Below are positions 1 through 64,000 of a stretch of DNA of 64,000 nucleotides, piece after piece. The position numbers and the translations under genes were made by a program. The first letter of the stretch is position 1. Every line of letters starts with the position of its first letter. Origin of the DNA: a virus. A model generated the notes under the pieces. That model saw only the letters and a list, made by a program, of their open reading frames with translations, was not told the origin of the DNA and searched no databases. Location of the stretch: positions 182,690 through 246,689 of the IMG/VR virus record IMGVR_UViG_3300042923_000601; one strand, written 5' to 3'.

Positions 1-1996
1 ACAGGATAAAACGGACGCCTTGACCAGAAGCACTGGGTCATCGACTCCATTTGGATCGGTTGCTCACTATGTACTGGCCACAGGCTACGATCAAACGAAG
101 AACCGAATCACCGTAAATGATCCATTGTCAAAATCGGGTAGTGACACTTACAACCTGACATCCACATTGGCATCTTCTACCGGCGCGTTCGTCATTCAAT
201 CACGCTCGTCTGGAATGGGAGCCTTCAGCTTGAGAGATATGGACAAATTCCTTCCTGGTTTGACCATGCCTATGCTGGGTAAAGGTGATGATACAGACGC
301 TGGTATCCGTAGTGAATTCGGGTATGCTATCGGTAAGGGTAAGTCTGACATTACCGTAGATGACATCCGAATGATTAAAAAGCTGGGTGCAGAGTACGGC
401 GTTAACCCGCATTTATGGCTTGCACTGGCTGAAGTTGAAAGTGGCTGGAACTCGAAAGCAGAGAACTCCAAGTCTTCTGCTAAGGGTTGGGGTCAAGTTA
501 TTAAGGGTACTGGTAAGTGGTTGTATACTGACAAGCTTAAACTCGGCTCCTACTACGACCATGATACAATGGCTCTTGACAAAGAAACAAATGCTAGAAT
601 GTCGATGTACTACTTGGCATCTAACATCAAGTCCCATAGTGGTAATATTGACCGTGCCTTGATCCGTTACAACGGTAATGAGCTAGGTCAAGAATATCCA
701 AACCGGGTATCCAAATATCTGAGGGAGAACTCTGGTCTGACCTTCGCAGATGTAGGCAACGTTGAAGCCACTGGTGTAAACACCTACAACGGAAGCAGTG
801 ATTCCAGCACTCCAGTAGATGATGGTAAAATCCGTTCAATGTCTGACTTGATGACAAACATCACCAGCACTCTCACATCTCTGACAACGGATCGATACGG
901 TATTGATGTTACGAAGTTGCTGAGTGGCGTGGATGAATTATTTGGCCTCGTTGATCCACTTAACGACGGCACAATGTCATCTGACTCATCCTCTAGCGCT
1001 TCGTCTAGCACTATTGCATGGAACCCTAATGCATCCTCAAGTAGCGATGACGGAAAAGCCGGAGAGTATAAGAACTACATCTTGAGTAAATACACCAACC
1101 TGAAGGGCGATACTGACATGCACGAGTTCTTGGCGCAGCGTATCAGTAATCTGGCTTCAGCATATGGTAAATCCGTCGATGTAACAAGCGGCTGGAGAAG
1201 TGCTCAGGAGCAACAAAGACTGATCACGGAATGGCGTCAACGTAACCCAGGGGCGTCCGATACTGAACGTCGTAAATGGGTTGCTGATCCAGGTCAAAGT
1301 AAGCATGACATTGGCCTTGCAGCAGACTTAGCAGGTTGGATCAAGCAAGTTCCAGCTGCTGAGCTTGCCAAGTATGGTCTCTGGAAGCCAATGTCGAATG
1401 AGGACTGGCACTTTGAACCAATTGAAACGAAGGCTATTGGGCGGGATAAGCAAGAATATCTGCGTTCAATCTTCGGTCAACCTTATAGTCCTGCAACTGG
1501 ATATGAAAAGTATCTACAGGCAGGGTTTGGCAAGGGTGGAACACCTAAGCCTGTTCTTAAAGCCGTCTCGGTTGGTAAAGAACTGCCGGTTGTTGGTAAT
1601 GGTATCGGCGATCCTGACAGTAATCCGGGTGCTGTTGTAAACGGTGCGCCTAGTGCGGCTGAATATGCAGCAAATGCCCAGCTTGCAGCGTCCTACTTCA
1701 TGCCATCCTCATCTTCACGTGCTGGAGGAGGGGACGATCAAGTCGTTGCTCTGCTGAAAACCATCATCGATCGCTTGGATAGTCTGGTTAATATTTCAGC
1801 CGAATCCAAAACCATCTTCAAAAACCTTGCATCATCCCTTATGAATGGAACAATTTCTCAAGAAAGTGGTTCGCCAACGGTAGCCATCATCCGCCCTTCT
1901 AGCCAAACACAATCAACAAATCCTATGATAGATGGGCAGGGACGGTCTCCGTCTAAATCAAGTATTATGGCGGCCATAGCTGCGGGAACAAGATAA
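1..1996 (+). CDS. Tail-associated cell-wall lysin: C39-like + lytic transglycosylase + M15 carboxypeptidase (5' partial)
   Basis: The frame is open to the left edge, so the TTG at 20 is not the true start and the N-terminus is missing. Counting from that TTG, residues 1-60 resemble the end of a C39-like papain-fold peptidase (AHYVLATGYD, His16; VNDP, Asp34). Residues about 115-222 form a soluble lytic transglycosylase domain (AEVESGW, catalytic Glu140; ALIRYNGN). Residues about 350-480 form a VanY/M15 D-Ala-D-Ala carboxypeptidase with zinc ligands in SKHDIGLAAD (His429, Asp436) and DWHFEP (His464). The C-terminal 150 residues are low complexity. Three wall-degrading domains in one large protein, followed by a virion gene, suggest a tail or tape-measure-linked lysin that opens the Gram-positive wall during entry. 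It could instead be a free endolysin, but its size and context argue against that. Confidence 0.85.
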   Translation, partial: QDKTDALTRSTGSSTPFGSVAHYVLATGYDQTKNRITVNDPLSKSGSDTYNLTSTLASSTGAFVIQSRSSGMGAFSLRDMDKFLPGLTMPMLGKGDDTDAGIRSEFGYAIGKGKSDITVDDIRMIKKLGAEYGVNPHLWLALAEVESGWNSKAENSKSSAKGWGQVIKGTGKWLYTDKLKLGSYYDHDTMALDKETNARMSMYYLASNIKSHSGNIDRALIRYNGNELGQEYPNRVSKYLRENSGLTFADVGNVEATGVNTYNGSSDSSTPVDDGKIRSMSDLMTNITSTLTSLTTDRYGIDVTKLLSGVDELFGLVDPLNDGTMSSDSSSSASSSTIAWNPNASSSSDDGKAGEYKNYILSKYTNLKGDTDMHEFLAQRISNLASAYGKSVDVTSGWRSAQEQQRLITEWRQRNPGASDTERRKWVADPGQSKHDIGLAADLAGWIKQVPAAELAKYGLWKPMSNEDWHFEPIETKAIGRDKQEYLRSIFGQPYSPATGYEKYLQAGFGKGGTPKPVLKAVSVGKELPVVGNGIGDPDSNPGAVVNGAPSAAEYAANAQLAASYFMPSSSSRAGGGDDQVVALLKTIIDRLDSLVNISAESKTIFKNLASSLMNGTISQESGSPTVAIIRPSSQTQSTNPMIDGQGRSPSKSSIMAAIAAGTR

Positions 1997-2065
1997 TAAG
2001 GGACGGAGGACGGAGGGTTAACACCCTTCGTCTTTCCTTATATTCGAATGAACGAGGTGAGTAAT

Positions 2066-3787
2066 ATGGCTATAAGCATTGTATATCAGGTTGGTGATAG
2101 TACCGTCGTTGGTACGATTGGTACAGCGGCGGGTATCCACACTTCTGCCGACATGACGTCTGTTGTTGTCGGGCAATTAGCCCGAGGTGACAAGGTTACC
2201 GTAACTGAAATTAAGAAAGACCCGATGTTGGCAAAAACCACATGGGGAAAGCATAGTAGAGGATGGACACCTATAACATCATCGGGGATTGTTGTTATGG
2301 TACCTATCACTACCAATCAAGCACCTGCAACTACACCTGTAACAACACCAACGGTGAATGAGACTCAATCTTTCACGGACGATGAAATCACTCAGACGAT
2401 CCGTACCATCAATAATGAGTACAAGATGACATCCGACGTTCAATTTCGGATGAAATCTGCACGATCGATTATGGGACTCCCCCATCAATTCATCAATACA
2501 GCTGATCCTCGTATCAAGAACTCTGGGTTTGGCCGCATGTTTACTGAGAATATTCTTATGGACATGCCGATTGTATCCATTATCCCAGGTGGGCCAAAGT
2601 TCCTTTCGGGTAAAGGAATCAGTAAGAAAGCCAGAGCTGACCTTGTCAACGCTGTCGTTAAAGGGCTTAACGCTCCTACCGAAATGGTCGGTAACATGAT
2701 TGATGACCTGACCGGTGGTAAGAATGCTAAGTATTACTCCTTTGAAACACAGTACTCGGAGTATATGATGTACGTTAACAACCTTACACGTATCATGTCG
2801 ATCTATCTTGGACTCCGAAAGAATGCGCTCTGGGGCGGAAATAAATCCTACGGAGACTTCAACTGGGAAACCAAGAAGACTGAGGTTGATGGTGCAACAT
2901 CTCTGATCGAATTGCTGGGTAGTCACGGTGCCGTTACTTTTTATTATGACAAATCAGGCACAGGAATGAACGAATCCATGAGTAACAGCACGGATAAGTC
3001 CATGCTTGACTCCGCGATGAATAACGCCTCGAACATGGCGAAAGAAGCCGAATTTATCTTCGGTGTCGGAGCCGGTAAGAGCGTAGACTTCATGAATGAG
3101 GCTTTGGCTGAGCAGAAGATCAACACTCTCTCGGAAAATTTGGCTGGGAATAGTAATATTTTCAGTACGTTATGGACAAATCTAAAAGCTGGGATGACCA
3201 CAGTTGTATCTGGTGCCAATATGCTTTTGCCTGAGATTTGGAGAGGTCATACATTCTCCCGTAACTACACGGTGGATATCAACCTCGTATCTCCATATGG
3301 TACACCTGAGGCATTTTATCTCAACATTGGCGTCCCACTATGCTTCCTACTGCCACTTGTTGCTCCTAGACAATTTGGTGCCAATGGCTTCTATTCTCCA
3401 TTCTTGGTACAGGCATTCTCAAACGGGATGTTCAACTGCTCTCTTGGCATTGTAGACTCCATGTCGATTAGCCGATTTGGTACAGGGGATTCGATCTCTA
3501 GAAAGGGATTGCCACTTGAGGTTAAGGTGAGTTTGACCTTTAAGGATATGTATGATGCAATGGGTGTCTCTACTGCTGCTAACATGACAGCCCTTATGAA
3601 TAATACGCCTTTGCTCGACTTTATGGCGAACTTATCCGCCGTTAACCTTAATGACCCTGACTTGGTTCGTAAAATGAGAATCTTCATTTCATCCAAAGCA
3701 GATACGATCACAGACCTACCGGGTAACGTTATCAACCGGATATTTGACGCTGCTCGTGACAATATAAATAATTCAATCACATACTAA
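2066..3787 (+). CDS. Virion structural protein, probable tail/baseplate component with N-terminal SH3-like domain
   Basis: The start is placed at ATG 2066, which has AACGAGGTGA (2051-2060) just upstream; ATG 2048 lies before that site. The first ~75 residues look like a bacterial SH3 domain (VVGQLARGDKVTV, then WGKHSRGWTPI). The C-terminal third (GVPLCFLLPLVAP, SPFLVQAFSNGMFNCSLGIV, LPLEVKVSLTFKDMYDAMG) has the beta-rich character of baseplate or tail-tube-related proteins of large myophages. It lies 70 bp after the tail lysin and ends at a hairpin, so the two form one late transcription unit. An SH3-like domain would suit binding to the host wall. The exact position in the virion cannot be told from sequence. 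Confidence 0.8.
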   Translation: MAISIVYQVGDSTVVGTIGTAAGIHTSADMTSVVVGQLARGDKVTVTEIKKDPMLAKTTWGKHSRGWTPITSSGIVVMVPITTNQAPATTPVTTPTVNETQSFTDDEITQTIRTINNEYKMTSDVQFRMKSARSIMGLPHQFINTADPRIKNSGFGRMFTENILMDMPIVSIIPGGPKFLSGKGISKKARADLVNAVVKGLNAPTEMVGNMIDDLTGGKNAKYYSFETQYSEYMMYVNNLTRIMSIYLGLRKNALWGGNKSYGDFNWETKKTEVDGATSLIELLGSHGAVTFYYDKSGTGMNESMSNSTDKSMLDSAMNNASNMAKEAEFIFGVGAGKSVDFMNEALAEQKINTLSENLAGNSNIFSTLWTNLKAGMTTVVSGANMLLPEIWRGHTFSRNYTVDINLVSPYGTPEAFYLNIGVPLCFLLPLVAPRQFGANGFYSPFLVQAFSNGMFNCSLGIVDSMSISRFGTGDSISRKGLPLEVKVSLTFKDMYDAMGVSTAANMTALMNNTPLLDFMANLSAVNLNDPDLVRKMRIFISSKADTITDLPGNVINRIFDAARDNINNSITY

Positions 3788-3793
3788 CAATAA

Positions 3794-3816
3794 ACGGATA
3801 GGGCTCTCCTATCCGT
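3794..3816 (+). terminator. Hairpin after the tail gene
   Basis: Arms ACGGATAGG and CCTATCCGT enclose a 5-nt loop. It follows the stop of the virion gene at 3787. The downstream T-tract is weak (CATTTATT), so termination may be partial. Confidence 0.65.
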
Positions 3817-4082
3817 ACTTCATTTATTAAAAAGATAAATGGGTTATGACAAAAAAGTATACCCTAACCAAAATCTCTGAGACAGAGGGGCGGCGGGCGG
3901 GATTAGATAAGAATTAAGAACAAATAACTCGAAGAAGGAAAGAGGAATAGGATAGTGATAATATAACTAGCTTAGATAAAGTAAATCCCCGAAGGGGAGA
4001 GAAGGATAAATAAAAGGTTTAAAAGAATTAAAGACAGGTGGAACCCCCCTCCTGGAAGGACCCGTTAAATTTCGATACATAG

Positions 4083-4106
4083 GAGAAGCTTTAGGGCTTC
4101 TCTTTT
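4083..4106 (+). terminator. Rho-independent terminator
   Basis: Stem GAGAAGC/GCTTCTC with loop TTTAGG, followed by TTTTG. It lies about 270 bases beyond the previous hairpin with no gene between, so it terminates either readthrough or an unannotated RNA. Confidence 0.7.
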
Positions 4107-4133
4107 GTCTATGTAAAAACATACCCATCTGGT

Positions 4134-4144
4134 TATATATTATA
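4134..4144 (+). promoter_or_regulatory. Candidate phage promoter element TATATATTATA
   Basis: TATATATTATA followed by AAGGTGAA lies 30 bases upstream of the first gene of the accessory block. The same 11-mer occurs in front of minus-strand operons at 42557-42567 and, as a longer 16-mer, at 56326-56341 and 63496-63511. It may be a sigma-like -10 region or an element read by the phage's own RNA polymerase. Confidence 0.5.
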
Positions 4145-4174
4145 AAGGTGAACCCTACTAAATAGGAGGTAAAA

Positions 4175-4501
4175 ATGAACACTTATTTAATCGTTGCAAC
4201 TGGTAAAACGTCATATCGATTTTATGTAGGAGCATCATCCTACAAACAAGCTGTTGAAAACGCAGCTGACACTCTGATTGAATCCGTGGTAGACTTATTC
4301 CACGAGGTCACAGACCCTAATCTTGATCCGGTATGCTACTTTGCCATTCAGGATGAAGATGGTGACCAACGCAATGTATTCTTCCTCTATATCGTTAATG
4401 AGGAAAACAGCGCACGGTATAGCTTAAAGACATTCACTAGAGCTACAGATGCGGTGTACCTAGAGAAAAAATTCAATCTGTTAATTAGGAGAGACGTTTA
4501 A
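4175..4501 (+). CDS. Conserved-looking small phage protein, unknown function
   Basis: 108 residues, start ATG with AGGAGG 8 bases upstream. It is soluble and mixed alpha/beta by composition, with no motif I recognise. It opens the accessory operon directly after the AT-rich promoter motif. Its last base overlaps the next start (TAATG), so the two genes are translationally coupled. Function unknown. Confidence 0.8.
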   Translation: MNTYLIVATGKTSYRFYVGASSYKQAVENAADTLIESVVDLFHEVTDPNLDPVCYFAIQDEDGDQRNVFFLYIVNEENSARYSLKTFTRATDAVYLEKKFNLLIRRDV

Positions 4502-4938
4502 TGCCCCATGCACCATTTAATACTGTAGAGTTTGCCAAGTACTATCCTGACAGACGGATGCTGGAATCAATGATGGCCAAGGTCACCTTATCCACGGATT
4601 CAGCAAGCGTTCGTGCTTTGATTGAAGAGTATATGCTGACTCATAAAGAGTTATCAGCTGATACCACAGCACTCTTATCTTTCATTCTGGTTCACCATCG
4701 TACGCTGCTTAAGACGACAGTTGTATCTGACACCAGTTGGTGCAATATTAAATTCTTGGTCAGACCTGAAAAGGTCTACGATCTATCAAATCCTAAATTC
4801 CGTATTGACGGAGACGTGGAACGGAAGCTCGTATGTTATACCCGGAATGCATCCAGAATCTTTATTAATTTATCTTCAATACCAACTGACGTTAATGCCA
4901 ATCAATCGGGGTATCTTGTACACCCTACACTAACCTAG
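4501..4938 (+). CDS. Hypothetical protein
   Basis: 145 residues, start ATG overlapping the previous stop in TAATG; a GGAG lies inside the upstream gene. No signal peptide, membrane segment or known motif is visible. It is followed after 14 bases by the NUDIX-like gene, which has its own AGGAGG. Function unknown. Confidence 0.8.
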   Translation: MPHAPFNTVEFAKYYPDRRMLESMMAKVTLSTDSASVRALIEEYMLTHKELSADTTALLSFILVHHRTLLKTTVVSDTSWCNIKFLVRPEKVYDLSNPKFRIDGDVERKLVCYTRNASRIFINLSSIPTDVNANQSGYLVHPTLT

Positions 4939-4952
4939 GAGGAAATTGAATA

Positions 4953-5750
4953 ATGCCACTTATCGGAAAGAAAGAAGATTTGAATAGCTTGATCGCAAGA
5001 CTGGAAAAGTATCCTTACACCTCTAAACCATATAAAGAACTGCTGAAAGCCATCGCTAAACAATGCGAAGGTAAGTATAAGGATCAAGCAATCCTCTGTG
5101 TTCCTAGAGTGGCAGCTACGCCTGGGACACATAATATGAATCCAGCCAACGGGAAGCACAGTGATATTGCAACGTTGTTTGGGATGAAACTGGCGTTTGA
5201 AGAGGAAAGCCTCCTTACGTACAGACCACGTAACGAAGTGGAATATGATATGGCTTACCAGCAGGTTATTGCATGTGCTTACGTAACGGATGGAGACCGT
5301 TACGTATTCCTTCGTAAAAATAACAAGTCGAAACAAGCCAGTATGATTGGTGGGCATGTTGACTTTGATATCTCTGCATATCAGAAGGAACTAGAATTCT
5401 TCATTCTCGACAATCTTCTTCGCGAGCTAGTTGAAGAAGTAAAGGTTGAGGGGAAATGGCAAGATCATATTAAAACAATTTACCCGGAACTCTACATCAA
5501 CGAATACGAAGACTCCTATGATCAATATAACATAGCGGTCGTCTTCTCTATTCATGTAGACAGTCTGGCCAAGCTAAAGCTTTCATCAGGAGAACCTGAT
5601 AAACATGATTTGGTGATGGGTACATTGACAGATATCATGAATCATACTACACCACATTTGTGGGTTAACCGGGTCATCAGCCACATCCAGCAAAATGAAG
5701 ACGCCCTTGCGGCTGAGAAAGGAGAAGAAACTGATGAAGCACATCAATAA
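4953..5750 (+). CDS. NUDIX-like hydrolase
   Basis: 265 residues. The segment MIGGHVDFD, an insert of about 20 residues, then NLLRELVEEVKV resembles the NUDIX box (GX5EX7REUXEEXGU), with the REL-EE metal-binding core intact but the glycine end displaced by the insert. The preceding YVFLRKNNKS fits the usual strand before the box. NUDIX enzymes cleave nucleoside diphosphates linked to another group, and phages use them in nucleotide sanitation or RNA decapping. The substrate cannot be inferred. The ribosome binding site AGGAGGAAATTG precedes ATG 4953. The downstream gene starts inside the 3' end, indicating coupling. Confidence 0.65.
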   Translation: MPLIGKKEDLNSLIARLEKYPYTSKPYKELLKAIAKQCEGKYKDQAILCVPRVAATPGTHNMNPANGKHSDIATLFGMKLAFEEESLLTYRPRNEVEYDMAYQQVIACAYVTDGDRYVFLRKNNKSKQASMIGGHVDFDISAYQKELEFFILDNLLRELVEEVKVEGKWQDHIKTIYPELYINEYEDSYDQYNIAVVFSIHVDSLAKLKLSSGEPDKHDLVMGTLTDIMNHTTPHLWVNRVISHIQQNEDALAAEKGEETDEAHQ

Positions 5751-6018
5751 ATACATCTTACCACACCCATACCAAACCGTTATAACCATGCCACTTGGGT
5801 CTAAGATCATTTCGGTTAAATTCATTGACGGTGATATCGTACTCTTTGCAATGGCTGATCCGAATGAATCGGTTAATGAATCATATATCGTTCAGAGAAC
5901 TGGACCCGATAAACTCACATTCAGTAATGTTGAGTCGTATACGTTCCTCGATACCGTAGTATGCGGCGACATGCCTATGCATATTTTCTATAAACGCCAG
6001 GTGGAGGAGACTGTATAG
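5734..6018 (+). CDS. Small phage protein resembling the DUF7352 type
   Basis: 94 residues from ATG 5734, which has AAAGGAG at 5718-5724; ATG 5695 lies upstream of that site and is rejected. The pattern KYILPHPYQTVITMPLGSKI, then VLFAMADP and a C-terminal MHIFYKR, recalls short phage proteins annotated as DUF7352 (from memory). It overlaps the end of the NUDIX-like gene by 17 bases and shares one base with the next start. Biochemical role unknown. Confidence 0.75.
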   Translation: MKHINKYILPHPYQTVITMPLGSKIISVKFIDGDIVLFAMADPNESVNESYIVQRTGPDKLTFSNVESYTFLDTVVCGDMPMHIFYKRQVEETV

Positions 6019-6260
6019 TGAAGAAGAAAGTCCTCTTAACGATATCAGCGATTCTTATTGTTGGCGGATGTGGCCCTGGTGGTCCAGTGGACACTGTTGA
6101 CACTTCCGCATATAACACCTTTCAAACGGTTTACAAAAAAGGCAACGTTGTTATCATGGCTGACAAAGACACCGGGTGCCAGTATGTCTATACAGGAGAT
6201 TCACGCAGCTCATTTACGCCAAGGTTAACTGCTGAAGGTGTTCCAATGTGTGGTAAATAG
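6018..6260 (+). CDS. Small lipoprotein, DUF6440-like
   Basis: 80 residues from GTG 6018, which overlaps the preceding TAG. The N-terminus MKKKVLLTISAILIVGGC is a lipoprotein signal peptide with lipobox VGGC, so the mature protein would be lipid-anchored on the outer face of the host membrane from Cys18. The rest (IMADKDTGCQYVY, TPRLTAEGVPMC) resembles the small DUF6440 fold often found as bacterial or phage lipoproteins. Phage lipoproteins of this size are sometimes superinfection-exclusion factors; that role is inference here. A strong terminator follows. Confidence 0.8.
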   Translation: MKKKVLLTISAILIVGGCGPGGPVDTVDTSAYNTFQTVYKKGNVVIMADKDTGCQYVYTGDSRSSFTPRLTAEGVPMCGK

Positions 6261-6270
6261 CTGTCGATCA

Positions 6271-6303
6271 ATATAGCCCTCATATTCGGGGGCTATATTT
6301 TTT
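6271..6303 (+). terminator. Rho-independent terminator
   Basis: Arms ATATAGCCC and GGGCTATAT followed by TTTTTT. Ends the 4175-6260 operon. Confidence 0.85.
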
Positions 6304-6323
6304 GCAAGTAGAGGAGGGACATC

Positions 6324-6767
6324 ATGAGAAAAATTTTAGAATGCCACTCGCAAGGGGATAAGCGGTTCAGTCCGTTTTTCGCAACGATCAGATTCCTTGG
6401 AAAACAAGAAACCATTGAGCGTATTTACCAAACCTCAAAGATTACAGAAGGCGGATTTATTCCTAGCTCTATTCGGGAAGGTAAGGGGAAGCGAGCCATT
6501 GGTTGGAACATCCGAGGGGTTGAATTTAGTGTGGATCGCGCCCCAATCTTCTATCAGACACTGTGGGTATTCTATTTCAAAGCAAATCCAGCACTTTATG
6601 AGTATGCTAAAACATTCGATGACTTCCACGATATGTTTAAAGGCAAGTCCAGAGTCAATCAGGAAGAAACGATTCGCCGGATTGTACGGCTTGGACTTAG
6701 TGAGGCGGCCAGAGAATGTTATCCTTTTATGAAGGAACTGAATGACAAATGGAAAGCACAGCAATGA
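6324..6767 (+). CDS. Hypothetical protein
   Basis: 147 residues, ATG with GAGGAGG upstream. It begins with an ordered segment (GDKRFSPFFATI, ETIERIYQ) followed by a basic stretch (EGKGKRAIGW), and looks like a compact soluble protein. I have a faint memory of similar phage proteins but cannot name the family. The next gene overlaps it by four bases (ATGA). Confidence 0.8.
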   Translation: MRKILECHSQGDKRFSPFFATIRFLGKQETIERIYQTSKITEGGFIPSSIREGKGKRAIGWNIRGVEFSVDRAPIFYQTLWVFYFKANPALYEYAKTFDDFHDMFKGKSRVNQEETIRRIVRLGLSEAARECYPFMKELNDKWKAQQ

Positions 6768-7159
6768 ATTTGACTCGTTTAGTATGGACATATGACGGTG
6801 AACGCACAGGAATCTTTAGAGGCATCGATGATTTCACTTCCTCAGATTTCGCAGATGCGTTCACCGCATTTGCTACAGAGATGCTACCTGTCCCAATTGA
6901 TACTGATATTCTACCGATATTGATGAGGGATCAAGAGGCCAGATGGTTCTTTACTGATCGGGGTATGTCCGAGGTAGGAACAGCATTACTTGCGTTTCTA
7001 CGTGATTATGAGCCAGATTGGTTCGATCATGACGAGCCTAATTTCCCAAGAGTTGATGTCGTAAATTTAACTGCTGACCCAACTAATATATTGTATGAAG
7101 ATGAATTCCAAGTCTTACTAAAAGGAGATGTTTACAATGAAGGTATACATCAACCATAA
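6764..7159 (+). CDS. Hypothetical acidic protein
   Basis: 131 residues from ATG 6764 with GGAAAG seven bases upstream; the in-frame ATG at 6749 lies before that site. It is rich in Asp and Glu (DYEPDWFDHDEPNFPRVDVV) with no catalytic motif visible. It is coupled to the previous gene by the ATGA overlap, and the next small gene begins within its last 25 bases. Confidence 0.75.
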   Translation: MNLTRLVWTYDGERTGIFRGIDDFTSSDFADAFTAFATEMLPVPIDTDILPILMRDQEARWFFTDRGMSEVGTALLAFLRDYEPDWFDHDEPNFPRVDVVNLTADPTNILYEDEFQVLLKGDVYNEGIHQP

Positions 7160-7286
7160 GGAAATTGACGTGGAAAGTTCGTCCAAAGTAACATTCGAGG
7201 TTCGGTACTTTACTCCTATGCAGGTATTAACTGTCCTCGGCGCACTACTCTTTTTCGCTTTGAAGTATTCTGTGGTATTCTGGTAA
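7137..7286 (+). CDS. Small single-pass membrane protein
   Basis: 49 residues, ATG 7137 with AAAGGAG (7121-7127) upstream. The N-terminal ~28 residues are polar; the C-terminal segment VLTVLGALLFFALKYSVVFW is a clear hydrophobic membrane span ending at the stop. It overlaps the end of the preceding gene, as is common in this operon. Small phage membrane proteins can act on host membrane functions, but nothing specific can be said. Confidence 0.65.
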   Translation: MKVYINHKEIDVESSSKVTFEVRYFTPMQVLTVLGALLFFALKYSVVFW

Positions 7287-7321
7287 CAGGATACTAATCC
7301 TAACTAACGAGGTGTATTATA

Positions 7322-7657
7322 ATGTGTGAGAATTGCGAAAACTGTGACCATCAACATGATGGGCCTACTATTGACATGGATGATCTGCGGGAGTTTATCG
7401 TATCCGGACTCCTGCGCGAAGGCGTTGTTGTAGAGGCTGCTTCTGTCGACACCATCCTTGAGATGGAGGGCGACTTCCTCGAACAGAACGCTGACAATTT
7501 GGAGTATTCGATCGACGACGTTGCACGATATGTCGGTGATCGCCTGAAAACTGAGCACAACATCGAGGTCGGATTTGTTGATTTAGTCCGATTGTTTCAG
7601 TTTGAGGACGCGTACATGATCGAAAAAGGATTCATGACACCTATCGAAGAAGAGTAA
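7322..7657 (+). CDS. Acidic hypothetical protein with Cys-rich N-terminus
   Basis: 111 residues, strongly acidic. The N-terminus MCENCENCDHQH has three Cys and two His within 12 residues and could hold a metal ion. The rest is predicted helical and Asp/Glu-rich, ending IEEE. GAGGTG precedes ATG 7322. The stop codon sits in the left arm of the terminator. Function unknown. Confidence 0.75.
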   Translation: MCENCENCDHQHDGPTIDMDDLREFIVSGLLREGVVVEAASVDTILEMEGDFLEQNADNLEYSIDDVARYVGDRLKTEHNIEVGFVDLVRLFQFEDAYMIEKGFMTPIEEE

Positions 7658-7677
7658 GGGGATTCCCTTACTCTTTT
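7651..7677 (+). terminator. Rho-independent terminator
   Basis: AGAGTAAGGG/CCCTTACTCT with loop GATT, then TTTTCT. The stop codon of the upstream gene is part of the stem. Confidence 0.85.
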
Positions 7678-7700
7678 CTAATGAAATTTGGAGGTATACC

Positions 7701-7952
7701 ATGATTAGATGGACTCGTCGCGCTGTGTTTATTAAAGACGCAGCTAATATGCTTAATACAGGCAGTACGTTCGAAGAGGTGTTGTCACGCTTAGGTGAAT
7801 ATGCGGAACCGGTTGTTGAGGGAACGCCCCTTAACATTGGTACGCAGCAACTAAGTCGTGTGAGAGTGAAGATTTATACACGACTGGGACAACTTCAGAA
7901 GGAGGACGCAAGGTGTATTCATTGTAATCGTAATCCACATATTAAAGGGTAG
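7701..7952 (+). CDS. Small hypothetical protein
   Basis: 83 residues, ATG with TTTGGAGG upstream. It ends ARCIHCNRNPHIKG, with a CxxC pair and a His near the C-terminus that could be half of a zinc site. The N-terminal half is basic and helical. Function unknown. Confidence 0.7.
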   Translation: MIRWTRRAVFIKDAANMLNTGSTFEEVLSRLGEYAEPVVEGTPLNIGTQQLSRVRVKIYTRLGQLQKEDARCIHCNRNPHIKG

Positions 7953-7967
7953 AGGTGTGTTGTTGGC

Positions 7968-8117
7968 ATGGAAATTGTACCCGTATCTAAAATTTATCCA
8001 CCACAAGCGAACACCAAGAAACATGCCAACGAGAAATCGCCTAAACAAAATAAACCAAAGGATACCTCATTTGAAGGTATCCTTTCATCTATATTAAACT
8101 CAGAGGAGAATGAATAA
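7968..8117 (+). CDS. Doubtful small ORF
   Basis: 49 codons from ATG 7968 with GAGGTG about 10 bases upstream; the stop shares a base with the start of the AAA+ gene (TAATGG). The composition is Lys/Pro-rich then FEGILSSIL. A perfect 10-bp hairpin (8057-8085) lies inside it, so this may be an untranslated leader ending in a terminator rather than a gene. Confidence 0.3.
   Translation: MEIVPVSKIYPPQANTKKHANEKSPKQNKPKDTSFEGILSSILNSEENE
8057..8085 (+). terminator. Hairpin upstream of the first AAA+ gene
   Basis: AAAGGATACC/GGTATCCTTT with a 9-nt loop, followed by CATCTATATT. It is either a terminator with a short T-tract or an attenuator ahead of the ATPase gene. Confidence 0.5.
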
Positions 8118-9370
8118 TGGAACAAGAACGTTCATACGAAGCTATGATTAAATTGGCTATGACACAACTCAAAAATAGAGGGCTTGGCGACGATTTTCAA
8201 GTACTATCCCAGTTCCCACATTATACAGTTCTTACGGCTCAACTGGCGCGTGATATTAAGGACGGTATCCTTAATATTATTGGTCCTGTTAGCTCAGACT
8301 ATCCGCTTGCTAGAGCTTTCGAACCTGACCGTATAATTGATGACGCTGACAGAATGGCAATGCGTGAAGCTATACGCCAGCTTAACTACATCGCGCAATA
8401 CCCCGGGTTTGAAAATTTGTACCTTGTGAACTTCCCAATGTACAAAGGTGACACAACGTCGTCAAACGCATTTAATTCTTTCGTTATGATTATCGGGAAG
8501 AATCTGGCCGATGCGGATCGGTTGATTCAATACATGTATGACAGAATACCAGATTCTAAACCTAAATCTCCCCGGCTTGTTGAAGTAAACAGTCGCGGAG
8601 CCTCTATATATGTATATAAAGGATGGGAGCCTTTAAATGTAGACAAGCTTGTTATGGAAGATGCACTTGTAAGTGAAATCTTCGCACACGTCGACCTGTT
8701 CTTTTCAGAAGACCAGACGTTCTATACTGATAATGGTATTCCGCATAAACGCGGAGTCTTATTATGGGGCCCTCCTGGTAACGGTAAGACAACTTTACTT
8801 CGGATACTAGCCACCCGGGTTCTTGAATCAGCTCGTGTCGTTTACTGGCAGGTCAATGAATTTGTGACCAGTGATAGTATACGAGATATATTCAGTAAAT
8901 TAACCGAATACGACGAAAATGTAATGCTTATTATTGAGGATATTGATTCCCTGCCCGAACGGACTCGCTCTACGTTCCTGAATATTTTGGATGGAGCGTC
9001 CCTTAATAAGGGCTTATTTATCGTTGGTACAACCAACTACCCTGAAAAGATCGACCCAGGGTTGTTTGGACGAGCTGGTCGGTTCGATAGAGATTATGAA
9101 ATCAGTAAACCAGATGCTAATGCCCGGGCTCGGTACCTGGAGCTTAAGGGCTTGCGCAAGTTTGTCGATGATACGGAGTTTAACCGGGCTGTCGAGCATA
9201 CAAACGACTTCTCAATCGCTATGCTTAATGAGGTGTACGTGGCCATAGCATTGGCGACACATAGAGGTCAACCTTTAAATATTTCTTCGATCACTGAAGC
9301 TATGAATAGTTCAATGAAGAAACATGCTAAACGGGATTTCCGTGAAAGAGTTAGTATCGGATTCCAATAA
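8117..9370 (+). CDS. AAA+ ATPase, BCS1-like (copy 1)
   Basis: 417 residues. An N-terminal domain of about 170 residues without recognised motifs is followed by an AAA+ module. This has Walker A GPPGNGKT (218-225), Walker B LIIEDID (271-277), sensor-1 GTTNYPE (around 304-310) and arginine finger GRAGRFDR (318-325). The sequence before Walker A (FYTDNGIPHKRGVLLW) and the whole ATPase core are typical of the BCS1 branch, which in mitochondria moves a folded protein across a membrane. In phages these proteins are presumed remodelling ATPases of unknown target. No transmembrane segment is evident. A paralogue lies immediately downstream, separated by a terminator and a possible promoter. Confidence 0.9.
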   Translation: MEQERSYEAMIKLAMTQLKNRGLGDDFQVLSQFPHYTVLTAQLARDIKDGILNIIGPVSSDYPLARAFEPDRIIDDADRMAMREAIRQLNYIAQYPGFENLYLVNFPMYKGDTTSSNAFNSFVMIIGKNLADADRLIQYMYDRIPDSKPKSPRLVEVNSRGASIYVYKGWEPLNVDKLVMEDALVSEIFAHVDLFFSEDQTFYTDNGIPHKRGVLLWGPPGNGKTTLLRILATRVLESARVVYWQVNEFVTSDSIRDIFSKLTEYDENVMLIIEDIDSLPERTRSTFLNILDGASLNKGLFIVGTTNYPEKIDPGLFGRAGRFDRDYEISKPDANARARYLELKGLRKFVDDTEFNRAVEHTNDFSIAMLNEVYVAIALATHRGQPLNISSITEAMNSSMKKHAKRDFRERVSIGFQ

Positions 9371-9410
9371 TGGAATGTCGATTTCCTTGGCGATCCTCAG
9401 GCATAAACAA

Positions 9411-9442
9411 AAAGACTAGAGCGGGTTTCCGCTCTAGTCTTT
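9411..9442 (+). terminator. Strong rho-independent terminator
   Basis: A 14-bp arm (AAAGACTAGAGCGG) pairs with its complement across loop GTTT and runs into CTTT. It separates the two AAA+ genes, so they are probably expressed independently. Confidence 0.85.
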
Positions 9443-9529
9443 CCTCACTTTATTTTTCTTTAGGTTTAGGACTACCGTGCACCTTGGCTGTATGAGGTAA
9501 ACATGCGTTATATGCTATTAAAAAGGAAA

Positions 9530-9579
9530 TTATAGTTAACCTAATACTATATGTACCTTCTACTACATATTAACTATAA
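9530..9579 (+). promoter_or_regulatory. AT-rich inverted repeat in front of the second AAA+ gene
   Basis: TTATAGTTAA at 9530-9539 and its exact reverse complement TTAACTATAA at 9570-9579 are spaced by 30 bases. Candidate -10 elements (ATACTATAT, ACATATTAA) lie between the arms. The ribosome binding site GGGAG and ATG 9595 follow directly. It could be an operator for a dimeric regulator or a leader stem-loop. Confidence 0.4.
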
Positions 9580-9594
9580 GGGAGAGATTATGAC

Positions 9595-10860
9595 ATGTCG
9601 AACGTAAAGAGGTCACACTTAATGGGACTATTTGAGCCCGGGGTTACCGCTGAAGAGGGTGATACCGTCTCGCACTATAACACATTTATCAAAAATGCGC
9701 TGACGCAAGCGGCATTATTGGTTGAAAATCCAAGAGTGCTACTTATCCCGTCGTACCATAACGAGGTGCAGGCGATTAGAGCCGATATCAAAGATAAAGA
9801 GGTCGAACTTATATCATATTTCTCGATCGCTGTCCCTATCATAGCCTCGGCTTTTGATGATGTTGATGACGTACAACCTCAAAACTTCATGATCTATTAT
9901 CGTGAATTTGATATTATTGTTGTTGATTACGTATACAGTGATGCATTTAGTACAACTAGCAGATATCTATTCATCGGTAATAATGCCGACAATGCAGCTC
10001 GGCTCAGCAAACATCTTCACCTCAAGCATAAAGAACGGCAACGGAAAGCCACTGCCGTCCCTTGGAAGTTTAAGTTTACAAGTCACGGTATGTCGTCCCA
10101 TGAGATGGACAAGTGGGCCCCAGTTTCTATGGATGATGTTGTTATGGATAAAGCATTCAAAGAAGACATAGCCAAGACGACCCACACTTTCTTTTCTGAC
10201 GGCGGCGAGTTCTACAAGACTCATGGCATCCCATATAAAAGAGGTATTCTTCTATATGGTGATCCGGGTAATGGAAAAACGACCCTGATCAGAGCCATAG
10301 TGTCGGCTTGTAAAGTCAAAACGTACTACTGGCAAATGAATGAATACGTTACTAGTGAGGGAGTCGACCAAGCTTTTGCTTACTTCGAAGACGAAGAAGA
10401 CCCAGTCATTCTGGTCATTGAAGATATCGATTCTATCCCTGACAAAACCCGTTCCACATTTTTAAATGCTATTGACGGCGCATCTACGCTTAATGGTGTA
10501 TTTATTATTGCAACAACGAACTACCCGGATCGAATTGACTCTGCACTAATGAATCGTGCTGGGCGGTTTGACCGGACTTACGAGGTTAAGAAACCTGATG
10601 CTGCAAACCGGGAAGCGTATCTCTTACACAAAGGACTTCTCTCTGTGGTAAATCCTGAAATCTTTAGCAGATTCGTTACGCTGACCGAAGGGTTTTCAAC
10701 CTCATCTCTTAACGAAATATACACTACTGCTGCTATTAAGAAATATTACCATGACACTATCGACCCGGATGAAATTGTAAACTCAATGAAGGTAACAATG
10801 GACAAGCAACGTAAGGGAGACTTTTCATCTAAAACTGAGAGACCCGTAGGTTTCTATTAA
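9595..10860 (+). CDS. AAA+ ATPase, BCS1-like (copy 2)
   Basis: 421 residues, the same architecture as the preceding ATPase. There is an N-terminal domain of about 170 residues, then HGIPYKRGILLY, Walker A GDPGNGKT (222-229), Walker B LVIEDID (273-279), ATTNYPD and NRAGRFDR. The cores of the two proteins are clearly related while the N-terminal domains have diverged, as expected if the copies act on different partners or form one mixed ring. Copy 2 has Asp for Pro in the P-loop (GDPGNGKT). ATG 9595 is preceded by GGGAGAG. The target is unknown. Confidence 0.9.
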   Translation: MSNVKRSHLMGLFEPGVTAEEGDTVSHYNTFIKNALTQAALLVENPRVLLIPSYHNEVQAIRADIKDKEVELISYFSIAVPIIASAFDDVDDVQPQNFMIYYREFDIIVVDYVYSDAFSTTSRYLFIGNNADNAARLSKHLHLKHKERQRKATAVPWKFKFTSHGMSSHEMDKWAPVSMDDVVMDKAFKEDIAKTTHTFFSDGGEFYKTHGIPYKRGILLYGDPGNGKTTLIRAIVSACKVKTYYWQMNEYVTSEGVDQAFAYFEDEEDPVILVIEDIDSIPDKTRSTFLNAIDGASTLNGVFIIATTNYPDRIDSALMNRAGRFDRTYEVKKPDAANREAYLLHKGLLSVVNPEIFSRFVTLTEGFSTSSLNEIYTTAAIKKYYHDTIDPDEIVNSMKVTMDKQRKGDFSSKTERPVGFY

Positions 10861-10868
10861 GATTCAAG

Positions 10869-10892
10869 CCAAGACACTTAACGGTGTCTTGG
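10869..10892 (+). terminator. Hairpin after the second AAA+ gene
   Basis: CCAAGACAC/GTGTCTTGG with loop TTAACG. The downstream sequence TATTATATATC is AT-rich but not a T-run; it may also hold a -10 element for the next operon. Confidence 0.6.
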
Positions 10893-10919
10893 TATTATAT
10901 ATCAATCGGAGGTTAAAAT

Positions 10920-11162
10920 ATGGCAGTATTTATAAAACACCATATTCATACTGGACTGGTAAGCCATTTCTGTAAGTCTTGCCAGAAACAAGGTAAGTGG
11001 CGTGATGTTGCTAAGAAACACGAACGCCAGCGTTCATTTCTGCGGTGTAGTGGCTGCGGCCGGATTCACTTCATTCGGCACATCCCACACAAAGGATACC
11101 GCACTATACTAATCCCACAGTTGTTTACACGATTCATTCGATCGGAGGTAGGCGGGTTATGA
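10920..11162 (+). CDS. Small zinc-ribbon protein
   Basis: 80 residues. Two CxxC pairs (CKSC and CSGC, about 25 residues apart) in a basic His-rich protein form a probable zinc ribbon, the type that binds nucleic acid or a polymerase. GGAGG precedes ATG 10920. The stop overlaps the next start (ATGA). Partner unknown. Confidence 0.75.
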   Translation: MAVFIKHHIHTGLVSHFCKSCQKQGKWRDVAKKHERQRSFLRCSGCGRIHFIRHIPHKGYRTILIPQLFTRFIRSEVGGL

Positions 11163-11611
11163 TTGATATTGAACGTACTGCATCGGCAATTGCTGCAGGG
11201 GCCATAGCTTTTGGTGTCCTCTGGGCAGTATATTTCCTAATTGTACCCGTCTTAACGCACCGCGACATGACTCGCACATCTACCAATTACACCGTTAATC
11301 GCACATACAAGGATTTTGTAAAAGCATTCCATCGCTTCAATTGGTCAACTCACGGCTGGAAAGGTTCGCTGTTCGATGACGAGAACAACGCCAAAATCCA
11401 TGCCAGCATCATCATGTTTTCAGGCGTTGGTATGGTTCTTAATAATCCAATTGATTACTACCGCGCTAAACGCTATGTTAGAGCCTATATCAAACGGCTT
11501 GATCAATCTAGCATTACGGCACCATGGGAGCACAACGATAAGCTTGGACATCTTGTGATTCCAGATGATGGACCGCCAGTATATGTAAAGAGAGAAGACC
11601 TCGACAGATAG
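11159..11611 (+). CDS. Membrane-anchored hypothetical protein
   Basis: 150 residues from ATG 11159 (ATGA overlap with the zinc-ribbon gene; GGAGG upstream). Residues about 10-33 (AIAAGAIAFGVLWAVYFLIV) form one membrane span. The remaining ~115 residues are soluble and basic. No enzyme motif. It lies next to another tiny membrane protein. Confidence 0.75.
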   Translation: MIDIERTASAIAAGAIAFGVLWAVYFLIVPVLTHRDMTRTSTNYTVNRTYKDFVKAFHRFNWSTHGWKGSLFDDENNAKIHASIIMFSGVGMVLNNPIDYYRAKRYVRAYIKRLDQSSITAPWEHNDKLGHLVIPDDGPPVYVKREDLDR

Positions 11612-11621
11612 GAGATTCATC

Positions 11622-11759
11622 ATGATAGGAATTGTAATTGTGACCATACTGATGATTTTCTGGCTTGCTGTTATACTCTCAGTTCTCGGTATTATCCATT
11701 TGGCCTTTAGTTGGTTCACCCGAGATGCTGATACCTATGACCATAATAATCTAAATTGA
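11622..11759 (+). CDS. Very small single-pass membrane protein
   Basis: 45 residues from ATG 11622 with AGGAG eight bases upstream. Residues 1-31 are almost wholly hydrophobic (VTILMIFWLAVILSVLGIIH), followed by a short polar tail. It starts 10 bases after the preceding membrane-protein gene and probably works with it. Function unknown. Confidence 0.65.
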   Translation: MIGIVIVTILMIFWLAVILSVLGIIHLAFSWFTRDADTYDHNNLN

Positions 11760-11803
11760 TTTAAACTTGTAAGTAGTAAATTGTACCCAAGGAGTGATTT
11801 ATA

Positions 11804-12532
11804 ATGTCCAATATTCAACCGCGAGTTCATGACATGCATTTGTATTTTGAAAAAGAAAGAGACCTCAAGGAATTTAAAAATGATATGCAAGAACTACTCA
11901 ACCCTTTCATGTCAGGGAAACGATGTGTCGATGCGTCATTGGAAGAACTCACTGTTGCGCTGAGTGCGTATATCCACCATGAAATGTGGGTTATGGGCAA
12001 GCACTTATCATCGGCGGCATCCATATTTGATAAGTATGATGGATATCAAGACACTGAACTGCGCATTGTTAGCCGGTTTGTTACACCAGTTGGTGACACG
12101 GCAATTATCCCGGGTCAATACACCACGATCCATGAACTGATCGAAGATGTTCAGGATTATGCCTTATATCAATTTGGACACGAGCTGACCCCGATGGTAA
12201 CGCTGGATAACCAGTCCCATAATACTGTGGTAACTGACATCATGCCTGCTATTTTCCCGCTGGGCGGAACCCGTTTATATGCAGGAATACCGCATTATAT
12301 CTATGCTGGTGATACCACACCGCTTAAACCTATCAGCAATAGTTTGTATTACGTTGATAGTCACGGGTTGTACATCGCGGTATATCAACACATGCCGTTC
12401 AGTGCTTCAACCTACAAGAACCTGTACCAGATGACGATCTTTGCTGATGCTACTTCCGTTAATCCGGAAGACTCTGTACGGAGGTTCTTGGAATCCATCA
12501 CCCTTAAGGGAGCGCCCAATCATGAAAATTAA
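11804..12532 (+). CDS. Hypothetical protein, paralogue of the next gene
   Basis: 242 residues, AAGGAG upstream of ATG 11804. A segment TIHELIEDVQDYALYQFGHE, then VTLDNQSHNT and YYVDSHGLYIAVYQ, aligns by eye with the downstream protein (VDDVVVAVQAYAKHNLNTD, NTDTDASS, YDAQTGCLFACI), so the pair probably arose by duplication. No catalytic motif recognised. The ends overlap by 11 bases. Confidence 0.75.
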   Translation: MSNIQPRVHDMHLYFEKERDLKEFKNDMQELLNPFMSGKRCVDASLEELTVALSAYIHHEMWVMGKHLSSAASIFDKYDGYQDTELRIVSRFVTPVGDTAIIPGQYTTIHELIEDVQDYALYQFGHELTPMVTLDNQSHNTVVTDIMPAIFPLGGTRLYAGIPHYIYAGDTTPLKPISNSLYYVDSHGLYIAVYQHMPFSASTYKNLYQMTIFADATSVNPEDSVRRFLESITLKGAPNHEN

Positions 12533-13178
12533 CGAAATTGTTAATCTGTCTGAGTTTGTGTTTACCAGCCATTCTATTCGGACACTTCAGAGCCGGGTAG
12601 ATAGAGATGACTTTGATACAATGAGCATAGATGACGCTGCTCGTATAGCTATCAATCACTGTCTATGGACTCTCAATATGAATCCGGCATATATCCAGAA
12701 ATTAATAGAGCCCCTGGCTGAATTCAGCGTGGTCAAATATTCATCGACGCTGGTTGCTCCCACCTATGGACGTGCACTTACCACATCCGGTGTCGTTGAT
12801 GATGTTGTCGTCGCAGTTCAGGCATACGCTAAGCACAATCTGAATACCGATGTGTCGCTGGCTTATGTCGTAAATACTGATACTGACGCGTCATCCAGAT
12901 TCTTCGACTACTACGTGTCATTGCATGAACCAAGTATCCGTCTGGTCTCACATATGGTAATGTGCTCATTCAGCGGAAAGGACAGACACTTTGTAGAAGT
13001 ACCATCACATCTGACATACGATGCGCAAACTGGATGCTTGTTCGCTTGTATTACAAACGCAGAGATGACAGTTGAGGATTCGCAGGTTAATTTGATGGTA
13101 TTTGTACCATGTGACAAAGATGCAGCTGAAATACTCAATTTTATTAATAACATACCAGTTTTGGCTAACGGTGAATGA
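12522..13178 (+). CDS. Hypothetical protein, distant paralogue of the preceding gene
   Basis: 218 residues from ATG 12522 with AAGGGAG (12506-12512). Upstream in-frame starts lie inside the previous gene and before this site. Similarity to the previous protein is scattered but in the same order along the chain. The stop overlaps the region just before the next ATG (13180). Function unknown. Confidence 0.75.
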   Translation: MKINEIVNLSEFVFTSHSIRTLQSRVDRDDFDTMSIDDAARIAINHCLWTLNMNPAYIQKLIEPLAEFSVVKYSSTLVAPTYGRALTTSGVVDDVVVAVQAYAKHNLNTDVSLAYVVNTDTDASSRFFDYYVSLHEPSIRLVSHMVMCSFSGKDRHFVEVPSHLTYDAQTGCLFACITNAEMTVEDSQVNLMVFVPCDKDAAEILNFINNIPVLANGE

Positions 13179-13179
13179 C

Positions 13180-13467
13180 ATGGGCAGAATCATTCACATT
13201 GCTGGCGGTCCGATAACCCAGACTCTACTTGTTGCGGCGGCTAAGAATGCCGCTGCAGTAGGTATGAAATATATGGGAGTACTGACCACGTTGCCAAATA
13301 CGCCTAAGCCTGAGCTTCTGATTGACCCAAGTGAGAATTTCGAAGCCAAGCTGGAGTACATTGCTTCTACATATGATGACAATCTTAGCCATAAATACTC
13401 TAAGGGCGTCACTATCCTCGAAGTAAAGTTCGCTAATAGCTTGTCGGATTTCGAAACTCTGCTCTAA
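13180..13467 (+). CDS. Small hypothetical protein
   Basis: 95 residues from ATG 13180, two bases after the preceding stop, so translation is probably coupled. It starts MGRIIHIAGGPITQ; a glycine-containing loop after the first strand recalls nucleotide-binding folds but is too short to assign. The in-frame start at 13102 lies inside the upstream gene and is rejected. Confidence 0.7.
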   Translation: MGRIIHIAGGPITQTLLVAAAKNAAAVGMKYMGVLTTLPNTPKPELLIDPSENFEAKLEYIASTYDDNLSHKYSKGVTILEVKFANSLSDFETLL

Positions 13468-13478
13468 TACCATACCAA

Positions 13479-13510
13479 GAGACACCCAATAGTCGGGTGT
13501 CTCTATTTTA
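13479..13510 (+). terminator. Rho-independent terminator
   Basis: GAGACACCC/GGGTGTCTC with loop AATAGTC, followed by TATTTTA. Ends the 10920-13467 operon. Confidence 0.8.
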
Positions 13511-13523
13511 CAGAGGTGATATA

Positions 13524-14048
13524 GTGGATATTCAAGTTACAAGAGTTGTCAACTTGCACAAGGAAGAGTACGATGTTCGAATTGATCGTAAGACTATGTG
13601 GGGTAATCCATTCCCCATTAACAAATTCGCAAAGCCAGCACAGGAAAGAAACCGGGTGTGTGATTTACATGATGAAGATTTCTGGCATGACCACTCTAGA
13701 TGGAGTGAATTACACACTCTTATCGGGAAAAGGCTGGGGTGCCACTGTGCACCTAAGCGATGCCACGGTGATTTCTTAGCCAGGGAAGCAAACCTTCTAT
13801 ACCTATACTCCCAAAAGGAAATGGGCACTGTTAGTATCCAGGAGTTGTTCACTCAACGACATAAAAGGATTAAACTGTATGGTATGATTATGGGTGAGAC
13901 GGTTCCGAGAGTAACGCCCGGCATTATATCATCCGTAACATGGCACCACAGCGGGAGATATTATATCGTCTCACTACAGTCCCTTGCTGATGAGAATGTG
14001 GTATTTGAATTACCATCAGCATGGGTTACAGGCTGGCTACCATTATAA
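13524..14048 (+). CDS. DUF4326-type protein
   Basis: 174 residues from GTG 13524 with AGAGGTGAT (13512-13520). The in-frame ATG at 13497 sits inside the terminator hairpin and is rejected. The first ~95 residues match the DUF4326 pattern: TRVVNLHKEEYDVRIDR, WGNPFP, then LIGKRLGCHCAPKRCHGDFL with conserved Cys/His that may bind metal. This small domain recurs in phages and is of unknown biochemistry. The C-terminal ~70 residues are an added beta-rich segment. Confidence 0.75.
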   Translation: MDIQVTRVVNLHKEEYDVRIDRKTMWGNPFPINKFAKPAQERNRVCDLHDEDFWHDHSRWSELHTLIGKRLGCHCAPKRCHGDFLAREANLLYLYSQKEMGTVSIQELFTQRHKRIKLYGMIMGETVPRVTPGIISSVTWHHSGRYYIVSLQSLADENVVFELPSAWVTGWLPL

Positions 14049-14062
14049 AGGAGGAATTATTA

Positions 14063-14470
14063 ATGTCTAATGAAAAAATGGTCGAAGTATATACTCCAAG
14101 CAAGCCGTATCAAAAACCTGTACCTGAATTCTTGTTGCCTAACGGGACGATTGTCACTTTGCACACTGACTTGTACAAGGGTAAGGAGATAAAACGTGAG
14201 ATTAAGGATTCGCTCCCAAGCGATCAATATCCTCATCGATATCACCTTAAAGAGTACGATTATACGTGTGAAGACCACGACTTCGCATCTATTCAGCTAC
14301 CCGATGGTACGGTGTTACGTAAGAGCACGTCGTGGGATAAACTTAAACATATGACGTTAAAAACATTCTTGGAGCATATCTCCAGTGATTACATGGAAGA
14401 TGCACCTGTTGGTGTCAACGCAGGTATGACGCTTGCACGGTATCTCGATGAACTTGTAGACTCAAAATAA
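14063..14470 (+). CDS. Hypothetical protein
   Basis: 135 residues from ATG 14063 with AAAGGAGG upstream; the earlier in-frame ATG (14021) lies inside the preceding gene. It is a soluble, charged protein (FLLPNGTIVTLHTDLYKGKE; DGTVLRKSTSWDKLK) with two short internally similar PDG/PNG-T-V strands. No known family. It ends just before the first copy of a repeated terminator. Confidence 0.75.
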   Translation: MSNEKMVEVYTPSKPYQKPVPEFLLPNGTIVTLHTDLYKGKEIKREIKDSLPSDQYPHRYHLKEYDYTCEDHDFASIQLPDGTVLRKSTSWDKLKHMTLKTFLEHISSDYMEDAPVGVNAGMTLARYLDELVDSK

Positions 14471-14480
14471 TTAAATCAGA

Positions 14481-14530
14481 CATACTCTCTTAACCGGGAG
14501 TATGTCCTTTATTTTTTTAGGTTTCCGTCA
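14481..14530 (+). repeat. Repeated terminator, copy 1
   Basis: CATACTC/GAGTATG stem, then TCCTTTATTTTTTTAG. It is near-identical (2 mismatches in the first 39 bases) to the copy at 15545-15593, with similarity continuing for about ten bases past the T-run. Together they flank the internal-protein gene between them. Confidence 0.9.
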
Positions 14531-14569
14531 CGTTGACATTAATATAAAACACACGAGAGGATGGCGGAC

Positions 14570-15532
14570 ATGCACCCTATACAATACAAACTTAAGTTGA
14601 TTAAAGAAGGTGTGTCACTAGATACCCTTAGCACAACATCTTCAAATTTTGATGTTATGAATGCTATGCGGTTGTCATTGTATGAGACACTGACACATAC
14701 CGAAGAAGTGAGTGTACTAACCGAGGCTGACGGACCTTCTGCTATGGATAAAATAAAAGATGCTATTAAAGCTCTTATACAACGGATTACAGCTTTTTTC
14801 AGTAAGATGACAGCTCAGCTCAAGGCGAACAATGACCCACGACAAGCGTTCGTTAAAAAGAATTTATCGATCTTAAAGGCGTATAAGGCAGGAGGGCTCT
14901 ACGATACTGGTGATGATCACCTACCCACTATTTCTATTCCGAAGAACCTGAGTAATACGGTGAATTTTTCTAAATTTTATTCAACTGTCGATACTGCCGT
15001 GAAGTATTGTGATGAAATAGTAGCTGGTAAGAGCCCAACGTACCCCTTTAGGTCTGTGGCTGGCAGGCATGAACCACGGCATACGAGCGAACACATCGCG
15101 TCTGATATGATGCAAGCGATATTTGGAGGATTTGCGACAGCTGATAGTGTAATGTCCTCTGTATACGGCAATATCTCTGCAATTAGAGTTGATCGTCTAC
15201 CCGACGTACCTAAACTGGCAGACTTGTTTCTGTCGGATTATGAAAAAGGGCTGGACAAATTGCACGAAATTGCCCCTGCTATTACGACCAGTCTTAATAG
15301 GGCCATAAATGCCTCATCGCAACATGTTCGTGACCCAAAAGACCCAGCTAGTCAAACAGTAGAATATCGGGATCACCGTTCAGCGCTGTATGGAGCGATT
15401 GATGCATACAACGCTATCATCAAATTAGTACACTCATTCATATCGACCGTCATGTACGGGTATAATATGATATATAAAGTATTACACGCGGCGGTTTCAT
15501 ATGTAAAAGGTCATGGTACTGCTGGCAAATAG
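14570..15532 (+). CDS. Detached member of the putative head-internal protein family
   Basis: 320 residues from ATG 14570 with GAGAGG at 14555-14560; ATG 14561 abuts that site and is less likely. Leader of about 52 residues ending VSVLTE-AD, then a basic amphipathic helix (KIKDAIKALIQRITAFFSKM). A signature follows: FVKKNLSILKAY, then ISIPKNL, shared with the proteins at 27742 (FIKKNEARIKNY, ISMPKNL) and 28605 (FVLENKGTILKY). LTE-A fits the (L/I)xE cleavage site of T4-type head proteases, so removal of the leader during head maturation is plausible. It sits alone, 12 kb from its relatives, between two repeated terminators. A TTGACATTAATATAA stretch at 14532-14546 may be its promoter. Confidence 0.75.
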   Translation: MHPIQYKLKLIKEGVSLDTLSTTSSNFDVMNAMRLSLYETLTHTEEVSVLTEADGPSAMDKIKDAIKALIQRITAFFSKMTAQLKANNDPRQAFVKKNLSILKAYKAGGLYDTGDDHLPTISIPKNLSNTVNFSKFYSTVDTAVKYCDEIVAGKSPTYPFRSVAGRHEPRHTSEHIASDMMQAIFGGFATADSVMSSVYGNISAIRVDRLPDVPKLADLFLSDYEKGLDKLHEIAPAITTSLNRAINASSQHVRDPKDPASQTVEYRDHRSALYGAIDAYNAIIKLVHSFISTVMYGYNMIYKVLHAAVSYVKGHGTAGK

Positions 15533-15544
15533 GTATAGATCGGG

Positions 15545-15593
15545 CATACTCTCATAGCCGGGAGTATGTCCTTTATTTTTTTAGCTTCCGCCA
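15545..15593 (+). repeat. Repeated terminator, copy 2
   Basis: CATACTC/GAGTATG stem and TCCTTTATTTTTTTAG, a near-copy of 14481-14530. It is a functional-looking rho-independent terminator for the gene ending at 15532 and one border of a ~1.06 kb repeat-bounded unit. Confidence 0.9.
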
Positions 15594-15630
15594 AACCTCC
15601 TATAGAAGAAGTATTATGGAGGAATCATCC

Positions 15631-16323
15631 ATGGCAAATAAAAGAAAGATTAAATCCCGCAAGGATCGTCTCGCCCAATATCATGCTGACATCGTAGATA
15701 TTCCCAGAGGTGATCCGTTCGATAGGCTTGTGCATTGTTTGGGAGACAAATTAACGGAAGACAAGATGTTGAAAATCTTAAAGAGAAAGGAGATTATCGA
15801 GAACCAACTAACCTACTCGTGCTTCAAGATTACATACTACGAGTATCCAATTAACTCGGAACGTCCTCGATCCCGGGCAATGGGCGGGTTTGTTACAAAC
15901 TATGTTCCTAATGCCAAGGAGAACAAGAAGTTCTTAGAGGGCTTAATTAAAGATTTGAAGAAGGAAATCAAGATCATTCATACACCTATTTATTTGAAAT
16001 GTGACTCATATCATCCCATGCCAGAAGCCGCGTCAGTTGAAGAAAAGGTTCTATTCGAAATGGGTATTCTAAACCCGGCGATGAAGCCCGACTTCGATAA
16101 TATGATCAAGGCATATACCGACATGATGATTGAGAAGATTATTCTGGATGATGACCTCATCTACAAAGCACTCATTCAAAAGCATTATTCATTCCTCCCG
16201 AGAGTGGAGATGTCTATTTATTACGAGGATCAATTTGCCTCTAAATATGTATACGACCGTATCCGCAAACGGGAAACATTTAAACGATTGCAAGATCATA
16301 TGGAAGTCGCACATTTATTGTGA
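15631..16323 (+). CDS. RusA-like Holliday-junction resolvase
   Basis: 230 residues from ATG 15631, with GGAGGAATC just upstream; the in-frame ATG 15616 overlaps that site. The core MKPDFDNMIKAYTDMM, then LDDDLIYKALIQKHY and VEMSIYY, matches RusA-family endonucleases. Their conserved Asp residues (PDxDN and DD) bind magnesium and cut four-way junctions. The protein is longer than E. coli RusA (120 aa) because of a basic N-terminal extension (NKRKIKSRKDR). It probably resolves branched DNA before packaging. The thymidylate kinase gene follows after 12 bases. Confidence 0.75.
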   Translation: MANKRKIKSRKDRLAQYHADIVDIPRGDPFDRLVHCLGDKLTEDKMLKILKRKEIIENQLTYSCFKITYYEYPINSERPRSRAMGGFVTNYVPNAKENKKFLEGLIKDLKKEIKIIHTPIYLKCDSYHPMPEAASVEEKVLFEMGILNPAMKPDFDNMIKAYTDMMIEKIILDDDLIYKALIQKHYSFLPRVEMSIYYEDQFASKYVYDRIRKRETFKRLQDHMEVAHLL

Positions 16324-16335
16324 GGAGGGTCTATA

Positions 16336-16992
16336 GTGACCAAATACATCGCAATTGAGGGCCTCGACGGCTCCGGGAAGGCTACGACATCGGACGAAGT
16401 TGCCCATATCTTAACAATACACGGGTATACCGTCCAAGTCGTGTCGTTCCCCATGTACCAAAAGTGGCATTCGGCACCTATACGAAACCATTTAAACAAT
16501 AAGGAAGGAGGTCTATTTGGGGATAACCCATATCTGATCTCCTTCCTTTATGCTTTTGATCGCGCGTGTTGGGCTTTCACGCATAAGCTTAAAAAGAAGC
16601 CAGACTATGTTATCTTCGATCGGTACGCCACCAGTAATATGGTATATCAGGCGATGAAAGTTGATACCGACGAAAAGAAATACCGACTGATCAAGTTCAT
16701 TAAGGCGCTGGAGTACGGCTTCTTTCGGATACCTAAACCCGATCAAGTATTCATGCTTGAAGTACCGGTAGATGTATCAATCGAAAGACTTAAACAGCGC
16801 GCTGTGCAAGACAGGTACGAGAACGAAGAAACACAGGAACGTGCCCGCCTGAATATGATGAAAGTGGGCAATTGGCTAGGCTGGATTCGTATCCCAACCA
16901 GTTCGTCTAATGGGAAACGATACAGTAAAGAAGTTATCGCCCGTATGATTGTCGGGCCTTTGAAATACAAACACACATCTAATGAGGAGTGA
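16336..16992 (+). CDS. tmk: Thymidylate kinase (dTMP kinase)
   Basis: 218 residues from GTG 16336 with GAGGAGGG upstream. P-loop IEGLDGSGKATT (residues 7-18), DRY motif (VIFDRYATSNM) and LEVPVDVSIERLKQR are typical of dTMP kinase, which makes dTDP from dTMP. The P-loop has GKAT where most have GKST. The length is normal. It supplies dTTP for phage replication. It lies between RusA-like and a small gene in one short operon ending at the bidirectional terminator. Confidence 0.9.
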   Translation: MTKYIAIEGLDGSGKATTSDEVAHILTIHGYTVQVVSFPMYQKWHSAPIRNHLNNKEGGLFGDNPYLISFLYAFDRACWAFTHKLKKKPDYVIFDRYATSNMVYQAMKVDTDEKKYRLIKFIKALEYGFFRIPKPDQVFMLEVPVDVSIERLKQRAVQDRYENEETQERARLNMMKVGNWLGWIRIPTSSSNGKRYSKEVIARMIVGPLKYKHTSNEE

Positions 16993-16998
16993 CCATAA

Positions 16999-17367
16999 AT
17001 GAAATTGGCTAATCTTATCACACTGCGGGAGATTGCATACAATAAAACTCCCTTGGCTGAAATCGTAAAGACAGTAGCATCTGAGCGCCCTGCAGACATT
17101 GAAGTTATTTCTGCAGATACAACATCGCACACATATATCCGCACTGTCATGGATAAATCGGAACTGAACCGGCTTATCCTGGCCAGCATTGCAGAGCAGC
17201 TTGGTGAATTGGAATCGCATGAACCGCTAGAGGACCTTAACGTGTCATCAAGCGATGCGGCAGACGCCGTGAGAAATGCTGATCCATTCTTGTTTTTCCA
17301 GCTTGAGCCATCATTCCGTAAATCATGTAATGGTAATGTATATTATGTAGAAGCGTGCAGCGCATAA
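16999..17367 (+). CDS. Hypothetical protein
   Basis: 122 residues, ATG with GAGGAGTGA upstream, seven bases after tmk. Helical and acidic (LGELESHEPLEDLNVSSSDAADAV). No motif recognised. It is the last gene before a convergent terminator. Confidence 0.7.
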   Translation: MKLANLITLREIAYNKTPLAEIVKTVASERPADIEVISADTTSHTYIRTVMDKSELNRLILASIAEQLGELESHEPLEDLNVSSSDAADAVRNADPFLFFQLEPSFRKSCNGNVYYVEACSA

Positions 17368-17370
17368 GAA

Positions 17371-17406
17371 AACCGGTAGGGAGCAGATGCCCCTACCGGT
17401 CTTTTA
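17371..17406. terminator. Bidirectional terminator between convergent operons
   Basis: ACCGGTAGGG/CCCTACCGGT, followed by CTTTT on the + strand and by TTTTCTT on the - strand. It separates the + operon ending at 17367 from the - gene ending at 17410. Confidence 0.85.
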
Positions 17407-17409
17407 CGT

Positions 17410-19623
17410 TTAATTTGTGCCGTAGTAATAGTCGTTCATCATCTTGTCCAACTTGTGCTTTGGATATTTCTCCAGATTCAGCGTGTTGAACGTCTCATGG
17501 ATGGTATACAGGACAATCGCTTCATTCAGGATCGTTTTCTTATTCTCCAGAATGTCAACGTGTCCGCTGGACGCTGCTTCTTGTACATACTTACGGGAAC
17601 GACTTACTACCATAGCCTCGAACAAGGACTCAGGCTCATTCAGCCCGGTGTTACCAATACGAGCCTTACCAGCCGATTCTTCAAGAGAAGATTTCATCTT
17701 GTTGAGATCAGATGGAGTCAGCTTGTTCAGGAACTCCTGGTTCTCCTTGTCGCGCTTAGTGGCGCGTTTTTCTTCGTTTTCGATGACTTTAACAACCCGT
17801 TTTTTGATGATCTTGGTTGCATCGTCTTTACCGTTTGCCTTCGAGATGGTTTCCAGCAGCTCTCTTTCGTCGCTATCAAGGAAATCCAGCTCAGTAGGAT
17901 ATTGTCCTTCCTGCAGGCGGACGTGGATTGCATGAGGGATATTAGAAGTTGTCAAGCCATGAGTCTGGTCATAGAGAGCAGATTCCAGGCAAGCGCATTC
18001 CAAATTACCTTTCATGCAGGGGTTGGTTTGAATGGTTTTCTGCAGCACGTTCTTATCGGAATCGTCACCGGTGGTATCACGGACGACGGCACCGATAAAC
18101 CCGATTTCGTCAGCTGTTGCTTCAAACAATGTCAGATAGGACGCGCCGTCAAGGGCGGATTCAACCAGTTCTTCCATTGTACCGTGAGCATCTTCACGGA
18201 ATACTTTCTTCCCGTCGCCGTCTTTACCGGCAGCGAGGTAGCCAGAGAGTTTCTTTTTAGCTGCGGTGAGTTTTGCAATCTTCTTCTCGTCACCTTTAGC
18301 TTTCTTAATACCTTTATCCAAAATGGCGATAGCCTTTTCAACTTCACGAATTGCCGCGATGCGGTCAGAATCCTTTGTTGAACGGAGTGCACGTACTGCG
18401 GCATATCCAAAGACTGCAACCAAAGCTGCCAACGCACCTACTGTTTGTGTGTTATACACCACAAAGGATGGCAGTGCATCAATGAATTTTTGCATATACA
18501 GCTTACCCTTAGGGAGGGAGTAGCCTGCTTTAAGGCGTTCAGCATCAGAAGTTAGAGCTGTAATAAGAGCCTCTTCCTTATCCTCAACTTTCCCACCTGC
18601 TTCGGTCACATAGCCGCCGTTTTCAACTGCGAATATGATATCGTCAGCTGTTTCCAAGTTAAGCTCAGTGGATTCCTGAACTATACCAGCCTGAACAGCT
18701 GCTGCGGTGATCAGGTTTTGAACCTCACCTGTTCTGTCAATCAGGCTTTCCAGTCTGCTGAAAAGGTTCTGGTCGCCATTTGCTTCATTCGCTGCAACCA
18801 GTAACCGCGCTTGAATATCCTGAATATGTGCAATATACATCGACGCGTATTGTGCCTGTACTGGGAGTTTGATCGCGTCGGTTACTGCATTCAGGTACAA
18901 GTTCACGGTGAAGAGAACGGAACTAACGGAGAATCCCGGGATATTGAAAGCTTTGAAGCCCAGTGTAATCAAGTTGGCAACAGAGTCGCCCACTGTGATC
19001 GGAGCGTAGCTTTCAGTGTCCTGCAGTTTAGCGTTGATTGCTTTAGCGACATTAGAAACCGATCCCGCTTGATCCACTTCAGCCATATCCGATTCCGTGA
19101 AGGCACGGTAGGCACTGGATACCAGTTTAATGGTGGAGGAATCGCTGTAGTCGTTTTCCAGCAGGTGCTTGTAGAGTGCGCCGCTATGCTGGGCAAGGCG
19201 GTACGCAGATTCTGCAACGGAAGTCACGATAACGTTGGATTCCTGGATGTGCTTGTTGAAATCCTTAAAGGTCTTGATGTTGTTGTCACTTAGCACCTTG
19301 GTAAATGCAGACTCGAACATCGCTTTCAGCGGATGCGCGTAGTAATCCTTAGTCGATTCATCCAGAAGGAGTGAATCATGGAATACGGAGTAAACGGCTT
19401 CCTGTACAGCATAAATGGCAGCAGCGTCAACTGCATCAGCCTCGTTTACCCAACGTGTAAAGGCGTTGTTTTCCAGCATAGCGTATTCAGCTTCAAGTCC
19501 TTTGAGAGACTCGCTGATGAATTTAGCCTGGGCTTCTCCTTTGAGGCGCTGGTTTTCAATATCGGCTTTCTGACGGTTTCTCAAAGTAGATGCTTCGAGA
19601 ATGAATGAATCCATATCAAACAT
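17410..19623 (-). CDS. Large protein with ILE-A leader; possible virion-internal protein
   Basis: 737 residues; AAAGGGGA upstream of the ATG. The start MFDMDSFILEAS recalls the capsid-targeting leader of T4 internal protein III (from memory, ...QEFIAE-A), with a possible protease site after Glu10. Further sites of the same type occur (YVTEAGG, LTLFEATADE, ESLFEAMV). The body is mainly helical, with one good membrane-like segment (TVGALAALVAVFGYAAVRAL) followed by a Lys-rich coiled-coil region. No enzymatic motif. It lies beside baseplate genes but has its own leader. A packaged protein that may insert into a membrane is one reading; it could equally be an ordinary structural protein. Confidence 0.75.
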   Translation of the reverse strand: MFDMDSFILEASTLRNRQKADIENQRLKGEAQAKFISESLKGLEAEYAMLENNAFTRWVNEADAVDAAAIYAVQEAVYSVFHDSLLLDESTKDYYAHPLKAMFESAFTKVLSDNNIKTFKDFNKHIQESNVIVTSVAESAYRLAQHSGALYKHLLENDYSDSSTIKLVSSAYRAFTESDMAEVDQAGSVSNVAKAINAKLQDTESYAPITVGDSVANLITLGFKAFNIPGFSVSSVLFTVNLYLNAVTDAIKLPVQAQYASMYIAHIQDIQARLLVAANEANGDQNLFSRLESLIDRTGEVQNLITAAAVQAGIVQESTELNLETADDIIFAVENGGYVTEAGGKVEDKEEALITALTSDAERLKAGYSLPKGKLYMQKFIDALPSFVVYNTQTVGALAALVAVFGYAAVRALRSTKDSDRIAAIREVEKAIAILDKGIKKAKGDEKKIAKLTAAKKKLSGYLAAGKDGDGKKVFREDAHGTMEELVESALDGASYLTLFEATADEIGFIGAVVRDTTGDDSDKNVLQKTIQTNPCMKGNLECACLESALYDQTHGLTTSNIPHAIHVRLQEGQYPTELDFLDSDERELLETISKANGKDDATKIIKKRVVKVIENEEKRATKRDKENQEFLNKLTPSDLNKMKSSLEESAGKARIGNTGLNEPESLFEAMVVSRSRKYVQEAASSGHVDILENKKTILNEAIVLYTIHETFNTLNLEKYPKHKLDKMMNDYYYGTN

Positions 19624-19687
19624 GGAAATTCCCCTTTCTTTGCGTAGAGTAACTTAATTGGATGTTTTGTTTATCTTTTTGCACGGA

Positions 19688-22345
19688 TTACACTAAGAGA
19701 ATGTCAATCGTGATTTTATCCAAATCAAGCTTAACAAACTCTGCAACGTAGTCAAGAAGCTCGTCCTGTGTCATGGCTGATACGGGCTTAGTGTTATTGA
19801 CCACGGCCTGATACAGTGTCGTGTAGTCATTCACGCCAGCAAGCTCAAATGACAGGATGCGGTTCTGTGTATACTTGAACTCATTCTCAACTTGCGTGAT
19901 GATATTGGAGAAATAGATGCTCTTTGATGTGTCAAGAACGTTAATCTCCTCGACAAGTGGTTTGATAAATGAACGGATGTCAGCCACAATGGTGGTATCT
20001 ACCCGGTTAGAGGATACACGTGCTCTGAATCTAAGACTGATATTTAAGCGATCAAGCAGTGTAGTAGATTCGCCCATAGTGAAGTACTTGGACCGTCCAT
20101 ACGTTGCAAAGAACTTAAAGTCAATGGACGAGTTATTCTTAATGAGCTGTAGCATACTGGTGATAGTTGCATTTGTCCGCTGGATGACTTCCGATATGTG
20201 AGTGATGTTCGACCGAATGTCACTGTACCGAATCAGCGGCAGCTGTTTAAGGCTAAAGGATACATTCCCACCCCCATTGTCCACGAGGGATACAGGAGCG
20301 TTGATCATTTTACTCATATTGAGCATGAATACAGAGCGGTCTTGTGCATTTGAGTACACGTTAACCAGCCCATACGCATCCAGACCCGGGATTAGATCGC
20401 CAAGATCACCTTTATCCACGAACACCCCGTCAGGGTCTTTGAAGTAAATACCAATCCCTAGCCGGACATTTGTTGTCGGTGTAATGAAGTCAAAGGTGTT
20501 TGTGGTTTTAACTTGATACACGGTGTTTATAATACGAAGCTTATCTTCCATTGTAATATAGTCATCGGTAGACATAGTGCCTTGTGCAACAAAGTAGTTA
20601 TCCAGACGATTGTAAGATGTGACCTGCATATTGAAGTAGCCTGTGATCTCGCCATCCACATCTTCTGAGTATACTAATCCAAATACCTTAATAGCATCCG
20701 GATCAAGGATATTACCACCGTCGTCAACAACCCCTGGTGGGATTTCACTCGCTGGGATCAGGTTCATGGTTATAGTGTAATGATTTTCCCCAGCAATGGC
20801 ATTGCGGGTCATGGTCATTCGGTTAATGATAAACTGAATCACCGCATCATCATTCGAGTAATCAAGCTGCATGAGGTTTAAGTTACTCACGCTGTTCATG
20901 TACATCGACGTTGACGGCGGGTCTTCATTGATTACAATCAGATACGGGCAGCCAAATAAAAACTTCGACGTGTCATTCTCAAGCTGTGTGATGAGTGCTG
21001 GGGTTAACGGCGTATTATTTTTCTCAACTACGAAGTGATTACCGGCAGTCAAGGAATACGCCGCCGTTGGTTTGATGATACGACGTTTCGTCTGTACATA
21101 ATGAGCATCAATATCTGCATCAGTCAGACGTGCATTCAGTGAATTGGTAGGAATGATATTCGACTCAGCGTCACGCATAATCATAAACGCGGTGAACTGC
21201 TTCTCGAAAATGTCGATCCGTTTCTTGATGAAAACCATATTATCCACTTCGTCAATGGTGCTGAAATAGTTGTTCAGGTCTAATTCAGTATCCATACTAC
21301 GAAGTGTGGATTTGTAGGTGATGATCAACTTCCGAATATCTTCTGTGCCCAAGGATGCAGTTCCACCTATAGAGTTGGTTGCAACTACAGGGTAGAAGTA
21401 TGACCCGGTGTAATCAATGGTGTCACCATAGGTCTGAGGGATAATACTGACATCACCTGACCGGTACGTAAAGTTCCCTTTATCGCCCAGTGTGGTATAG
21501 ATGTCAACGCGGAACTCAGAGTTAAAGCCCGGCGTGAACGTATCTGGTACATATAGACGTATTAGACCGGGAGTTGCGTTGTCATAATACACATATGTCC
21601 CATTCCCAGTCATCTTTGAGCGATAGTTCATTTTTGAAATCGGAGAATACTCAGTTGAGTCAGCTGCTTTGTAGTAAACGTTGAAGTATGCCAGCTCGCC
21701 TTCATATTTAAAGTCAAACCCGTTCAGGAATAACTGATCGGTTTCAATGACGTTGTAATACTGGTACTGCTTTTCCAGTTGGAAAAGTGTCAAGGTAATC
21801 ATCAGATACTCTGAAGCTTCAATCTTCCGGGTTGTTGCAATCAGCGGGTTGTTACTGGTATACAGTGGGTTATCCCCTGTCATCATGTACTGTGCGCCAT
21901 ACAGGAGTTTACCAGCCGTGTAGCGAGCGCTGATTTTAATATCATACGGAAGCATAAACTTAACGTCAGAAATGGAGATAATGGTGTCTGCTCCAAGGAC
22001 AAACTCCAAGGTAGTAGCTGATGTCATGAAATTTGCACGAAGATATTCCGTCGGGATACCCAGCGCGATTGTGATAACAGCCGGAGTTGCGTTAGGTAGC
22101 GTGAGGTCAGGATAGGTTGCGGCCTCCTGAATAAGTGTTTCACGGGATGCGGTCGCTGTATGCATTTCTCTTGCCCGGATCGCACCCGCAACAACAGAGT
22201 TCTCAAACACGGTACCCAATGTCTCTGCAATAACTGCGAACATCCCTGTACGGGACTTAGTGACCTCAGAGTAGGCATCCGCATCAAAATGCTGTGGTGC
22301 GATGTCATTCATGATCTTTTGGATCAAGTCTGTCTTTAATATCAT
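19688..22345 (-). CDS. Large baseplate wedge protein, gp6-like
   Basis: 885 residues. The start is placed at ATG 22345, which follows AGGAGGGAAAATA; the upstream in-frame start overlaps the previous gene. It is large and beta-rich. The order of features (N-terminal helical segment, AAATYPDLTLPNATPA, central TASLGTEDIRKLIITYKS with STLRSMDTELDLNNYF, then C-terminal repeats of extended strands) recalls the large wedge proteins of jumbo myophages, equivalent to T4 gp6. It would form the iris-like ring of the baseplate. It is cotranscribed with the upstream virion gene. Confidence 0.6.
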   Translation of the reverse strand: MILKTDLIQKIMNDIAPQHFDADAYSEVTKSRTGMFAVIAETLGTVFENSVVAGAIRAREMHTATASRETLIQEAATYPDLTLPNATPAVITIALGIPTEYLRANFMTSATTLEFVLGADTIISISDVKFMLPYDIKISARYTAGKLLYGAQYMMTGDNPLYTSNNPLIATTRKIEASEYLMITLTLFQLEKQYQYYNVIETDQLFLNGFDFKYEGELAYFNVYYKAADSTEYSPISKMNYRSKMTGNGTYVYYDNATPGLIRLYVPDTFTPGFNSEFRVDIYTTLGDKGNFTYRSGDVSIIPQTYGDTIDYTGSYFYPVVATNSIGGTASLGTEDIRKLIITYKSTLRSMDTELDLNNYFSTIDEVDNMVFIKKRIDIFEKQFTAFMIMRDAESNIIPTNSLNARLTDADIDAHYVQTKRRIIKPTAAYSLTAGNHFVVEKNNTPLTPALITQLENDTSKFLFGCPYLIVINEDPPSTSMYMNSVSNLNLMQLDYSNDDAVIQFIINRMTMTRNAIAGENHYTITMNLIPASEIPPGVVDDGGNILDPDAIKVFGLVYSEDVDGEITGYFNMQVTSYNRLDNYFVAQGTMSTDDYITMEDKLRIINTVYQVKTTNTFDFITPTTNVRLGIGIYFKDPDGVFVDKGDLGDLIPGLDAYGLVNVYSNAQDRSVFMLNMSKMINAPVSLVDNGGGNVSFSLKQLPLIRYSDIRSNITHISEVIQRTNATITSMLQLIKNNSSIDFKFFATYGRSKYFTMGESTTLLDRLNISLRFRARVSSNRVDTTIVADIRSFIKPLVEEINVLDTSKSIYFSNIITQVENEFKYTQNRILSFELAGVNDYTTLYQAVVNNTKPVSAMTQDELLDYVAEFVKLDLDKITIDILLV

Positions 22346-22356
22346 TATTTTCCCTC

Positions 22357-23445
22357 CTATATCCACCGTAGATAGAATCTACCGTTTGATAATTCAATCT
22401 TTGGAGCATTAACGAGTGGAACGCCTATTGTGTCATTTACCCTGTCATATGATGGGTAGTATGAACCAGTGTCGTCCAGTAATTTCATTACCTCGTCTGA
22501 CCGGGATTTCTTTGCAAATCCGGAGATCGTGTTTAATTCAGATAATACAACAGGGTCGAGAATGCCGCTCTTAGACTTCATTGCGTACTCAAAATTGATA
22601 GTATACTCAGAATGTGAGAGCTGATCCTTTGTCGTTGCAAATGCGCTGTCAGGGCGGTTCTTAGGGAATACACCCTGGAGCTTCTCCCAGTATACCAGCT
22701 CAGATCCGTCTGCTTTTGTTACAAGGTAATACATAGATACAGCATAATCCAGAATACCATGCTCGATGTAGTAATCCTTAGGAGCCATATCGCCCAAGAA
22801 CACCATTTCAATGTAATCTGTCCACAGGGCAATGGTCTTATATACCGGAAGGAATTTGCTATCATGTAAGGTCAGTGAGAAGGAACCCGCCGACCTAGAA
22901 TGTATCGCATGCTTCCCGTACTTGATCTTCATACCATGATGCGTTTCGCCCTTTTCGAGTGTATCCAGTGACTGATCCTCTGGACTAAACCCCGTGCAGA
23001 AGTTTGTGAAGATTGGCATGTATGCATTAGGGAACCCTGTGTTCTGCTGGAGCATAGCAAGGTTCTCTTTATCAACCGCCGTCCCGTTACGAGCAAGTTC
23101 CCTAAAAGCAAGCCGGGATGCTGTCTGTTGGTTCATGTTAAGCTGAGTTAGATTCTTTTCGTCAAAGATATTAAGGTCGGGTCTGGTCATGAAGATGTAT
23201 CCTCGATGTCCACCTGGCCATAGGTATCCTTCCGGTAAATCAAACCGGTTGAACTTCGTTAAGTGATGGAGATACCCATCACCACTAACTGAGTCGTCAG
23301 AGCTGAGCCCTTTACCGGGATATAAAAGCGCCTGACCATCTGCATTCATTGCAAACTGAGCAAGCGTACCGGAGTATTGCACTGGAGCTTTGGGTGTCAT
23401 CATTGATGCAGTACTGACCGTTTTACCGTCTACGATATTAGCCAT
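22357..23445 (-). CDS. Virion structural protein, probably tail/baseplate
   Basis: 362 residues from ATG 23445 (AAAGGAG about 10 bases upstream; the in-frame start at 23463 lies before that site). Aromatic-rich beta protein (GYLWPGGHRGYIFMTRPDLN; FYLRWI C-terminus) with no enzyme motif. It is the first gene of the minus operon that continues into the large gp6-like protein, 11 bases away, so a tail or baseplate role is likely by context only. Confidence 0.7.
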   Translation of the reverse strand: MANIVDGKTVSTASMMTPKAPVQYSGTLAQFAMNADGQALLYPGKGLSSDDSVSGDGYLHHLTKFNRFDLPEGYLWPGGHRGYIFMTRPDLNIFDEKNLTQLNMNQQTASRLAFRELARNGTAVDKENLAMLQQNTGFPNAYMPIFTNFCTGFSPEDQSLDTLEKGETHHGMKIKYGKHAIHSRSAGSFSLTLHDSKFLPVYKTIALWTDYIEMVFLGDMAPKDYYIEHGILDYAVSMYYLVTKADGSELVYWEKLQGVFPKNRPDSAFATTKDQLSHSEYTINFEYAMKSKSGILDPVVLSELNTISGFAKKSRSDEVMKLLDDTGSYYPSYDRVNDTIGVPLVNAPKIELSNGRFYLRWI

Positions 23446-23529
23446 GTATTCCACTCCTTTCATTGATCTAGGTGGTATTTATGGTATGTCCTGATGATAC
23501 GCATGTGTATAATCATCTATATATTGGAC

Positions 23530-23540
23530 TATATATTATC
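23530..23540 (+). promoter_or_regulatory. Candidate promoter element in a divergent intergenic region
   Basis: TATATATTATC, one base different from the recurrent TATATATTATA element, lies 50 bases upstream of the + gene at 23581. The interval 23446-23580 separates divergent genes and also contains TGTATAATCATCTATATA, which may serve either strand. Confidence 0.4.
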
Positions 23541-23580
23541 TTCGTGTAAGGCCAAGCAATTCAGGAGGTGTTTCATATAT

Positions 23581-23763
23581 ATGAGTATTAAACTCGTGTT
23601 TAAAGAGGAGTACCTAAGAGGGCGCAAGCAACGGAAGACAGCACGGACTATCGTGAAAACGACAGACGTTGTGCTTGAAACTGTTGAACAAATTGTGCCG
23701 GGTAAAGCTGGTAAAAGTGCCAGACTGCTCCGTGAACTTCTGAGAATTATCTCAGGACAATAG
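23581..23763 (+). CDS. Small basic protein with shared KLVFKEEYL leader
   Basis: 60 residues from ATG 23581 with AGGAGGTG upstream. It begins MSIKLVFKEEYLRGRK, closely like the starts of the proteins at 61883 (MTLKLVFREDYLQRKG) and 34371 (MLNLAFKESYLEER), both minus strand. The rest is helical and basic (RKTARTIVKTTDVV). A shared N-terminal peptide on unrelated proteins suggests a localisation or docking signal. Function unknown. Confidence 0.7.
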   Translation: MSIKLVFKEEYLRGRKQRKTARTIVKTTDVVLETVEQIVPGKAGKSARLLRELLRIISGQ

Positions 23764-23850
23764 AGACAAAACTTGCTCATCCCCTGCCCACCTAAAAGTC
23801 AGCCACTATGGCAAATAAACTAAATCAAGCTCGGGGGAGCGGTAAAATCT

Positions 23851-24021
23851 ATGTCTAAACACGAAGTAATTGTGCGCCGTAGTTGTACAGCCCCTCATAA
23901 CCATCCAGAGGGGGATACAACAATGAACGGTATCATAATTATTATTGACGCACTTTTTGGCAAGAAGTCTGACAAGAAGAAACCAAAGAATGATTCCTAT
24001 ACAGTCAAGTTCCATTGTTAA
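23851..24021 (+). CDS. Small ORF, possibly translated from one of two starts
   Basis: 56 codons from ATG 23851 (GGGGGAG 11 bases upstream), or 32 codons from ATG 23923, which has a better-placed AGAGGGGGA. The shorter product would be a hydrophobic NGIIIIIDALFG followed by a Lys-rich tail. It lies in the 388-base gap between genes and ends before a terminator. Either start is plausible; function unknown. Confidence 0.45.
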   Translation: MSKHEVIVRRSCTAPHNHPEGDTTMNGIIIIIDALFGKKSDKKKPKNDSYTVKFHC

Positions 24022-24038
24022 TATATAGCGTTACAAAA

Positions 24039-24073
24039 GAATACCTGTCCAGGGAGTCAGGTATTCTTTTTTT
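24039..24073 (+). terminator. Rho-independent terminator
   Basis: GAATACCTG/CAGGTATTC with a 10-nt loop, followed by seven T. Ends the small transcript 23581-24021. Confidence 0.85.
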
Positions 24074-24151
24074 GCTTTTAGCACGAAAAACGTCTAGTAT
24101 TCTGCACGTCGAACAAGATAATATACTTAAATACATGAAGGAGGGCACGAC

Positions 24152-25291
24152 ATGATCATCGAACAGCTTATCACGTTCGGTAAGATGATGCAGAAAGAAT
24201 GGTCACTTATCACGAGCAAGACTCATGTCAACTTTGGTCAAAGTCCGACGCGGAATAAATCCATATCGTCACTTGCCAATGACAGTACTTATTTTTACCC
24301 GGTTGTAGGCTCGGAATACCTTTCCGCCGATGAACTGGTTATGCTCACTCGGGCATTTGAACGGTCGTATGCCGTATTCACCCGTACAGCATTCTCTCTC
24401 ATCCCGGCAGTTGAGGTTCCAAGTTTCACGAATGCCACCGTTCGTAACTACCTCACCCAGTTCCATACAAACATGAACACGGTTCCTAACTGGGGCGGTA
24501 CGATTGACAAGAATAATGGATTCACACTCAATGAAACGTCTCTTAATGAGGCATCAACGGGTGGCCCTGACCCTATCGGCGGTCCACTGGGGCCGATTGA
24601 AACAAACGTTAAACGGGCAGAGCCATTTAAAAAGGCAACTACTCTTTTTTCGGATTTGGATTGGAAGAAAGCAAACGATATGTTACCTACCACTATGCAA
24701 GTGCCTGTTAAATTTGTGTCTAGGGACACAAAGGCAGAGGCGGTTGTCGATGTTATGGTAAATATCAAGGCAACAATGCACCGCTCGGCGTCAAGCCCGC
24801 TGGTACAGGACATTGCCAACAGCGTTAACGGCAAGAGAGGACTTCTGAACTTCGTTAAATGGTTCTCCGGTGAACAAAAATCATTGTCGGACTTGCTGTT
24901 TGGTGTTAGCCAGATGAAGTTCGATATTCAGAATAAGAAAGCCAGCCCTTGGGTTGAGGCGTTTAAACGCCGCGCTCGTCTGGCTCAGGGTGGATCGGCT
25001 ATGCTGATGAACAACCTGAAACCAATCGCAACCCTTTGTGTAACCATGAACGAAGTTAACGCTCTGAAAACGCAATACGACATTGATGTTTTTAAAGACG
25101 TTAAGAAAATCATGGACGCTTACTACCTGCTCGGATTCTGCATCGTTGACCAAGTGAACGAAGTCGTATACGTTCGTTACGACTCACAGGTTGACTTTCA
25201 AGAGTTCCCATACAAAACACTGGAACGCGAAGCAGCCAGCCAAGACCGTACCCTTAAGGATATGGTTAAAGCTATGGGCGCACTTCGCTAA
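24152..25291 (+). CDS. Probable virion or accessory structural protein
   Basis: 379 residues, ATG with GAAGGAGGG upstream. A flexible Gly/Pro-rich stretch around residues 132-150 (ASTGGPDPIGGPLGPIE) splits the protein in two. It is preceded by SLNE-AS, which fits the (L/I)xE-A cleavage type. The C-terminal half is compact and basic. It heads the + operon that runs into the putative internal-protein cluster. A DATAATATACTTA-like AT motif lies at 24117-24129. No known family. Confidence 0.65.
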   Translation: MIIEQLITFGKMMQKEWSLITSKTHVNFGQSPTRNKSISSLANDSTYFYPVVGSEYLSADELVMLTRAFERSYAVFTRTAFSLIPAVEVPSFTNATVRNYLTQFHTNMNTVPNWGGTIDKNNGFTLNETSLNEASTGGPDPIGGPLGPIETNVKRAEPFKKATTLFSDLDWKKANDMLPTTMQVPVKFVSRDTKAEAVVDVMVNIKATMHRSASSPLVQDIANSVNGKRGLLNFVKWFSGEQKSLSDLLFGVSQMKFDIQNKKASPWVEAFKRRARLAQGGSAMLMNNLKPIATLCVTMNEVNALKTQYDIDVFKDVKKIMDAYYLLGFCIVDQVNEVVYVRYDSQVDFQEFPYKTLEREAASQDRTLKDMVKAMGALR

Positions 25292-25308
25292 TAAAGGAGG
25301 GTTATCCA

Positions 25309-26253
25309 ATGCACGATCAGTTGCTACTCTTTGAGCATATTAAAGAGCATTACGATGCTCCTATGCGGTCACGCTTTATGAGCATGACTGAAGCAGAGCA
25401 GGTTACGGTGGGGCGGAATCTGGTAGACAGAATCTATGTCACCATCGCCGAGAAGTATAATGAAGTCGATTTCGAGAATATTCCGGCATCCAAAGGTGAC
25501 ATCACCAAGCTGCCTGAGTATGCTAACCTCAAAGCGTCTCTTACCCTTCTGGCCGAGATCGAGAAAAGTTCGAATCAATCGATCCCGGAGATTAAGGTCC
25601 TGACTGACGCACTTCAATATTTGGAGATGTTCTCTAGCGACTTCTATATGGGATTCGTTAAGAAGAATGCTTCGATTATCATGACCTATAACCTTCTTGC
25701 AATGTCGGTTATTTGCGGGACATCCTTGATGATCTCCGTTCTGGTTGATTACGTCAACCTGGGTAACACCGACAGCGTACAGGTAATCATCAATACCAAA
25801 TACCGTAAAGGTCAAAAGTACCTACTGATCGATTCTTTGAATCAGTTCTGTGTACAGGCCAGAAACGGTGCATTCAAACGCAACCTTACTGCAATGGCTA
25901 AACCGGCTCCAATCCAAGAAGCTGTGCTTACATCCATTGCATTCTACTCTGCAGCTGTATTTGCAGCCTTCACTATTATCCCTCTGATTAAAGAATTGAT
26001 CTATCTCTTCTACTTCAGCCGGATGAAAATCAGTGAGGCTGCAAAAATTCAGGCTGATCTTCTGAATGCTAACATTCAGTCGGTTCAGGCTTCGGGGAAA
26101 GCGACAGATAAGATGGTTCGCATCCAAAGCTGGTTTGCGGATAAGCTGTCTAAGATTTCCCATGTATTCGCTTTTAACTATGAAAAGAATGAGCGGAAGG
26201 CACAGGCTGAAGCAAAAGCCAAGCTTACCCAATCCGATATCGTTCTCTTCTAA
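25309..26253 (+). CDS. Integral membrane protein, unknown function
   Basis: 314 residues, AAAGGAGGG upstream. There are two hydrophobic segments: around residues 124-147 (LLAMSVICGTSLMISVLVDY) and 205-230 (SIAFYSAAVFAAFTIIPLIK). A long C-terminal charged helix follows (KNERKAQAEAKAKL). It is 17 bases after the previous gene and ends in a hairpin. A phage protein with two spans in a structural operon might be a virion-borne channel or a host-membrane factor; neither can be shown. Confidence 0.7.
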   Translation: MHDQLLLFEHIKEHYDAPMRSRFMSMTEAEQVTVGRNLVDRIYVTIAEKYNEVDFENIPASKGDITKLPEYANLKASLTLLAEIEKSSNQSIPEIKVLTDALQYLEMFSSDFYMGFVKKNASIIMTYNLLAMSVICGTSLMISVLVDYVNLGNTDSVQVIINTKYRKGQKYLLIDSLNQFCVQARNGAFKRNLTAMAKPAPIQEAVLTSIAFYSAAVFAAFTIIPLIKELIYLFYFSRMKISEAAKIQADLLNANIQSVQASGKATDKMVRIQSWFADKLSKISHVFAFNYEKNERKAQAEAKAKLTQSDIVLF

Positions 26254-26259
26254 AACTGT

Positions 26260-26284
26260 ATACGGTCCCTTCGGGGGCCGTATT
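26260..26284 (+). terminator. Hairpin after membrane-protein gene
   Basis: ATACGG-TCCC / GGGG-CCGTAT around TTC; the following TCCTC is a poor T-tract, so it probably attenuates rather than fully terminates. Confidence 0.5.
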
Positions 26285-26314
26285 CCTCAAAGTTTATAGA
26301 TGAGAGGTGAGATC

Positions 26315-26758
26315 ATGTTTAATACAATCCTCGAAAATGCAACAATGCCCAAGCCATTGGTATTCCTTGGTGGCACGTGCGGCGATTCCAAGTGGCGCGA
26401 GGTACTCATGCCACAATTGGAGATCGATTACTTCAATCCGGTTGTCGATGACTGGAAGCCTGAGGATCAGGAAAAGGAACTTGAGGTTCGTGCTAAAGCG
26501 GACTATCTCCTTTACGTGATCACACCTAAGGCATCCGGTATGTATTCGGCGGCTGAGGTTGCAGATGACAGTAACAAGAGACCTAAGAAAACGATATTCT
26601 GCTATCTGGCAAGTGACGGTGGGTCAATATTCACAGCTGAACAAGTCAAGTCGATGGATTCAATCGGTAGACTGGTTGAGGCTAACGGTGGAACATGGCT
26701 TAAGTCACTGGAAGAGGTCGTCAAGACCTTAAACATGACGCCGTATTTGAATTTGTGA
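26315..26758 (+). CDS. Nucleoside 2-deoxyribosyltransferase-like enzyme with extra N-terminal leader
   Basis: 147 residues from ATG 26315 (AGAGGTGAGA upstream; the earlier in-frame ATG 26300 overlaps that site). VFLGGTCGDSKWRE, YFNPVVDDW, ADYLLYVITPKASGMYSAAE and DDSNKRPKKTIFC match the nucleoside 2-deoxyribosyltransferase-like family, which exchanges or removes bases on deoxynucleosides or nucleotides. The core begins at about residue 13. The preceding MFNTILENATMP is an extension not needed by the enzyme, and it resembles the MF..I.E starts of the neighbouring genes. That suggests targeting to the head or another shared site. It heads the run of Met-Phe genes. Confidence 0.8.
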   Translation: MFNTILENATMPKPLVFLGGTCGDSKWREVLMPQLEIDYFNPVVDDWKPEDQEKELEVRAKADYLLYVITPKASGMYSAAEVADDSNKRPKKTIFCYLASDGGSIFTAEQVKSMDSIGRLVEANGGTWLKSLEEVVKTLNMTPYLNL

Positions 26759-26773
26759 AAGGAGGAGTAACGA

Positions 26774-27727
26774 ATGTTTCATGATATTATCAGAGAAACC
26801 AACCAACTTTTTCATCCAGAAGGTATAACCGAATCTGTAACCGAAAGCCGGTACAATTTGCTTAGCTATCTGTCTGAAATGGCAACACTGCCTTTACATA
26901 CCCACGGGGTACTGTCCGAGGCCGATGTACCCGATATTGTCGGAAAACAGAAAGGTATCATTCGCCGGTTGATTGAATTTTTTGCCCGGATGATTCACAA
27001 TATCAAAACCCGTATTACGGCTCGGTTCCAGTCGGCTGAGGAGCGTCTCAATACGCTTCAGAAGTATCTGAGAACCATCGATCATCGAGCCATTCAAATC
27101 AATACCCGTATGAAGATTAATTCTTTCGATCGGGTTCTGGATACGGTGTTTAAAATCGAAGATGAACTTAGAGCAAACCAGCTCAATAACCTCATGGAGA
27201 CATTCTTTAAAATGGGGAAGGTTGAGAAGGGGATGGAAGTTATCAAAGCCGCTGCAACCAAGGGTAAATCCATTGCAGAACGGTTTTCTGGCTACGTTCC
27301 TTCTATGGTGAAATACAACGGCAAGAATGTGGAGCAAATCCGCGATGAGTTACTCGGTGAGATTGGCCCAACGACCAATATTCAAACCGAGAAATTCTTC
27401 TCCAACCTTGAACGTGGCAAGAAGTTTAAGAACGAACTGGATAAACTAGTGGCTGAATACAGTAAGGTATTGAACGGTCTGTCGGCAGCCGCTGAGGCAT
27501 CTGATAAGATGCAATCAATCGGTCCTAACGGTCAGCACATGTTCAATAGCATTGTAAACACCATGACATCGTTCTTTAACCGCAACGTTCATTTGGTTAC
27601 AAGTCTGGTACTTGAAATTATTGATACAACTCAAACCGCAGCATTTCGAATGGTAGCAACTGCTAACACCCTCGGTCTGGCAGGTGCAGCTGAAGTGTTG
27701 CGCTCAGTAAGACCCGATAAGAAATAG
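26774..27727 (+). CDS. Putative head-internal protein, family member 1
   Basis: 317 residues, GAAAGGAGGAG upstream. Leader MFHDIIRETN...; strongest cleavage-type site VLSE-AD at residues 46-51. Then the basic amphipathic helix IIRRLIEFFARMIHNIKTRI, common to the family, and a helical body. It has the same ground plan as the genes at 27742, 28605, 29417, 30573, 31824, 35226 and 14570. T4-type head proteases cut after (L/I)xE, so the leader would be removed in the maturing head. The protein has no enzymatic motif; its role after ejection or in the head is unknown. Confidence 0.7.
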   Translation: MFHDIIRETNQLFHPEGITESVTESRYNLLSYLSEMATLPLHTHGVLSEADVPDIVGKQKGIIRRLIEFFARMIHNIKTRITARFQSAEERLNTLQKYLRTIDHRAIQINTRMKINSFDRVLDTVFKIEDELRANQLNNLMETFFKMGKVEKGMEVIKAAATKGKSIAERFSGYVPSMVKYNGKNVEQIRDELLGEIGPTTNIQTEKFFSNLERGKKFKNELDKLVAEYSKVLNGLSAAAEASDKMQSIGPNGQHMFNSIVNTMTSFFNRNVHLVTSLVLEIIDTTQTAAFRMVATANTLGLAGAAEVLRSVRPDKK

Positions 27728-27741
27728 AAGAGGTGACGATC

Positions 27742-28584
27742 ATGTTCGACTTCAATTCAGGTGAAGTTTACAAAAAGGTTCCAGGGCTTACACTTGAAGA
27801 TGCTATTACAGCTATTCAGGAGAGTAGCTTGTCTCTATCAACTACACCGGCTGGTGACCAGAACACCGGTCAGTCCCTGCTTGTAAGAGTGAAAGAAATC
27901 TTTGAAAAGATTAAAACCAAGGTCATGGCTTTTGTCAACGGATTATTGAAAAAGCTCCGGCTTAATTCTGCGGGCAAGCTTGACTTCATTAAGAAAAATG
28001 AAGCCCGCATTAAGAACTACTCCAAGCCTCATATGATATCCATGCCTAAGAATTTGGCCAATCCACTGAAGCCATACAGTGCAAAGCTAATATGGGCACG
28101 CATTGTGGATGCAGGCCAGCGCATGGGTGTTATTGGCACACTGGCTAGGGATGAAGAAACGATCAGAAAGATGCATGCTAAGTATACCGATGAGATCATC
28201 ATGAATGTACTGGCTGGTATGGTTACTGATCCCGATGCAAAACTCCTTACAGATGAAATCATCTATGCTGAATACGTCGGTAAGGATGCGAGCATTGATA
28301 TCAGTAAACTGAACAAGGAAGCCTTGATCCAACAGGCTGTACAACTCCATGCTGACTTTGAGGAATTTGCTAAGCAGCGCGGCGAATACTCCAAGTTTTT
28401 GGATACCATAACTCGCGATAACAAATTGTTTGAAGCCGAAAACCGGGTGGCGACCAATATGTTGGTAACGCTGGTTTCCCGGTTTGTAACAGCGACTCTT
28501 CGTTTCACATCGGTTATGAGTAGTGTGTTGATGAAGCGATTCAATGTAATCTATTCTATCCTTCACCGCATGGCTACTCACTAA
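27742..28584 (+). CDS. Putative head-internal protein, family member 2
   Basis: 280 residues from ATG 27742 with GAGGTGA upstream; the start at 27733 overlaps that site. Leader MFDFNSGEVY; candidate cleavage at AIQE-SS (residues 24-29) rather than LTE-A. Then VKEIFEKIKTKVMAFVNGL and the signature FIKKNEARIKNY, ISMPKNL, the best match to the detached member at 14570. The C-terminus is basic and aromatic (MKRFNVIYSILHRMATH). No enzymatic motif. Confidence 0.7.
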   Translation: MFDFNSGEVYKKVPGLTLEDAITAIQESSLSLSTTPAGDQNTGQSLLVRVKEIFEKIKTKVMAFVNGLLKKLRLNSAGKLDFIKKNEARIKNYSKPHMISMPKNLANPLKPYSAKLIWARIVDAGQRMGVIGTLARDEETIRKMHAKYTDEIIMNVLAGMVTDPDAKLLTDEIIYAEYVGKDASIDISKLNKEALIQQAVQLHADFEEFAKQRGEYSKFLDTITRDNKLFEAENRVATNMLVTLVSRFVTATLRFTSVMSSVLMKRFNVIYSILHRMATH

Positions 28585-28604
28585 TCTAAAAAGGAGGAAC
28601 TACT

Positions 28605-29396
28605 ATGTTTAATTTGACATACCAGCCCAATGGTAAAATCTCAGCCATCGACAATAATCTGCGACCTATCAGTATCCAAGAAGCAGTCTTTGAAATCGGG
28701 CAGCTGCGTGTACAACTGATCACAGAAGCCGACGGTGAGGATAAGAAGGCGAAGTTCAAGCGGATCGTCAAAGACCTGATTGCGAAGATCAAAGCCTTCT
28801 TTAAAGGGCTTGCCCTTAAGATTACAAAATCAGCGACTGAACGGGAGAAGTTCGTTCTTGAGAACAAGGGAACGATCCTTAAATACAGCCCTGGTGATGG
28901 CACAGCCAGTATCCCATCGCACCTGTTGAAACCTTCGGTTAAACTAACCACGGGTTTGATCATGTCCGCAACCAGCAAAGTCATTACCCACCCGGACGGG
29001 TTTAACAGTGAGCATGCGATGGAGAACGTACTCAAAATTATCGCCCCATCATACAAAGAAGGGATATCCATATCTGAATTCTTCAGTTTTCTTCATGGGG
29101 AGCAGACGGATGTCCCTCTAAAAAATATTTCTCCGGCGCAATTAATTGATTCATTCCTATCGGACATGAAGTTCCTTAAGGAGCTTGACAAGTGGGAAAC
29201 CAATTTTATTTCATACGCTGAAAGACCAGGCAGTTATGAGATGGATCATGAAAATCCAGAGCTTGTGATTTCGCATATTATTCAATTCGGTATCTCCATC
29301 ACTGATCTTGTATACCGGACTGTCATACATGCGACTAATGTGAAGTTCTCCCTTCTCAAAGCAATGGAATCTGCAGCTAACGATCGCGACAACTAA
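28605..29396 (+). CDS. Putative head-internal protein, family member 3
   Basis: 263 residues, AAAGGAGGAAC upstream. Leader contains SIQE-AV (residues 23-28) and QLITE-AD (38-43), both (L/I)xE-A sites. The helix FKRIVKDLIAKIKAFFKGLA and signature FVLENKGTILKY, then SIPSHLLKPS, place it with 27742 and 14570. The body is helical and no catalytic residues are recognised. Tightly packed between neighbours of the same family (20-base gaps). Confidence 0.7.
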   Translation: MFNLTYQPNGKISAIDNNLRPISIQEAVFEIGQLRVQLITEADGEDKKAKFKRIVKDLIAKIKAFFKGLALKITKSATEREKFVLENKGTILKYSPGDGTASIPSHLLKPSVKLTTGLIMSATSKVITHPDGFNSEHAMENVLKIIAPSYKEGISISEFFSFLHGEQTDVPLKNISPAQLIDSFLSDMKFLKELDKWETNFISYAERPGSYEMDHENPELVISHIIQFGISITDLVYRTVIHATNVKFSLLKAMESAANDRDN

Positions 29397-29416
29397 TATT
29401 AAAGGAGGAAACCAAA

Positions 29417-30499
29417 ATGTTTACTTACGATAAAGAAGTTGTAAACTCCATTCAAGAGACCTCGGGTAACATGTCGCTGTACGAGTCTGTTCTTGCCCTG
29501 CATGAGGCGACTATCAATCCTCTGCTTACAATGAACACCCTCTCCAGTGCATACCGTCTTCAATTGGAGTCTGTTTTGGAAGAAAACGGCCGTGTGTTTA
29601 ACGATGCCGTAAAGGCGGTTTTGACCGAAGCGACAAAGGATATGACGAACCAGCTGACTGCAGATGCTGAGTCGGTGCTGTCTTCTGTGAAGAAGATTAG
29701 ATCGACTCTTTCCACTACCTTGAGTCAGATTAATAAGCAAAACAATGAGGTTGTCACCAAATACGAACCCCTGATTCGCCAGTTGGATGCATCTCGCTCG
29801 GCGTACACGGTTCGTAGTTACAACCTTTCCAACCTTGCAACTAGCGACATCCTTGCTCGGGTTATGTCCTGCGTAGCCAATGATCTGAATCTTGATCCTA
29901 AGCGCATGACAGAACCAACTGCGACCCTTGAGCAGTTGATCGCTGATTACAACAAAATGGGGCAGGATGCTGTACACTGTTTGAAACGCGCCGTCCTTGG
30001 TGTCGCTAATACCGTGGACGTGTCCCAGAACTTCTTCCAAATGGTCACCGATGCGTTGGTTAGCCCAACAGCAACCGAGACCCGTTCGTTCACCAACGAC
30101 ACGTTTGGTACACTGGCAAACATGACAGACGATTTCCAAGCGTCTGAAATGGATGCTGTTGTTGCTGAGCTTGAGAATCACATCAATGAAATCAGAGACC
30201 TGAAGCGCATCAACCTGTCCAGCACAGGTAATGAGTACGGCAACTCTGTCATGGTTCAGTATCTGATTACCCGGAAGATGGCCATTTGCACTGCTCTGAG
30301 TCTGGTTGCTGAGGTTCTTAACACGAAAGCATCCGTCTACGAACAGATGTCAGTTGACTACCGGAAGATCATTATTAACACTTACGAGAAGCTGATTGCT
30401 CCAGCTGGCGGCTTTGTACAGGAAGCATACGATCCACAATCGGATGACCTGATCGGTCTATTCCATATGGAATGTGCTTCCAGTAGCGATTTATTCTAG
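29417..30499 (+). CDS. Putative head-internal protein, family member 4
   Basis: 360 residues, AAAGGAGGAAACC upstream. Longest leader of the set, with sites SIQE-TS (residues 11-16), ALHE-AT (27-32) and AVLTE-AT (68-73). Then helical segments SSVKKIRSTLSTTLSQI and KYEPLIRQLDASRS. Predicted almost entirely alpha-helical. More divergent than members 1-3 but with the same order of features. Codon choice looks like that of a well-expressed late gene. Confidence 0.7.
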   Translation: MFTYDKEVVNSIQETSGNMSLYESVLALHEATINPLLTMNTLSSAYRLQLESVLEENGRVFNDAVKAVLTEATKDMTNQLTADAESVLSSVKKIRSTLSTTLSQINKQNNEVVTKYEPLIRQLDASRSAYTVRSYNLSNLATSDILARVMSCVANDLNLDPKRMTEPTATLEQLIADYNKMGQDAVHCLKRAVLGVANTVDVSQNFFQMVTDALVSPTATETRSFTNDTFGTLANMTDDFQASEMDAVVAELENHINEIRDLKRINLSSTGNEYGNSVMVQYLITRKMAICTALSLVAEVLNTKASVYEQMSVDYRKIIINTYEKLIAPAGGFVQEAYDPQSDDLIGLFHMECASSSDLF

Positions 30500-30572
30500 T
30501 AACAGTACATTGATCTCTGTCGATGCAAACATACGATAAATCAAATCCATCATTTTTAGGAGGTAAACACAC

Positions 30573-31721
30573 ATGTTCGATTTCTCTACAGCAGCTCCTG
30601 CTGCATCTGCACCTGTGGGTGAGCTGACATTCGAATCTTTCAACTGGGCATTCCCGGAAGAATTCAGCACTATCCTGCAGGAACAAACGTCCCGCATTGA
30701 GCGCACTGTCGGTGACTACCGCTCTGTAATGGCAGCTGTTCTGACTGAAAGCGCTGGCGCTATCAATGAGAACGTTGTTGCTGTCATGGAAGCAGCTAAC
30801 GAAGACGCTCCTAACAAAGTTATGGCCGCCCTTCAAAAGCTGAAAGCCATGATCATCAATCTGGCAAGAAACATCATGACTCGCATTCAGACTATGATTA
30901 CGAGCAATGAAAAAGCTCTTGCTCTGCGTGAAAAGGCTAAGGATTCCGGCGCTGTCGGTAAACTGAAAGCCGAAATGTACGACTACCATCTGGATGCTGT
31001 CAACCTTGACGCACTGGCTGGTAACTGGAGCATCATGTACAAAAACAGCCTGTACGATATCTCCAAACCATACAACGAAGGTAATGCCGCAGCTCTGGAT
31101 GCTGAAATCGCAAAAGTATCCGCTGCTAAGCATCAGGCTATCGTACATGTGGTTGCTGCGAAAGCAGTTAAAGGCACCCTGCCTGAAGGCGACTTCTCCA
31201 AAGAAGTAGCAAAACAACTTCGTGGCGGCGGTGAACGCAAATCCGTAACGTTCGACATGCACTACTTCGACGTTCTGGAACAGTTCCCTAAAATTAAAGA
31301 ATCCATCCAGAAAGCTTTCACCGCAATGGAGAAAGAAGTTGACCTGGCAATGGGTATCGTTAAAGAGAAACTGGGCCAGGTGAAGAAGGATGCCAAAACA
31401 CCGGAAGAGAAGAAACATGCAAGCGGCTATGCTGCATATGCAATTGCGACTCGCAAAGTTCTCTCCGCTGGTCTGGATGGCGCAGTTCTCCTGAACAACC
31501 TGAAACTGCAAGCTGCGGTTCAACAGGCAAACGAAGCTAAAGCATTCATCGTGAAAGCTGCTAACTTCAAAGCCGGTAAAGCTGAAGAAGGTTCGCTGCA
31601 GGAAAGCGTAATCGAGCCATTCCTGCCATACCTGGACCTGCCTGACAATGATGACACTTCCATCAGCGCCATTGCTGGCCTGAACGAAAGTGCAGCAGCA
31701 AAAACACCATTCGCTTGGTAA
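30573..31721 (+). CDS. Putative head-internal protein, family member 5 (probably the most abundant)
   Basis: 382 residues with TAGGAGGTAAACACAC before the ATG. The leader is Ala/Pro-rich (STAAPAASAPVGEL); cleavage-type sites are AVLTE-SA (residues 56-61) and ILQE-QT. Then KVMAALQKLKAMIINLARNI and a Lys/Ala-rich helical body. Codon use is visibly more uniform than in neighbours (many AAA, GAA, CTG, GCT), suggesting high expression, and it is followed by a proper terminator. It may be the major internal protein. Confidence 0.7.
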   Translation: MFDFSTAAPAASAPVGELTFESFNWAFPEEFSTILQEQTSRIERTVGDYRSVMAAVLTESAGAINENVVAVMEAANEDAPNKVMAALQKLKAMIINLARNIMTRIQTMITSNEKALALREKAKDSGAVGKLKAEMYDYHLDAVNLDALAGNWSIMYKNSLYDISKPYNEGNAAALDAEIAKVSAAKHQAIVHVVAAKAVKGTLPEGDFSKEVAKQLRGGGERKSVTFDMHYFDVLEQFPKIKESIQKAFTAMEKEVDLAMGIVKEKLGQVKKDAKTPEEKKHASGYAAYAIATRKVLSAGLDGAVLLNNLKLQAAVQQANEAKAFIVKAANFKAGKAEEGSLQESVIEPFLPYLDLPDNDDTSISAIAGLNESAAAKTPFAW

Positions 31722-31739
31722 TCCATCCGCTGTAAATAG

Positions 31740-31768
31740 CACACTGCCCTCCGGGGCAGTGTGTTTTA
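31740..31768 (+). terminator. Rho-independent terminator
   Basis: CACACTGCCC/GGGCAGTGTG with loop TCCG, followed by TTTTAA. Closes the transcript of members 1-5. Confidence 0.8.
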
Positions 31769-31823
31769 ACACGTTTAGCATTCAGGAAACAGTCCATTAA
31801 TACTAGAAGGGAGGCATCGGACC

Positions 31824-32783
31824 ATGTTCGCAGAATATTCAGAACCCACATGGGTATGGGAATCAATAGACGTCTCATCTCTCATAGCGGAAGCCTTTGA
31901 ATCACACGACGAACAGTTCCAGTGTTTTATGGAAACTGCTAATGTTTCAATTATGTATGAGACTTCTTCCATCACCACTCGCTTTACTCAAATTATTGAA
32001 GGTGTTATTCGCCTCATTCGAAAAGCGATTGCACAGTTTATCGCGGGTCTGGATGTTGCCGTCCGGCGAACGGAGGCGCTGATACGAAAATACGAGCCTC
32101 AAATTAAGGCTTTGACTGATGATGATTTAGCAGGTATGGAGTATGACAATGTGACGTATACCATATACCCTGCTGTGCCTGGTGATGTTGACCTGTCTAT
32201 CATCGACTGGGCGTTAAAACAGATGTCATCTGTTATTACCCGAGATACCATGACAACGATCAGGGAACGGGTTGATGCTAAAGTGCCATTTATCCGTGGG
32301 CAGATGATGGGTAAATCCTCACCTGTATCCGAGGTTCAAATTGACAGTACGGTCAAAACCTTATTCAAGAATCCTAGGTTGGTCACTGAAATACCGTTAA
32401 CCAAAGAGGTTCTGGATCGGTTAGTATCCGACCTTAAGATGTATTCCACGGTTCGTTCATCAGTTGAACGTAACGGTGAGGAAGCAGCCAAAACGCTGTC
32501 GAAGTATAAAAAGCTTATTAATTCTATCTACTCTGAGCAGTATACACCTGATGAAAACAAACTGAAGGTGACTGTAAACGGAGTAACATCCGAGGCATCA
32601 GCAAACGGGGCTGTATATCACCGGGAGGCTCAGATGTACTTGACTAACGTGGTACTGGAACTCACATCCTTGTACTCAACTTTAATCAACGAGAAACTTA
32701 TTGCGTTAAAAGATAAGTTTGAGCATGATCAATTAATGCTCAGAGCAGTTATTGTTCTTATTCAAGATGGAGGGAGAAAGTAG
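31824..32783 (+). CDS. Putative head-internal protein, family member 6
   Basis: 319 residues, GAAGGGAGG upstream. Leader has LIAE-AF (residues 20-25), very like the T4 IPIII site FIAE-A (from memory), and QIIE-GV (56-61). Then the amphipathic helix IRLIRKAIAQFIAGLDVAV and RTEALIRKYEPQIKAL, which parallels KYEPLIRQL of member 4. Helical throughout. Its stop is two bases before the next gene's start. Confidence 0.7.
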   Translation: MFAEYSEPTWVWESIDVSSLIAEAFESHDEQFQCFMETANVSIMYETSSITTRFTQIIEGVIRLIRKAIAQFIAGLDVAVRRTEALIRKYEPQIKALTDDDLAGMEYDNVTYTIYPAVPGDVDLSIIDWALKQMSSVITRDTMTTIRERVDAKVPFIRGQMMGKSSPVSEVQIDSTVKTLFKNPRLVTEIPLTKEVLDRLVSDLKMYSTVRSSVERNGEEAAKTLSKYKKLINSIYSEQYTPDENKLKVTVNGVTSEASANGAVYHREAQMYLTNVVLELTSLYSTLINEKLIALKDKFEHDQLMLRAVIVLIQDGGRK

Positions 32784-32785
32784 CT

Positions 32786-33451
32786 ATGTTTAATGACATA
32801 ATTACACCTGAGGCCAAGTATCCTGTATTTGTAATTATGAGCCACAGTGGTTCGCTTGTATCGACTGTTATCCGCCGGGTTACAGGCCAACCATACAGCC
32901 ATGCCTCTGTGTCATTTGACCCGTCTCTTAAAGGGATGTATAGCTTTGGGTCGGGGAAACTATCAAGAGTCAACTACATTGTAGGCGGATTTGCCAAAGA
33001 AAACTTCAAAGACTTCAAGTTGTTTGATCCGGAGACTACGTATTCAATGTACGTTGCCTTTGTTGATCGTTATGCTAAAGACGCAATGATTAGCCGACTT
33101 GAAGAAATCACTGCGGCTAACGCTACACGGGAACTCAAGTACAACTTCATTGGACTTTTATATAATGCATTCGGTAAGGTACACGACAGAGGCGATGTGT
33201 ATTTCTGCTCACAGTTTGTTGATACCATTTTGAAAGCCGGAGACATTGGGTTCAAGAAACACTCCTCGCTGGTTAGACCTGCCGACTTCCGTAACTTGAA
33301 GGGATTTCAGTTTGTTACTAAAGGGTTATCGGCGAATTATGATGAGGTTAAGGTTAGAAATAAAGTCCAGGCTATTTCGGAGAAAGAAAACATCACGCCG
33401 TTGTACGAATCCACTATGCCAGCGAATGGCGGGTTCTTCGAATTGATCTAG
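32786..33451 (+). CDS. Permuted NlpC/P60-like (YiiX/C92-type) peptidase or amidase with MF leader
   Basis: 221 residues, GGAGGGAGAA upstream. HSGSLVSTVIRR and PYSHASVSFD carry the putative catalytic His; DVYFCSQFVDTIL carries the putative catalytic Cys. His preceding Cys in this order is the signature of the permuted papain-like YaeF/YiiX (C92) group. Members act on peptide or lipid amide bonds. The core begins at about residue 11; MFNDIITPEA before it resembles the leaders of adjacent internal proteins. If packaged, it would be an enzyme delivered with the DNA. Alternatively it is a wall or membrane-acting late enzyme. Confidence 0.6.
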   Translation: MFNDIITPEAKYPVFVIMSHSGSLVSTVIRRVTGQPYSHASVSFDPSLKGMYSFGSGKLSRVNYIVGGFAKENFKDFKLFDPETTYSMYVAFVDRYAKDAMISRLEEITAANATRELKYNFIGLLYNAFGKVHDRGDVYFCSQFVDTILKAGDIGFKKHSSLVRPADFRNLKGFQFVTKGLSANYDEVKVRNKVQAISEKENITPLYESTMPANGGFFELI

Positions 33452-33460
33452 CCAAAACGC

Positions 33461-33491
33461 AAAAAAAAAACGACCAGCTAGATGCTGGTCG
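33461..33491 (-). terminator. Terminator of the inserted HNH gene
   Basis: Read on the minus strand: CGACCAGC/GCTGGTCG stem then ten T. The HNH stop codon lies in the loop, so the gene carries its own terminator against its neighbours' direction. Confidence 0.85.
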
Positions 33492-34371
33492 TCGTAGTAA
33501 ACTGGTATTGGGTGTAGGTATGTCCCCAATATTTTAATTCTGCATCTTGACGCGCTCGCACTGCATCTTCTAAAGAATCGTATATGCCGACCTTAGTCAG
33601 CTTAGTGTTCTTATCAACGAAGATACCAACGAGATACGTGCCACCTGGGCGTTCGTATACCCCGGCATACCCAGTTTTACTACGGGTAGCTCTCCTATTA
33701 CGCCCCTGTTCTTGACGTGTTGCCCATACACAATTATCTTTACTATAGTTACCGTTAACATCAAGCCTATCAATCGTGTGATAGCTAGATGGGCGATCCC
33801 CCATGTCACGAATAAAGTCGTCAAATGATTCCCACTCAACACGAATGCCGCGCCCGCCGTAGTACTCATAATCCAAACACTTAGGGTTATTACAACGGTA
33901 ATTAATGGCGTTCCATGTTTTCAGTTCAGGTGTTCTGATGTATTTCCCGTATTGAGATTTCTTCGAGCATCCGCATGTTTTAACAGTACCGGATACTAAT
34001 GAACCACTCGGTACGACAACGATTTCACCGCAGTCACATATGCACTGCCACAAGGCGGCTCCTTTTTTATTTTGACCAACCATCTCAATGACTGTCAGGC
34101 TGTTAAATTTGCGACCGGTGTAATCCTTGATGCGGATGCATCCGCATGATTTAGTATGTCCTATTCGGAACATTACACCCGATACTTCAATCATATTGCC
34201 GCATATGCATCTTGCATACCACATGTGACGGTCTTTCCTTTTACGCGAATAGCCTATAATCGTAAGCTTTTCAAGTTTATGTCCTTTGATATTTTGCATT
34301 TGGCGATATTTTGCAACAGCTCTACTCGTCCTTTCCTCAAGGTAGGACTCTTTAAATGCAAGATTCAACAT
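33478..34371 (-). CDS. HNH homing-type endonuclease with AP2 DNA-binding domain
   Basis: 297 residues. Two Cys-rich zinc-binding repeats (CICGNMIEV ... CGC, CICDCGEIVVV ... CGCS) lead to the HNH core GDRPSSYHTIDRLDVNGNYS, then DNCVWAT and a C-terminal AP2 domain (GYAGVYERPGGTYLVGIF). This is the usual layout of free-standing phage HNH-AP2 nucleases that cut a target site and spread by gene conversion. It lies on the opposite strand between two + genes, with its own promoter region and terminator. The N-terminus MLNLAFKESYLEER resembles leaders of two other phage proteins. Confidence 0.9.
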   Translation of the reverse strand: MLNLAFKESYLEERTSRAVAKYRQMQNIKGHKLEKLTIIGYSRKRKDRHMWYARCICGNMIEVSGVMFRIGHTKSCGCIRIKDYTGRKFNSLTVIEMVGQNKKGAALWQCICDCGEIVVVPSGSLVSGTVKTCGCSKKSQYGKYIRTPELKTWNAINYRCNNPKCLDYEYYGGRGIRVEWESFDDFIRDMGDRPSSYHTIDRLDVNGNYSKDNCVWATRQEQGRNRRATRSKTGYAGVYERPGGTYLVGIFVDKNTKLTKVGIYDSLEDAVRARQDAELKYWGHTYTQYQFTTTTSI

Positions 34372-34458
34372 GATGCCACCCCTTTATAATGGTATTCATG
34401 TGCATGATATGTACCTCTATTTTATTACAATGACAAGTTATAAAGGAGATGAAGAATT

Positions 34459-35211
34459 ATGTTTAGAGAGTTAATTAGAGAAGCTGTGTCTGATCCGAAT
34501 AATTTCAATCAAGATGGTAAGATCGCTGCACTTGAGAATGAATTTGGGCATGATCCAGTTGCGTTGGCGGTAAGCTATTCTATTGCTACCAGCCATGAAT
34601 ACTCTACACCTAACGTTGCAGCTGCTATTGCGTTCGTTAAGGATTATGACTGGGAGCAAAGTAGCTGGCGGGTTGACGGCTTGCAAGGCATTAACAAGCC
34701 AATTAATGAAGCTAAGGTCAAAGAGATTGCAAATACGATCAGGGAAAAAGGAAACGACTTCCCGTTGGTTACCGTTGATAAGTTCCATGGTATCACACCC
34801 CAGACACCGGGCAAGCTTTTGCTTATGGATGGTCATCACCGGCAGCACGGTCTTGAGGAAGTTGGCCATGAAACCACCCCAATATATAAGGGAACCTATA
34901 AAGGCCATGACCGGTTGAATGAATCCAGTGATATCGTACTGGAAGCCTTCTTCGGTAAGGGCGAAGTTGCAACTAAACTGCGGTACCTCAATGAGGCCGC
35001 TAAACGGAAGAAAACGATCGAAAAACTCCCGTTGTCTGAGGAGGAGCAGGCTGCAGTGACAGCAAAATATGGACAGCCCGAGTGCAGTTTTCATAAGAAT
35101 GCTGCGACCGGCAAGTACTTCTGTATGACACACAGATATAAGTCAGACGAATTCGATTCGCCGACTGACATCCCAGTTTCTGATGTACAGTTTGTATCCA
35201 GTACATCCTGA
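34459..35211 (+). CDS. ParB-like domain protein with MF leader
   Basis: 250 residues, AAAGGAGATG upstream. The block NKPINEAKVKEIANTIREKG, PLVTVDKF and LLLMDGHHRQHGLEEVG matches the ParB/Srx fold, whose members bind CTP or ATP or act as nucleases. No ParB helix-turn-helix follows, so plasmid partition is unlikely. The start MFRELIREAVS has an IRE-A site at residues 6-9, like the internal-protein leaders. The C-terminal part (ECSFHKNAATGKYFCMTHRY) has paired Cys/His. An enzyme-like cargo protein is possible. Confidence 0.65.
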   Translation: MFRELIREAVSDPNNFNQDGKIAALENEFGHDPVALAVSYSIATSHEYSTPNVAAAIAFVKDYDWEQSSWRVDGLQGINKPINEAKVKEIANTIREKGNDFPLVTVDKFHGITPQTPGKLLLMDGHHRQHGLEEVGHETTPIYKGTYKGHDRLNESSDIVLEAFFGKGEVATKLRYLNEAAKRKKTIEKLPLSEEEQAAVTAKYGQPECSFHKNAATGKYFCMTHRYKSDEFDSPTDIPVSDVQFVSSTS

Positions 35212-35225
35212 TAGGAGTGAATCAC

Positions 35226-36185
35226 ATGATAACGATATATGAGTCGTATGAAATTGAATCTGCCCGCCGTGCGATCATGTACGAGGCCAGTATTCTTACA
35301 ATGAAATCATCGCTCCTTGAGGCTGCCATCACTGCACAACAGCGTGATCTGCTGACAGAGGAGACCCAAGAATCACGAAATCGGTTAGCCGAAGCCGTTC
35401 AACGAATGATCGAGGCGATCCGTAAGCTTACTCAAAAGTTCCAGCACATTGCAGCTACGATGGTGGCTCGCAATGAAAAGTGGCTGGCATCGGTAAAGAC
35501 TAATATCTCTCCGGAGACAATCCGGGATAACTACTCCTTTACGATGTATCCATACTGGACAAATATCCGCGAGGCTGCGACGATGTCTATCCCGTCTTTC
35601 CGGGAGTCAGATTCCACTCTGCTGGATACGCTTCGCGATGCGACTTCTTTTAAAGAGACGTATTTCAAGAAGCTCTTTGTGAATAGCAAGGAAGGTGGCA
35701 CTAGCTTTGATCCCAAGGGGTATTTCCGGGGCGGGGCTGATAAGGTTAACCTTGATAAGCGAGGATTGATCAGTCGCCACACCCAAATGCTATCCTTCAT
35801 TGAGGGGTATGCGGAGACTGTGAAGCGAGTGACCGAGTCTAATAAGCAAATCATGGAGATTCTGGAGCAGGCTTCGATTAAAATTAAATCGGCTCCTCTG
35901 CAGGAATCCAACTTCTTACTTGAAACGGTCATGATGATCCTTGAGGATGGTAAACCTGTTACATCAGGTGAGGTTGAACGAGACAACCCGGATGATAAGG
36001 ACAAGAAGACCGGTTCAAATGGAATATCCGCAAGAGAACTCGCCACAACACGCCAGACATATGGGCAGGTATGCTACGGTGTAAACGCTGCTCGTATGAT
36101 GATCTTGGAAGAGTGCTATGACAACTATGTCAAGGCACTATCTATGGCGCTTGTGAATAAGGTAAAAACAAAAAAACAAGACTAA
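35226..36185 (+). CDS. Putative head-internal protein, family member 7
   Basis: 319 residues from ATG 35226 with TAGGAGTGA upstream; the GTG at 35217 is inside that site. The leader has several candidate sites: IMYE-AS (residues 17-22), SLLE-AA (29-34), LLTE-ET (42-47) and RLAE-AV (53-58). The amphipathic helix AVQRMIEAIRKLTQKFQHIA follows, then RNEKWLASVKTNI. It ends the + operon with KKQD at a bidirectional terminator. It is the only member in the run that starts Met-Ile rather than Met-Phe. Confidence 0.7.
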   Translation: MITIYESYEIESARRAIMYEASILTMKSSLLEAAITAQQRDLLTEETQESRNRLAEAVQRMIEAIRKLTQKFQHIAATMVARNEKWLASVKTNISPETIRDNYSFTMYPYWTNIREAATMSIPSFRESDSTLLDTLRDATSFKETYFKKLFVNSKEGGTSFDPKGYFRGGADKVNLDKRGLISRHTQMLSFIEGYAETVKRVTESNKQIMEILEQASIKIKSAPLQESNFLLETVMMILEDGKPVTSGEVERDNPDDKDKKTGSNGISARELATTRQTYGQVCYGVNAARMMILEECYDNYVKALSMALVNKVKTKKQD

Positions 36186-36207
36186 GAGGGATTTCCCTCT
36201 TAGTCTT
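36181..36207. terminator. Bidirectional terminator between convergent genes
   Basis: ACTAAGAGGG/CCCTCTTAGT with loop ATTT, then CTTTTCTT. The stop of the + gene is inside the stem and the - gene ends four bases beyond. Confidence 0.85.
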
Positions 36208-36210
36208 TTC

Positions 36211-37431
36211 TTATGGTATTTTTATGAACAGTGTACTTGCCCGAAGCGAGAATGCAGAATTCTCAGTTTTCAGGAATATCAAGTGCGCTTCATGGATGCG
36301 GTATTTACCGTTTATCGGATTTAGTTTTTGGAACTTTGCATGAGCATTGATATTGTAGAGTAGGTTTGGTGCAATAGTATCAATGTCAACGTCGAGGAGG
36401 TTGATACCTACCCGATAACGCGCTTCCTTAGAGGCATACTGCAGCTGCTTAGGAACCTTGTTATTGTATACTTGAACCATCTTTTGCATCGCACCATCGT
36501 CGCCTGGGTTCGAGAATACATTCCCGTCAGCATCTACCGCCACGATGTTAGTACCGTCGATGTATTCCCCATGCGTTGCATTCCGGTCAATGATAGGCGA
36601 ACCTGTGATATTAACAATGATCGTTTCATTATCCTTGTAAGAGCCGACGGTTGCCGATTCAGCAGATGCGTATTCTTCCAAGAACATGTTAACCGTGGTT
36701 GGTTTCCCGGCTCTCACAGCCTTACCGGGAGATGATCGGTCCAGTAGATAGTTTTCGTTAATATCCATGTAGAAGATATGCTCTGCATTATAGATACCAT
36801 ATCCAGCGTTTAGATATGACAGTGAATACAGCAGGTTATACGCCGGAATAATGATATTCTGCGCAGCATCACCCGGGATTTTACTCATTAAAAGTGAGCC
36901 GAACCCTCTACTGGAAAACATGTACGCGATCGTTGATGCGATCGTCGTTCCGTTAACAGACACCGACTTTACTTTTTTGTAATTGGTGAGCTTTGTGTTG
37001 TCCATTAAGTAAATCGTAGCATCCATTAACTGCTGAGTGGATGCCCCGTTGATCGTACCGTCGGTGTTATCGGTATCCCCATACATTGCACGGAGTTCAC
37101 TATGCTGCATGTCACTCTCAACCAATATGGAGAATACCTTGGAGAACACCAACTCTTTTGCCTTGATATCAGAGTTATTGATGTATTTATGGATGGAGAC
37201 CTGCATTGTAATCTTGTCAGCACTGGTGGAGAGAAGGCCGTATAACTCCTTCTCCACACCTGCCGTCAGGGTAATGAGCGGAATGATGTTCGTGTCGTAC
37301 TTGTGAAGGATACTGAGTCCTTTAACATGCTCAGCCTGTATGGTGTAGCTGTCGGATGACCCCTTAACCATTACAGCAATGTCCGATATAGAATACCGGA
37401 ACTCGTTTAGTTCTTCTACAGGGCGTAGCAT
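36211..37431 (-). CDS. Virion structural protein, probable tail or baseplate hub
   Basis: 406 residues. Beta-rich and aromatic with no enzymatic motif (YTIQAEHVKGLSILHKYDTN; YSLSYLNAGYGIYNAEHIFY; PNLLYNINAHAKFQKLN). The pattern resembles hub or tail-spike-junction proteins of large myophages. It is the last gene of a minus operon beginning with the PC4-like gene, an unusual neighbourhood for a structural gene. The role is inferred from composition. Confidence 0.6.
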   Translation of the reverse strand: MLRPVEELNEFRYSISDIAVMVKGSSDSYTIQAEHVKGLSILHKYDTNIIPLITLTAGVEKELYGLLSTSADKITMQVSIHKYINNSDIKAKELVFSKVFSILVESDMQHSELRAMYGDTDNTDGTINGASTQQLMDATIYLMDNTKLTNYKKVKSVSVNGTTIASTIAYMFSSRGFGSLLMSKIPGDAAQNIIIPAYNLLYSLSYLNAGYGIYNAEHIFYMDINENYLLDRSSPGKAVRAGKPTTVNMFLEEYASAESATVGSYKDNETIIVNITGSPIIDRNATHGEYIDGTNIVAVDADGNVFSNPGDDGAMQKMVQVYNNKVPKQLQYASKEARYRVGINLLDVDIDTIAPNLLYNINAHAKFQKLNPINGKYRIHEAHLIFLKTENSAFSLRASTLFIKIP

Positions 37432-37444
37432 TATTCAGCCTCCT

Positions 37445-38518
37445 TTACCATGAGAAAGTATCAATCCGGTTTATACCGCGAGATAGCTCCTCTAACATCA
37501 GGGAATCTTCTCCGGTGTAATACTGATTGTTTAAGTCAATAAGGTCTTTACGGTTATATCGGTCACGGATGTTATCGGACAATGCCTCTTTCTGAGCGAG
37601 CGTCAGTTCATTAAGCTGGAACTGAAGGTCAATTGCTTTGAACGTGTTAATCAGAAGCTCCTGATCAGGGCCATTGTAGATATCATCCAGTATGTTTCGG
37701 ATATTCGTACGCTTGGGTGCTATCAAATTCCGATTGATTGCACTGTCTAAGAGCTTAAGGGATTTAGCAAAGCCATAACCCTGCAGCCCCGTGATATCCC
37801 GAGACTTCACACCTGCAAATGTAGATACGGTTGATAGCATCTCAGGTGGTACATAAGATGGGCGGAATGTGTTTCTGCCCAGAAGATAGTCATAGACGTT
37901 GTCCTGACAGATTAAACACGACTCGTCCCTCTGAAGACGCAAGATGTTCACATCCCGGTCTACGTTAACCAGCTGGAACCAGTGTTCATCCTTGGTAATA
38001 ACAAGGTCTGGAGTATTCGGATATTTGACCATCATATAGCTTGCAGCCACTACCGGCTCCACATTCCCTGTAGGGATGTAATATACCCCAGTAATATACG
38101 GTACGATGATTTCACACAGCTTAAGATTTCGCGCAATGGCCGTGTTCGTAGTGTAGTATTCAGCATTATTGTCCCCATATTTACCAAAGAACTTATGACC
38201 GTAATCAGGCATGTATGAGGTCTGATTTCGAGGCGCTTGATTCCCAAAGTACAGGAAGATACGCGTTGATGTATTATAATTACTTTGGAAAAAAAGACGG
38301 TAATGGGCAGCGAGGTTGATGATACATGACGAGATAACCATATCCTCGTCATCATCAAGCCACCCCATCTCTGATAACCGATCACCCTTATAAAACTCCG
38401 ATAGGACAGAGTTAAGGTCGATATGAAGATTAATTACTGGTACTCCTCGGTACCCATCCAATACCTCTTTGAGTACCGAGAATTTGATTCGATGCATTGT
38501 AATAAGTCTACCAATCAC
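37445..38518 (-). CDS. FEN/PIN-like 5'-nuclease (putative)
   Basis: 357 residues from GTG 38518, with GGGAGG eight bases upstream. Features in order: an acidic N-terminal strand (INLHIDLNSVL), NVEPVVAASYMM, LVITKDEHWFQLV, and a helix-turn-helix-like segment AGVKSRDITGLQGYGFAKSL. These parallel the DxN, E-A, D and H3TH elements of T4 RNase H-type flap nucleases. Such enzymes remove RNA primers and flaps in replication. The acidic cluster is not complete enough by eye to be sure it is active. Three bases separate it from the PC4-like gene. Confidence 0.5.
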   Translation of the reverse strand: MIGRLITMHRIKFSVLKEVLDGYRGVPVINLHIDLNSVLSEFYKGDRLSEMGWLDDDEDMVISSCIINLAAHYRLFFQSNYNTSTRIFLYFGNQAPRNQTSYMPDYGHKFFGKYGDNNAEYYTTNTAIARNLKLCEIIVPYITGVYYIPTGNVEPVVAASYMMVKYPNTPDLVITKDEHWFQLVNVDRDVNILRLQRDESCLICQDNVYDYLLGRNTFRPSYVPPEMLSTVSTFAGVKSRDITGLQGYGFAKSLKLLDSAINRNLIAPKRTNIRNILDDIYNGPDQELLINTFKAIDLQFQLNELTLAQKEALSDNIRDRYNRKDLIDLNNQYYTGEDSLMLEELSRGINRIDTFSW

Positions 38519-38521
38519 AGA

Positions 38522-38929
38522 TTAGTCCTCCCTTGAGATAGGATATAACTTAATACCACCAGCCTCACCGCGTGTATAGTCGCCGTACCCATGCGGATCG
38601 TCTTCTTCATCCATTTCTTGCATCATTCGAGTGATGTCAACCGGCTTACGCTCAATAGGAGTGTTCTCTTTAATGAGACGTGCAGCCACTTCTCTGTCGT
38701 ACTTGACGTCAGGATCACTAAGCAAAGCGTAAACAAGCGCCTCCGTTTCATCAGGAGTGAGGCCAATTCCTTTGAGAAGTGTCTTGTCTACGGTGTTATA
38801 CTGCCGGATGTTGAGCGTCTCCTCGCCGTCGTTCCAAGTAGCAAAGGCTACCGCTTTAACCTCATTACGGCTATTCGGGTCGTTAAGCTCTGCTACAACT
38901 TTACGTATGTCACATTTAATTTTTCCCAT
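38522..38929 (-). CDS. PC4/YdbC-like single-stranded DNA-binding protein
   Basis: 135 residues, AGGAGG upstream. The first ~75 residues (KAVAFATWNDGEETLNIRQY, KGIGLTPDETEALVYALL) fit the PC4/p15 transcriptional coactivator-like fold, whose bacterial relatives (YdbC) bind ssDNA. The C-terminal part is acidic (MMQEMDEEDDPHGYGDY). Likely role: ssDNA binding in replication or phage transcription. It is followed by a FEN-like nuclease gene, consistent with DNA metabolism. Confidence 0.6.
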   Translation of the reverse strand: MGKIKCDIRKVVAELNDPNSRNEVKAVAFATWNDGEETLNIRQYNTVDKTLLKGIGLTPDETEALVYALLSDPDVKYDREVAARLIKENTPIERKPVDITRMMQEMDEEDDPHGYGDYTRGEAGGIKLYPISRED

Positions 38930-38988
38930 GGAATTTCCTCCTAAGTATATTATACCTTAATAAGAAGTTGTTTAAAATACAAAAAATA

Positions 38989-39016
38989 AGACCGTCCCTG
39001 TAAAAAGAGACGGTCT
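38989..39016 (-). terminator. Rho-independent terminator (minus)
   Basis: AGACCGTC/GACGGTCT stem with TTATTTTTTG following on the minus strand. Ends the gene whose stop is at 39028. Confidence 0.85.
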
Positions 39017-39027
39017 GTAATGAGTTC

Positions 39028-39741
39028 TTAGGCTTCCTTTGTGCTTTGGTCGCCGTTGAACAACTGTTTAAGATAAGTCACAGGTAAATGGTCATCAGGT
39101 AACTTATACAGTTCCAGTGGTAGTATGCGATTATAGAATAGCAGGAATGCCTCAGCCGCATCATCGACACCATACGGTGTGTGATCTACCATCCTATGCA
39201 CTCGGAGCATTAGAACGGATATTGAGCCGGATTTGATCTTAAGATGCTCTATGAACTTGGTGAGGATTAACCGGCGGTGGTCTTTACCTTCATCCGGTAA
39301 AATAGCCGATATTGTGAGATTAAGTATTGGGTAGTACAGGCGCATGAACAGTGCAAGTTCACGTATACCTTCTTCGATCGAACTAGAATCCATTGGGTGG
39401 ATAGGGGCATTGAGAACCCGGCGGATATAATAATCCGTCTCCGGATCAGCTAAGATGTTATCAAATAGCTTCTGGATATCGGCTGCTTCTCTGCCGAACA
39501 AAGTGACAAATCGATTGATCTTGTCAAGGGTAGCAGTGACGTACTTGAAGAACCTAGGAAGCTCAACCCACTCTACGTCGTAGTCCTTTTCTTCAGTATC
39601 CAGTGCGAACTGAAACATGGTATGTTTGAGGAACATCTTGTCCAGCCCGGGAAAAACGTTACTTTTGCCCAGCTCAGAGTCAGCCCAAATAGCCACCCAT
39701 CCCTTTTCTAATCCACTATGAAGCGCGTATCTTTTTTGCAT
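39028..39741 (-). CDS. Hypothetical protein
   Basis: 237 residues, AAGGAGGTATTTAC upstream. Begins MQKRYALHSGLEKGWVAIW; helical, no known motif. It lies alone between two terminators, so it is a single-gene transcript; a TACATATTATATCC stretch on the minus strand (39775-39790 region) may be its promoter. Function unknown. Confidence 0.75.
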   Translation of the reverse strand: MQKRYALHSGLEKGWVAIWADSELGKSNVFPGLDKMFLKHTMFQFALDTEEKDYDVEWVELPRFFKYVTATLDKINRFVTLFGREAADIQKLFDNILADPETDYYIRRVLNAPIHPMDSSSIEEGIRELALFMRLYYPILNLTISAILPDEGKDHRRLILTKFIEHLKIKSGSISVLMLRVHRMVDHTPYGVDDAAEAFLLFYNRILPLELYKLPDDHLPVTYLKQLFNGDQSTKEA

Positions 39742-39826
39742 TGTAAATACCTCCTTAATATAGTCAATCAGTTCATGGATATAATATGTAGCCCAATTAA
39801 TGTCCTTTTACGTTTACAAAAAATAA

Positions 39827-39846
39827 ACCCGCCATTACTGGCGGGC
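39827..39846 (-). terminator. Rho-independent terminator (minus)
   Basis: GCCCGCCA/TGGCGGGT with loop GTAA, then TTATTTTTTG on the minus strand. The stop of the 39835 gene is in the stem. Confidence 0.85.
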
Positions 39847-40674
39847 TAATGTATAATTCAATTTAAACCGAGTAGGTTTCACCATCATCTGCCGAGGCTG
39901 ACTAACACCTCTTAGACTTCGGATAACGCAAATCTTTATTTCGTTAAGTACATTCAGCGCAAGGTCAAGCTCTGCAATCGCAGTCGGTATAACCCCGGAA
40001 TCCCTAACGTAAGCCAGTAGCTTATCAGGTGCCATATTGATAATAGGCCCCGTGTAAGGCGGCATATAATATTCCAAAATATAATGTGCAGTAATCTCGT
40101 TAATCGTGCTTAATACAGTGGGATAAATCTTCTGTAAGAAGTGATGGTATGCCCTGCTATACCGGCGGCGAGGCTGAGCATCAGATGCCCTGGCCAGCTG
40201 CACAAATAGCGGTGATGCCAATTTGCATAGTAGTGCACCGGCGTATAAGTCTTCCAGTGAACACACTTTATCCTTGATCTTGGATGTGAGTAGCGCGTAC
40301 TCAGCATCCAGTTTCTTCTTACGGATCGGGCTATACATAAGCTGCCCGAGTGACATACTCATTGCTTTAGATAATAACAGAGAGGTTCCGAATGCGACAG
40401 TGATTCGTGCAACCATCGCATCGAACTCCTCCTCTGTATATGACGTTTTCTGTGTAATCTCCTTCGACAATTTAGTATAAAGCCGGAGGAGTTCCTTTGA
40501 GGTGTCATGTTGCATGGTGAAATAAATGATGTAACGCTTGAGCGAGAATTTTGATTTACTAAGCGTAATGGATTTACGGTTTCCAATGACCAGTTGATCT
40601 ACAAATTCCTCCACTGTGCGGTCAGCCATAAGGACAATATTCCACGTATCAATTGACCGGTTCATAATTGTCAT
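39835..40674 (-). CDS. Hypothetical basic protein
   Basis: 279 residues, AAGGGAG upstream of the ATG. Mostly helical and basic, with an Arg-rich patch (DAQPRRRYSRAYHHFL) and a basic C-terminus (QPRQMMVKPTRFKLNYTLARQ). No conserved motif. It is cotranscribed with the 41013 gene (24-base gap). Confidence 0.75.
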   Translation of the reverse strand: MTIMNRSIDTWNIVLMADRTVEEFVDQLVIGNRKSITLSKSKFSLKRYIIYFTMQHDTSKELLRLYTKLSKEITQKTSYTEEEFDAMVARITVAFGTSLLLSKAMSMSLGQLMYSPIRKKKLDAEYALLTSKIKDKVCSLEDLYAGALLCKLASPLFVQLARASDAQPRRRYSRAYHHFLQKIYPTVLSTINEITAHYILEYYMPPYTGPIINMAPDKLLAYVRDSGVIPTAIAELDLALNVLNEIKICVIRSLRGVSQPRQMMVKPTRFKLNYTLARQ

Positions 40675-40698
40675 AGTGTATTCGCTCCCTTGGTCAAG

Positions 40699-41013
40699 TT
40701 AGTTCAGGACGACAGCGCGACGATCCTTACACTCATATTGACTGTACCGTTTAGCACGGAGACCGTGTATATGAATGTCGGGAAACTCGAACTGTAGATA
40801 CGCTGCGATTTCTTGACCAAATATACGAATAAGGACGTGAACATCGGTCACATTGAACTTCTTTACGATGTCAGCAGAAGCCTTTAACTTGTCATCAAAC
40901 TTTCCTACGCTAATAATCTCTTCTTCACGGTTCTGGAAATCCAGAACCCGGACGACCATCTCTGATGGCTCATCAAATTCAACATTATCAATTGTCATCA
41001 TAACATGTCTCAT
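40699..41013 (-). CDS. Small hypothetical protein
   Basis: 104 residues from ATG 41013 (AAAGGAGGG nine bases upstream); the TTG at 41019 is too close to that site. Short beta/alpha protein with a basic C-terminus (LRAKRYSQYECKDRRAVVLN). No known family. Confidence 0.7.
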   Translation of the reverse strand: MRHVMMTIDNVEFDEPSEMVVRVLDFQNREEEIISVGKFDDKLKASADIVKKFNVTDVHVLIRIFGQEIAAYLQFEFPDIHIHGLRAKRYSQYECKDRRAVVLN

Positions 41014-41073
41014 GGACAATGCCCTCCTTTAGTATTAGGGTGACATTGTATAGGGTGAGCGCTTGCTATGGAA

Positions 41074-41724
41074 TTATCCTTGAACCAAATCGTTGTCGTC
41101 GGCAATAGTTGGCATGTAAGTACTTACGAAGTAATCCTCCATGCCCTTAGCGATTGCATACGCGTCTTCATTGGTGACAGTTGTCCCGTTCTTCACGTAG
41201 TTGCGCTGGATGAATTCCATAAAGAAGCGATGCATTGGTGTGAGTGTGTTGATCGCGTCCATTCGAACAACGTCGGGGATTTTCGCATCACCGGCCTTGT
41301 AATATTCATCTAACTGGTCATTACTGGCTTTCACCAGAGCTTTACGTTTGTCTGATACTTCGCCGGTTGGTACAAGTAGTCCCTCACCGTATACTCCTTT
41401 CACAGCAGTATCATACGCTTTTTCGGCCGCAGGCCAGTTTGCCACTGGTAAATCTGCCGTTGGTTGGGTGACATCAACGCTTGTATGCTGATCAAGGAAT
41501 AACTCTTCTGAACTAAGGTCGATGCGAAATCCAGGGTCCTCATCAAGTGTACTTCGATCTGGAGCCCATACTCTGACAATGTTTGTTTCCATGTCGGTAT
41601 CATACTCAACGCGAGCAATATCGCGCTGGTTAAACGCTACCCAGATACCAGGTTTATGCGGGTCAGAATTTTCTCCGACCGTGATATGGCCTTTTGGTGT
41701 TTGAACTGAGAATTGGGTTTCCAC
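41074..41724 (-). CDS. Hypothetical protein
   Basis: 216 residues from GTG 41724, preceded by GGGAGG nine bases away; the longer frame to 41820 would run through the terminator at 41771-41803 and is rejected. The N-terminal ~85 residues look like a small beta domain (TPKGHITVGENSDPHKPGIW); the C-terminal half is helical and acidic (YMPTIADDNDLVQG). Function unknown. Confidence 0.7.
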   Translation of the reverse strand: METQFSVQTPKGHITVGENSDPHKPGIWVAFNQRDIARVEYDTDMETNIVRVWAPDRSTLDEDPGFRIDLSSEELFLDQHTSVDVTQPTADLPVANWPAAEKAYDTAVKGVYGEGLLVPTGEVSDKRKALVKASNDQLDEYYKAGDAKIPDVVRMDAINTLTPMHRFFMEFIQRNYVKNGTTVTNEDAYAIAKGMEDYFVSTYMPTIADDNDLVQG

Positions 41725-41770
41725 TATTAAAATCCTCCCTGAGTATATGTGTACTTTGGCTCGCAAAAAT

Positions 41771-41803
41771 AAAAGGCTAGTGGCGTAAATGCCACTAGCC
41801 TTT
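41771..41803 (-). terminator. Rho-independent terminator (minus)
   Basis: AAGGCTAGTGGC and complement around a 6-nt loop, then TTTTATTTTT on the minus strand. Ends the 41824 gene. Confidence 0.85.
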
Positions 41804-41823
41804 ATTGATGCTTTGGGCAAAGA

Positions 41824-42474
41824 CTATTCGATATCATCGTCGTCTTCGTCCTGGTCGTCGGAGAAGAATGCGATGACCTGTTGAGGATCAAAGCCTTCGC
41901 TGTCGTGCGACCGGTGGATATGTGAGAATACTACAGTTCTGCGGCTTTCCTTGTACTTCTTGCGGTTACCTTTACCCTTCTTGACACGGACGGTTTCTTC
42001 GACTGTATCCACCCGGAAGTGAATGTCTTGGAAGTTCGTGTCCGTAACGATTGCAGCGGCAATGTCAGTATTGAAGATCAGGTCAACCGTTTTCTTGTTT
42101 TCGATCAGTTCAACCGCATAAGTAGGTCGGCCAGTTTTTTCGTCCGGATGGTAGAAACCCAGATCGCGCAGGACGCCGGTAGCACGGTCGCTCAAACGGA
42201 ATTTGTGCTCTGTGCGACCAAGCATGGTCAAGCCAGCAGAGATCGTTTGTGCTTGGTTGAAGATTTCGGATTCCTTGTCAACTACGACGCGGATTTCAAG
42301 CTTCTTCAGAGCCGTTTGTTCGATGTATGTCTTGCGAATGTCGTCGGGTGTTGCACCCATCATAATCAGCGCCTTAGCAGTAAATTCACTGAATACCTCA
42401 GGGCCGACTTTGAAGACATTAATCTTCGGCTCTTCGGCAAGACCTCTTACTTCATCCAACACTTGGTTACTCAT
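41824..42474 (-). CDS. Protein with acidic C-terminal tail; candidate ssDNA-binding protein
   Basis: 216 residues, GAAGGGAG upstream. A mixed N-terminal two thirds and a basic patch (RVKKGKGNRKKYKESRRTVV) are followed by a terminal run of Asp/Glu (SDDQDEDDDDIE). A basic core with an acidic C-terminal tail is the layout of phage ssDNA-binding proteins such as T7 gp2.5 and T4 gp32, but no OB-fold motif can be confirmed by eye. It has its own AT-rich promoter motif and its own terminator, indicating independent expression. Confidence 0.7.
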   Translation of the reverse strand: MSNQVLDEVRGLAEEPKINVFKVGPEVFSEFTAKALIMMGATPDDIRKTYIEQTALKKLEIRVVVDKESEIFNQAQTISAGLTMLGRTEHKFRLSDRATGVLRDLGFYHPDEKTGRPTYAVELIENKKTVDLIFNTDIAAAIVTDTNFQDIHFRVDTVEETVRVKKGKGNRKKYKESRRTVVFSHIHRSHDSEGFDPQQVIAFFSDDQDEDDDDIE

Positions 42475-42556
42475 TTAGAATTTCTCCCTTCAAAATAGTT
42501 CTTATTAGAATGTAGAGACTATATTTATTTATTACATATGAGTCTCGGTTCACATC

Positions 42557-42567
42557 TATAATATATA
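42557..42567 (-). promoter_or_regulatory. Candidate promoter element TATATATTATA (minus)
   Basis: On the minus strand TATATATTATAGATGTGAA lies about 85 bases upstream of the ATG at 42474. It shares TATATATTATA and a following GTGAA with the + element at 4134-4151. Confidence 0.5.
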
Positions 42568-42590
42568 GTCGTATAGTTAATCGAATATAA

Positions 42591-43079
42591 TTATTGCAGC
42601 TGTCGAACTACTGGGACGAACGGATTATCAGCATCTACGATCATCGCTTCTACTTGATCTTTCCATCTTGCACGGCCTACAATAACGTCGTCCTCAATCG
42701 CATCGGCTGTACGGCCCAGCGATATAACACCATGTTCAGCAATACCATCAAGCACGGCCTCAAGGGTTTCAATCGCCCGGATAAACCCACTAGCAATCGG
42801 TGGGTTATCCTCATTAAGACTCAGTTGGCCTACGAGTATCTCGGTCATATCCTTTGCAAATTCTTGCACGTAGGATACGTCGAGTATAAAGTCAGTGTAT
42901 CGGTTAATAGTTGCGTCGATTCGGATCACGTCGGGGAGTCTAGGCACGCCCATGACACAAATGAAGTATGTCCATTTATCCTTAGAAGCCATGGAAGGCA
43001 CAATGCCAATACGCGGTATCCCCGGAAGACTAGACTGTATTTTATGAATGATTTCATTTGCAGTCATTGGGTACTGCAT
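42591..43079 (-). CDS. Hypothetical protein
   Basis: 162 residues, GAGGTGA upstream of the ATG. Compact soluble protein (PGIPRIGIVPSMASKDKWTY; GRARWKDQVEAMIVDADNPF). No motif. It is the third gene of a short minus operon with the SLOG protein; the upstream stop is one base from this start. Confidence 0.7.
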   Translation of the reverse strand: MQYPMTANEIIHKIQSSLPGIPRIGIVPSMASKDKWTYFICVMGVPRLPDVIRIDATINRYTDFILDVSYVQEFAKDMTEILVGQLSLNEDNPPIASGFIRAIETLEAVLDGIAEHGVISLGRTADAIEDDVIVGRARWKDQVEAMIVDADNPFVPVVRQLQ

Positions 43080-43080
43080 A

Positions 43081-43383
43081 TTACTTCACCTCTTCAAGAA
43101 GATGTGGTTCAAGGATATTCCAAAGGATGGAATCCCTAGTACTGATCCGAACAGGTTCTGGTTTAGTAAATGTGCTGTGTGCAACAATATCACTGATGTC
43201 TACGATTGTGTTATCTTTACGCCGAACAGTGGCTTTAAGAGTCCATGCTTCATCGTTCTGAAAATAGAATATATAAGAGAAAAACGTACTTGGCGTTTCT
43301 CCTTTCTCGTCAAAGTCAGGAGCATTAAGAAAACCGAGATCACGGAAGAAACCAAGCGTCTTTTTACCTGTAACTCTAAACAT
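43081..43383 (-). CDS. Small hypothetical protein
   Basis: 100 residues, AAGGGATGA upstream. Beta-rich (FFSYIFYFQNDEAWTLKATV; KDNTIVDISDIVAH). Six bases downstream of the SLOG gene and almost touching the next. Function unknown. Confidence 0.7.
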   Translation of the reverse strand: MFRVTGKKTLGFFRDLGFLNAPDFDEKGETPSTFFSYIFYFQNDEAWTLKATVRRKDNTIVDISDIVAHSTFTKPEPVRISTRDSILWNILEPHLLEEVK

Positions 43384-43389
43384 AGTAAA

Positions 43390-44016
43390 TCATCCCTTCG
43401 TTTTATTAATTAGAATATCCCGATGTGTCATCGGTTTGATAATAACGACAGGTACATTTCTTGAGTTAGCATAATTAATACAGTGTGACGTTCCACCTTG
43501 GCGGCCATTCCATACAGCAATCATTAAATCAGCCATATTCACCATGTGCTTATTCCGGTCTAGAAGTTTCTTCTTATGAAACTCGCCAAATTCTACACCT
43601 GGTACTTGATATGCAGGTATACCGTCTACATAGATGCAGTTATCTGCTAGGGCCAATTGTTCACGATACCGATCACAATCTTTTGGACCCCATCTGCTAT
43701 CTTGATTCTCAAAAGGGACAGATACGATAATTTTGATCGTATACTTAGCACCCAGTGCTTCGCGCAAATCCCATACGGCTTGAAATGCCATTTGGTCAAT
43801 GCCTATTGCGCCGCCCATGACAAAGTGGAATTCTGTAACGCCATTTAGAGCCTGCTCTTGCATAACCTTTAGAATGGCGTATTTAAGTTGCAGCAAAATG
43901 GCAGCGTATAATGGGCTACCCCATACGACATGCCCCATGTGTTGAGGCCGGTGACCTGTAAACCCAATGACGAACTTCTTCCTATTGGGGTTAAGAATTA
44001 ATCGAATCTGACTCAT
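43390..44016 (-). CDS. SLOG-domain protein, YpsA/DUF1273-like
   Basis: 208 residues, GGAGG upstream. FVIGFTGHRPQHMG at the N-terminus, FHFVMGGAIGIDQMAFQ and ADLMIAVWNGRQGGTSHCI are the three glycine-rich elements of the SLOG Rossmann-like fold (YpsA, DprA relatives). These proteins bind nucleotides or NAD-derived ligands; some sense or process signals in anti-phage immunity. A phage copy might bind a host signal nucleotide or regulate nucleotide pools. The ligand is unknown. First gene of a three-gene operon. Confidence 0.75.
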   Translation of the reverse strand: MSQIRLILNPNRKKFVIGFTGHRPQHMGHVVWGSPLYAAILLQLKYAILKVMQEQALNGVTEFHFVMGGAIGIDQMAFQAVWDLREALGAKYTIKIIVSVPFENQDSRWGPKDCDRYREQLALADNCIYVDGIPAYQVPGVEFGEFHKKKLLDRNKHMVNMADLMIAVWNGRQGGTSHCINYANSRNVPVVIIKPMTHRDILINKTKG

Positions 44017-44041
44017 ATCATTCCTCCAGTCGTATAAATTT

Positions 44042-44071
44042 GAATATAGGAGACCTAAATCTCCTATATTC
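44042..44071 (-). terminator. Rho-independent terminator (minus)
   Basis: GAATATAGGAGA with perfect complement around a 6-nt loop, then AAATTTATACG on the minus strand (short T content). It follows the stop of the 44079 gene. Confidence 0.65.
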
Positions 44072-44078
44072 GCAATGG

Positions 44079-45125
44079 TTATTTACCTAAAAGTACAAGA
44101 CTCAGCATGTTTCGGACGCCTTTGATTTGCTCGCGGTTAATCTTCAGGACAGTCGAGAACGGAGATGCCGCATAGAATTCCTGAAAGTTAAACGTTGAGT
44201 CGTATTCAAGCACAGCTCCGAGATAAAGTTTAAAGGCGCTAAGGATATTAGACCTGAGGTCAATGTGGTCCTTATAAGCAGCCTTCTCTTTTTCCGTCAT
44301 ATGATGGTTGTATAGATATTTCATTTCTATTAGCTCGTTTATGAAGTAGAGTTCCGCCAGATAAGGTTTCATCTCTTCATAGCGCCCACTCTCATTATAA
44401 AGCTTTAAAAGACGATTGACTTTCCGGAATGCATCAGGTAAGTCCGCCTTAAGGTTCTTCTTAATGAGAATCGCGCCTTCCTTATCAATTGTGAACTTGT
44501 ACCGGTTAGGCGTGAGCGCGGTCTTAATCCGCTCAAAGGTTTCCTTCACACCTTCCTCAAGCAGCGTGTCCTTAGTGACCGTCCCTTCCTCCCACTCATA
44601 CGCTTCCGTCAGCGGAGTCGCTGGTTTGTAGGATTCGATGTTATGTGTAATCACAGTAGGACTGTACGGGTCAAGGAATGGATTCCATAAGAAATCTGTC
44701 AGAAGTTGGCCATAAAGTGTGCGTTCATACATCGTGTCACATGTACGAAACTTCTCATACAGCTCAAACACTCTCTTCTGCCAAGCCGGAAACATCACCT
44801 CAGTCTTGAATTTCATTGGAGACCCTTCATTGTCATGTGTCCCATTTAAGTACCCAGTAAGGAAGACATGGAGTGTTTGAATGTCAGACGCATAGACCAT
44901 ATAGTCTGCTGCCAGCTGTGCAATCTTATCACGCTCAAACATGTCGGTTAGCTCAGGTACGGTAAGTAGATAATCAACAAAGCTGTTACGGTCGAGTGTT
45001 AGTCTGTTGTAGAACCCTGACCAACCGAATGCGACGTTCGCCTTGATGATTCGCTCATCGGTGAAGCACGGATAGAAGCCAGTGGATAAGTTAGTTGTAG
45101 GTTCCGTCGAAGTAACTTGTGTCAA
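44079..45125 (-). CDS. Hypothetical protein, possible virion or assembly protein
   Basis: 348 residues from a TTG at 45125 with AAAGGAGTGA upstream, inside the end of the previous gene (35-base overlap). Mainly helical. It contains PLTEAYEWEEG (a PLTE-A site) near the middle, followed by an acidic stretch. No known family. Translational coupling to the 46095 gene suggests joint function. Confidence 0.65.
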   Translation of the reverse strand: MTQVTSTEPTTNLSTGFYPCFTDERIIKANVAFGWSGFYNRLTLDRNSFVDYLLTVPELTDMFERDKIAQLAADYMVYASDIQTLHVFLTGYLNGTHDNEGSPMKFKTEVMFPAWQKRVFELYEKFRTCDTMYERTLYGQLLTDFLWNPFLDPYSPTVITHNIESYKPATPLTEAYEWEEGTVTKDTLLEEGVKETFERIKTALTPNRYKFTIDKEGAILIKKNLKADLPDAFRKVNRLLKLYNESGRYEEMKPYLAELYFINELIEMKYLYNHHMTEKEKAAYKDHIDLRSNILSAFKLYLGAVLEYDSTFNFQEFYAASPFSTVLKINREQIKGVRNMLSLVLLGK

Positions 45126-46095
45126 TGTGTCTCACTCCTTTATCAATGAGAGTCGCTTTAATGTCTTTAGCGAAGATGGTGGAGCTTGGGTTGGAATAGT
45201 CCATTGACGGGAGATCGCAATCACCAAGGATTTCATCGTACTTATCATTCAGATTAGAGTCTTGGATCACCTTGTACAGTTCATCCGTCTTGAACCCAAG
45301 GTCAAGAAGCTTCTGAGCATCTTCGAGTGAACGAGATGCATCAAACGACTCCTGCAGGAAGTCACTATACGTTTTCCAAGATTCAATCATCAGACGATCA
45401 TATCCCGGATTACGAACACCTTGCACATAGAGTTCATTCCATTCCCGTAAAAGGGAGCAGAACTGAATGTGCTGAATGTTAGTGGCTGGGCCAATGTGAG
45501 ACGCCTCATTGACTGCTCCGTTATATTTGAGCAGGGGAGAGGTCACACATTCATTCAACCCGCCATTATTAATGCGAAGGTTGGACGTTGGCACCGGGAA
45601 ATCATCATACGCCAGTGTATACCCGTCATATTCAGAGTCCGGGATATCTTCGTTGATGATAAAGGATTTGAGCGTACCCAGAAGCTTGAGTTTACCTTTA
45701 TAGTCATCTGGGATTGCAGAGTCCATATCGTCTACGTCGCTAAGCCCATCCCGCACCATAAGCGATTCGAGATTAAGCATCGCTTCCTCATTCAAAAGAG
45801 GCGATATGTAGCTCAGTGTTCTGAGTGAAATCAGCTCTGTAGACTCGTTAATCATTCTCATCTTCTCAGGTACATACTTCCACAGTGGGTTCTTTTTAGA
45901 GACCTTCAGATCAGAACCCAGCTGCTTATGGCGACGGATGATATTGCTGGCCAGTTCCTTACGATCTTTCTCATCTGCAGTATGGAAGTATGCAACCGCA
46001 GCCTTGAGTCTTTTCTCATCAGGCATTGGGAATTTACGAACATCCGGCAGACCAAATTGACCCAGTGGAATCGACATCAGTTCATTATGCTTCAT
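45091..46095 (-). CDS. Protein with DUF6582-like N-terminus
   Basis: 334 residues, GAGGAGG upstream. The N-terminal ~60 residues (FGLPDVRKFPMPDEKRLKAA, then FHTADEKDRKELASNIIRRH) resemble the short DUF6582 module, often found next to or fused with phage head-maturation proteins. The rest is acidic and helical with several (L/I)xE-type sites (SPLLNEEAM, NGAVNEASH). It may therefore relate to head morphogenesis, but no protease motif is visible. Confidence 0.6.
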   Translation of the reverse strand: MKHNELMSIPLGQFGLPDVRKFPMPDEKRLKAAVAYFHTADEKDRKELASNIIRRHKQLGSDLKVSKKNPLWKYVPEKMRMINESTELISLRTLSYISPLLNEEAMLNLESLMVRDGLSDVDDMDSAIPDDYKGKLKLLGTLKSFIINEDIPDSEYDGYTLAYDDFPVPTSNLRINNGGLNECVTSPLLKYNGAVNEASHIGPATNIQHIQFCSLLREWNELYVQGVRNPGYDRLMIESWKTYSDFLQESFDASRSLEDAQKLLDLGFKTDELYKVIQDSNLNDKYDEILGDCDLPSMDYSNPSSTIFAKDIKATLIDKGVRHIDTSYFDGTYN

Positions 46096-46121
46096 TTCAA
46101 ATACCTCCTCAGAGATTTAGA

Positions 46122-47450
46122 TTATCGAATGGTATTAAGTAGAAGATCAGTGTCATCGGCATGACCCGAAAGTCCTTTATTTACACGCATCGTTCTGTAC
46201 TTAATGAAATCTGGGTTCATTGCAATATCGAGAAGCGTATAATGCTTCTTCCGGTCAAAGGTAGCATCAAACACCTTGACAATAGCATCGAGGTCAGTGA
46301 GTACCTCAAACTTTTTCTTGGTCTTAACGGCTTCAACCAGCTCTGCCATGTCCTTATCGAGGCTGAGTTCGCCGATATACTTATATGTGCAGATGAAGGT
46401 GTCTCTGAGGGTTTTTAACTCCTTAGCAGTGACATACTTGAAGGTATGAGTGTTAATGTCGAAGTGAATCATGTTGTCAAAGCTATCTCTTGACGTGATG
46501 CCAATATCAATCTCACCGACAAGGTGCTTATTAACATCCCCGAAGAAGTGGAAGTATACATCATCAGGAGCCTCTTTGCCCATCATTTTCTGACCGGCAA
46601 TCTCCATATCATGCATCCACAGATCAAGAGGATCGCCCGCCTCGGTTAGCAATTGAGCACTCAGAGACGCGTCCATATCGGATTCATTAATCACAACCAG
46701 ACGCTTAGGCGTCTTTTCCTGCTGACGTTCGATGATTTCAAATAGGAACTTCAGGAAAGGGCCGAAGTCGTTATCTGTAATCTTGATGTAGTTGAAGTCT
46801 GTTGTTGCGATGATTGCCTTTTCCTTAGCCTGATCCTTACGAACATCAACGGCTTGGAACTTAGGATGCGTGTTCGGATTCTTCCCACCATGCTTGATCT
46901 CCACAACCGTATTGATAATGTCAATATAGAAGTCGGGAATATGCCAGTGGGTTTCTCCGTCTAGCTCATAATAGACTGTATATGGGCAGGGTGCGAAGAT
47001 CGTATCCACATCAAAGGAGAGGAAGTTATCCAAGAACTCCAAGAATCTTCTCTCATATGAACCGACATACGGTATTGACCGTTTGCCGTTACTCCACATA
47101 TACTCACCGGATATCTTCCGGTTTGCCATCATCTTCGTTTGATGGGCAGGGTCATTGAGAAGGTGGGGTACTCCGAATTTCTTAGTACTGCGCTCACGTG
47201 CCAGTTTAGCCATAGCCTCCCGGCACTTATCTTTGCCGCATAAAATCTTGGTCAACCCTGTTGCCTCGTCAAAGTCTGTTGGATCACTGCACACCCGGCA
47301 TCTGCCATGGGTATCACCCGCATGGTTTAGCGCGTAATAGTACTTGGCAGCCGACATGTGCTCTGGTATCTCATTAAAATGAGATGAATCCATGTGCTGC
47401 AAGACCTTATGTTTCTTATCGAAATACTTATTGCACACTGGGCATTTCAT
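46122..47450 (-). CDS. Zinc-finger / PD-(D/E)XK nuclease fusion
   Basis: 442 residues from ATG 47450 (AGAGAGGAG eight bases upstream; the GTG at 47459 falls in that site). C2H2-like finger (MKCPVCNKYFD ... HMDSSHF), a second Cys cluster (CRVCSDP ... CGKDKC), then YVGSYERRFLEFLDN, HWHIPDFYIDI and TVVEIKHGG. These give Glu, Asp and E-x-K of a PD-(D/E)XK nuclease core. A further ~170-residue domain of unknown nature follows QLLTE-AGDP, itself a cleavage-type site. Candidate roles: homing, host DNA degradation or DNA repair. Confidence 0.65.
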   Translation of the reverse strand: MKCPVCNKYFDKKHKVLQHMDSSHFNEIPEHMSAAKYYYALNHAGDTHGRCRVCSDPTDFDEATGLTKILCGKDKCREAMAKLARERSTKKFGVPHLLNDPAHQTKMMANRKISGEYMWSNGKRSIPYVGSYERRFLEFLDNFLSFDVDTIFAPCPYTVYYELDGETHWHIPDFYIDIINTVVEIKHGGKNPNTHPKFQAVDVRKDQAKEKAIIATTDFNYIKITDNDFGPFLKFLFEIIERQQEKTPKRLVVINESDMDASLSAQLLTEAGDPLDLWMHDMEIAGQKMMGKEAPDDVYFHFFGDVNKHLVGEIDIGITSRDSFDNMIHFDINTHTFKYVTAKELKTLRDTFICTYKYIGELSLDKDMAELVEAVKTKKKFEVLTDLDAIVKVFDATFDRKKHYTLLDIAMNPDFIKYRTMRVNKGLSGHADDTDLLLNTIR

Positions 47451-47559
47451 TTGATGCACTCCTCTCTAAGTACGTATAATGTAATGTCGAAAGATACCAG
47501 TTATAATATCAAAAACAATCAGTAAACCTTGTATGTAGAATGAAAAGGAGGTATGAATA

Positions 47560-47922
47560 ATGAGGGATGTCACCCTTGAAATCGACGATTTCTCCCGTAA
47601 CCGTATTATTACGGGTGCAACTGCAATGGCTCAGCAATTATACATTTTGCTAAATATGGACCCGGGTGATTGTGCTGATGATCCTGATAAGGGAATCGGT
47701 CTACGTCAATACAAAGTAGGGATACTTGAGGAAAACGGCCCCGCGTTACAAGAGGCTATTACTCGGCAGGTATCCCTGTATTGTGACTTCGAGACATCCG
47801 AGGTTCAGATCGGTAAACAAAACGGGGAATTGGTGATGGGTATCACATCACCATCGTTTGCAGAGATTCTTGTCTTCCAGACCAACAAGGATACCGTTTT
47901 AGCGTCTATTATCGACGGATAA
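47560..47922 (+). CDS. Baseplate wedge protein, T4 gp25-like
   Basis: 120 residues, AAAAGGAGG upstream. The segment QLYILLNMDPGDCADDPDKG, then IGLRQYKVG, matches the gp25/IraD-like wedge family (LL..P GE...P..G.GL..Y). This protein sits at the baseplate-sheath junction and primes sheath polymerisation. Length is typical (110-135 aa). It lies just before the gp26/51-like gene, as expected for a baseplate operon. Confidence 0.75.
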   Translation: MRDVTLEIDDFSRNRIITGATAMAQQLYILLNMDPGDCADDPDKGIGLRQYKVGILEENGPALQEAITRQVSLYCDFETSEVQIGKQNGELVMGITSPSFAEILVFQTNKDTVLASIIDG

Positions 47923-47989
47923 TTATTGATGTTAAAAAGTATGCCTGAAACAATCAAGAAATCGATTCTTATCCTTAGGAGGTTTTATC

Positions 47990-49657
47990 ATGGAGGGTCT
48001 CAACAACGACAACCAACAAGCTAAAACGGCAGAAGAACTGTCAAAACAACCAGCTGCTTCACGTGATCTTGACAGCATTATGCGTCAATATACAGACGAG
48101 CGGTTACCAGCAGCGGATGAAACTGGTGCTACCCGCCCAGCATCTGTGCTGCCACCTGAAATTGAAAATAGTGCAGACTTTAAAGCCCTTCCACCGGAAG
48201 AGCAGGCTCGGCTGCGTGCAGGCGGGTCATTCAACCCAATGGGTGCTGAGCTTGATGCGGTTGGAAGCCAGCAAGCTATGTTTGATATGATCAACGCTGC
48301 TCGCCTTCGCGACGGGAAAGAAATGCTTGAACCCGAAGTCGTTAAAGAAGGCGGGATTACCAAAGAGCTTCTCACCGAAGGACTTGCTGAACGCGATGAC
48401 CAGGCCGAAGAAGCCGATCGTGATCTTCAGGAACTGATCGGTGCTGTAACGAACGACCCGACGGCTGGGAGGGATCAAGACCCTGAAGCCGAAATGGAGC
48501 GTACACTCCGTGAATTTGAACGTCACCTTGAAGTGGGTACTCCGGTATACTTCAATGAGGATGATAAACCAACTAATCCAAAGAGCGCGGCTTACCCTGT
48601 TGTCGTGCGTCGGAATGAGGAGTATATTGATACCCTCAAAGACGCCCTTGACGCGAACGGCATCCAGTTCAAAACAAAGAAAAACAATGGCGCGCGCAAG
48701 GCGCTGCTGAAGGGCTTTACTCAGCGTAAAACCCATGTGTCTGTACCACTCGTGAATTCCGGCATCTATGTTACACTGGCCGGTGCGAACATCCCTGAAC
48801 TTATCCAAATGCAAAGTCTGGTGGAATCCGGTGGGGAAACAGTCACTGCTACTGAAATCCGCAAACTTGGTTTCGTTGTTAAACACCTGGTTGACAGCTC
48901 GGTCGGAAGTCATCTGTCCGTAAGCCAATTGACCAAACTGGTGTATTTCAAGGATCAGGATACGCTGTATTTCGATATGGTAGCAGCTACGTTCCCGGGC
49001 GAGAATGATTTCCCAATGACCTGTGAAAACGAAAAGTGCAAAGATTCGCTGATCCTCAAGGTATCCATCAATGACATGATCCTGAATGCTCATGAATTCC
49101 AAGAGGAAGCAAACTTTATCCTGTACGAAAACCAATCGGCTGATGACATCATCAAGAAGTCCGCTGTAAGCCGTGAAAAGCGGATTGTGCTGCCGAATGG
49201 CTTGATCCTTGGGGTGAAAAATCCTACGATCTATGACGTGCTGCACCTGAATACACTGATGGTTAAACTGCATGAGGGTGGTACTAAGCTTGACCAGTAC
49301 ACTAACATTCTCGGCTACCTTCAGTTCGTTAACTATATCGCCATCAAGGCAGAAGACGGGCCACACTATGAGAAGTTTACAGCTACAGCTGATACAGCTG
49401 ACGTTGCTGATCTTCTTGCAGCATGTGATACCGCTGATCTGGCGGCGCTGGATGAAGAAATCGAAGAATTCACGCCTACTAAGGGCTCGGTTCGTTACGG
49501 TTTCAAAGAATATACTTGCCCGAAATGCGGCCACGTGCACAAAGAACGTGCATGGAGCATGTCTGACATGCTTTTTACTTTAGCCAGCATGGAAGCAGCA
49601 AAGGAAAATATAGCGCGGCTGAACAAAAAGAAATTGAAAGACGCGACAACGAAGTAA
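47990..49657 (+). CDS. Baseplate hub/chaperone-type protein, T4 gp26/gp51-like, with zinc-binding Cys pairs
   Basis: 555 residues, TAGGAGG upstream. The N-terminal ~170 residues are charged and disordered. The C-terminal part has LSVSQLTKLVYFKDQDTLYF, FPMTCENEKCKDS, and KEYTCPKCGHVHKERAWSMS. The Cys pairs and the sequence between them recall the T4_baseplate (gp26/gp51) family in myophages. Near its 3' end the -1 frame opens and continues to 49875 with a strongly coding-like sequence and no good start, so a programmed -1 frameshift may give a longer product. Confidence 0.65.
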   Translation: MEGLNNDNQQAKTAEELSKQPAASRDLDSIMRQYTDERLPAADETGATRPASVLPPEIENSADFKALPPEEQARLRAGGSFNPMGAELDAVGSQQAMFDMINAARLRDGKEMLEPEVVKEGGITKELLTEGLAERDDQAEEADRDLQELIGAVTNDPTAGRDQDPEAEMERTLREFERHLEVGTPVYFNEDDKPTNPKSAAYPVVVRRNEEYIDTLKDALDANGIQFKTKKNNGARKALLKGFTQRKTHVSVPLVNSGIYVTLAGANIPELIQMQSLVESGGETVTATEIRKLGFVVKHLVDSSVGSHLSVSQLTKLVYFKDQDTLYFDMVAATFPGENDFPMTCENEKCKDSLILKVSINDMILNAHEFQEEANFILYENQSADDIIKKSAVSREKRIVLPNGLILGVKNPTIYDVLHLNTLMVKLHEGGTKLDQYTNILGYLQFVNYIAIKAEDGPHYEKFTATADTADVADLLAACDTADLAALDEEIEEFTPTKGSVRYGFKEYTCPKCGHVHKERAWSMSDMLFTLASMEAAKENIARLNKKKLKDATTK

Positions 49658-49875
49658 AGCAAAAAATCGAAGATTATCGAGCGCTCCTAGACACTGCTCG
49701 GGAGATGCTGGCACCCATCATGAGCAGTGCTCAGATCGAAAGTTTACCGTATAAAGACCTCCTATATGAGCTTGAGCGTCGGCGTATCTTCCTTGAAAAG
49801 AATGAGGCGCTTGCTAAGAGTAAGGAGATGGAACGTCAATTGACAGGAAAGAGAAAGTCGCAGAGTAATCGCTAG
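49567..49875 (+). CDS. -1 frame extension of the gp26/51-like gene (possible frameshift product)
   Basis: The -1 frame is open from just after TGA 49564 to TAG 49873. It encodes a charged, coiled-coil-like chain (AEQKEIERRDNEVKQKIEDY; YKDLLYELERRRIFLEKNEA) that looks like real protein. In-frame ATGs at 49705 and 49720 are late; the first abuts GGGAG, so no normal start gives the whole segment. Candidate slip points in the overlap include C-AAA-AAG at about 49624-49630. This parallels tail-assembly genes that use frameshifting, but is unproven. A separate late-initiating ORF of 56 codons is the alternative. Confidence 0.5.
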   Translation, partial: HAFYFSQHGSSKGKYSAAEQKEIERRDNEVKQKIEDYRALLDTAREMLAPIMSSAQIESLPYKDLLYELERRRIFLEKNEALAKSKEMERQLTGKRKSQSNR

Positions 49876-49907
49876 ATGCGACGAACGAGAGGTGGTGACA
49901 ACACGAT

Positions 49908-50261
49908 ATGGCAGCTAATAGAGCCGAGCTTTTAGTCGAACTCATCTGTCAGCATAATCAAGACACATCTGCGGATGACATGTTTAACCTTCTGGTCCCC
50001 CGAATGCATGGGCAGTTGTACTCACTATACTGCGTATTAGCAGACTCTACAGTGCTGAAGCAGTGTGTGTTCAAAACCCCTCTCGTTGAGGGGGATCAGA
50101 TTACGATCAACATCAGTCTAGATGCGAAGGCGGCAGCCAATTGTATCGATTATATCGGTAAAATGGGCCCGATTCTTAGGTATCTCAGACAATTGCATTA
50201 TAGTATTGAAGGTGTATTGACTTCCGATGGGATGTCCATTACCCTGAGCCCGGCATCATAA
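49908..50261 (+). CDS. Small hypothetical protein
   Basis: 117 residues, GAGAGGTGGTGA upstream. Mixed alpha/beta with no known motif (LSLDAKAAANCIDYIGKMGP-like helix near residue 75). It sits between the baseplate gene and the RNA polymerase gene, and ends before a terminator. Function unknown. Confidence 0.7.
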   Translation: MAANRAELLVELICQHNQDTSADDMFNLLVPRMHGQLYSLYCVLADSTVLKQCVFKTPLVEGDQITINISLDAKAAANCIDYIGKMGPILRYLRQLHYSIEGVLTSDGMSITLSPAS

Positions 50262-50267
50262 AAATAG

Positions 50268-50297
50268 CCCACTCCTATGACGGGAGTGGGTTTCTAT
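50268..50297 (+). terminator. Rho-independent terminator
   Basis: CCCACTCC/GGAGTGGG with a 7-nt loop, then GTTTCTATT. It lies between the small gene and the RNA polymerase gene. Confidence 0.75.
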
Positions 50298-50342
50298 TAT
50301 GGAAACAGCTACATAAATCGAAGTATAAGGAGTGTGACAACG

Positions 50343-51926
50343 ATGCAAATCCACCGTGCGAGGATTGACCATATTATTAAACTCAACGGTCTAAAAGAAG
50401 TTAAAGATTTGAATATGCTGGATAAAGGGATGCCTACGCCTGAGGGCCTATTCAGTTATGACATCTTTGGCTGGTCTCAGCATGACCGGCGGTCAATCCC
50501 AGCGTATATCGATCTCAAGGGTAAATTCCTTCACCCACTGGTTTATTCTAACCTGAAAGCTATTAACCGTAAGTTTGAATTTCTTGTGTCGGGTACAAAG
50601 TACTTCAGAGTGAACGAGGCTGGAGCACTTGTGGAAGACCCTAGCGGGGAAACCGGTCTTGACTTCCTTTACCGGGTATGGGATCAGATCAAATACAAAG
50701 ACACGCAGTCTATCTTTGGGTCTGAAAGAGTTAAGAATATCACCAACCAAGAGTATCCGGTATGGATTGATAAATGGCTCTTGCTCCCGGCGTTCTACCG
50801 TGACCTTAACTTCAACCAAGAAGGTCGCCCGTCCTATGATGAGATCAACGAGAAGTATATCAACATCATTCGTAAGGTAAACAGCATTAGCCAGCAGGAG
50901 CAGTATGGCTTCGTATCTAATTTAGCAAAGGCACAGGTTCAGCTGATCATCAATCAAATCCATGACGAGATTGTTGATGCTCATGTTAGAGCCAAACACG
51001 GTACTCTTAAGCGGTCGGTTATGAGTAAGAGTGTAACGGATGGCGCGCGTTTGGTTATCTCGGCCCCTAATATCAAGGGTGAACGATTCAACGATGTGCA
51101 GGTTCGCTATAATCAGATGGGCGTCCCACTGGCGGCAGTCTGCTCAATCTTCCACCCATTTGTAGTGTATGGGGTTCGGGAGTTCTTCCAGCAAGAATTT
51201 GTGACATCGGGTAAGTATGGTTACTGGGATGTAGAGTCGAAAAGTGTTAAATACACTCGATTAATCAACCCAGAGGCTCACTATTCGGATGAGTACATCA
51301 TCAAAATGATCAAGAAGTTCATCTACGGAACATCTACCCGTTACGAGACGATTGACGTGCCTCCGAATGAAGATGGGCTTAAATTAAAGGTGCACATGGA
51401 AGGTCGATTTGGAGACAGTTCTAGTGTGACCCGGTTCATGACCTGGACAGACGTTCTCTATCAGGTGTGCGAAGACATCCTATCGGAAAGACACATCTAT
51501 GCCACACGTTACCCGATCGAAGATCATTTCGGTATCGTGCCATCTAAAATGGCGATCTTAACAACCAAGGATACAACGCCTGCAATCATCGGGGATAAGA
51601 CGTACAAGTTCTACCCTGTCGTTAACCCAGACCAGCCAAGTGACAGAGACTTCATCGATACACTCAACTTGCCTTTGGCGTACTTGACTGGATACGGAGC
51701 TGACTTTGACGGGGATATGATGTCTATCATTGGGGTCTATACAGATGAGGCTAACGCAGACGCTCAGCGACATACGATGGATAAGAAGAATATCCTAACG
51801 AACACGTCCGAGAATATCCGGGTGGCACAGAGAGACTTTGTTCAGACGTATTATGCGCTGACGAAACGGCCTAATATGGACGATGCACCTAAATTCAACA
51901 ACCTGTCTAGAGTTGCTAACTTTTAA
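50343..51926 (+). CDS. Multisubunit RNA polymerase beta-prime subunit, N-terminal part
   Basis: 527 residues from ATG 50343 with AAGGAGTGTG upstream (the in-frame ATG at 50277 lies in the terminator). GYGADFDGDMMSIIGVYTDE (residues 450-469) is the metal-binding NADFDGD catalytic loop of beta-prime, with Gly for Asn. The following ANADAQRHTMDKKNIL and VAQRDFVQTYYALT parallel bacterial E-AR-LM...NIL and QD-VLG-YYLT. An FSYDIFGW near residue 37 parallels the GLFC-RIFGP region. The protein stops about 70 residues past the catalytic loop, so the rest of beta-prime must be a separate gene, as in phiKZ/AR9-type phages, where the large subunits are split. No other RNAP subunit was recognised in this window. 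Confidence 0.85.
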   Translation: MQIHRARIDHIIKLNGLKEVKDLNMLDKGMPTPEGLFSYDIFGWSQHDRRSIPAYIDLKGKFLHPLVYSNLKAINRKFEFLVSGTKYFRVNEAGALVEDPSGETGLDFLYRVWDQIKYKDTQSIFGSERVKNITNQEYPVWIDKWLLLPAFYRDLNFNQEGRPSYDEINEKYINIIRKVNSISQQEQYGFVSNLAKAQVQLIINQIHDEIVDAHVRAKHGTLKRSVMSKSVTDGARLVISAPNIKGERFNDVQVRYNQMGVPLAAVCSIFHPFVVYGVREFFQQEFVTSGKYGYWDVESKSVKYTRLINPEAHYSDEYIIKMIKKFIYGTSTRYETIDVPPNEDGLKLKVHMEGRFGDSSSVTRFMTWTDVLYQVCEDILSERHIYATRYPIEDHFGIVPSKMAILTTKDTTPAIIGDKTYKFYPVVNPDQPSDRDFIDTLNLPLAYLTGYGADFDGDMMSIIGVYTDEANADAQRHTMDKKNILTNTSENIRVAQRDFVQTYYALTKRPNMDDAPKFNNLSRVANF

Positions 51927-51935
51927 CGTAAAAAC

Positions 51936-51968
51936 GCAGATGAGGATATTCCCTCATCTGCATTCTTT
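51936..51968. terminator. Bidirectional terminator
   Basis: GCAGATGAGG/CCTCATCTGC around ATATTC; T-rich on the + side (ATTCTTTATT) and GTTTTTACG on the - side. It separates the RNAP gene from the minus gene ending at 51970. Confidence 0.85.
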
Positions 51969-51969
51969 A

Positions 51970-52593
51970 TTAACGTCTTCTGCGAGTAGTTGTCGAAGTG
52001 GCAGTTGTAGTGTCTTCAGCTACAACGTCTTCGGCTACAGTTTCGGTCGATTCTTCAGTTGCAGCTGCCTCAGCAGATGCCTCAGAAGATTCTTCAGTTG
52101 TAGTCGTGTCAGTAGTTGCTTCATCAGCAGGTTGTGTTTCAGCCTCTACGGCTTCAGCTGTAGCAACATCTTCAACCTTCTCTGCAACAGATTCTTCTGC
52201 AGCAGCGACCGGTTCGATTGGAGTAACAGTTTCAGCCACAGGTTCGGCCACTGGTTCAGTTTTAACCAGCGCTTCAGCTGGTACTGGTGCCGGTGTAGTC
52301 GGAACGGAATAAACCCGTTTAGCCCATGGGAACTCTTTGCCAGGGTTTTGTTCTTCCCAGATTTGCTGGAAGGACTGGCGATAGTTCGATGGTGTCAACA
52401 GAACCTTCATTGAATGATCCTGCTCGAACACCTCATACATTCTTGTCACGCCAGTTTCAGTCAGCAGGCGGCCAATCACCGCGATTCCGAATTTAGATGG
52501 GCGTCTGATTGGGCTTTTCAAACCAAACCCGATTGGGTTGAGGTCACGGCCAATATCATCAACCGTAATCCATTTGTGTGTAATAGATTCCAT
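51970..52593 (-). CDS. Protein with low-complexity acidic Ala/Glu/Thr tail ending in Arg-Arg-Arg-Arg
   Basis: 207 residues, AGGAGG upstream. Residues 1-95 form a small ordered domain (GVTRMYEVFEQDHSMKVLLT). The remaining ~110 residues are a disordered Ala/Glu/Thr/Val-rich tail (ESVAEKVEDVATAEAVEAET) that ends TTTRRRR. The DNA of the tail is a run of imperfect short repeats. Such tails often mark abundant nucleic-acid or virion-associated proteins. Specific role unknown. Confidence 0.75.
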   Translation of the reverse strand: MESITHKWITVDDIGRDLNPIGFGLKSPIRRPSKFGIAVIGRLLTETGVTRMYEVFEQDHSMKVLLTPSNYRQSFQQIWEEQNPGKEFPWAKRVYSVPTTPAPVPAEALVKTEPVAEPVAETVTPIEPVAAAEESVAEKVEDVATAEAVEAETQPADEATTDTTTTEESSEASAEAAATEESTETVAEDVVAEDTTTATSTTTRRRR

Positions 52594-52635
52594 AAGTGTA
52601 AAGCCTCCTATTCCTTTAATGTGGTATTGGTGATA

Positions 52636-52902
52636 CTAGACATTAGCAATGGTGTCTTCAATTTGTTCGCGTGTCATGCTGCTAATGTCTGCATCACCGT
52701 TAATGATTGCGTCCAGAGCCTGATCCAGCTCAGACAATTCATCGTCAGAAACGGTGTCGCCGTCAACCATGGAATCCAGATCATCCATATCAACGTCGTC
52801 ATCACCCAGATCGAGTGCGTCACCAGCGGCTTCAACCATCAAGCCCAGTTGGTCTTTTTCGACTTGGCTTTCATAGAGTGCTTTAGCCAGTTCTCCAAAC
52901 AT
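52636..52902 (-). CDS. Small very acidic protein, scaffold-like
   Basis: 88 residues, AAAGGAGGG upstream. It starts MFGELAKALYESQVEKDQLG and continues as an Asp-rich helical stretch (DLGDDDVDMDDLDSMVDG). Small acidic helical proteins with an MF start may be head scaffold-core components (compare T4 gp67/68), or inhibitors acting by DNA mimicry. Both are conjecture from composition. Confidence 0.7.
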   Translation of the reverse strand: MFGELAKALYESQVEKDQLGLMVEAAGDALDLGDDDVDMDDLDSMVDGDTVSDDELSELDQALDAIINGDADISSMTREQIEDTIANV

Positions 52903-52932
52903 GTAAATCCCTCCTTTAATCCGGCGTATTAC

Positions 52933-54162
52933 TTATTTGTTCCCTCTAGTCTGAATCGAGCGAATAAGTATTTTGAGAGAAGCCAGCGCTATTGGGATAA
53001 AGTACATCCGGAAGACATCATCTACATCATAATCATCGATGATTTCCTCGTATTCAGCGACAGTGATGTCCTCTTTATTGATGAACTTAGCCACAACCTT
53101 CTCAAGAGGCGATGCTGTGGTGTAGTCTTTAGATGCAACGATCTCCGAAAACCGATCATTATAAATCTGCACCTGACGATACCCCGGCGTGAAATCCTCA
53201 CCTACAGGGACGACTTGAAAGTCGGTAGACTGTGCAAATTTATCGTCACCCAGTGCTGTGAATACAGTAATAGGTAGCGCACTAAACGTGGTGTACACCG
53301 AACCGGGGTCAAACTTGCCTTTCATGATCCGAAGCAGTGGGAATTTCTGCTGATATAGCTTATTATGACGAGCCTCCCACGGCAACACCATCTCAAAGGC
53401 AAAGATGGTTTCAAGAATCTCATCAAAATAGAGAATCCGATGATCCATCAGGAATCGAATCAGATATTTACACGATCCATGAGCATCAACGCCATTATCC
53501 AGCCATTCTGGTGTGCGGAGATAACTGTAACGAGGGTCAAAGAAATCATCCACATAACGGCTGTGTATCAACCGGTAGCTTTCCAGATAATCTTGCAGAA
53601 CCAAATAGTCCTCAACTTTAATGATGACCTGTTCGGTAGTGCCAATGTTACGGAAGATACACTTATATTCCTGAATGACCTGCTTATCAATCTTCAACAA
53701 GCGAGAGGATTTGACAACCTCATACGTTGCCACGTAGTGATCTTCACCGCGAATTGGGCGAAGTTTAACATCTGTGATGGCAAAGATGATTTCCGGATTG
53801 AATGATGGGAATACCATATGCATCCCCGGGACGGGTTGAATGGTTGACTGTAAGAATAAGCAATCATCCTCAAATTCAGTGTACGTGCCCAAGGTTTCAT
53901 CGTACACAATATTCGCCACAATCGGATTAACCGAATAGACGGGCAATCCTTCGATGCGGTTGAACCGGACCGGAGAATCGTCACCTACATATTGCATGAT
54001 GTCACGAGTGCCGATTTCGGCTGTTGAGTTTGCTGGGTCTGGATCATAGCATACCGCAAATACAGGGGATGAGTCCAAGTGCAAGGTATGCTTAGACAGC
54101 AACCGTTCACGGTGTTTCTGACTCTGTGTTTCAATTAACTTCTCAACGTTTAATACTCTCAT
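52933..54162 (-). CDS. Probable virion structural protein
   Basis: 409 residues from ATG 54162 with AAAGGAGTGAGA upstream; the earlier in-frame start at 54198 lies before that site. Beta-rich first half (PVRFNRIEGLPVYSVNPIVA; STIQPVPGMHMVFPSFNPEI) with the look of neck, connector or baseplate proteins, then a helical second half. No enzymatic motif. It lies downstream of the gene at 54249 and upstream of two acidic genes. Confidence 0.6.
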   Translation of the reverse strand: MRVLNVEKLIETQSQKHRERLLSKHTLHLDSSPVFAVCYDPDPANSTAEIGTRDIMQYVGDDSPVRFNRIEGLPVYSVNPIVANIVYDETLGTYTEFEDDCLFLQSTIQPVPGMHMVFPSFNPEIIFAITDVKLRPIRGEDHYVATYEVVKSSRLLKIDKQVIQEYKCIFRNIGTTEQVIIKVEDYLVLQDYLESYRLIHSRYVDDFFDPRYSYLRTPEWLDNGVDAHGSCKYLIRFLMDHRILYFDEILETIFAFEMVLPWEARHNKLYQQKFPLLRIMKGKFDPGSVYTTFSALPITVFTALGDDKFAQSTDFQVVPVGEDFTPGYRQVQIYNDRFSEIVASKDYTTASPLEKVVAKFINKEDITVAEYEEIIDDYDVDDVFRMYFIPIALASLKILIRSIQTRGNK

Positions 54163-54214
54163 TAATCTCACTCCTTTCCATTTATTGTGTGTTTCCACGA
54201 CAAAAAAGAAAAAA

Positions 54215-54237
54215 GAAGTCGACGGGCTGTCGACTCC
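54215..54237 (-). terminator. Rho-independent terminator (minus)
   Basis: GAGTCGAC/GTCGACTTC with loop AGCCC, then TTTTTTC TTTTTTG on the minus strand. Ends the primase-containing operon. Confidence 0.85.
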
Positions 54238-54248
54238 TCATTAAACGA

Positions 54249-54668
54249 TCAGCATTCACTGATCTTGAATATTGGTGCACCTTGCGTTAGGATTGCTATG
54301 TTTTCATTAAGGATAGTAGAAAATGCCGCGTTGCGTTCTGTAGCTGATATTCCACGTACACCAGAGGGTTTGATGATCTTACAAACCATTCTAGGTAGCA
54401 CATGATTCGGTTGGTATTTATCAACCGCAAAGACTTCGGTGATTTCAAATGTTAACTCTGCCCGGTGGGATTTCGACGGACGACGTTTCACATAATCAAT
54501 CCGTACAATGTCACCTGGGCGAAGGTGTCTGAACCGGTAGTATGATAGAGTGCCGGTCATGGCCGCATATTGAATCTCCAGCAGTTCCTCTTTGCAATCC
54601 TCAACTCCGGCACCCCAGCAGCTATGCCTCACACCGTTTATGGTAAACCTTAAATACGCATTTGCCAT
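54249..54668 (-). CDS. Hypothetical protein
   Basis: 139 residues from ATG 54668 with AGGAGG upstream (ATG 54677 abuts that site). Beta-rich with a basic loop (RIDYVKRRPSKSHRAEL), which could fit a small nucleic-acid-binding fold. Directly downstream of the primase gene in the same operon. Function unknown. Confidence 0.7.
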   Translation of the reverse strand: MANAYLRFTINGVRHSCWGAGVEDCKEELLEIQYAAMTGTLSYYRFRHLRPGDIVRIDYVKRRPSKSHRAELTFEITEVFAVDKYQPNHVLPRMVCKIIKPSGVRGISATERNAAFSTILNENIAILTQGAPIFKISEC

Positions 54669-54682
54669 GAATACCATTCCTC

Positions 54683-55717
54683 CTACTTGATTCGAGTGGT
54701 TTCAATTTCAATCATTTCCCTTGGCACACCGAAATCATCCGATTTCGTATTATAGTGAACGTAGAGCCGCATTGAATTCGTGTATTGCGACACCCGCCTT
54801 GCCAACTCCTCAAAGTACTCAATGTTGATATTATCATCTGAGTAAATATGGACAATTATATCTGTCAAACCATGCTGTCTAATTAGATGAGTCAGTGCTC
54901 GTTCATAAGTTGATCCTGATACTGCCGCATATATGCGGTTATCATATTCCTTTCCAATGTCAAGATTGAGGAACACAGAGAGAATATCTATCGAGCCCTC
55001 ACTCATATTAATGACGGTTGGGTCAGGAGAAAGAACGTCAATCTTGGTAGGAATGACGTAAAACTTATGTTTTTCCGAATTATCACCCTCCCAGACATCC
55101 ACAACTGTATATCTGTCGGATTTAGATTTAGCAACGGTGTTGCGCACCGTTAAATACTCATTGTACGCGCTGATAAATGCAATCCCTGTCTGAGATAGCT
55201 TCTTATAATACCAAGCTCTCTTCTCTGGGAATACCAGATCGTTATACTTATACAGATTCTCAAAATCCAAGTGAATCTTGAGTTTAAGTAAATCAGCCGG
55301 GGACAGTGATGTCCCCAACCGTTTATTTAGATATTCTAGCTTAGCAAGTGTAAGCTTATTGACGGGGCTAGGGAAATTCTCTAGCTCCCGTTTGTGCTTT
55401 CCTCTAAACCGTTTCTCTTTCTTTGACAGGCGGTTTACTTTATTCAGGTACACATTCGCCTGATGGTTATCTGACCCAAGCATCCGAAGGAACTCCGGAT
55501 TGATTCTACCAGATGCCCGACATTCTGACCGGAAGCAAATGTACAGCCAGTTTGGATTGTCTTCAGTTGGCAAACTAACGTTGAAGCTAGTGACATTCCG
55601 GTCAGATTTACTGTCTAAACAATAAGGACATCGGAATTGTATTTTTGTCTTTTCCAAATTATAATGAGCGCGATCTTGCTGTAAGAGTATATCCAGAATT
55701 ATGTCTTTCCCATCCAT
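54683..55717 (-). CDS. DnaG-type DNA primase (zinc-binding + TOPRIM)
   Basis: 344 residues, AAGAGGTGATTACATA upstream. N-terminal zinc-binding domain: FRCPYCLDSKSDRN then LYICFRSECRASG. TOPRIM domain near residues 235-305: VINMSEGSIDILSVF (Glu of the metal site) and IIVHIYSDDNINIEYF (DxD-like pair). This fits a small phage primase that lays RNA primers for lagging-strand synthesis. The usual C-terminal helicase-binding domain is absent, so a separate helicase is expected elsewhere. Confidence 0.75.
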   Translation of the reverse strand: MDGKDIILDILLQQDRAHYNLEKTKIQFRCPYCLDSKSDRNVTSFNVSLPTEDNPNWLYICFRSECRASGRINPEFLRMLGSDNHQANVYLNKVNRLSKKEKRFRGKHKRELENFPSPVNKLTLAKLEYLNKRLGTSLSPADLLKLKIHLDFENLYKYNDLVFPEKRAWYYKKLSQTGIAFISAYNEYLTVRNTVAKSKSDRYTVVDVWEGDNSEKHKFYVIPTKIDVLSPDPTVINMSEGSIDILSVFLNLDIGKEYDNRIYAAVSGSTYERALTHLIRQHGLTDIIVHIYSDDNINIEYFEELARRVSQYTNSMRLYVHYNTKSDDFGVPREMIEIETTRIK

Positions 55718-55734
55718 TATGTAATCACCTCTTG

Positions 55735-56292
55735 TTAGTTGACGATAGGTCTAAATACCGGAGATAGATAAATACCATGAATTGCGAAATCCTTAATCAT
55801 TAATGGTGCATCGTATACGTATGGTCCCTCAGCTACATTTCCTGTCGCCTTGAAGAAAGCTTTCAGTTCTTGAAACTCCGGTACCGGAGCATGAATCTCC
55901 GCAATGATGCCATAGACACCAGCCGGTGACATCCCGAACGCCAGCGTTCGGCCAATAAGGTTTTCGTATCGTATCATCAGTAATTCAGTAAGGTCATTAT
56001 GAATCGATGTCCCAAATTCGATATCCCCCATTCCCATTTTCACCCGCTCTTGATTCTCGTATTTATCGATCTCGGATACAAAGAGATCACGAGGATAGAT
56101 ACGGTTGGTGAGAGTTGGCATATCGGGCTGTACGATCAATTCATACCACTTTACCTGATCAGGCGATACACATTTTGATAGCCTAGCTAACCTCCGTTCC
56201 CGGCGTTCAGTGGTATCGTCTGTCATAACTGCATCAATCACCTCTTTCGAAAATCCCCTTACTTCCAGTACTTCGCTAAGTGCCAAATCCAT
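55735..56292 (-). CDS. Hypothetical protein
   Basis: 185 residues from ATG 56292 (AAGGAGG eight bases upstream). N-terminus helical and basic (ERRERRLARLSKCVSPDQVK); the remainder is beta-rich (GIIAEIHAPVPEFQ). It opens the primase operon behind the AT-rich promoter motif at 56326. No known family. Confidence 0.7.
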   Translation of the reverse strand: MDLALSEVLEVRGFSKEVIDAVMTDDTTERRERRLARLSKCVSPDQVKWYELIVQPDMPTLTNRIYPRDLFVSEIDKYENQERVKMGMGDIEFGTSIHNDLTELLMIRYENLIGRTLAFGMSPAGVYGIIAEIHAPVPEFQELKAFFKATGNVAEGPYVYDAPLMIKDFAIHGIYLSPVFRPIVN

Positions 56293-56325
56293 CAATAAAG
56301 CCTCCTTATATTATAACTTCACCTC

Positions 56326-56341
56326 TATAATATATACTTAT
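56326..56341 (-). promoter_or_regulatory. Candidate promoter element, 16-bp version (minus)
   Basis: On the minus strand ATAAGTATATATTATA, followed by GAGGTGAA, lies about 35 bases upstream of the operon's first ATG. An identical 16-mer occurs at 63496-63511, again upstream of a minus-strand operon. The start of transcription within or just after it is not known. Confidence 0.55.
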
Positions 56342-56370
56342 AACGGCATGTTTCACCGGCACGCAAAAAA

Positions 56371-56388
56371 AATAAGCCCCGAAGGGCT
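56371..56388 (-). terminator. Rho-independent terminator (minus)
   Basis: AGCCC-TTCG-GGGCT followed by TTATTTTTTTTGCG on the minus strand. A short stem with a tetraloop. Ends the operon of small genes upstream. Confidence 0.75.
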
Positions 56389-56391
56389 AGG

Positions 56392-56679
56392 TTACCGTAC
56401 CGTATTGTATCTTGGCACAGTATTATTGATCATTGAATCGTACATCCGGTATAGCCGTTGATACGCAGTCAGTGACTCATGGTGAGATGGGTCAATCCTA
56501 CGTTTCATACTCACGTACCATTCCTTTGCTGCATACTTGTCATGGTAGAAATATTCCTGTATACCCAGCTTAGTATGTTGAGCCTCGCCGGATAGTTGGA
56601 AGATATAGAACAGGATTTCATCCGTCTTTGATTTAAAGTACGAGACGTCCTCATGTGCTACGGGATATCTATCAACCAT
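56392..56679 (-). CDS. Small hypothetical protein
   Basis: 95 residues, AGAAAGGATAAG upstream. Helical, Tyr-rich (AAKEWYVSMKRRIDPSHHES; YQRLYRMYDSM). No motif. It is the last gene of the small-gene operon before the terminator. Confidence 0.65.
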   Translation of the reverse strand: MVDRYPVAHEDVSYFKSKTDEILFYIFQLSGEAQHTKLGIQEYFYHDKYAAKEWYVSMKRRIDPSHHESLTAYQRLYRMYDSMINNTVPRYNTVR

Positions 56680-56711
56680 ATCATCTTATCCTTTCTACCT
56701 TATTAATTGGA

Positions 56712-56990
56712 TTACATCCCGATGATCTTTTCTCGCTGTACTACCCAGCACCCACATCTGCAGTCGAGTTTATGTGCCATTGGGTCCTGTTTAAAGGGAT
56801 CGCCTGCGGGTAGTATTGCTGTAGGTGAAACATATGGCCGGTTAGCGTATTGCAATCGACCCTCCCGATACTCAATCTCGTTGAGTAACCTCCGGAGTTT
56901 CATCTTTAACACGAACCTTCTCAACCAACCAGAGTGATCCATCATACTTCTGTGTCGTAATGCTTCGTATTTGAGTTTAGCGAGTTGCAT
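56712..56990 (-). CDS. Small basic protein with Cys-rich C-terminus
   Basis: 92 residues from ATG 56990; the upstream stop ends one base away, so coupling is likely. Basic helical first half (LRRFVLKMKLRRLLNEIEYR) and a C-terminal HKLDCRCGCWVVQ that may bind metal. Function unknown. Confidence 0.65.
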   Translation of the reverse strand: MQLAKLKYEALRHRSMMDHSGWLRRFVLKMKLRRLLNEIEYREGRLQYANRPYVSPTAILPAGDPFKQDPMAHKLDCRCGCWVVQREKIIGM

Positions 56991-56991
56991 T

Positions 56992-57618
56992 TCATTTATA
57001 TCCTTTCGTGGGTAAGTTATCAAGCATACGTTTTTCTTTTTGATTCAGTTCACTCTGAACACTCAGGGCCTGCCTACGCTGAGCCACCATAAGCTCGATT
57101 TCGTTTTGCTCATGGGCGCGTTCAAATTCCATGACTTTTTCTTGGTATTCAGTCTCCACATCCATCAGTAGTTGGAACCATCTGATGTCGTTGACCAACC
57201 AGAATGGATGCTGTAAGTACCCCAGTCCATTATTAGGTCTAAGTTCTGGAGGTATAAGAGTCATCCGCCGCGTTACAAGCACGATCATGTCGCGGTTAAC
57301 TTTATCGAAGTATATCACAGAAATATGATTATTCGGACACCCATGGTCAAAAGTAACAATCGTTATATAGTCAAGACTGTACGTTGGTCGGTCGAATGAC
57401 ATAATGTGCTCAGCAAAATGTCCGTTATCTCTATGCATATACGAGATAGATGGGTCTTTTATATTTTGTATACCACGGATTCGATCATATACATAGTCGT
57501 CTGTAATAAGCGTTTTGACAGCATGGCGAAGGTTTGCTTCTGCGGCGAGCCTTAAACGTTCTTCCTTATCAGCCCTGCGCCGATTAAACCCAAGTTTTTC
57601 CTTCAGTGACTCCAGCAT
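56992..57618 (-). CDS. Hypothetical protein
   Basis: 208 residues from ATG 57618 (AGGAGG nine bases upstream; overlaps the previous stop as TGATG). N-terminal basic helix, a central beta segment (YITIVTFDHGCPNNHISVIY), then a long C-terminal coiled coil (YQEKVMEFERAHEQNEIELM). No known family. Confidence 0.7.
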   Translation of the reverse strand: MLESLKEKLGFNRRRADKEERLRLAAEANLRHAVKTLITDDYVYDRIRGIQNIKDPSISYMHRDNGHFAEHIMSFDRPTYSLDYITIVTFDHGCPNNHISVIYFDKVNRDMIVLVTRRMTLIPPELRPNNGLGYLQHPFWLVNDIRWFQLLMDVETEYQEKVMEFERAHEQNEIELMVAQRRQALSVQSELNQKEKRMLDNLPTKGYK

Positions 57619-58073
57619 CAACAACTACCTCCTGTGTATACGTGGTCGATATAATTCATCCAGCTTTTATACCAGTCACGAACAGGACCTTCTTTAAACT
57701 CCCAGAACTTAAGCCATGGTACCATGTTCCCACCAATTACATGATATACATTATAATCTGATGTGGTCAATTCTACTATCGACCCCTCTTTAGACAACCA
57801 GACTTCGATAACTACGCCACCATGATGGAAACGGTTAGCTGCTCGGCGCAGAATACGTCTATCCCTACGACTCATAGACTTGCGTTTAGTGACACGAGTC
57901 CTATCATCCGGCACATTCGATACGGCTGTCAGAGGATTATCATGGGTCTCCACTATCTTCTGGAGGCTTGCTGATGGTTCCCCCATTGCCTCAGCAGTAT
58001 CTGTTATAAATTTTGGTAGTTTGGTAAAGATCAGTCTATAACCTGTGATTGCTGGATTGAATTGTTCAGTCAT
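57618..58073 (-). CDS. Hypothetical basic protein
   Basis: 151 residues if it starts at ATG 58073; an ATG at 58094 and a TTG at 58100 are alternatives because no ribosome binding site is convincingly placed. Central Arg-rich stretch (VTKRKSMSRRDRRILRRAAN) suggests nucleic-acid contact. Trp-rich C-terminus (NMVPWLKFWEFKEGPVRDWY). Function unknown. Confidence 0.65.
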   Translation of the reverse strand: MTEQFNPAITGYRLIFTKLPKFITDTAEAMGEPSASLQKIVETHDNPLTAVSNVPDDRTRVTKRKSMSRRDRRILRRAANRFHHGGVVIEVWLSKEGSIVELTTSDYNVYHVIGGNMVPWLKFWEFKEGPVRDWYKSWMNYIDHVYTGGSC

Positions 58074-58100
58074 TGTCAGCCCTCGTCCTCTCATAATCAA

Positions 58101-58205
58101 TCATCTTAAACCTCCAAGTGTTCTTCGTTTTTCTTTTGCCTTTCGTATCTTTAGTCTCAGCAGTTTCAACCTTAATAACTGTCTAGACTTACTTTTCTTT
58201 TTCAT
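58101..58205 (-). CDS. Possible small basic peptide
   Basis: 34 codons from ATG 58205, nearly half Lys/Arg (MKKKSKSRQLLRLKLLRLKI). No clear ribosome binding site (GGGG 9 bases upstream). It lies between a terminator and the next gene. The frame extends upstream into the end of the 58267 gene, so it may be a chance ORF. Confidence 0.3.
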   Translation of the reverse strand: MKKKSKSRQLLRLKLLRLKIRKAKEKRRTLGGLR

Positions 58206-58235
58206 GAAATCAACCCCATTGTATTGACGTAAAGA

Positions 58236-58259
58236 GGAGAGCTGGTTCCCCAGCTCTCC
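58236..58259 (-). terminator. Hairpin after the Lys-rich protein gene (minus)
   Basis: GGAGAGCTGG/CCAGCTCTCC with loop GGAA, then TCTTTACG on the minus strand. Confidence 0.7.
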
Positions 58260-58266
58260 AGTTAGC

Positions 58267-59055
58267 TTACTTTTTCTTTTTCTTGCCGTGCTTCTTATCT
58301 TTCTTGGCTTTCTTTTCAGCCTTAGCATCCTTACGGTCCTGATTAGCTTCCTCTTTCGGTGTCATGATACCCGACAGAGAAAGGTTCAGCATGTACTTCT
58401 CAACGAAGTCATGGTACTTCATTTCTTCTACCCGACCACTGCGATACATGATTTTGCAGACCTTTGTGCAGCCTGTCAAGTCATAGAACCGCGCGGACAG
58501 GTACACCGAGTTAGCACGATCAAACGCTTCTTCGATTACAAACATCTTCAGCAGCTGGTTGATGGAATAGATGGAGTCAATAATGGCATTAGGTGTGAAC
58601 CATTCGCCTGCTTTGCTGAAGCGTTCGTCTTCGTCAAGTCCGAAGAACTCGTATTCACGTTCGAAACTGATGAACTTGATTTTGGTCAACTTCTTAAATG
58701 TCTTGAGCGGTACCATCTGGAAGAGGTTCTTTCCGAGATCGACCATAACGACAGCTTTAGGATACCGGCTATTGAGTTTCTTCAGCTTCTTAGCCGGGAT
58801 TGACCCAACACAGCGGAAGATTTCAGTTGCCGTTTCATCATAGATAACGAAGGTCTTACCTTTAGGATGCTGGTAATCCTCCGGAAGATTACGAGGTTTG
58901 TTATCCTCGTATGCCTTAATAAGCTCCTCTTCAAGAGAGAGCTTACGTTTCTTTTCAATCTTAGTAACCGGCTTAGCACTTGGGTTGTATGACGTACCCG
59001 AAGCCCGCTCGATCATTTTACGTCCAGTTTTGTTAGCTACAAGTTTGATTGTCAT
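58267..59055 (-). CDS. Protein with IKLV start and Lys-rich tail, paralogue of the 61044 gene
   Basis: 262 residues, AAGGAGG upstream. The middle (PKAVVMVDLGKNLFQMVPLK, TFKKLTKIKFISF, then IYSINQLLKMF) lines up with the 61883-61044 protein (YDAVMVDAGMKSYRMLDYKT, YQKLRHIRFMTL, SMNQLFYIL), so the two are related. The last ~25 residues are almost all Lys/Asp/Ala ending GKKKKK, a likely nucleic-acid-binding tail. Function unknown. Confidence 0.7.
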   Translation of the reverse strand: MTIKLVANKTGRKMIERASGTSYNPSAKPVTKIEKKRKLSLEEELIKAYEDNKPRNLPEDYQHPKGKTFVIYDETATEIFRCVGSIPAKKLKKLNSRYPKAVVMVDLGKNLFQMVPLKTFKKLTKIKFISFEREYEFFGLDEDERFSKAGEWFTPNAIIDSIYSINQLLKMFVIEEAFDRANSVYLSARFYDLTGCTKVCKIMYRSGRVEEMKYHDFVEKYMLNLSLSGIMTPKEEANQDRKDAKAEKKAKKDKKHGKKKKK

Positions 59056-59057
59056 GT

Positions 59058-59141
59058 TTATTTTACCTCCTTGGTATTCTTACCTATTAGTTCGGGGTTA
59101 TCATAAATATTACCGAGATGCTTACGCTCACCATCACTCAC
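59058..59141 (-). pseudogene. Vestigial third copy of the YLRLVPLP-family C-terminus
   Basis: A 27-codon frame (GTG 59141 to TAA 59058) encodes RKHLGNIYDNPELIGKN. This matches the C-termini of the two upstream genes (KIGNMHDNPELIGG and VVGNSHDNPDLL). The rest of the gene is missing, so this looks like the remnant of a deleted tandem copy, though a tiny expressed peptide cannot be excluded. Confidence 0.5.
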
Positions 59142-59697
59142 CCTTAATTTTACCACCAATAAGTTCAGGATTGTCATGCATATTCCCAATCTTGGTTGGG
59201 TTACCATGACGTCTGGATGCAATATCATCCCAATCTTGAGCAGATTCCTCGATTCCGATTAGTGGTGCAAGCCAGTTTCCCTTCACAATAGGTTGAAAGA
59301 GAAACTGGTTATCTTCACAGACTACAAGGAAGCAGTAGTCGTCTTCTTTGGATCGGTCAGTTTCAATGATATCATCCTCAAACAACATCGCGCCACTGTC
59401 CCGATCCAGTCGATTAATAAACTGACCAACGGTTGTTGGATCAACAGCCCACGCTGCCATGTGGTATTCACCGTCAGTCTCACTTCCTGAATGGATGATA
59501 TACTTGTGATCAGGTTGGTCTTCTTTATTGCGGATGCTGGTCTCCAGTACTCTCTGGATATCGCCATACACCCATTGACCATAGAATTCTCCCTCTGTAA
59601 TACACTTCCCACGCCAGAGATTCGCGCGGGGTTCAAGGTCACCGAAAGGCCCCTTCTTGATTGGAAGGGGTACAAGTCTTAAATACGGTGTACTCAT
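59134..59697 (-). CDS. YLRLVPLP-family protein, copy 2
   Basis: 187 residues, starting in the TAATG overlap with the upstream paralogue. It begins MSTPYLRLVPLPIKKGPFGD, as its neighbour does, then LWRGKCI, WVYGDIQ, VGQFINRLD, ILFEDDIIETD-like and GNMHDNPELIGG in the same order. The two are tandem duplicates. LFEDDIIETDRS resembles the yopX/DUF-type small phage proteins with an acidic EDDI segment. Function unknown. Confidence 0.75.
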   Translation of the reverse strand: MSTPYLRLVPLPIKKGPFGDLEPRANLWRGKCITEGEFYGQWVYGDIQRVLETSIRNKEDQPDHKYIIHSGSETDGEYHMAAWAVDPTTVGQFINRLDRDSGAMLFEDDIIETDRSKEDDYCFLVVCEDNQFLFQPIVKGNWLAPLIGIEESAQDWDDIASRRHGNPTKIGNMHDNPELIGGKIKGE

Positions 59698-60236
59698 TAT
59701 TCAACCTCCCCTTCCACCACTGGTAGCAGGTCTGGATTGTCATGACTGTTACCAACGACAATGATACGACCATTATCAGGACTACTAATGAATCCCCATT
59801 CATGGAGATGGTCTTCTTCCTCCGGTACTTCGCCGTCACGTGAGAATGGCTCGAAGTAGAATCCTTCGTCTTCCCACACGGCAAGGTATTGATAACCGGC
59901 AGCAGCACTTAATGCAGTTTCAACGATGTCATCTTCGAAGATCAACTTCTTATTATCATCGTTGCAAGTCGTATACTGGCCGACCGTTTCAGGGTCTACT
60001 GGATACAACTGTACTGAACATTCGGAGCCTTGGAGAACCTGAACTGCGATATACACAGCATCAGAGGACTCTACTCCATCCTCAGTTTCCTTGACGCTGG
60101 ACAAATCCCCATATACCCAGCGAGGATTATCACCAGTTGTTTTACCTCTAAACAAAGGCATCTTACTGACAACTTTTGGTTGGTTATCAAGCCCCTTCTT
60201 TGGAAGGGGCACTAATCTCAAGTATGGAATTGTCAT
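59697..60236 (-). CDS. YLRLVPLP-family protein, copy 1 (YopX-like segment)
   Basis: 179 residues, AAGGAGA upstream. MTIPYLRLVPLPKKGLDNQP, FRGKTTGDNPRWVYGDLSSV, VGQYTTCNDDNKKLIFEDDI and a C-terminal GNSHDNPDLLPV. The order RGK - W-YGDL - VGQ-T---D-N-K-I-EDDIV - GNIHDNPELL is that of the YopX family, a small phage protein fold of unknown function, here with an extra N-terminal leader. Tandem with copy 2 and a remnant third copy. Confidence 0.75.
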   Translation of the reverse strand: MTIPYLRLVPLPKKGLDNQPKVVSKMPLFRGKTTGDNPRWVYGDLSSVKETEDGVESSDAVYIAVQVLQGSECSVQLYPVDPETVGQYTTCNDDNKKLIFEDDIVETALSAAAGYQYLAVWEDEGFYFEPFSRDGEVPEEEDHLHEWGFISSPDNGRIIVVGNSHDNPDLLPVVEGEVE

Positions 60237-60248
60237 TTGTCATTCTCC

Positions 60249-60884
60249 TTATCTTCGGTTAGCCCGAGTTGACTGGTTAGCTAATGCCATTGTGGTTAGC
60301 GCCCTAAGATAAGGGACAGCCTGCGCAACAGCATCGCGGGTTTCAGCAAGTTTAAGCTCAACTACATTGTCTGGCTTTGGCGGTGCAGGCGGGGTACTTT
60401 CCACGATCACCGTCTTTGACTTTGAAGCTTTCTGTTTCTTAGACAGCTTCTTATGCTTGGCTGTCAACTGCTCAACGGTCTTTCTAAGGTCAGTTGCTGT
60501 GGACTCTAGGGTCTGCAGCTTCTGGTTCTGGTCTTTGAAAAGACGATCATACGACCGGCGCAAGCGCTCCATCTCCGACATCTTCATTACAATATAACCA
60601 GCACTGTTTCGAACGTATGGCGCTGGCTTACTGTGGTGATTGTCGAGTCGCCGCATAATCTCTTCGAATACAGCATTGTGATCAACTGCAGGTTCATCGG
60701 TATCATACAGGTACACCTCTCGGACGGTCTTGATATGATCGCCCTGCTGGTCAATGTACTCTACCCGTTTTTCCTTAACTTTTGAAGTGGTAACCGGAGC
60801 CTCAAATCGAGGTTCCGGGCTGTGCGATGGATTACACCGAGCGATCATGGATTGCCCGATAGGTGTCGGGGTTAGTTTTAACAT
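60249..60884 (-). CDS. Coiled-coil protein
   Basis: 211 residues from ATG 60884 with AAGGAG nine bases upstream. Starts MLKLTPTPIGQS. The central part is a coiled coil (LQTLESTATDLRKTVEQLTA) followed by a Lys-rich stretch (KHKKLSKKQKASKSK), a Pro-rich linker (STPPAPPKPD) and a terminal helix. A structural or adaptor role is possible. Overlaps the end of the preceding small gene by 53 bases. Confidence 0.65.
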   Translation of the reverse strand: MLKLTPTPIGQSMIARCNPSHSPEPRFEAPVTTSKVKEKRVEYIDQQGDHIKTVREVYLYDTDEPAVDHNAVFEEIMRRLDNHHSKPAPYVRNSAGYIVMKMSEMERLRRSYDRLFKDQNQKLQTLESTATDLRKTVEQLTAKHKKLSKKQKASKSKTVIVESTPPAPPKPDNVVELKLAETRDAVAQAVPYLRALTTMALANQSTRANRR

Positions 60885-61032
60885 CCGCAATTGCTCCTTT
60901 TCGTTTCATTATTTTCATTTCGATAGGTGCTGCTGTATTACGAGGCCCCGTTAGTGTAATCGGGAAAGGTACAATTCGTGGATGACCATATGGGTCAAAC
61001 GCGTTTGATACCGGTAAATTAAGGTATAGCAT
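60832..61032 (-). CDS. Small hypothetical protein
   Basis: 66 residues, AAGGAAGTG upstream. Contains RIVPFPITLTGPRN, similar in feel to the LRLVPLP leaders downstream. Basic middle (EMKIMKRKGAIADVK). The large overlap with the next gene (53 bases) lowers certainty, but the ribosome binding site is good. Confidence 0.5.
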   Translation of the reverse strand: MLYLNLPVSNAFDPYGHPRIVPFPITLTGPRNTAAPIEMKIMKRKGAIADVKTNPDTYRAIHDRSV

Positions 61033-61043
61033 GCCACACTTCC

Positions 61044-61883
61044 TTACCCGTAGATTTGATACCGCTGAAGGAATTTATCCAGCGACATCTTCTTAACACT
61101 GTCGTCGTCGAATAGAATACTGACAGATTCTCTGATCTTTTGCTCGGAATACCAACCGTCTCCGGTTTGATACGCCATTGCCATTTCGATGATCCCCTCA
61201 CGCCGGTTAAGGATGTAAAAGAGCTGGTTCATCGATGTGATCTTGTAAGTCTTATTGATAACCTCAACGAAGTAATCATCACCGTCTTGCTTCTGTGACA
61301 CTACAATTCGAAGGGTCATAAACCGAATGTGACGGAGTTTTTGATAGGTCTTATAGTCGAGCATCCGGTACGACTTCATACCAGCATCAACCATGACCGC
61401 ATCATAACTGTGGAAGCCGAGTTGCTTCTCCTCAAATGGAGACATGCCTTCCACAAATTGATACATACCGGCTCTAGACCATGGCTCTCCATTAGGGCCA
61501 ATAGACGGCCTTTGCATAATGAAGTTAGGACTAGTGTCGTGAACGAAATAATAGGAATTGTCGGTATTAGCGTTACGATTCATCTTGTCGACCAGTTTAC
61601 CATGCAGCTTCCGTTCTTTATCATTGAAGCTTGCTCTGATACGCATACGGTCGCCTTCTGACGGGTCAATCCAATCATCAAAGCCGCCATCGTACCGATC
61701 TTTATTCGCGGGTCTTTTCAGGTTGAACAGATAGCCGGGTGCTGTCCCAGCTGCAATCATGTCATTAACCATCATATCGTCGGTTATATTATCATCCGCC
61801 GATTCTTGGTTTGCATATTTCCGGGAAATGGTTACTCCCTTTCTCTGGAGATAATCTTCCCTGAATACCAGTTTAAGTGTCAT
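61044..61883 (-). CDS. Protein with shared KLVFREDYL leader, paralogue of the 58267 gene
   Basis: 279 residues, GGAAGGGTGAT upstream. Starts MTLKLVFREDYLQRKG (see the proteins at 23581 and 34371). The N-terminal ~150 residues are polar. The C-terminal half shares VMVD-G---Y-M--YKTY-KL--I-F and S-NQLFYIL with the 59055-58267 protein. The order suggests a common domain of about 110 residues. No catalytic motif; function unknown. Confidence 0.7.
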   Translation of the reverse strand: MTLKLVFREDYLQRKGVTISRKYANQESADDNITDDMMVNDMIAAGTAPGYLFNLKRPANKDRYDGGFDDWIDPSEGDRMRIRASFNDKERKLHGKLVDKMNRNANTDNSYYFVHDTSPNFIMQRPSIGPNGEPWSRAGMYQFVEGMSPFEEKQLGFHSYDAVMVDAGMKSYRMLDYKTYQKLRHIRFMTLRIVVSQKQDGDDYFVEVINKTYKITSMNQLFYILNRREGIIEMAMAYQTGDGWYSEQKIRESVSILFDDDSVKKMSLDKFLQRYQIYG

Positions 61884-61909
61884 AAATTTATCACCCTTCC
61901 AATAAAATA

Positions 61910-61935
61910 GGAGTAGGAGAATGATCTCCTACTCC
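61910..61935 (-). terminator. Rho-independent terminator (minus)
   Basis: GGAGTAGGAGA with perfect complement around ATGA/TCAT, then TATTTTATTGG on the minus strand. Confidence 0.8.
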
Positions 61936-61946
61936 GGTTAACAGGA

Positions 61947-63452
61947 CTAGATCATCTCCGTAAAGCGGATAAACTCGTCTTCAACGAGCTTCTCGCTTAT
62001 TTCAATATCTTGTCCGAGCAATTCTGGTTTCTTATGATCGACATGTGACATAGGAGAATTGATCAAAGTCGCCAATGGGACCAAAATCAACTTCTCTGTC
62101 ACAAGCGACGCGGCATCGCTATACTGCTCCATGAGCCGTAAATAGCGAGGAGATAGCTTGATCTTATTGAGTGTCTTTGCTCCAATTTTACGAGAGCGAA
62201 TGGTTGTAGACGGCCCACCCGACAATATAGACGGGAGTAGCACGAACCCTTCGCGTTCGAGGATTTTCTTCATGATGATTACCAGTCGGAAGAATCCTCT
62301 TTTCTTAATGTATTTCTGGTTCTCTGTCCCGTCGAAGTCCTCTGCAAAGAACTGAAGAATCAGGTCTTTCTGAGTCGGGCTTAAGTCGCCGAGATGTTCT
62401 TCGTAAAAGTCAACGTGTTTGGATTTAATCTCCACGTTGTACTTTACGGCTAAACGTTTGATCTTGTTGGAACTGCCTTGGCTGGCGATCAGGATGTGTT
62501 GTTCATCGACCTTCGCAGCGTTCATCTCAAGCTGCTCCAGTCCAGACATCTTCTCGCCGTTTGATTTCTTACCACTTGTGTCAACGTAGTCGCGGACATC
62601 TTTACCGGTTGTAATTTCGTTCCCGATCATTTTCTTAATACCCGCGAGGTTGAGATTGATCATTTTCTGTGTGAAGACATACTTGAACATCAAATCCTGA
62701 ATAACCATCTTAGTTAAAACCGTGGTTAGCAGGATTGGAGTTGTCCCTTTGTGTTCGTTACGCTCCCACATTCTCCCGTCTTGATGGACAGAGCTGCTTA
62801 CCTGCTTTTCTGCAGTCGCATAAAGCTTGGCGTACATGTTTGTCCCGTCCTCGAATAGAGGGAAAAGTGAATAGAAGCAGTTGTAGAGATATTCCTTGAG
62901 TGACTTGTCACGCACCATATCCGCACGCGCCATATAATAATGGGAAACAATGGGAATGGCGATTTTCAGTGCTGTGCTAATTGCCATGAGAATCTTCCCA
63001 TGACGGTTAGTGAATTGTTGAGGATTGTCCTTGTATCGTTCGTTGTTCGTGGACGATTCCAAGTTAACCCGGTACTGCTCATCAACCAATGTTTTGATCT
63101 TCTTGACCATTGAATCCGTGAAGAGGGTGTTGACCAGATCATCACGGAAGCTATTGTAAGTATAAGTCATGTTATTCAGATCAATCAACGTCTTCATATT
63201 GAGGTACGCTGTGAGAAGCTCTTTGTCTTCATCATAGTACATCATGAGGAAATTGATCGTGTCGCAAATCAAGTTTGCTTTCGTATAAAATGATGATTTT
63301 ATGATATGAAATACATTTAAGTTGGGTCGGCTAATGCCAAATACCCTGTCAAAGTCACATACTATAATCCCCTTTGACCCTGCGTGGAATATCCGAAATT
63401 TCGGAGGCCGATCAGGGTTTTTTCGCTCAATACGTGCAATATCCGCCCTCAT
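61947..63452 (-). CDS. Large hypothetical protein
   Basis: 501 residues, GGGGAGATGG about 13 bases upstream of the ATG. Mainly helical. No metal-binding, nucleotide-binding or RNA-polymerase motif could be found. The C-terminal part is basic with SRKIGAKTLNKIKLSPRYLR. It stands alone between the AT-rich promoter motif at 63496 and a terminator, so it is a separately expressed, probably early or middle, gene. Confidence 0.7.
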   Translation of the reverse strand: MRADIARIERKNPDRPPKFRIFHAGSKGIIVCDFDRVFGISRPNLNVFHIIKSSFYTKANLICDTINFLMMYYDEDKELLTAYLNMKTLIDLNNMTYTYNSFRDDLVNTLFTDSMVKKIKTLVDEQYRVNLESSTNNERYKDNPQQFTNRHGKILMAISTALKIAIPIVSHYYMARADMVRDKSLKEYLYNCFYSLFPLFEDGTNMYAKLYATAEKQVSSSVHQDGRMWERNEHKGTTPILLTTVLTKMVIQDLMFKYVFTQKMINLNLAGIKKMIGNEITTGKDVRDYVDTSGKKSNGEKMSGLEQLEMNAAKVDEQHILIASQGSSNKIKRLAVKYNVEIKSKHVDFYEEHLGDLSPTQKDLILQFFAEDFDGTENQKYIKKRGFFRLVIIMKKILEREGFVLLPSILSGGPSTTIRSRKIGAKTLNKIKLSPRYLRLMEQYSDAASLVTEKLILVPLATLINSPMSHVDHKKPELLGQDIEISEKLVEDEFIRFTEMI

Positions 63453-63495
63453 TATAACTTGCCATCTCCCCTGTAGTCGTATTCAATTGCCTGTA

Positions 63496-63511
63496 TATAA
63501 TATATACTTAT
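63496..63511 (-). promoter_or_regulatory. Candidate promoter element, 16-bp version (minus)
   Basis: ATAAGTATATATTATA on the minus strand, identical to 56326-56341, lies about 45 bases upstream of the 501-residue gene's ATG. Confidence 0.55.
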
Positions 63512-63531
63512 GACAGTGATCAATAAAGCGT

Positions 63532-64000
63532 TTATAACCGACGAGTCGTCTTTGCTTTACCAGCCTTCTGAACCTTAGACTTCAGCGGCTTAAGCCTATT
63601 TGAAGTCCGGTCAGTGGTTGAAACCGCCATATTTATCTTTTGTCGTGTAGGTTGTGAAATATTACTCGATGGCACTGTCGGATTATCGGTATCCTCCATA
63701 TCCTCATCCGAGTCAGGCACTCTAGAGCTAGGTGGCTCATAGTCCGACCGGCGAATCCGGTCAGGTTTCTTTTGCTCACGAGCCTTCTTGTTTGCATTCG
63801 TCTTCTTCGCTTGCTCCAGCTTGATCTTATCCATCAGTTTATTGAATTCCTCGAAAGCACCCTTCAGCGCCTTGAGATCAATGGAATGTGAGACGCCATT
63901 TAGCTTATCAATCTGAGACAAGTTCTCTGCTATATACCGGCAAGCATAGTAGATTGTCTTCTCATACCCAACCATCGAGTATGGATTACGAACCTTAGGC
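63532..64000 (-). CDS. Hypothetical protein with long basic disordered tail (5' partial)
   Basis: The frame stays open from the ATG at 63975 to the window edge and no ribosome binding site precedes that ATG, so the start is probably outside. The visible part has a helical N-terminal domain (IYYACRYIAENLSQIDKLNG) and a long polar, Lys/Arg-rich tail (KKTNANKKAREQKKPDRIRR ... AGKAKTTRRL). Function unknown. Confidence 0.65.
   Translation of the reverse strand, partial: PKVRNPYSMVGYEKTIYYACRYIAENLSQIDKLNGVSHSIDLKALKGAFEEFNKLMDKIKLEQAKKTNANKKAREQKKPDRIRRSDYEPPSSRVPDSDEDMEDTDNPTVPSSNISQPTRQKINMAVSTTDRTSNRLKPLKSKVQKAGKAKTTRRL

What the first reader, a model, noticed from the sequence alone, without database searches (positions are those of the whole stretch)
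26315..36185. A cluster of paralogous proteins with repeated (L/I)xE-A cleavage sites: a candidate set of head-internal (ejected) proteins
Seven genes here (26774, 27742, 28605, 29417, 30573, 31824, 35226) plus one at 14570 share a layout. Each has a leader of about 20-70 residues ending in LTE-A, LSE-A, ITE-A, IAE-A, IQE-S or LTE-S, then a basic amphipathic helix, then (in three of them) F-KN--I--Y and S-PKNL signatures, and a helical body. Seen directly: the recurrent sites and order. Established: T4-type prohead proteases cleave after (L/I)xE, and T4 internal proteins are packaged through short N-terminal leaders and ejected with the DNA. Inference: these are processed capsid-internal proteins. 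An eight-member set of this kind would be unusual.
Basis: partly seen in the sequence, partly recalled or inferred. Interest (0 to 1): 0.85.

Follow-up and report, generated by a model that had tools for sequence, protein, structure and literature searches.

The report
Jumbo phage's expanded inner-head protein set
A giant bacterial virus related to Bacillus phage AR9/PBS1 carries at least eight diverged copies of a protein that is probably packed inside its head beside the DNA, trimmed by the virus's own protease and likely injected into the host; this links two branches of giant phages and shows how far such a set can expand.

Summary
The window is the end of a 246.7-kb AR9/PBS1-type jumbo phage record. 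[LI]xE-[AS] sites are 14-fold enriched in the first 75 residues of the eight proteins (14 against 0.98 expected, P=4e-12; 8/8 proteins against 19/187); control motifs are not. The same motif lies just before the mature part of the phage's major capsid protein and is conserved there in relatives; in PBS1/AR9 it predicts a 49.4-kDa mature capsid protein against about 50 kDa observed. A prohead protease gene is present. The cluster occupies the slot of AR9 gp215/gp216 and of the phiKZ inner-body genes gp91-97. Two AlphaFold models share one topology and match AR9 virion proteins and phiKZ-type internal head proteins (201phi2-1), but nothing in the PDB. An AR9-group orthologue is in virions by mass spectrometry. 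The closest known kind is the phiKZ inner-head family, here diverged, expanded to eight (ten in a close relative), with T4-like rather than phiKZ-like predicted cleavage. Extra find: three enzyme-like genes in the cluster share an MF N-terminus with the internal proteins. Cleavage and ejection remain untested.

The parts
14561..15532 (+). internal head protein candidate A; cut site LTE55-A; outlying copy
   Evidence: motif; BLAST to D, C, B; orthologue lies inside the cluster in G001 (L056:3731-4666); AlphaFold model pLDDT 69, pTM 0.65; Foldseek hits to AR9/201phi2-1 virion proteins
26315..26758 (+). nucleoside 2-deoxyribosyltransferase-like protein beginning MFNTIL; conserved first gene of the cluster; cargo candidate
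   Evidence: PF15891 E=7.6e-11; same position in G001 and G002; MF start
26774..27727 (+). internal head protein candidate B; ITE20-S, VTE24-S, LSE49-A
   Evidence: G001 orthologue E=2e-69
27742..28584 (+). internal head protein candidate C; IQE27-S
   Evidence: hhalign 98 to A, 96 to D
28605..29396 (+). internal head protein candidate D; IQE26-A, ITE41-A
   Evidence: hhalign 95 to A and 96 to C; D alone 96 and 95
29417..30499 (+). internal head protein candidate E; LYE23-S, LHE30-A, LTE71-A
   Evidence: hhalign 95 to F and 93 to G
30573..31721 (+). internal head protein candidate F, AR9 gp215 type; LTE59-S, VME73-A
   Evidence: hhalign 89 to the AR9 gp215 group; AlphaFold pLDDT 63, pTM 0.60, leader 1-77 below 50; Foldseek top hit is a 368-aa protein, the length of BpSp gp272, E=1e-6
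31824..32783 (+). internal head protein candidate G; VWE13-S, IAE23-A
   Evidence: hhalign 93 to E and 94 to the L031c group
32786..33451 (+). possible papain-like amidase (C92-like), begins MFNDII; cargo candidate
   Evidence: PF05708 E=0.063 only, below cut-off; same order in G001; MF start
33478..34371 (-). possible homing endonuclease occupying the slot that holds the A orthologue in G001
   Evidence: no Pfam match; function read from the sequence by eye; slot comparison
34459..35211 (+). ParB-like protein with short leader MFRELIRE-A and further sites VLE162-A, LNE179-A; cargo candidate
   Evidence: PHROG ParB-like 0.0013; MF..L.REA invariant in three phages
35226..36185 (+). internal head protein candidate H; IYE6-S, MYE20-A, LLE32-A, LAE56-A, MIE63-A
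   Evidence: G001 orthologue E=9e-78; similar gene at the start of the G002 contig
25309..26253 (+). AR9 gp214 homologue, left flank
   Evidence: blastp 2e-10 to AR9 gp214; PHROG virion structural protein 8e-15
24152..25291 (+). AR9 gp213 / phiKZ gp89 homologue, left flank
   Evidence: PHROG virion structural protein 3e-25
22357..23463 (-). tail tube protein, AR9 gp212 / phiKZ gp88 homologue
   Evidence: PF23971 E=7.8e-8
19688..22366 (-). AR9 gp211 / phiKZ gp87 homologue
17410..19623 (-). 737-aa protein in the AR9 gp210 position; begins MF, has ILE10-A; possible further processed head protein
   Evidence: similar genes in G001 and G002 at the same position
36211..37431 (-). AR9 gp217 homologue, right flank
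   Evidence: blastp 2e-13

Best explanation
The eight proteins are head-internal proteins of an AR9/PBS1-type jumbo phage, diverged relatives of the phiKZ inner-body family, amplified in the conserved head-gene block. Proposed working: an acidic N-terminal leader takes each protein into the prohead (inferred); the phage's prohead protease cuts after [LI]xE, often at several places, removing the leader (predicted from the motif, not shown); the mature helical body stays inside the capsid beside the DNA (supported by virion detection of relatives); at infection it is ejected with the DNA (inferred from phiKZ, SPN3US and T4). Separate confidences: processed head-internal proteins 0.9, relatives of the phiKZ inner-head fold 0.8, ejected into the host 0.6.
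For: Motif enrichment and site conservation. Prohead protease in the same genome: AR9 gp113 match 4e-10, PHROG head maturation protease 4e-12, homologues in all eight relatives searched. The major capsid protein (PHROG 7.5e-46) carries the motif directly before the region homologous to AR9: LEE-S in G000 and G001, LTE-A in G002, LQE84-S in AR9, whose predicted mature mass of 49.4 kDa matches the roughly 50 kDa seen for PBS1 by SDS-PAGE (PMC5646251). Synteny: AR9 gp211-gp214 and gp217/gp219 homologues flank the cluster; phiKZ gp87, gp88, gp89 match the flanks at 1e-8, 1e-14, 3e-13, placing phiKZ gp91-97 in the same slot. The slot carries similar leader-bearing proteins in most IMG/VR relatives, in varying number. 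Shared fold: two models from groups with little mutual sequence similarity give the same element order and hit AR9 virion proteins and the 201phi2-1 proteins B3FJ18-B3FJ21, whose lengths match gp155-158, three of them PF12699 members. Virion presence: BpSp gp272, 11 peptides (PMC4870245); AR9 gp215 annotated virion structural.
Against: No proteomics exist for this phage. Sequence similarity to PF12699 is below the curated cut-off (1.1e-5 to 0.35 per genome in this group), and five of 14 control genomes also ring at E<=1. hhalign to the phiKZ profile is weak: 29 and 20 for two relatives' groups, at most 4 for window groups, against 0.2 or less for decoys. The models are of moderate quality and TM-scores are low, mostly 0.25-0.5. 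Bubblegrams of PBS1, a relative with fewer copies, showed no phiKZ-like inner body (PMC5646251).
Confidence: 0.85

Rival explanations
1. Prohead core or scaffold proteins: they enter the prohead and are cut by the protease, but mostly to degrade and expel them, so that little remains in the mature head (like T4 gp22, gp67, gp68).
For: Some leaders carry several sites; the acidic gene beside the capsid gene (G000:C1:67190-67939) suggests that core-like proteins exist in this phage.
Against: Sites are concentrated in the leader: 14 in the first 75 residues against 6 in 1963 body residues. BpSp gp272 is in mature virions (PMC4870245). The fold matches persistent inner-head proteins.
Confidence: 0.08
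2. Head-internal and processed, but not ejected: they stay in the capsid as packing, vertex or minor structural proteins.
For: PBS1 and phiKZ both show density under the capsid vertices, and PBS1 lacks a phiKZ-like inner body (PMC5646251).
Against: Internal head proteins of SPN3US are described as likely ejected, by precedent of T4, P22 and T7 (PMC10052503). Copy number varies greatly among relatives, unlike a fixed structural role.
Confidence: 0.25
3. The leader motif is a by-product of acidic, helical N-termini, with no protease involved.
For: Leaders are acidic and helix-rich.
Against: Leader shuffles average 1.8 sites against 14 seen; control motifs are flat; site glutamates are selectively conserved; the same motif sits at the capsid protein junction.
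Confidence: 0.02
4. Tail or tape-measure proteins, as several weak PHROG hits suggest.
For: Tape-measure or tail hits at E 0.1-0.6.
Against: Those scores are typical of long helices; profile, synteny and fold evidence points to the head.
Confidence: 0.02

Closest known systems
phiKZ-type inner-head proteins (PF12699 phiKZ_IP; phiKZ gp93, 94, 95, 162, 163; SPN3US gp53/gp54; 201phi2-1 gp155-157)
   Same: Slot after the phiKZ gp87-gp89 equivalents; N-terminal leader, then a basic helix and a helical body; fold match; plastic copy number (PMC5694885).
   Different: PF12699 below cut-off; predicted [LI]xE instead of the published AXE (SPN3US) or SXE (phiKZ) motifs (PMC5694885); shorter leaders (23-73 residues here against 124-125 in SPN3US gp53/gp54); eight to ten copies.
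AR9 gp215/gp216, BpSp gp272/gp273, SA1 QPI17163/QPI17162
   Same: Same slot between gp214 and gp217, same layout; F groups with gp215 at 89%; AR9 gp215 annotated virion structural and BpSp gp272 found by mass spectrometry.
   Different: Two copies in the slot there, seven here plus one outlying; very low sequence identity.
T4 internal proteins and Alt with capsid targeting sequence
   Same: Short leader removed after a glutamate motif; T4 Alt is cut at ITE-6 and LTE-619 (PMC5694885), a precedent for an enzyme cargo such as the MFRELIRE-A protein.
   Different: No sequence or fold relationship was found; leaders here are mostly longer.

Membership tests
PF12699 phiKZ internal head proteins | profile match over the curated cut-off of 27 bits | tested here: not met
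   best hit in this genome 11.8 bits, E=0.010, protein A
PF12699 phiKZ internal head proteins | fold of the family | tested here: met
   model F hits 201phi2-1 B3FJ19, 20, 21 and model A hits B3FJ18, 19 with probability 0.90-1.00 (lengths match gp155-158); moderate model quality, low TM-scores
PF12699 phiKZ internal head proteins | location in the conserved gp87-gp97 head-gene block | tested here: met
   phiKZ gp87, gp88, gp89 match the flanking genes; gp90 itself not significant
PF12699 phiKZ internal head proteins | N-terminal propeptide removed by the prohead protease after glutamate | tested here: inconclusive
   motif, its conservation and a protease gene shown; cleavage itself not shown
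PF12699 phiKZ internal head proteins | present inside the head | not testable with these tools
   only relatives have mass-spectrometry data (PMC4870245)
AR9 gp215/gp216 group | slot between gp214 and gp217 homologues | tested here: met
   protein A lies outside the slot
AR9 gp215/gp216 group | profile similarity | tested here: met
   F to gp215 group 89 against decoys at most 4; but D to gp216 alone only 0.4
T4-type prohead cleavage system | prohead protease in the genome | tested here: met
   PHROG head maturation protease 4e-12
T4 internal proteins | sequence or fold homology to T4 internal proteins | tested here: inconclusive
   no T4 internal protein among the listed Pfam, PHROG or fold hits; no direct comparison was run

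The most novel reading that the evidence does not exclude
The cluster is an expandable delivery cassette: fold-unrelated enzymes embedded in it (a deoxyribosyltransferase-like, an amidase-like and a ParB-like protein) share the internal proteins' MF N-terminus, which acts as a common head-targeting signal, so that they are packaged and injected together with the internal proteins.
Probability: 0.3. Interest if true: 0.78.

Novelty: new variant of a known kind. Interest (0 to 1): 0.6.

Why it matters
It connects the poorly annotated heads of AR9/PBS1-type jumbo phages with the phiKZ inner-body system; in the literature read here, AR9 was noted as lacking easily detectable counterparts of many SPN3US/phiKZ proteins (PMC5105663). 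It predicts a cleavage rule for this clade that one mass-spectrometry run can test, describes an internal-protein set at or above the top of the published PF12699 range of 2-7, and offers a set of candidate injected proteins whose number varies greatly between relatives, as expected if they act on hosts.

Tried and rejected
Near-identity search of phage records and single-protein scans of IMG/VR found nothing; alignments were needed. PHROG and Pfam searches of the eight gave no confident family. tblastn of protein E found nothing. A hhalign probability of 100 between D and the AR9 gp216 group was an artefact of a shared BpSp sequence; D alone against gp216 alone gives 0.4. A leader consensus of the form [LIFMV]..[LIMVA][ILVMA][RKQ]E was tested over the proteome and does not define a signal. 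The extra candidate at G000:C1:47619-48155 has sites but no profile link. The PDB fold search gave only generic helical bundles. Searches returned errors; for 76 and 77 the alignments were rebuilt without the BpSp row, as the tool's stated source rule requires.

Full report
What and where. The window is bases 182690-246689 of a 246,689-bp virus record, G000. Its structural genes are related to those of AR9, PBS1, BpSp, SA1 and LPJP1 at about 19-28% identity in the flanking proteins compared. The closest relatives among the records found are G001 (65% identity in the tail tube protein) and G002 (46%).

The observation. [LI]xE-[AS] occurs 14 times in their first 75 residues against 0.98 expected from 187 other gene calls of the same genome (P=3.7e-12), in 8 of 8 proteins against 19 of 187; motifs with D, K/R or Q in place of E are not enriched. 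The site glutamates are conserved in G001/G002 relatives at 20/26 against 24/66 for other leader glutamates. The gene calls used as background came from a crude longest-ORF rule, so the background includes some false genes.

Is there a protease, and does the motif fit another substrate? G000:C1:68999-69940 encodes a head maturation protease, with homologues in all eight relatives searched. The major capsid protein at G000:C1:65472-67163 carries LEE-S just where similarity to AR9 begins, and relatives carry LEE-S, LTE-A or LQE-S there. For AR9 the cut LQE84-S leaves 49.4 kDa; the PBS1 mature capsid protein was estimated at 50 kDa by SDS-PAGE (PMC5646251). This is independent support for an LxE rule in this clade, because the capsid protein was not used to define the motif.

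What the proteins are. The cluster lies between AR9 gp214 and gp217 homologues, where AR9 and BpSp have gp215/gp216-type genes. Most of the IMG/VR loci read show leader-bearing proteins of similar layout in this slot, from one upward; Listeria phage LPJP1 has none there; G001 has ten by my count and G002 at least five. In phiKZ, gp87, gp88 and gp89 match the flanking genes and gp91-97 occupy the slot. Profile comparisons join A-C-D, E-F-G and F-AR9 gp215 at 89-98%, with B and H joined more weakly (46 and 52 to A), against decoys at most 4. AlphaFold models of A and F, from groups with a mutual hhalign probability of 3, have the same order of elements: low-confidence leader, long helix, short helix, strand, helices, strand, two long helices. 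Foldseek finds for both models the AR9 virion protein A0A172JI05 (268 aa; the length of gp095), A0A141HSG3 (368 aa; the length of BpSp gp272), 201phi2-1 proteins among B3FJ18-21, and proteins named internal head protein; model A also finds the 296-aa AR9 protein A0A172JIC4 (the length of gp216). The lengths of B3FJ18-21 match 201phi2-1 gp155-158, and gp155-157 are strong PF12699 members. These UniProt-to-gene assignments rest on length and organism. Direct PF12699 scores in this clade are sub-threshold, so I do not file these as PF12699 members; I call them diverged relatives.

How it probably works. Shown: motif, its conservation, protease gene, capsid-junction match, conserved slot, shared predicted fold, virion presence of an AR9-group orthologue in BpSp (PMC4870245). 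Inferred: targeting by the leader, cleavage, retention in the head, ejection. PBS1 showed no phiKZ-like inner body by bubblegram (PMC5646251), so the proteins may be dispersed among the DNA rather than forming one body, or may be scarce in that phage.

Beyond the finding. Nine of the ten + strand genes from 26315 to 36185 begin MF, against 7 of 183 other gene calls with MF anywhere in the first 12 residues (binomial 1.7e-12). Three of the nine are not internal-protein-like: 26315 (PF15891, 7.6e-11), 32786 (weak amidase-like) and 34459 (ParB-like). In 34459 the string MF..L.REA is invariant in three phages and resembles the short processed leader of T4 Alt (ITE-6; PMC5694885). Their order is kept in G001. 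This suggests, but does not show, co-packaging. Both TTT and TTC are used and the upstream DNA shares only the ribosome-binding site, so the signal looks protein-level, but a translation-start effect is not wholly excluded.

History of the set. The A gene (14561) is outside the cluster here, but its G001 orthologue sits inside it, between the amidase-like and ParB-like genes; in G000 that slot holds a minus-strand gene that looks like a homing endonuclease. Which arrangement is ancestral is unknown.

Noticed in passing
window 26315-36185, + strand: Nine of ten genes begin Met-Phe, including three enzyme-like genes unrelated in family to the internal proteins; background is 7 of 183.
   Followed up: partly
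window 34459-35211; L056:2968-3726; L060:17205-18707: ParB-like protein with an invariant MF..L.REA leader; in G002 the same string lies inside a 500-aa ORF after a kinase-like region.
   Followed up: partly
L011:16611-17279 and 17326-18015 (G000:C1:106611-108015): Two further tandem paralogues with LxE-A sites near the N-terminus; related to each other (87% hhalign) and, in G001, to part of the 732-aa gp210-position protein.
   Followed up: partly
L008:11619-12155 (G000:C1:47619-48155, - strand): 178-aa protein with an acidic leader, several [LVM]xE-A sites and a basic C-terminus; possible core or DNA-binding head protein.
   Followed up: no
L009:13190-13939 (G000:C1:67190-67939, - strand): Very acidic, low-complexity protein beside the capsid gene; its leader KSLRMIREGG resembles leaders of some internal proteins (KLIKEG in A, QLIREG in the G001 orthologue); candidate scaffold.
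   Followed up: no
window 26315-26758: Nucleoside 2-deoxyribosyltransferase-like gene conserved directly after the gp214 homologue in G000, G001 and G002.
   Followed up: partly
L031:11738-14124: Two neighbouring slot genes begin with the identical 13 residues MSNLASMIMEGAN, like the identical leaders reported for SPN3US gp53/gp54.
   Followed up: no
L018:29052-29858 (AR9 gp095): AR9 virion protein outside the slot that probably belongs to the same fold: length-matched Foldseek hit of both models, PF12699 E=0.011.
   Followed up: partly
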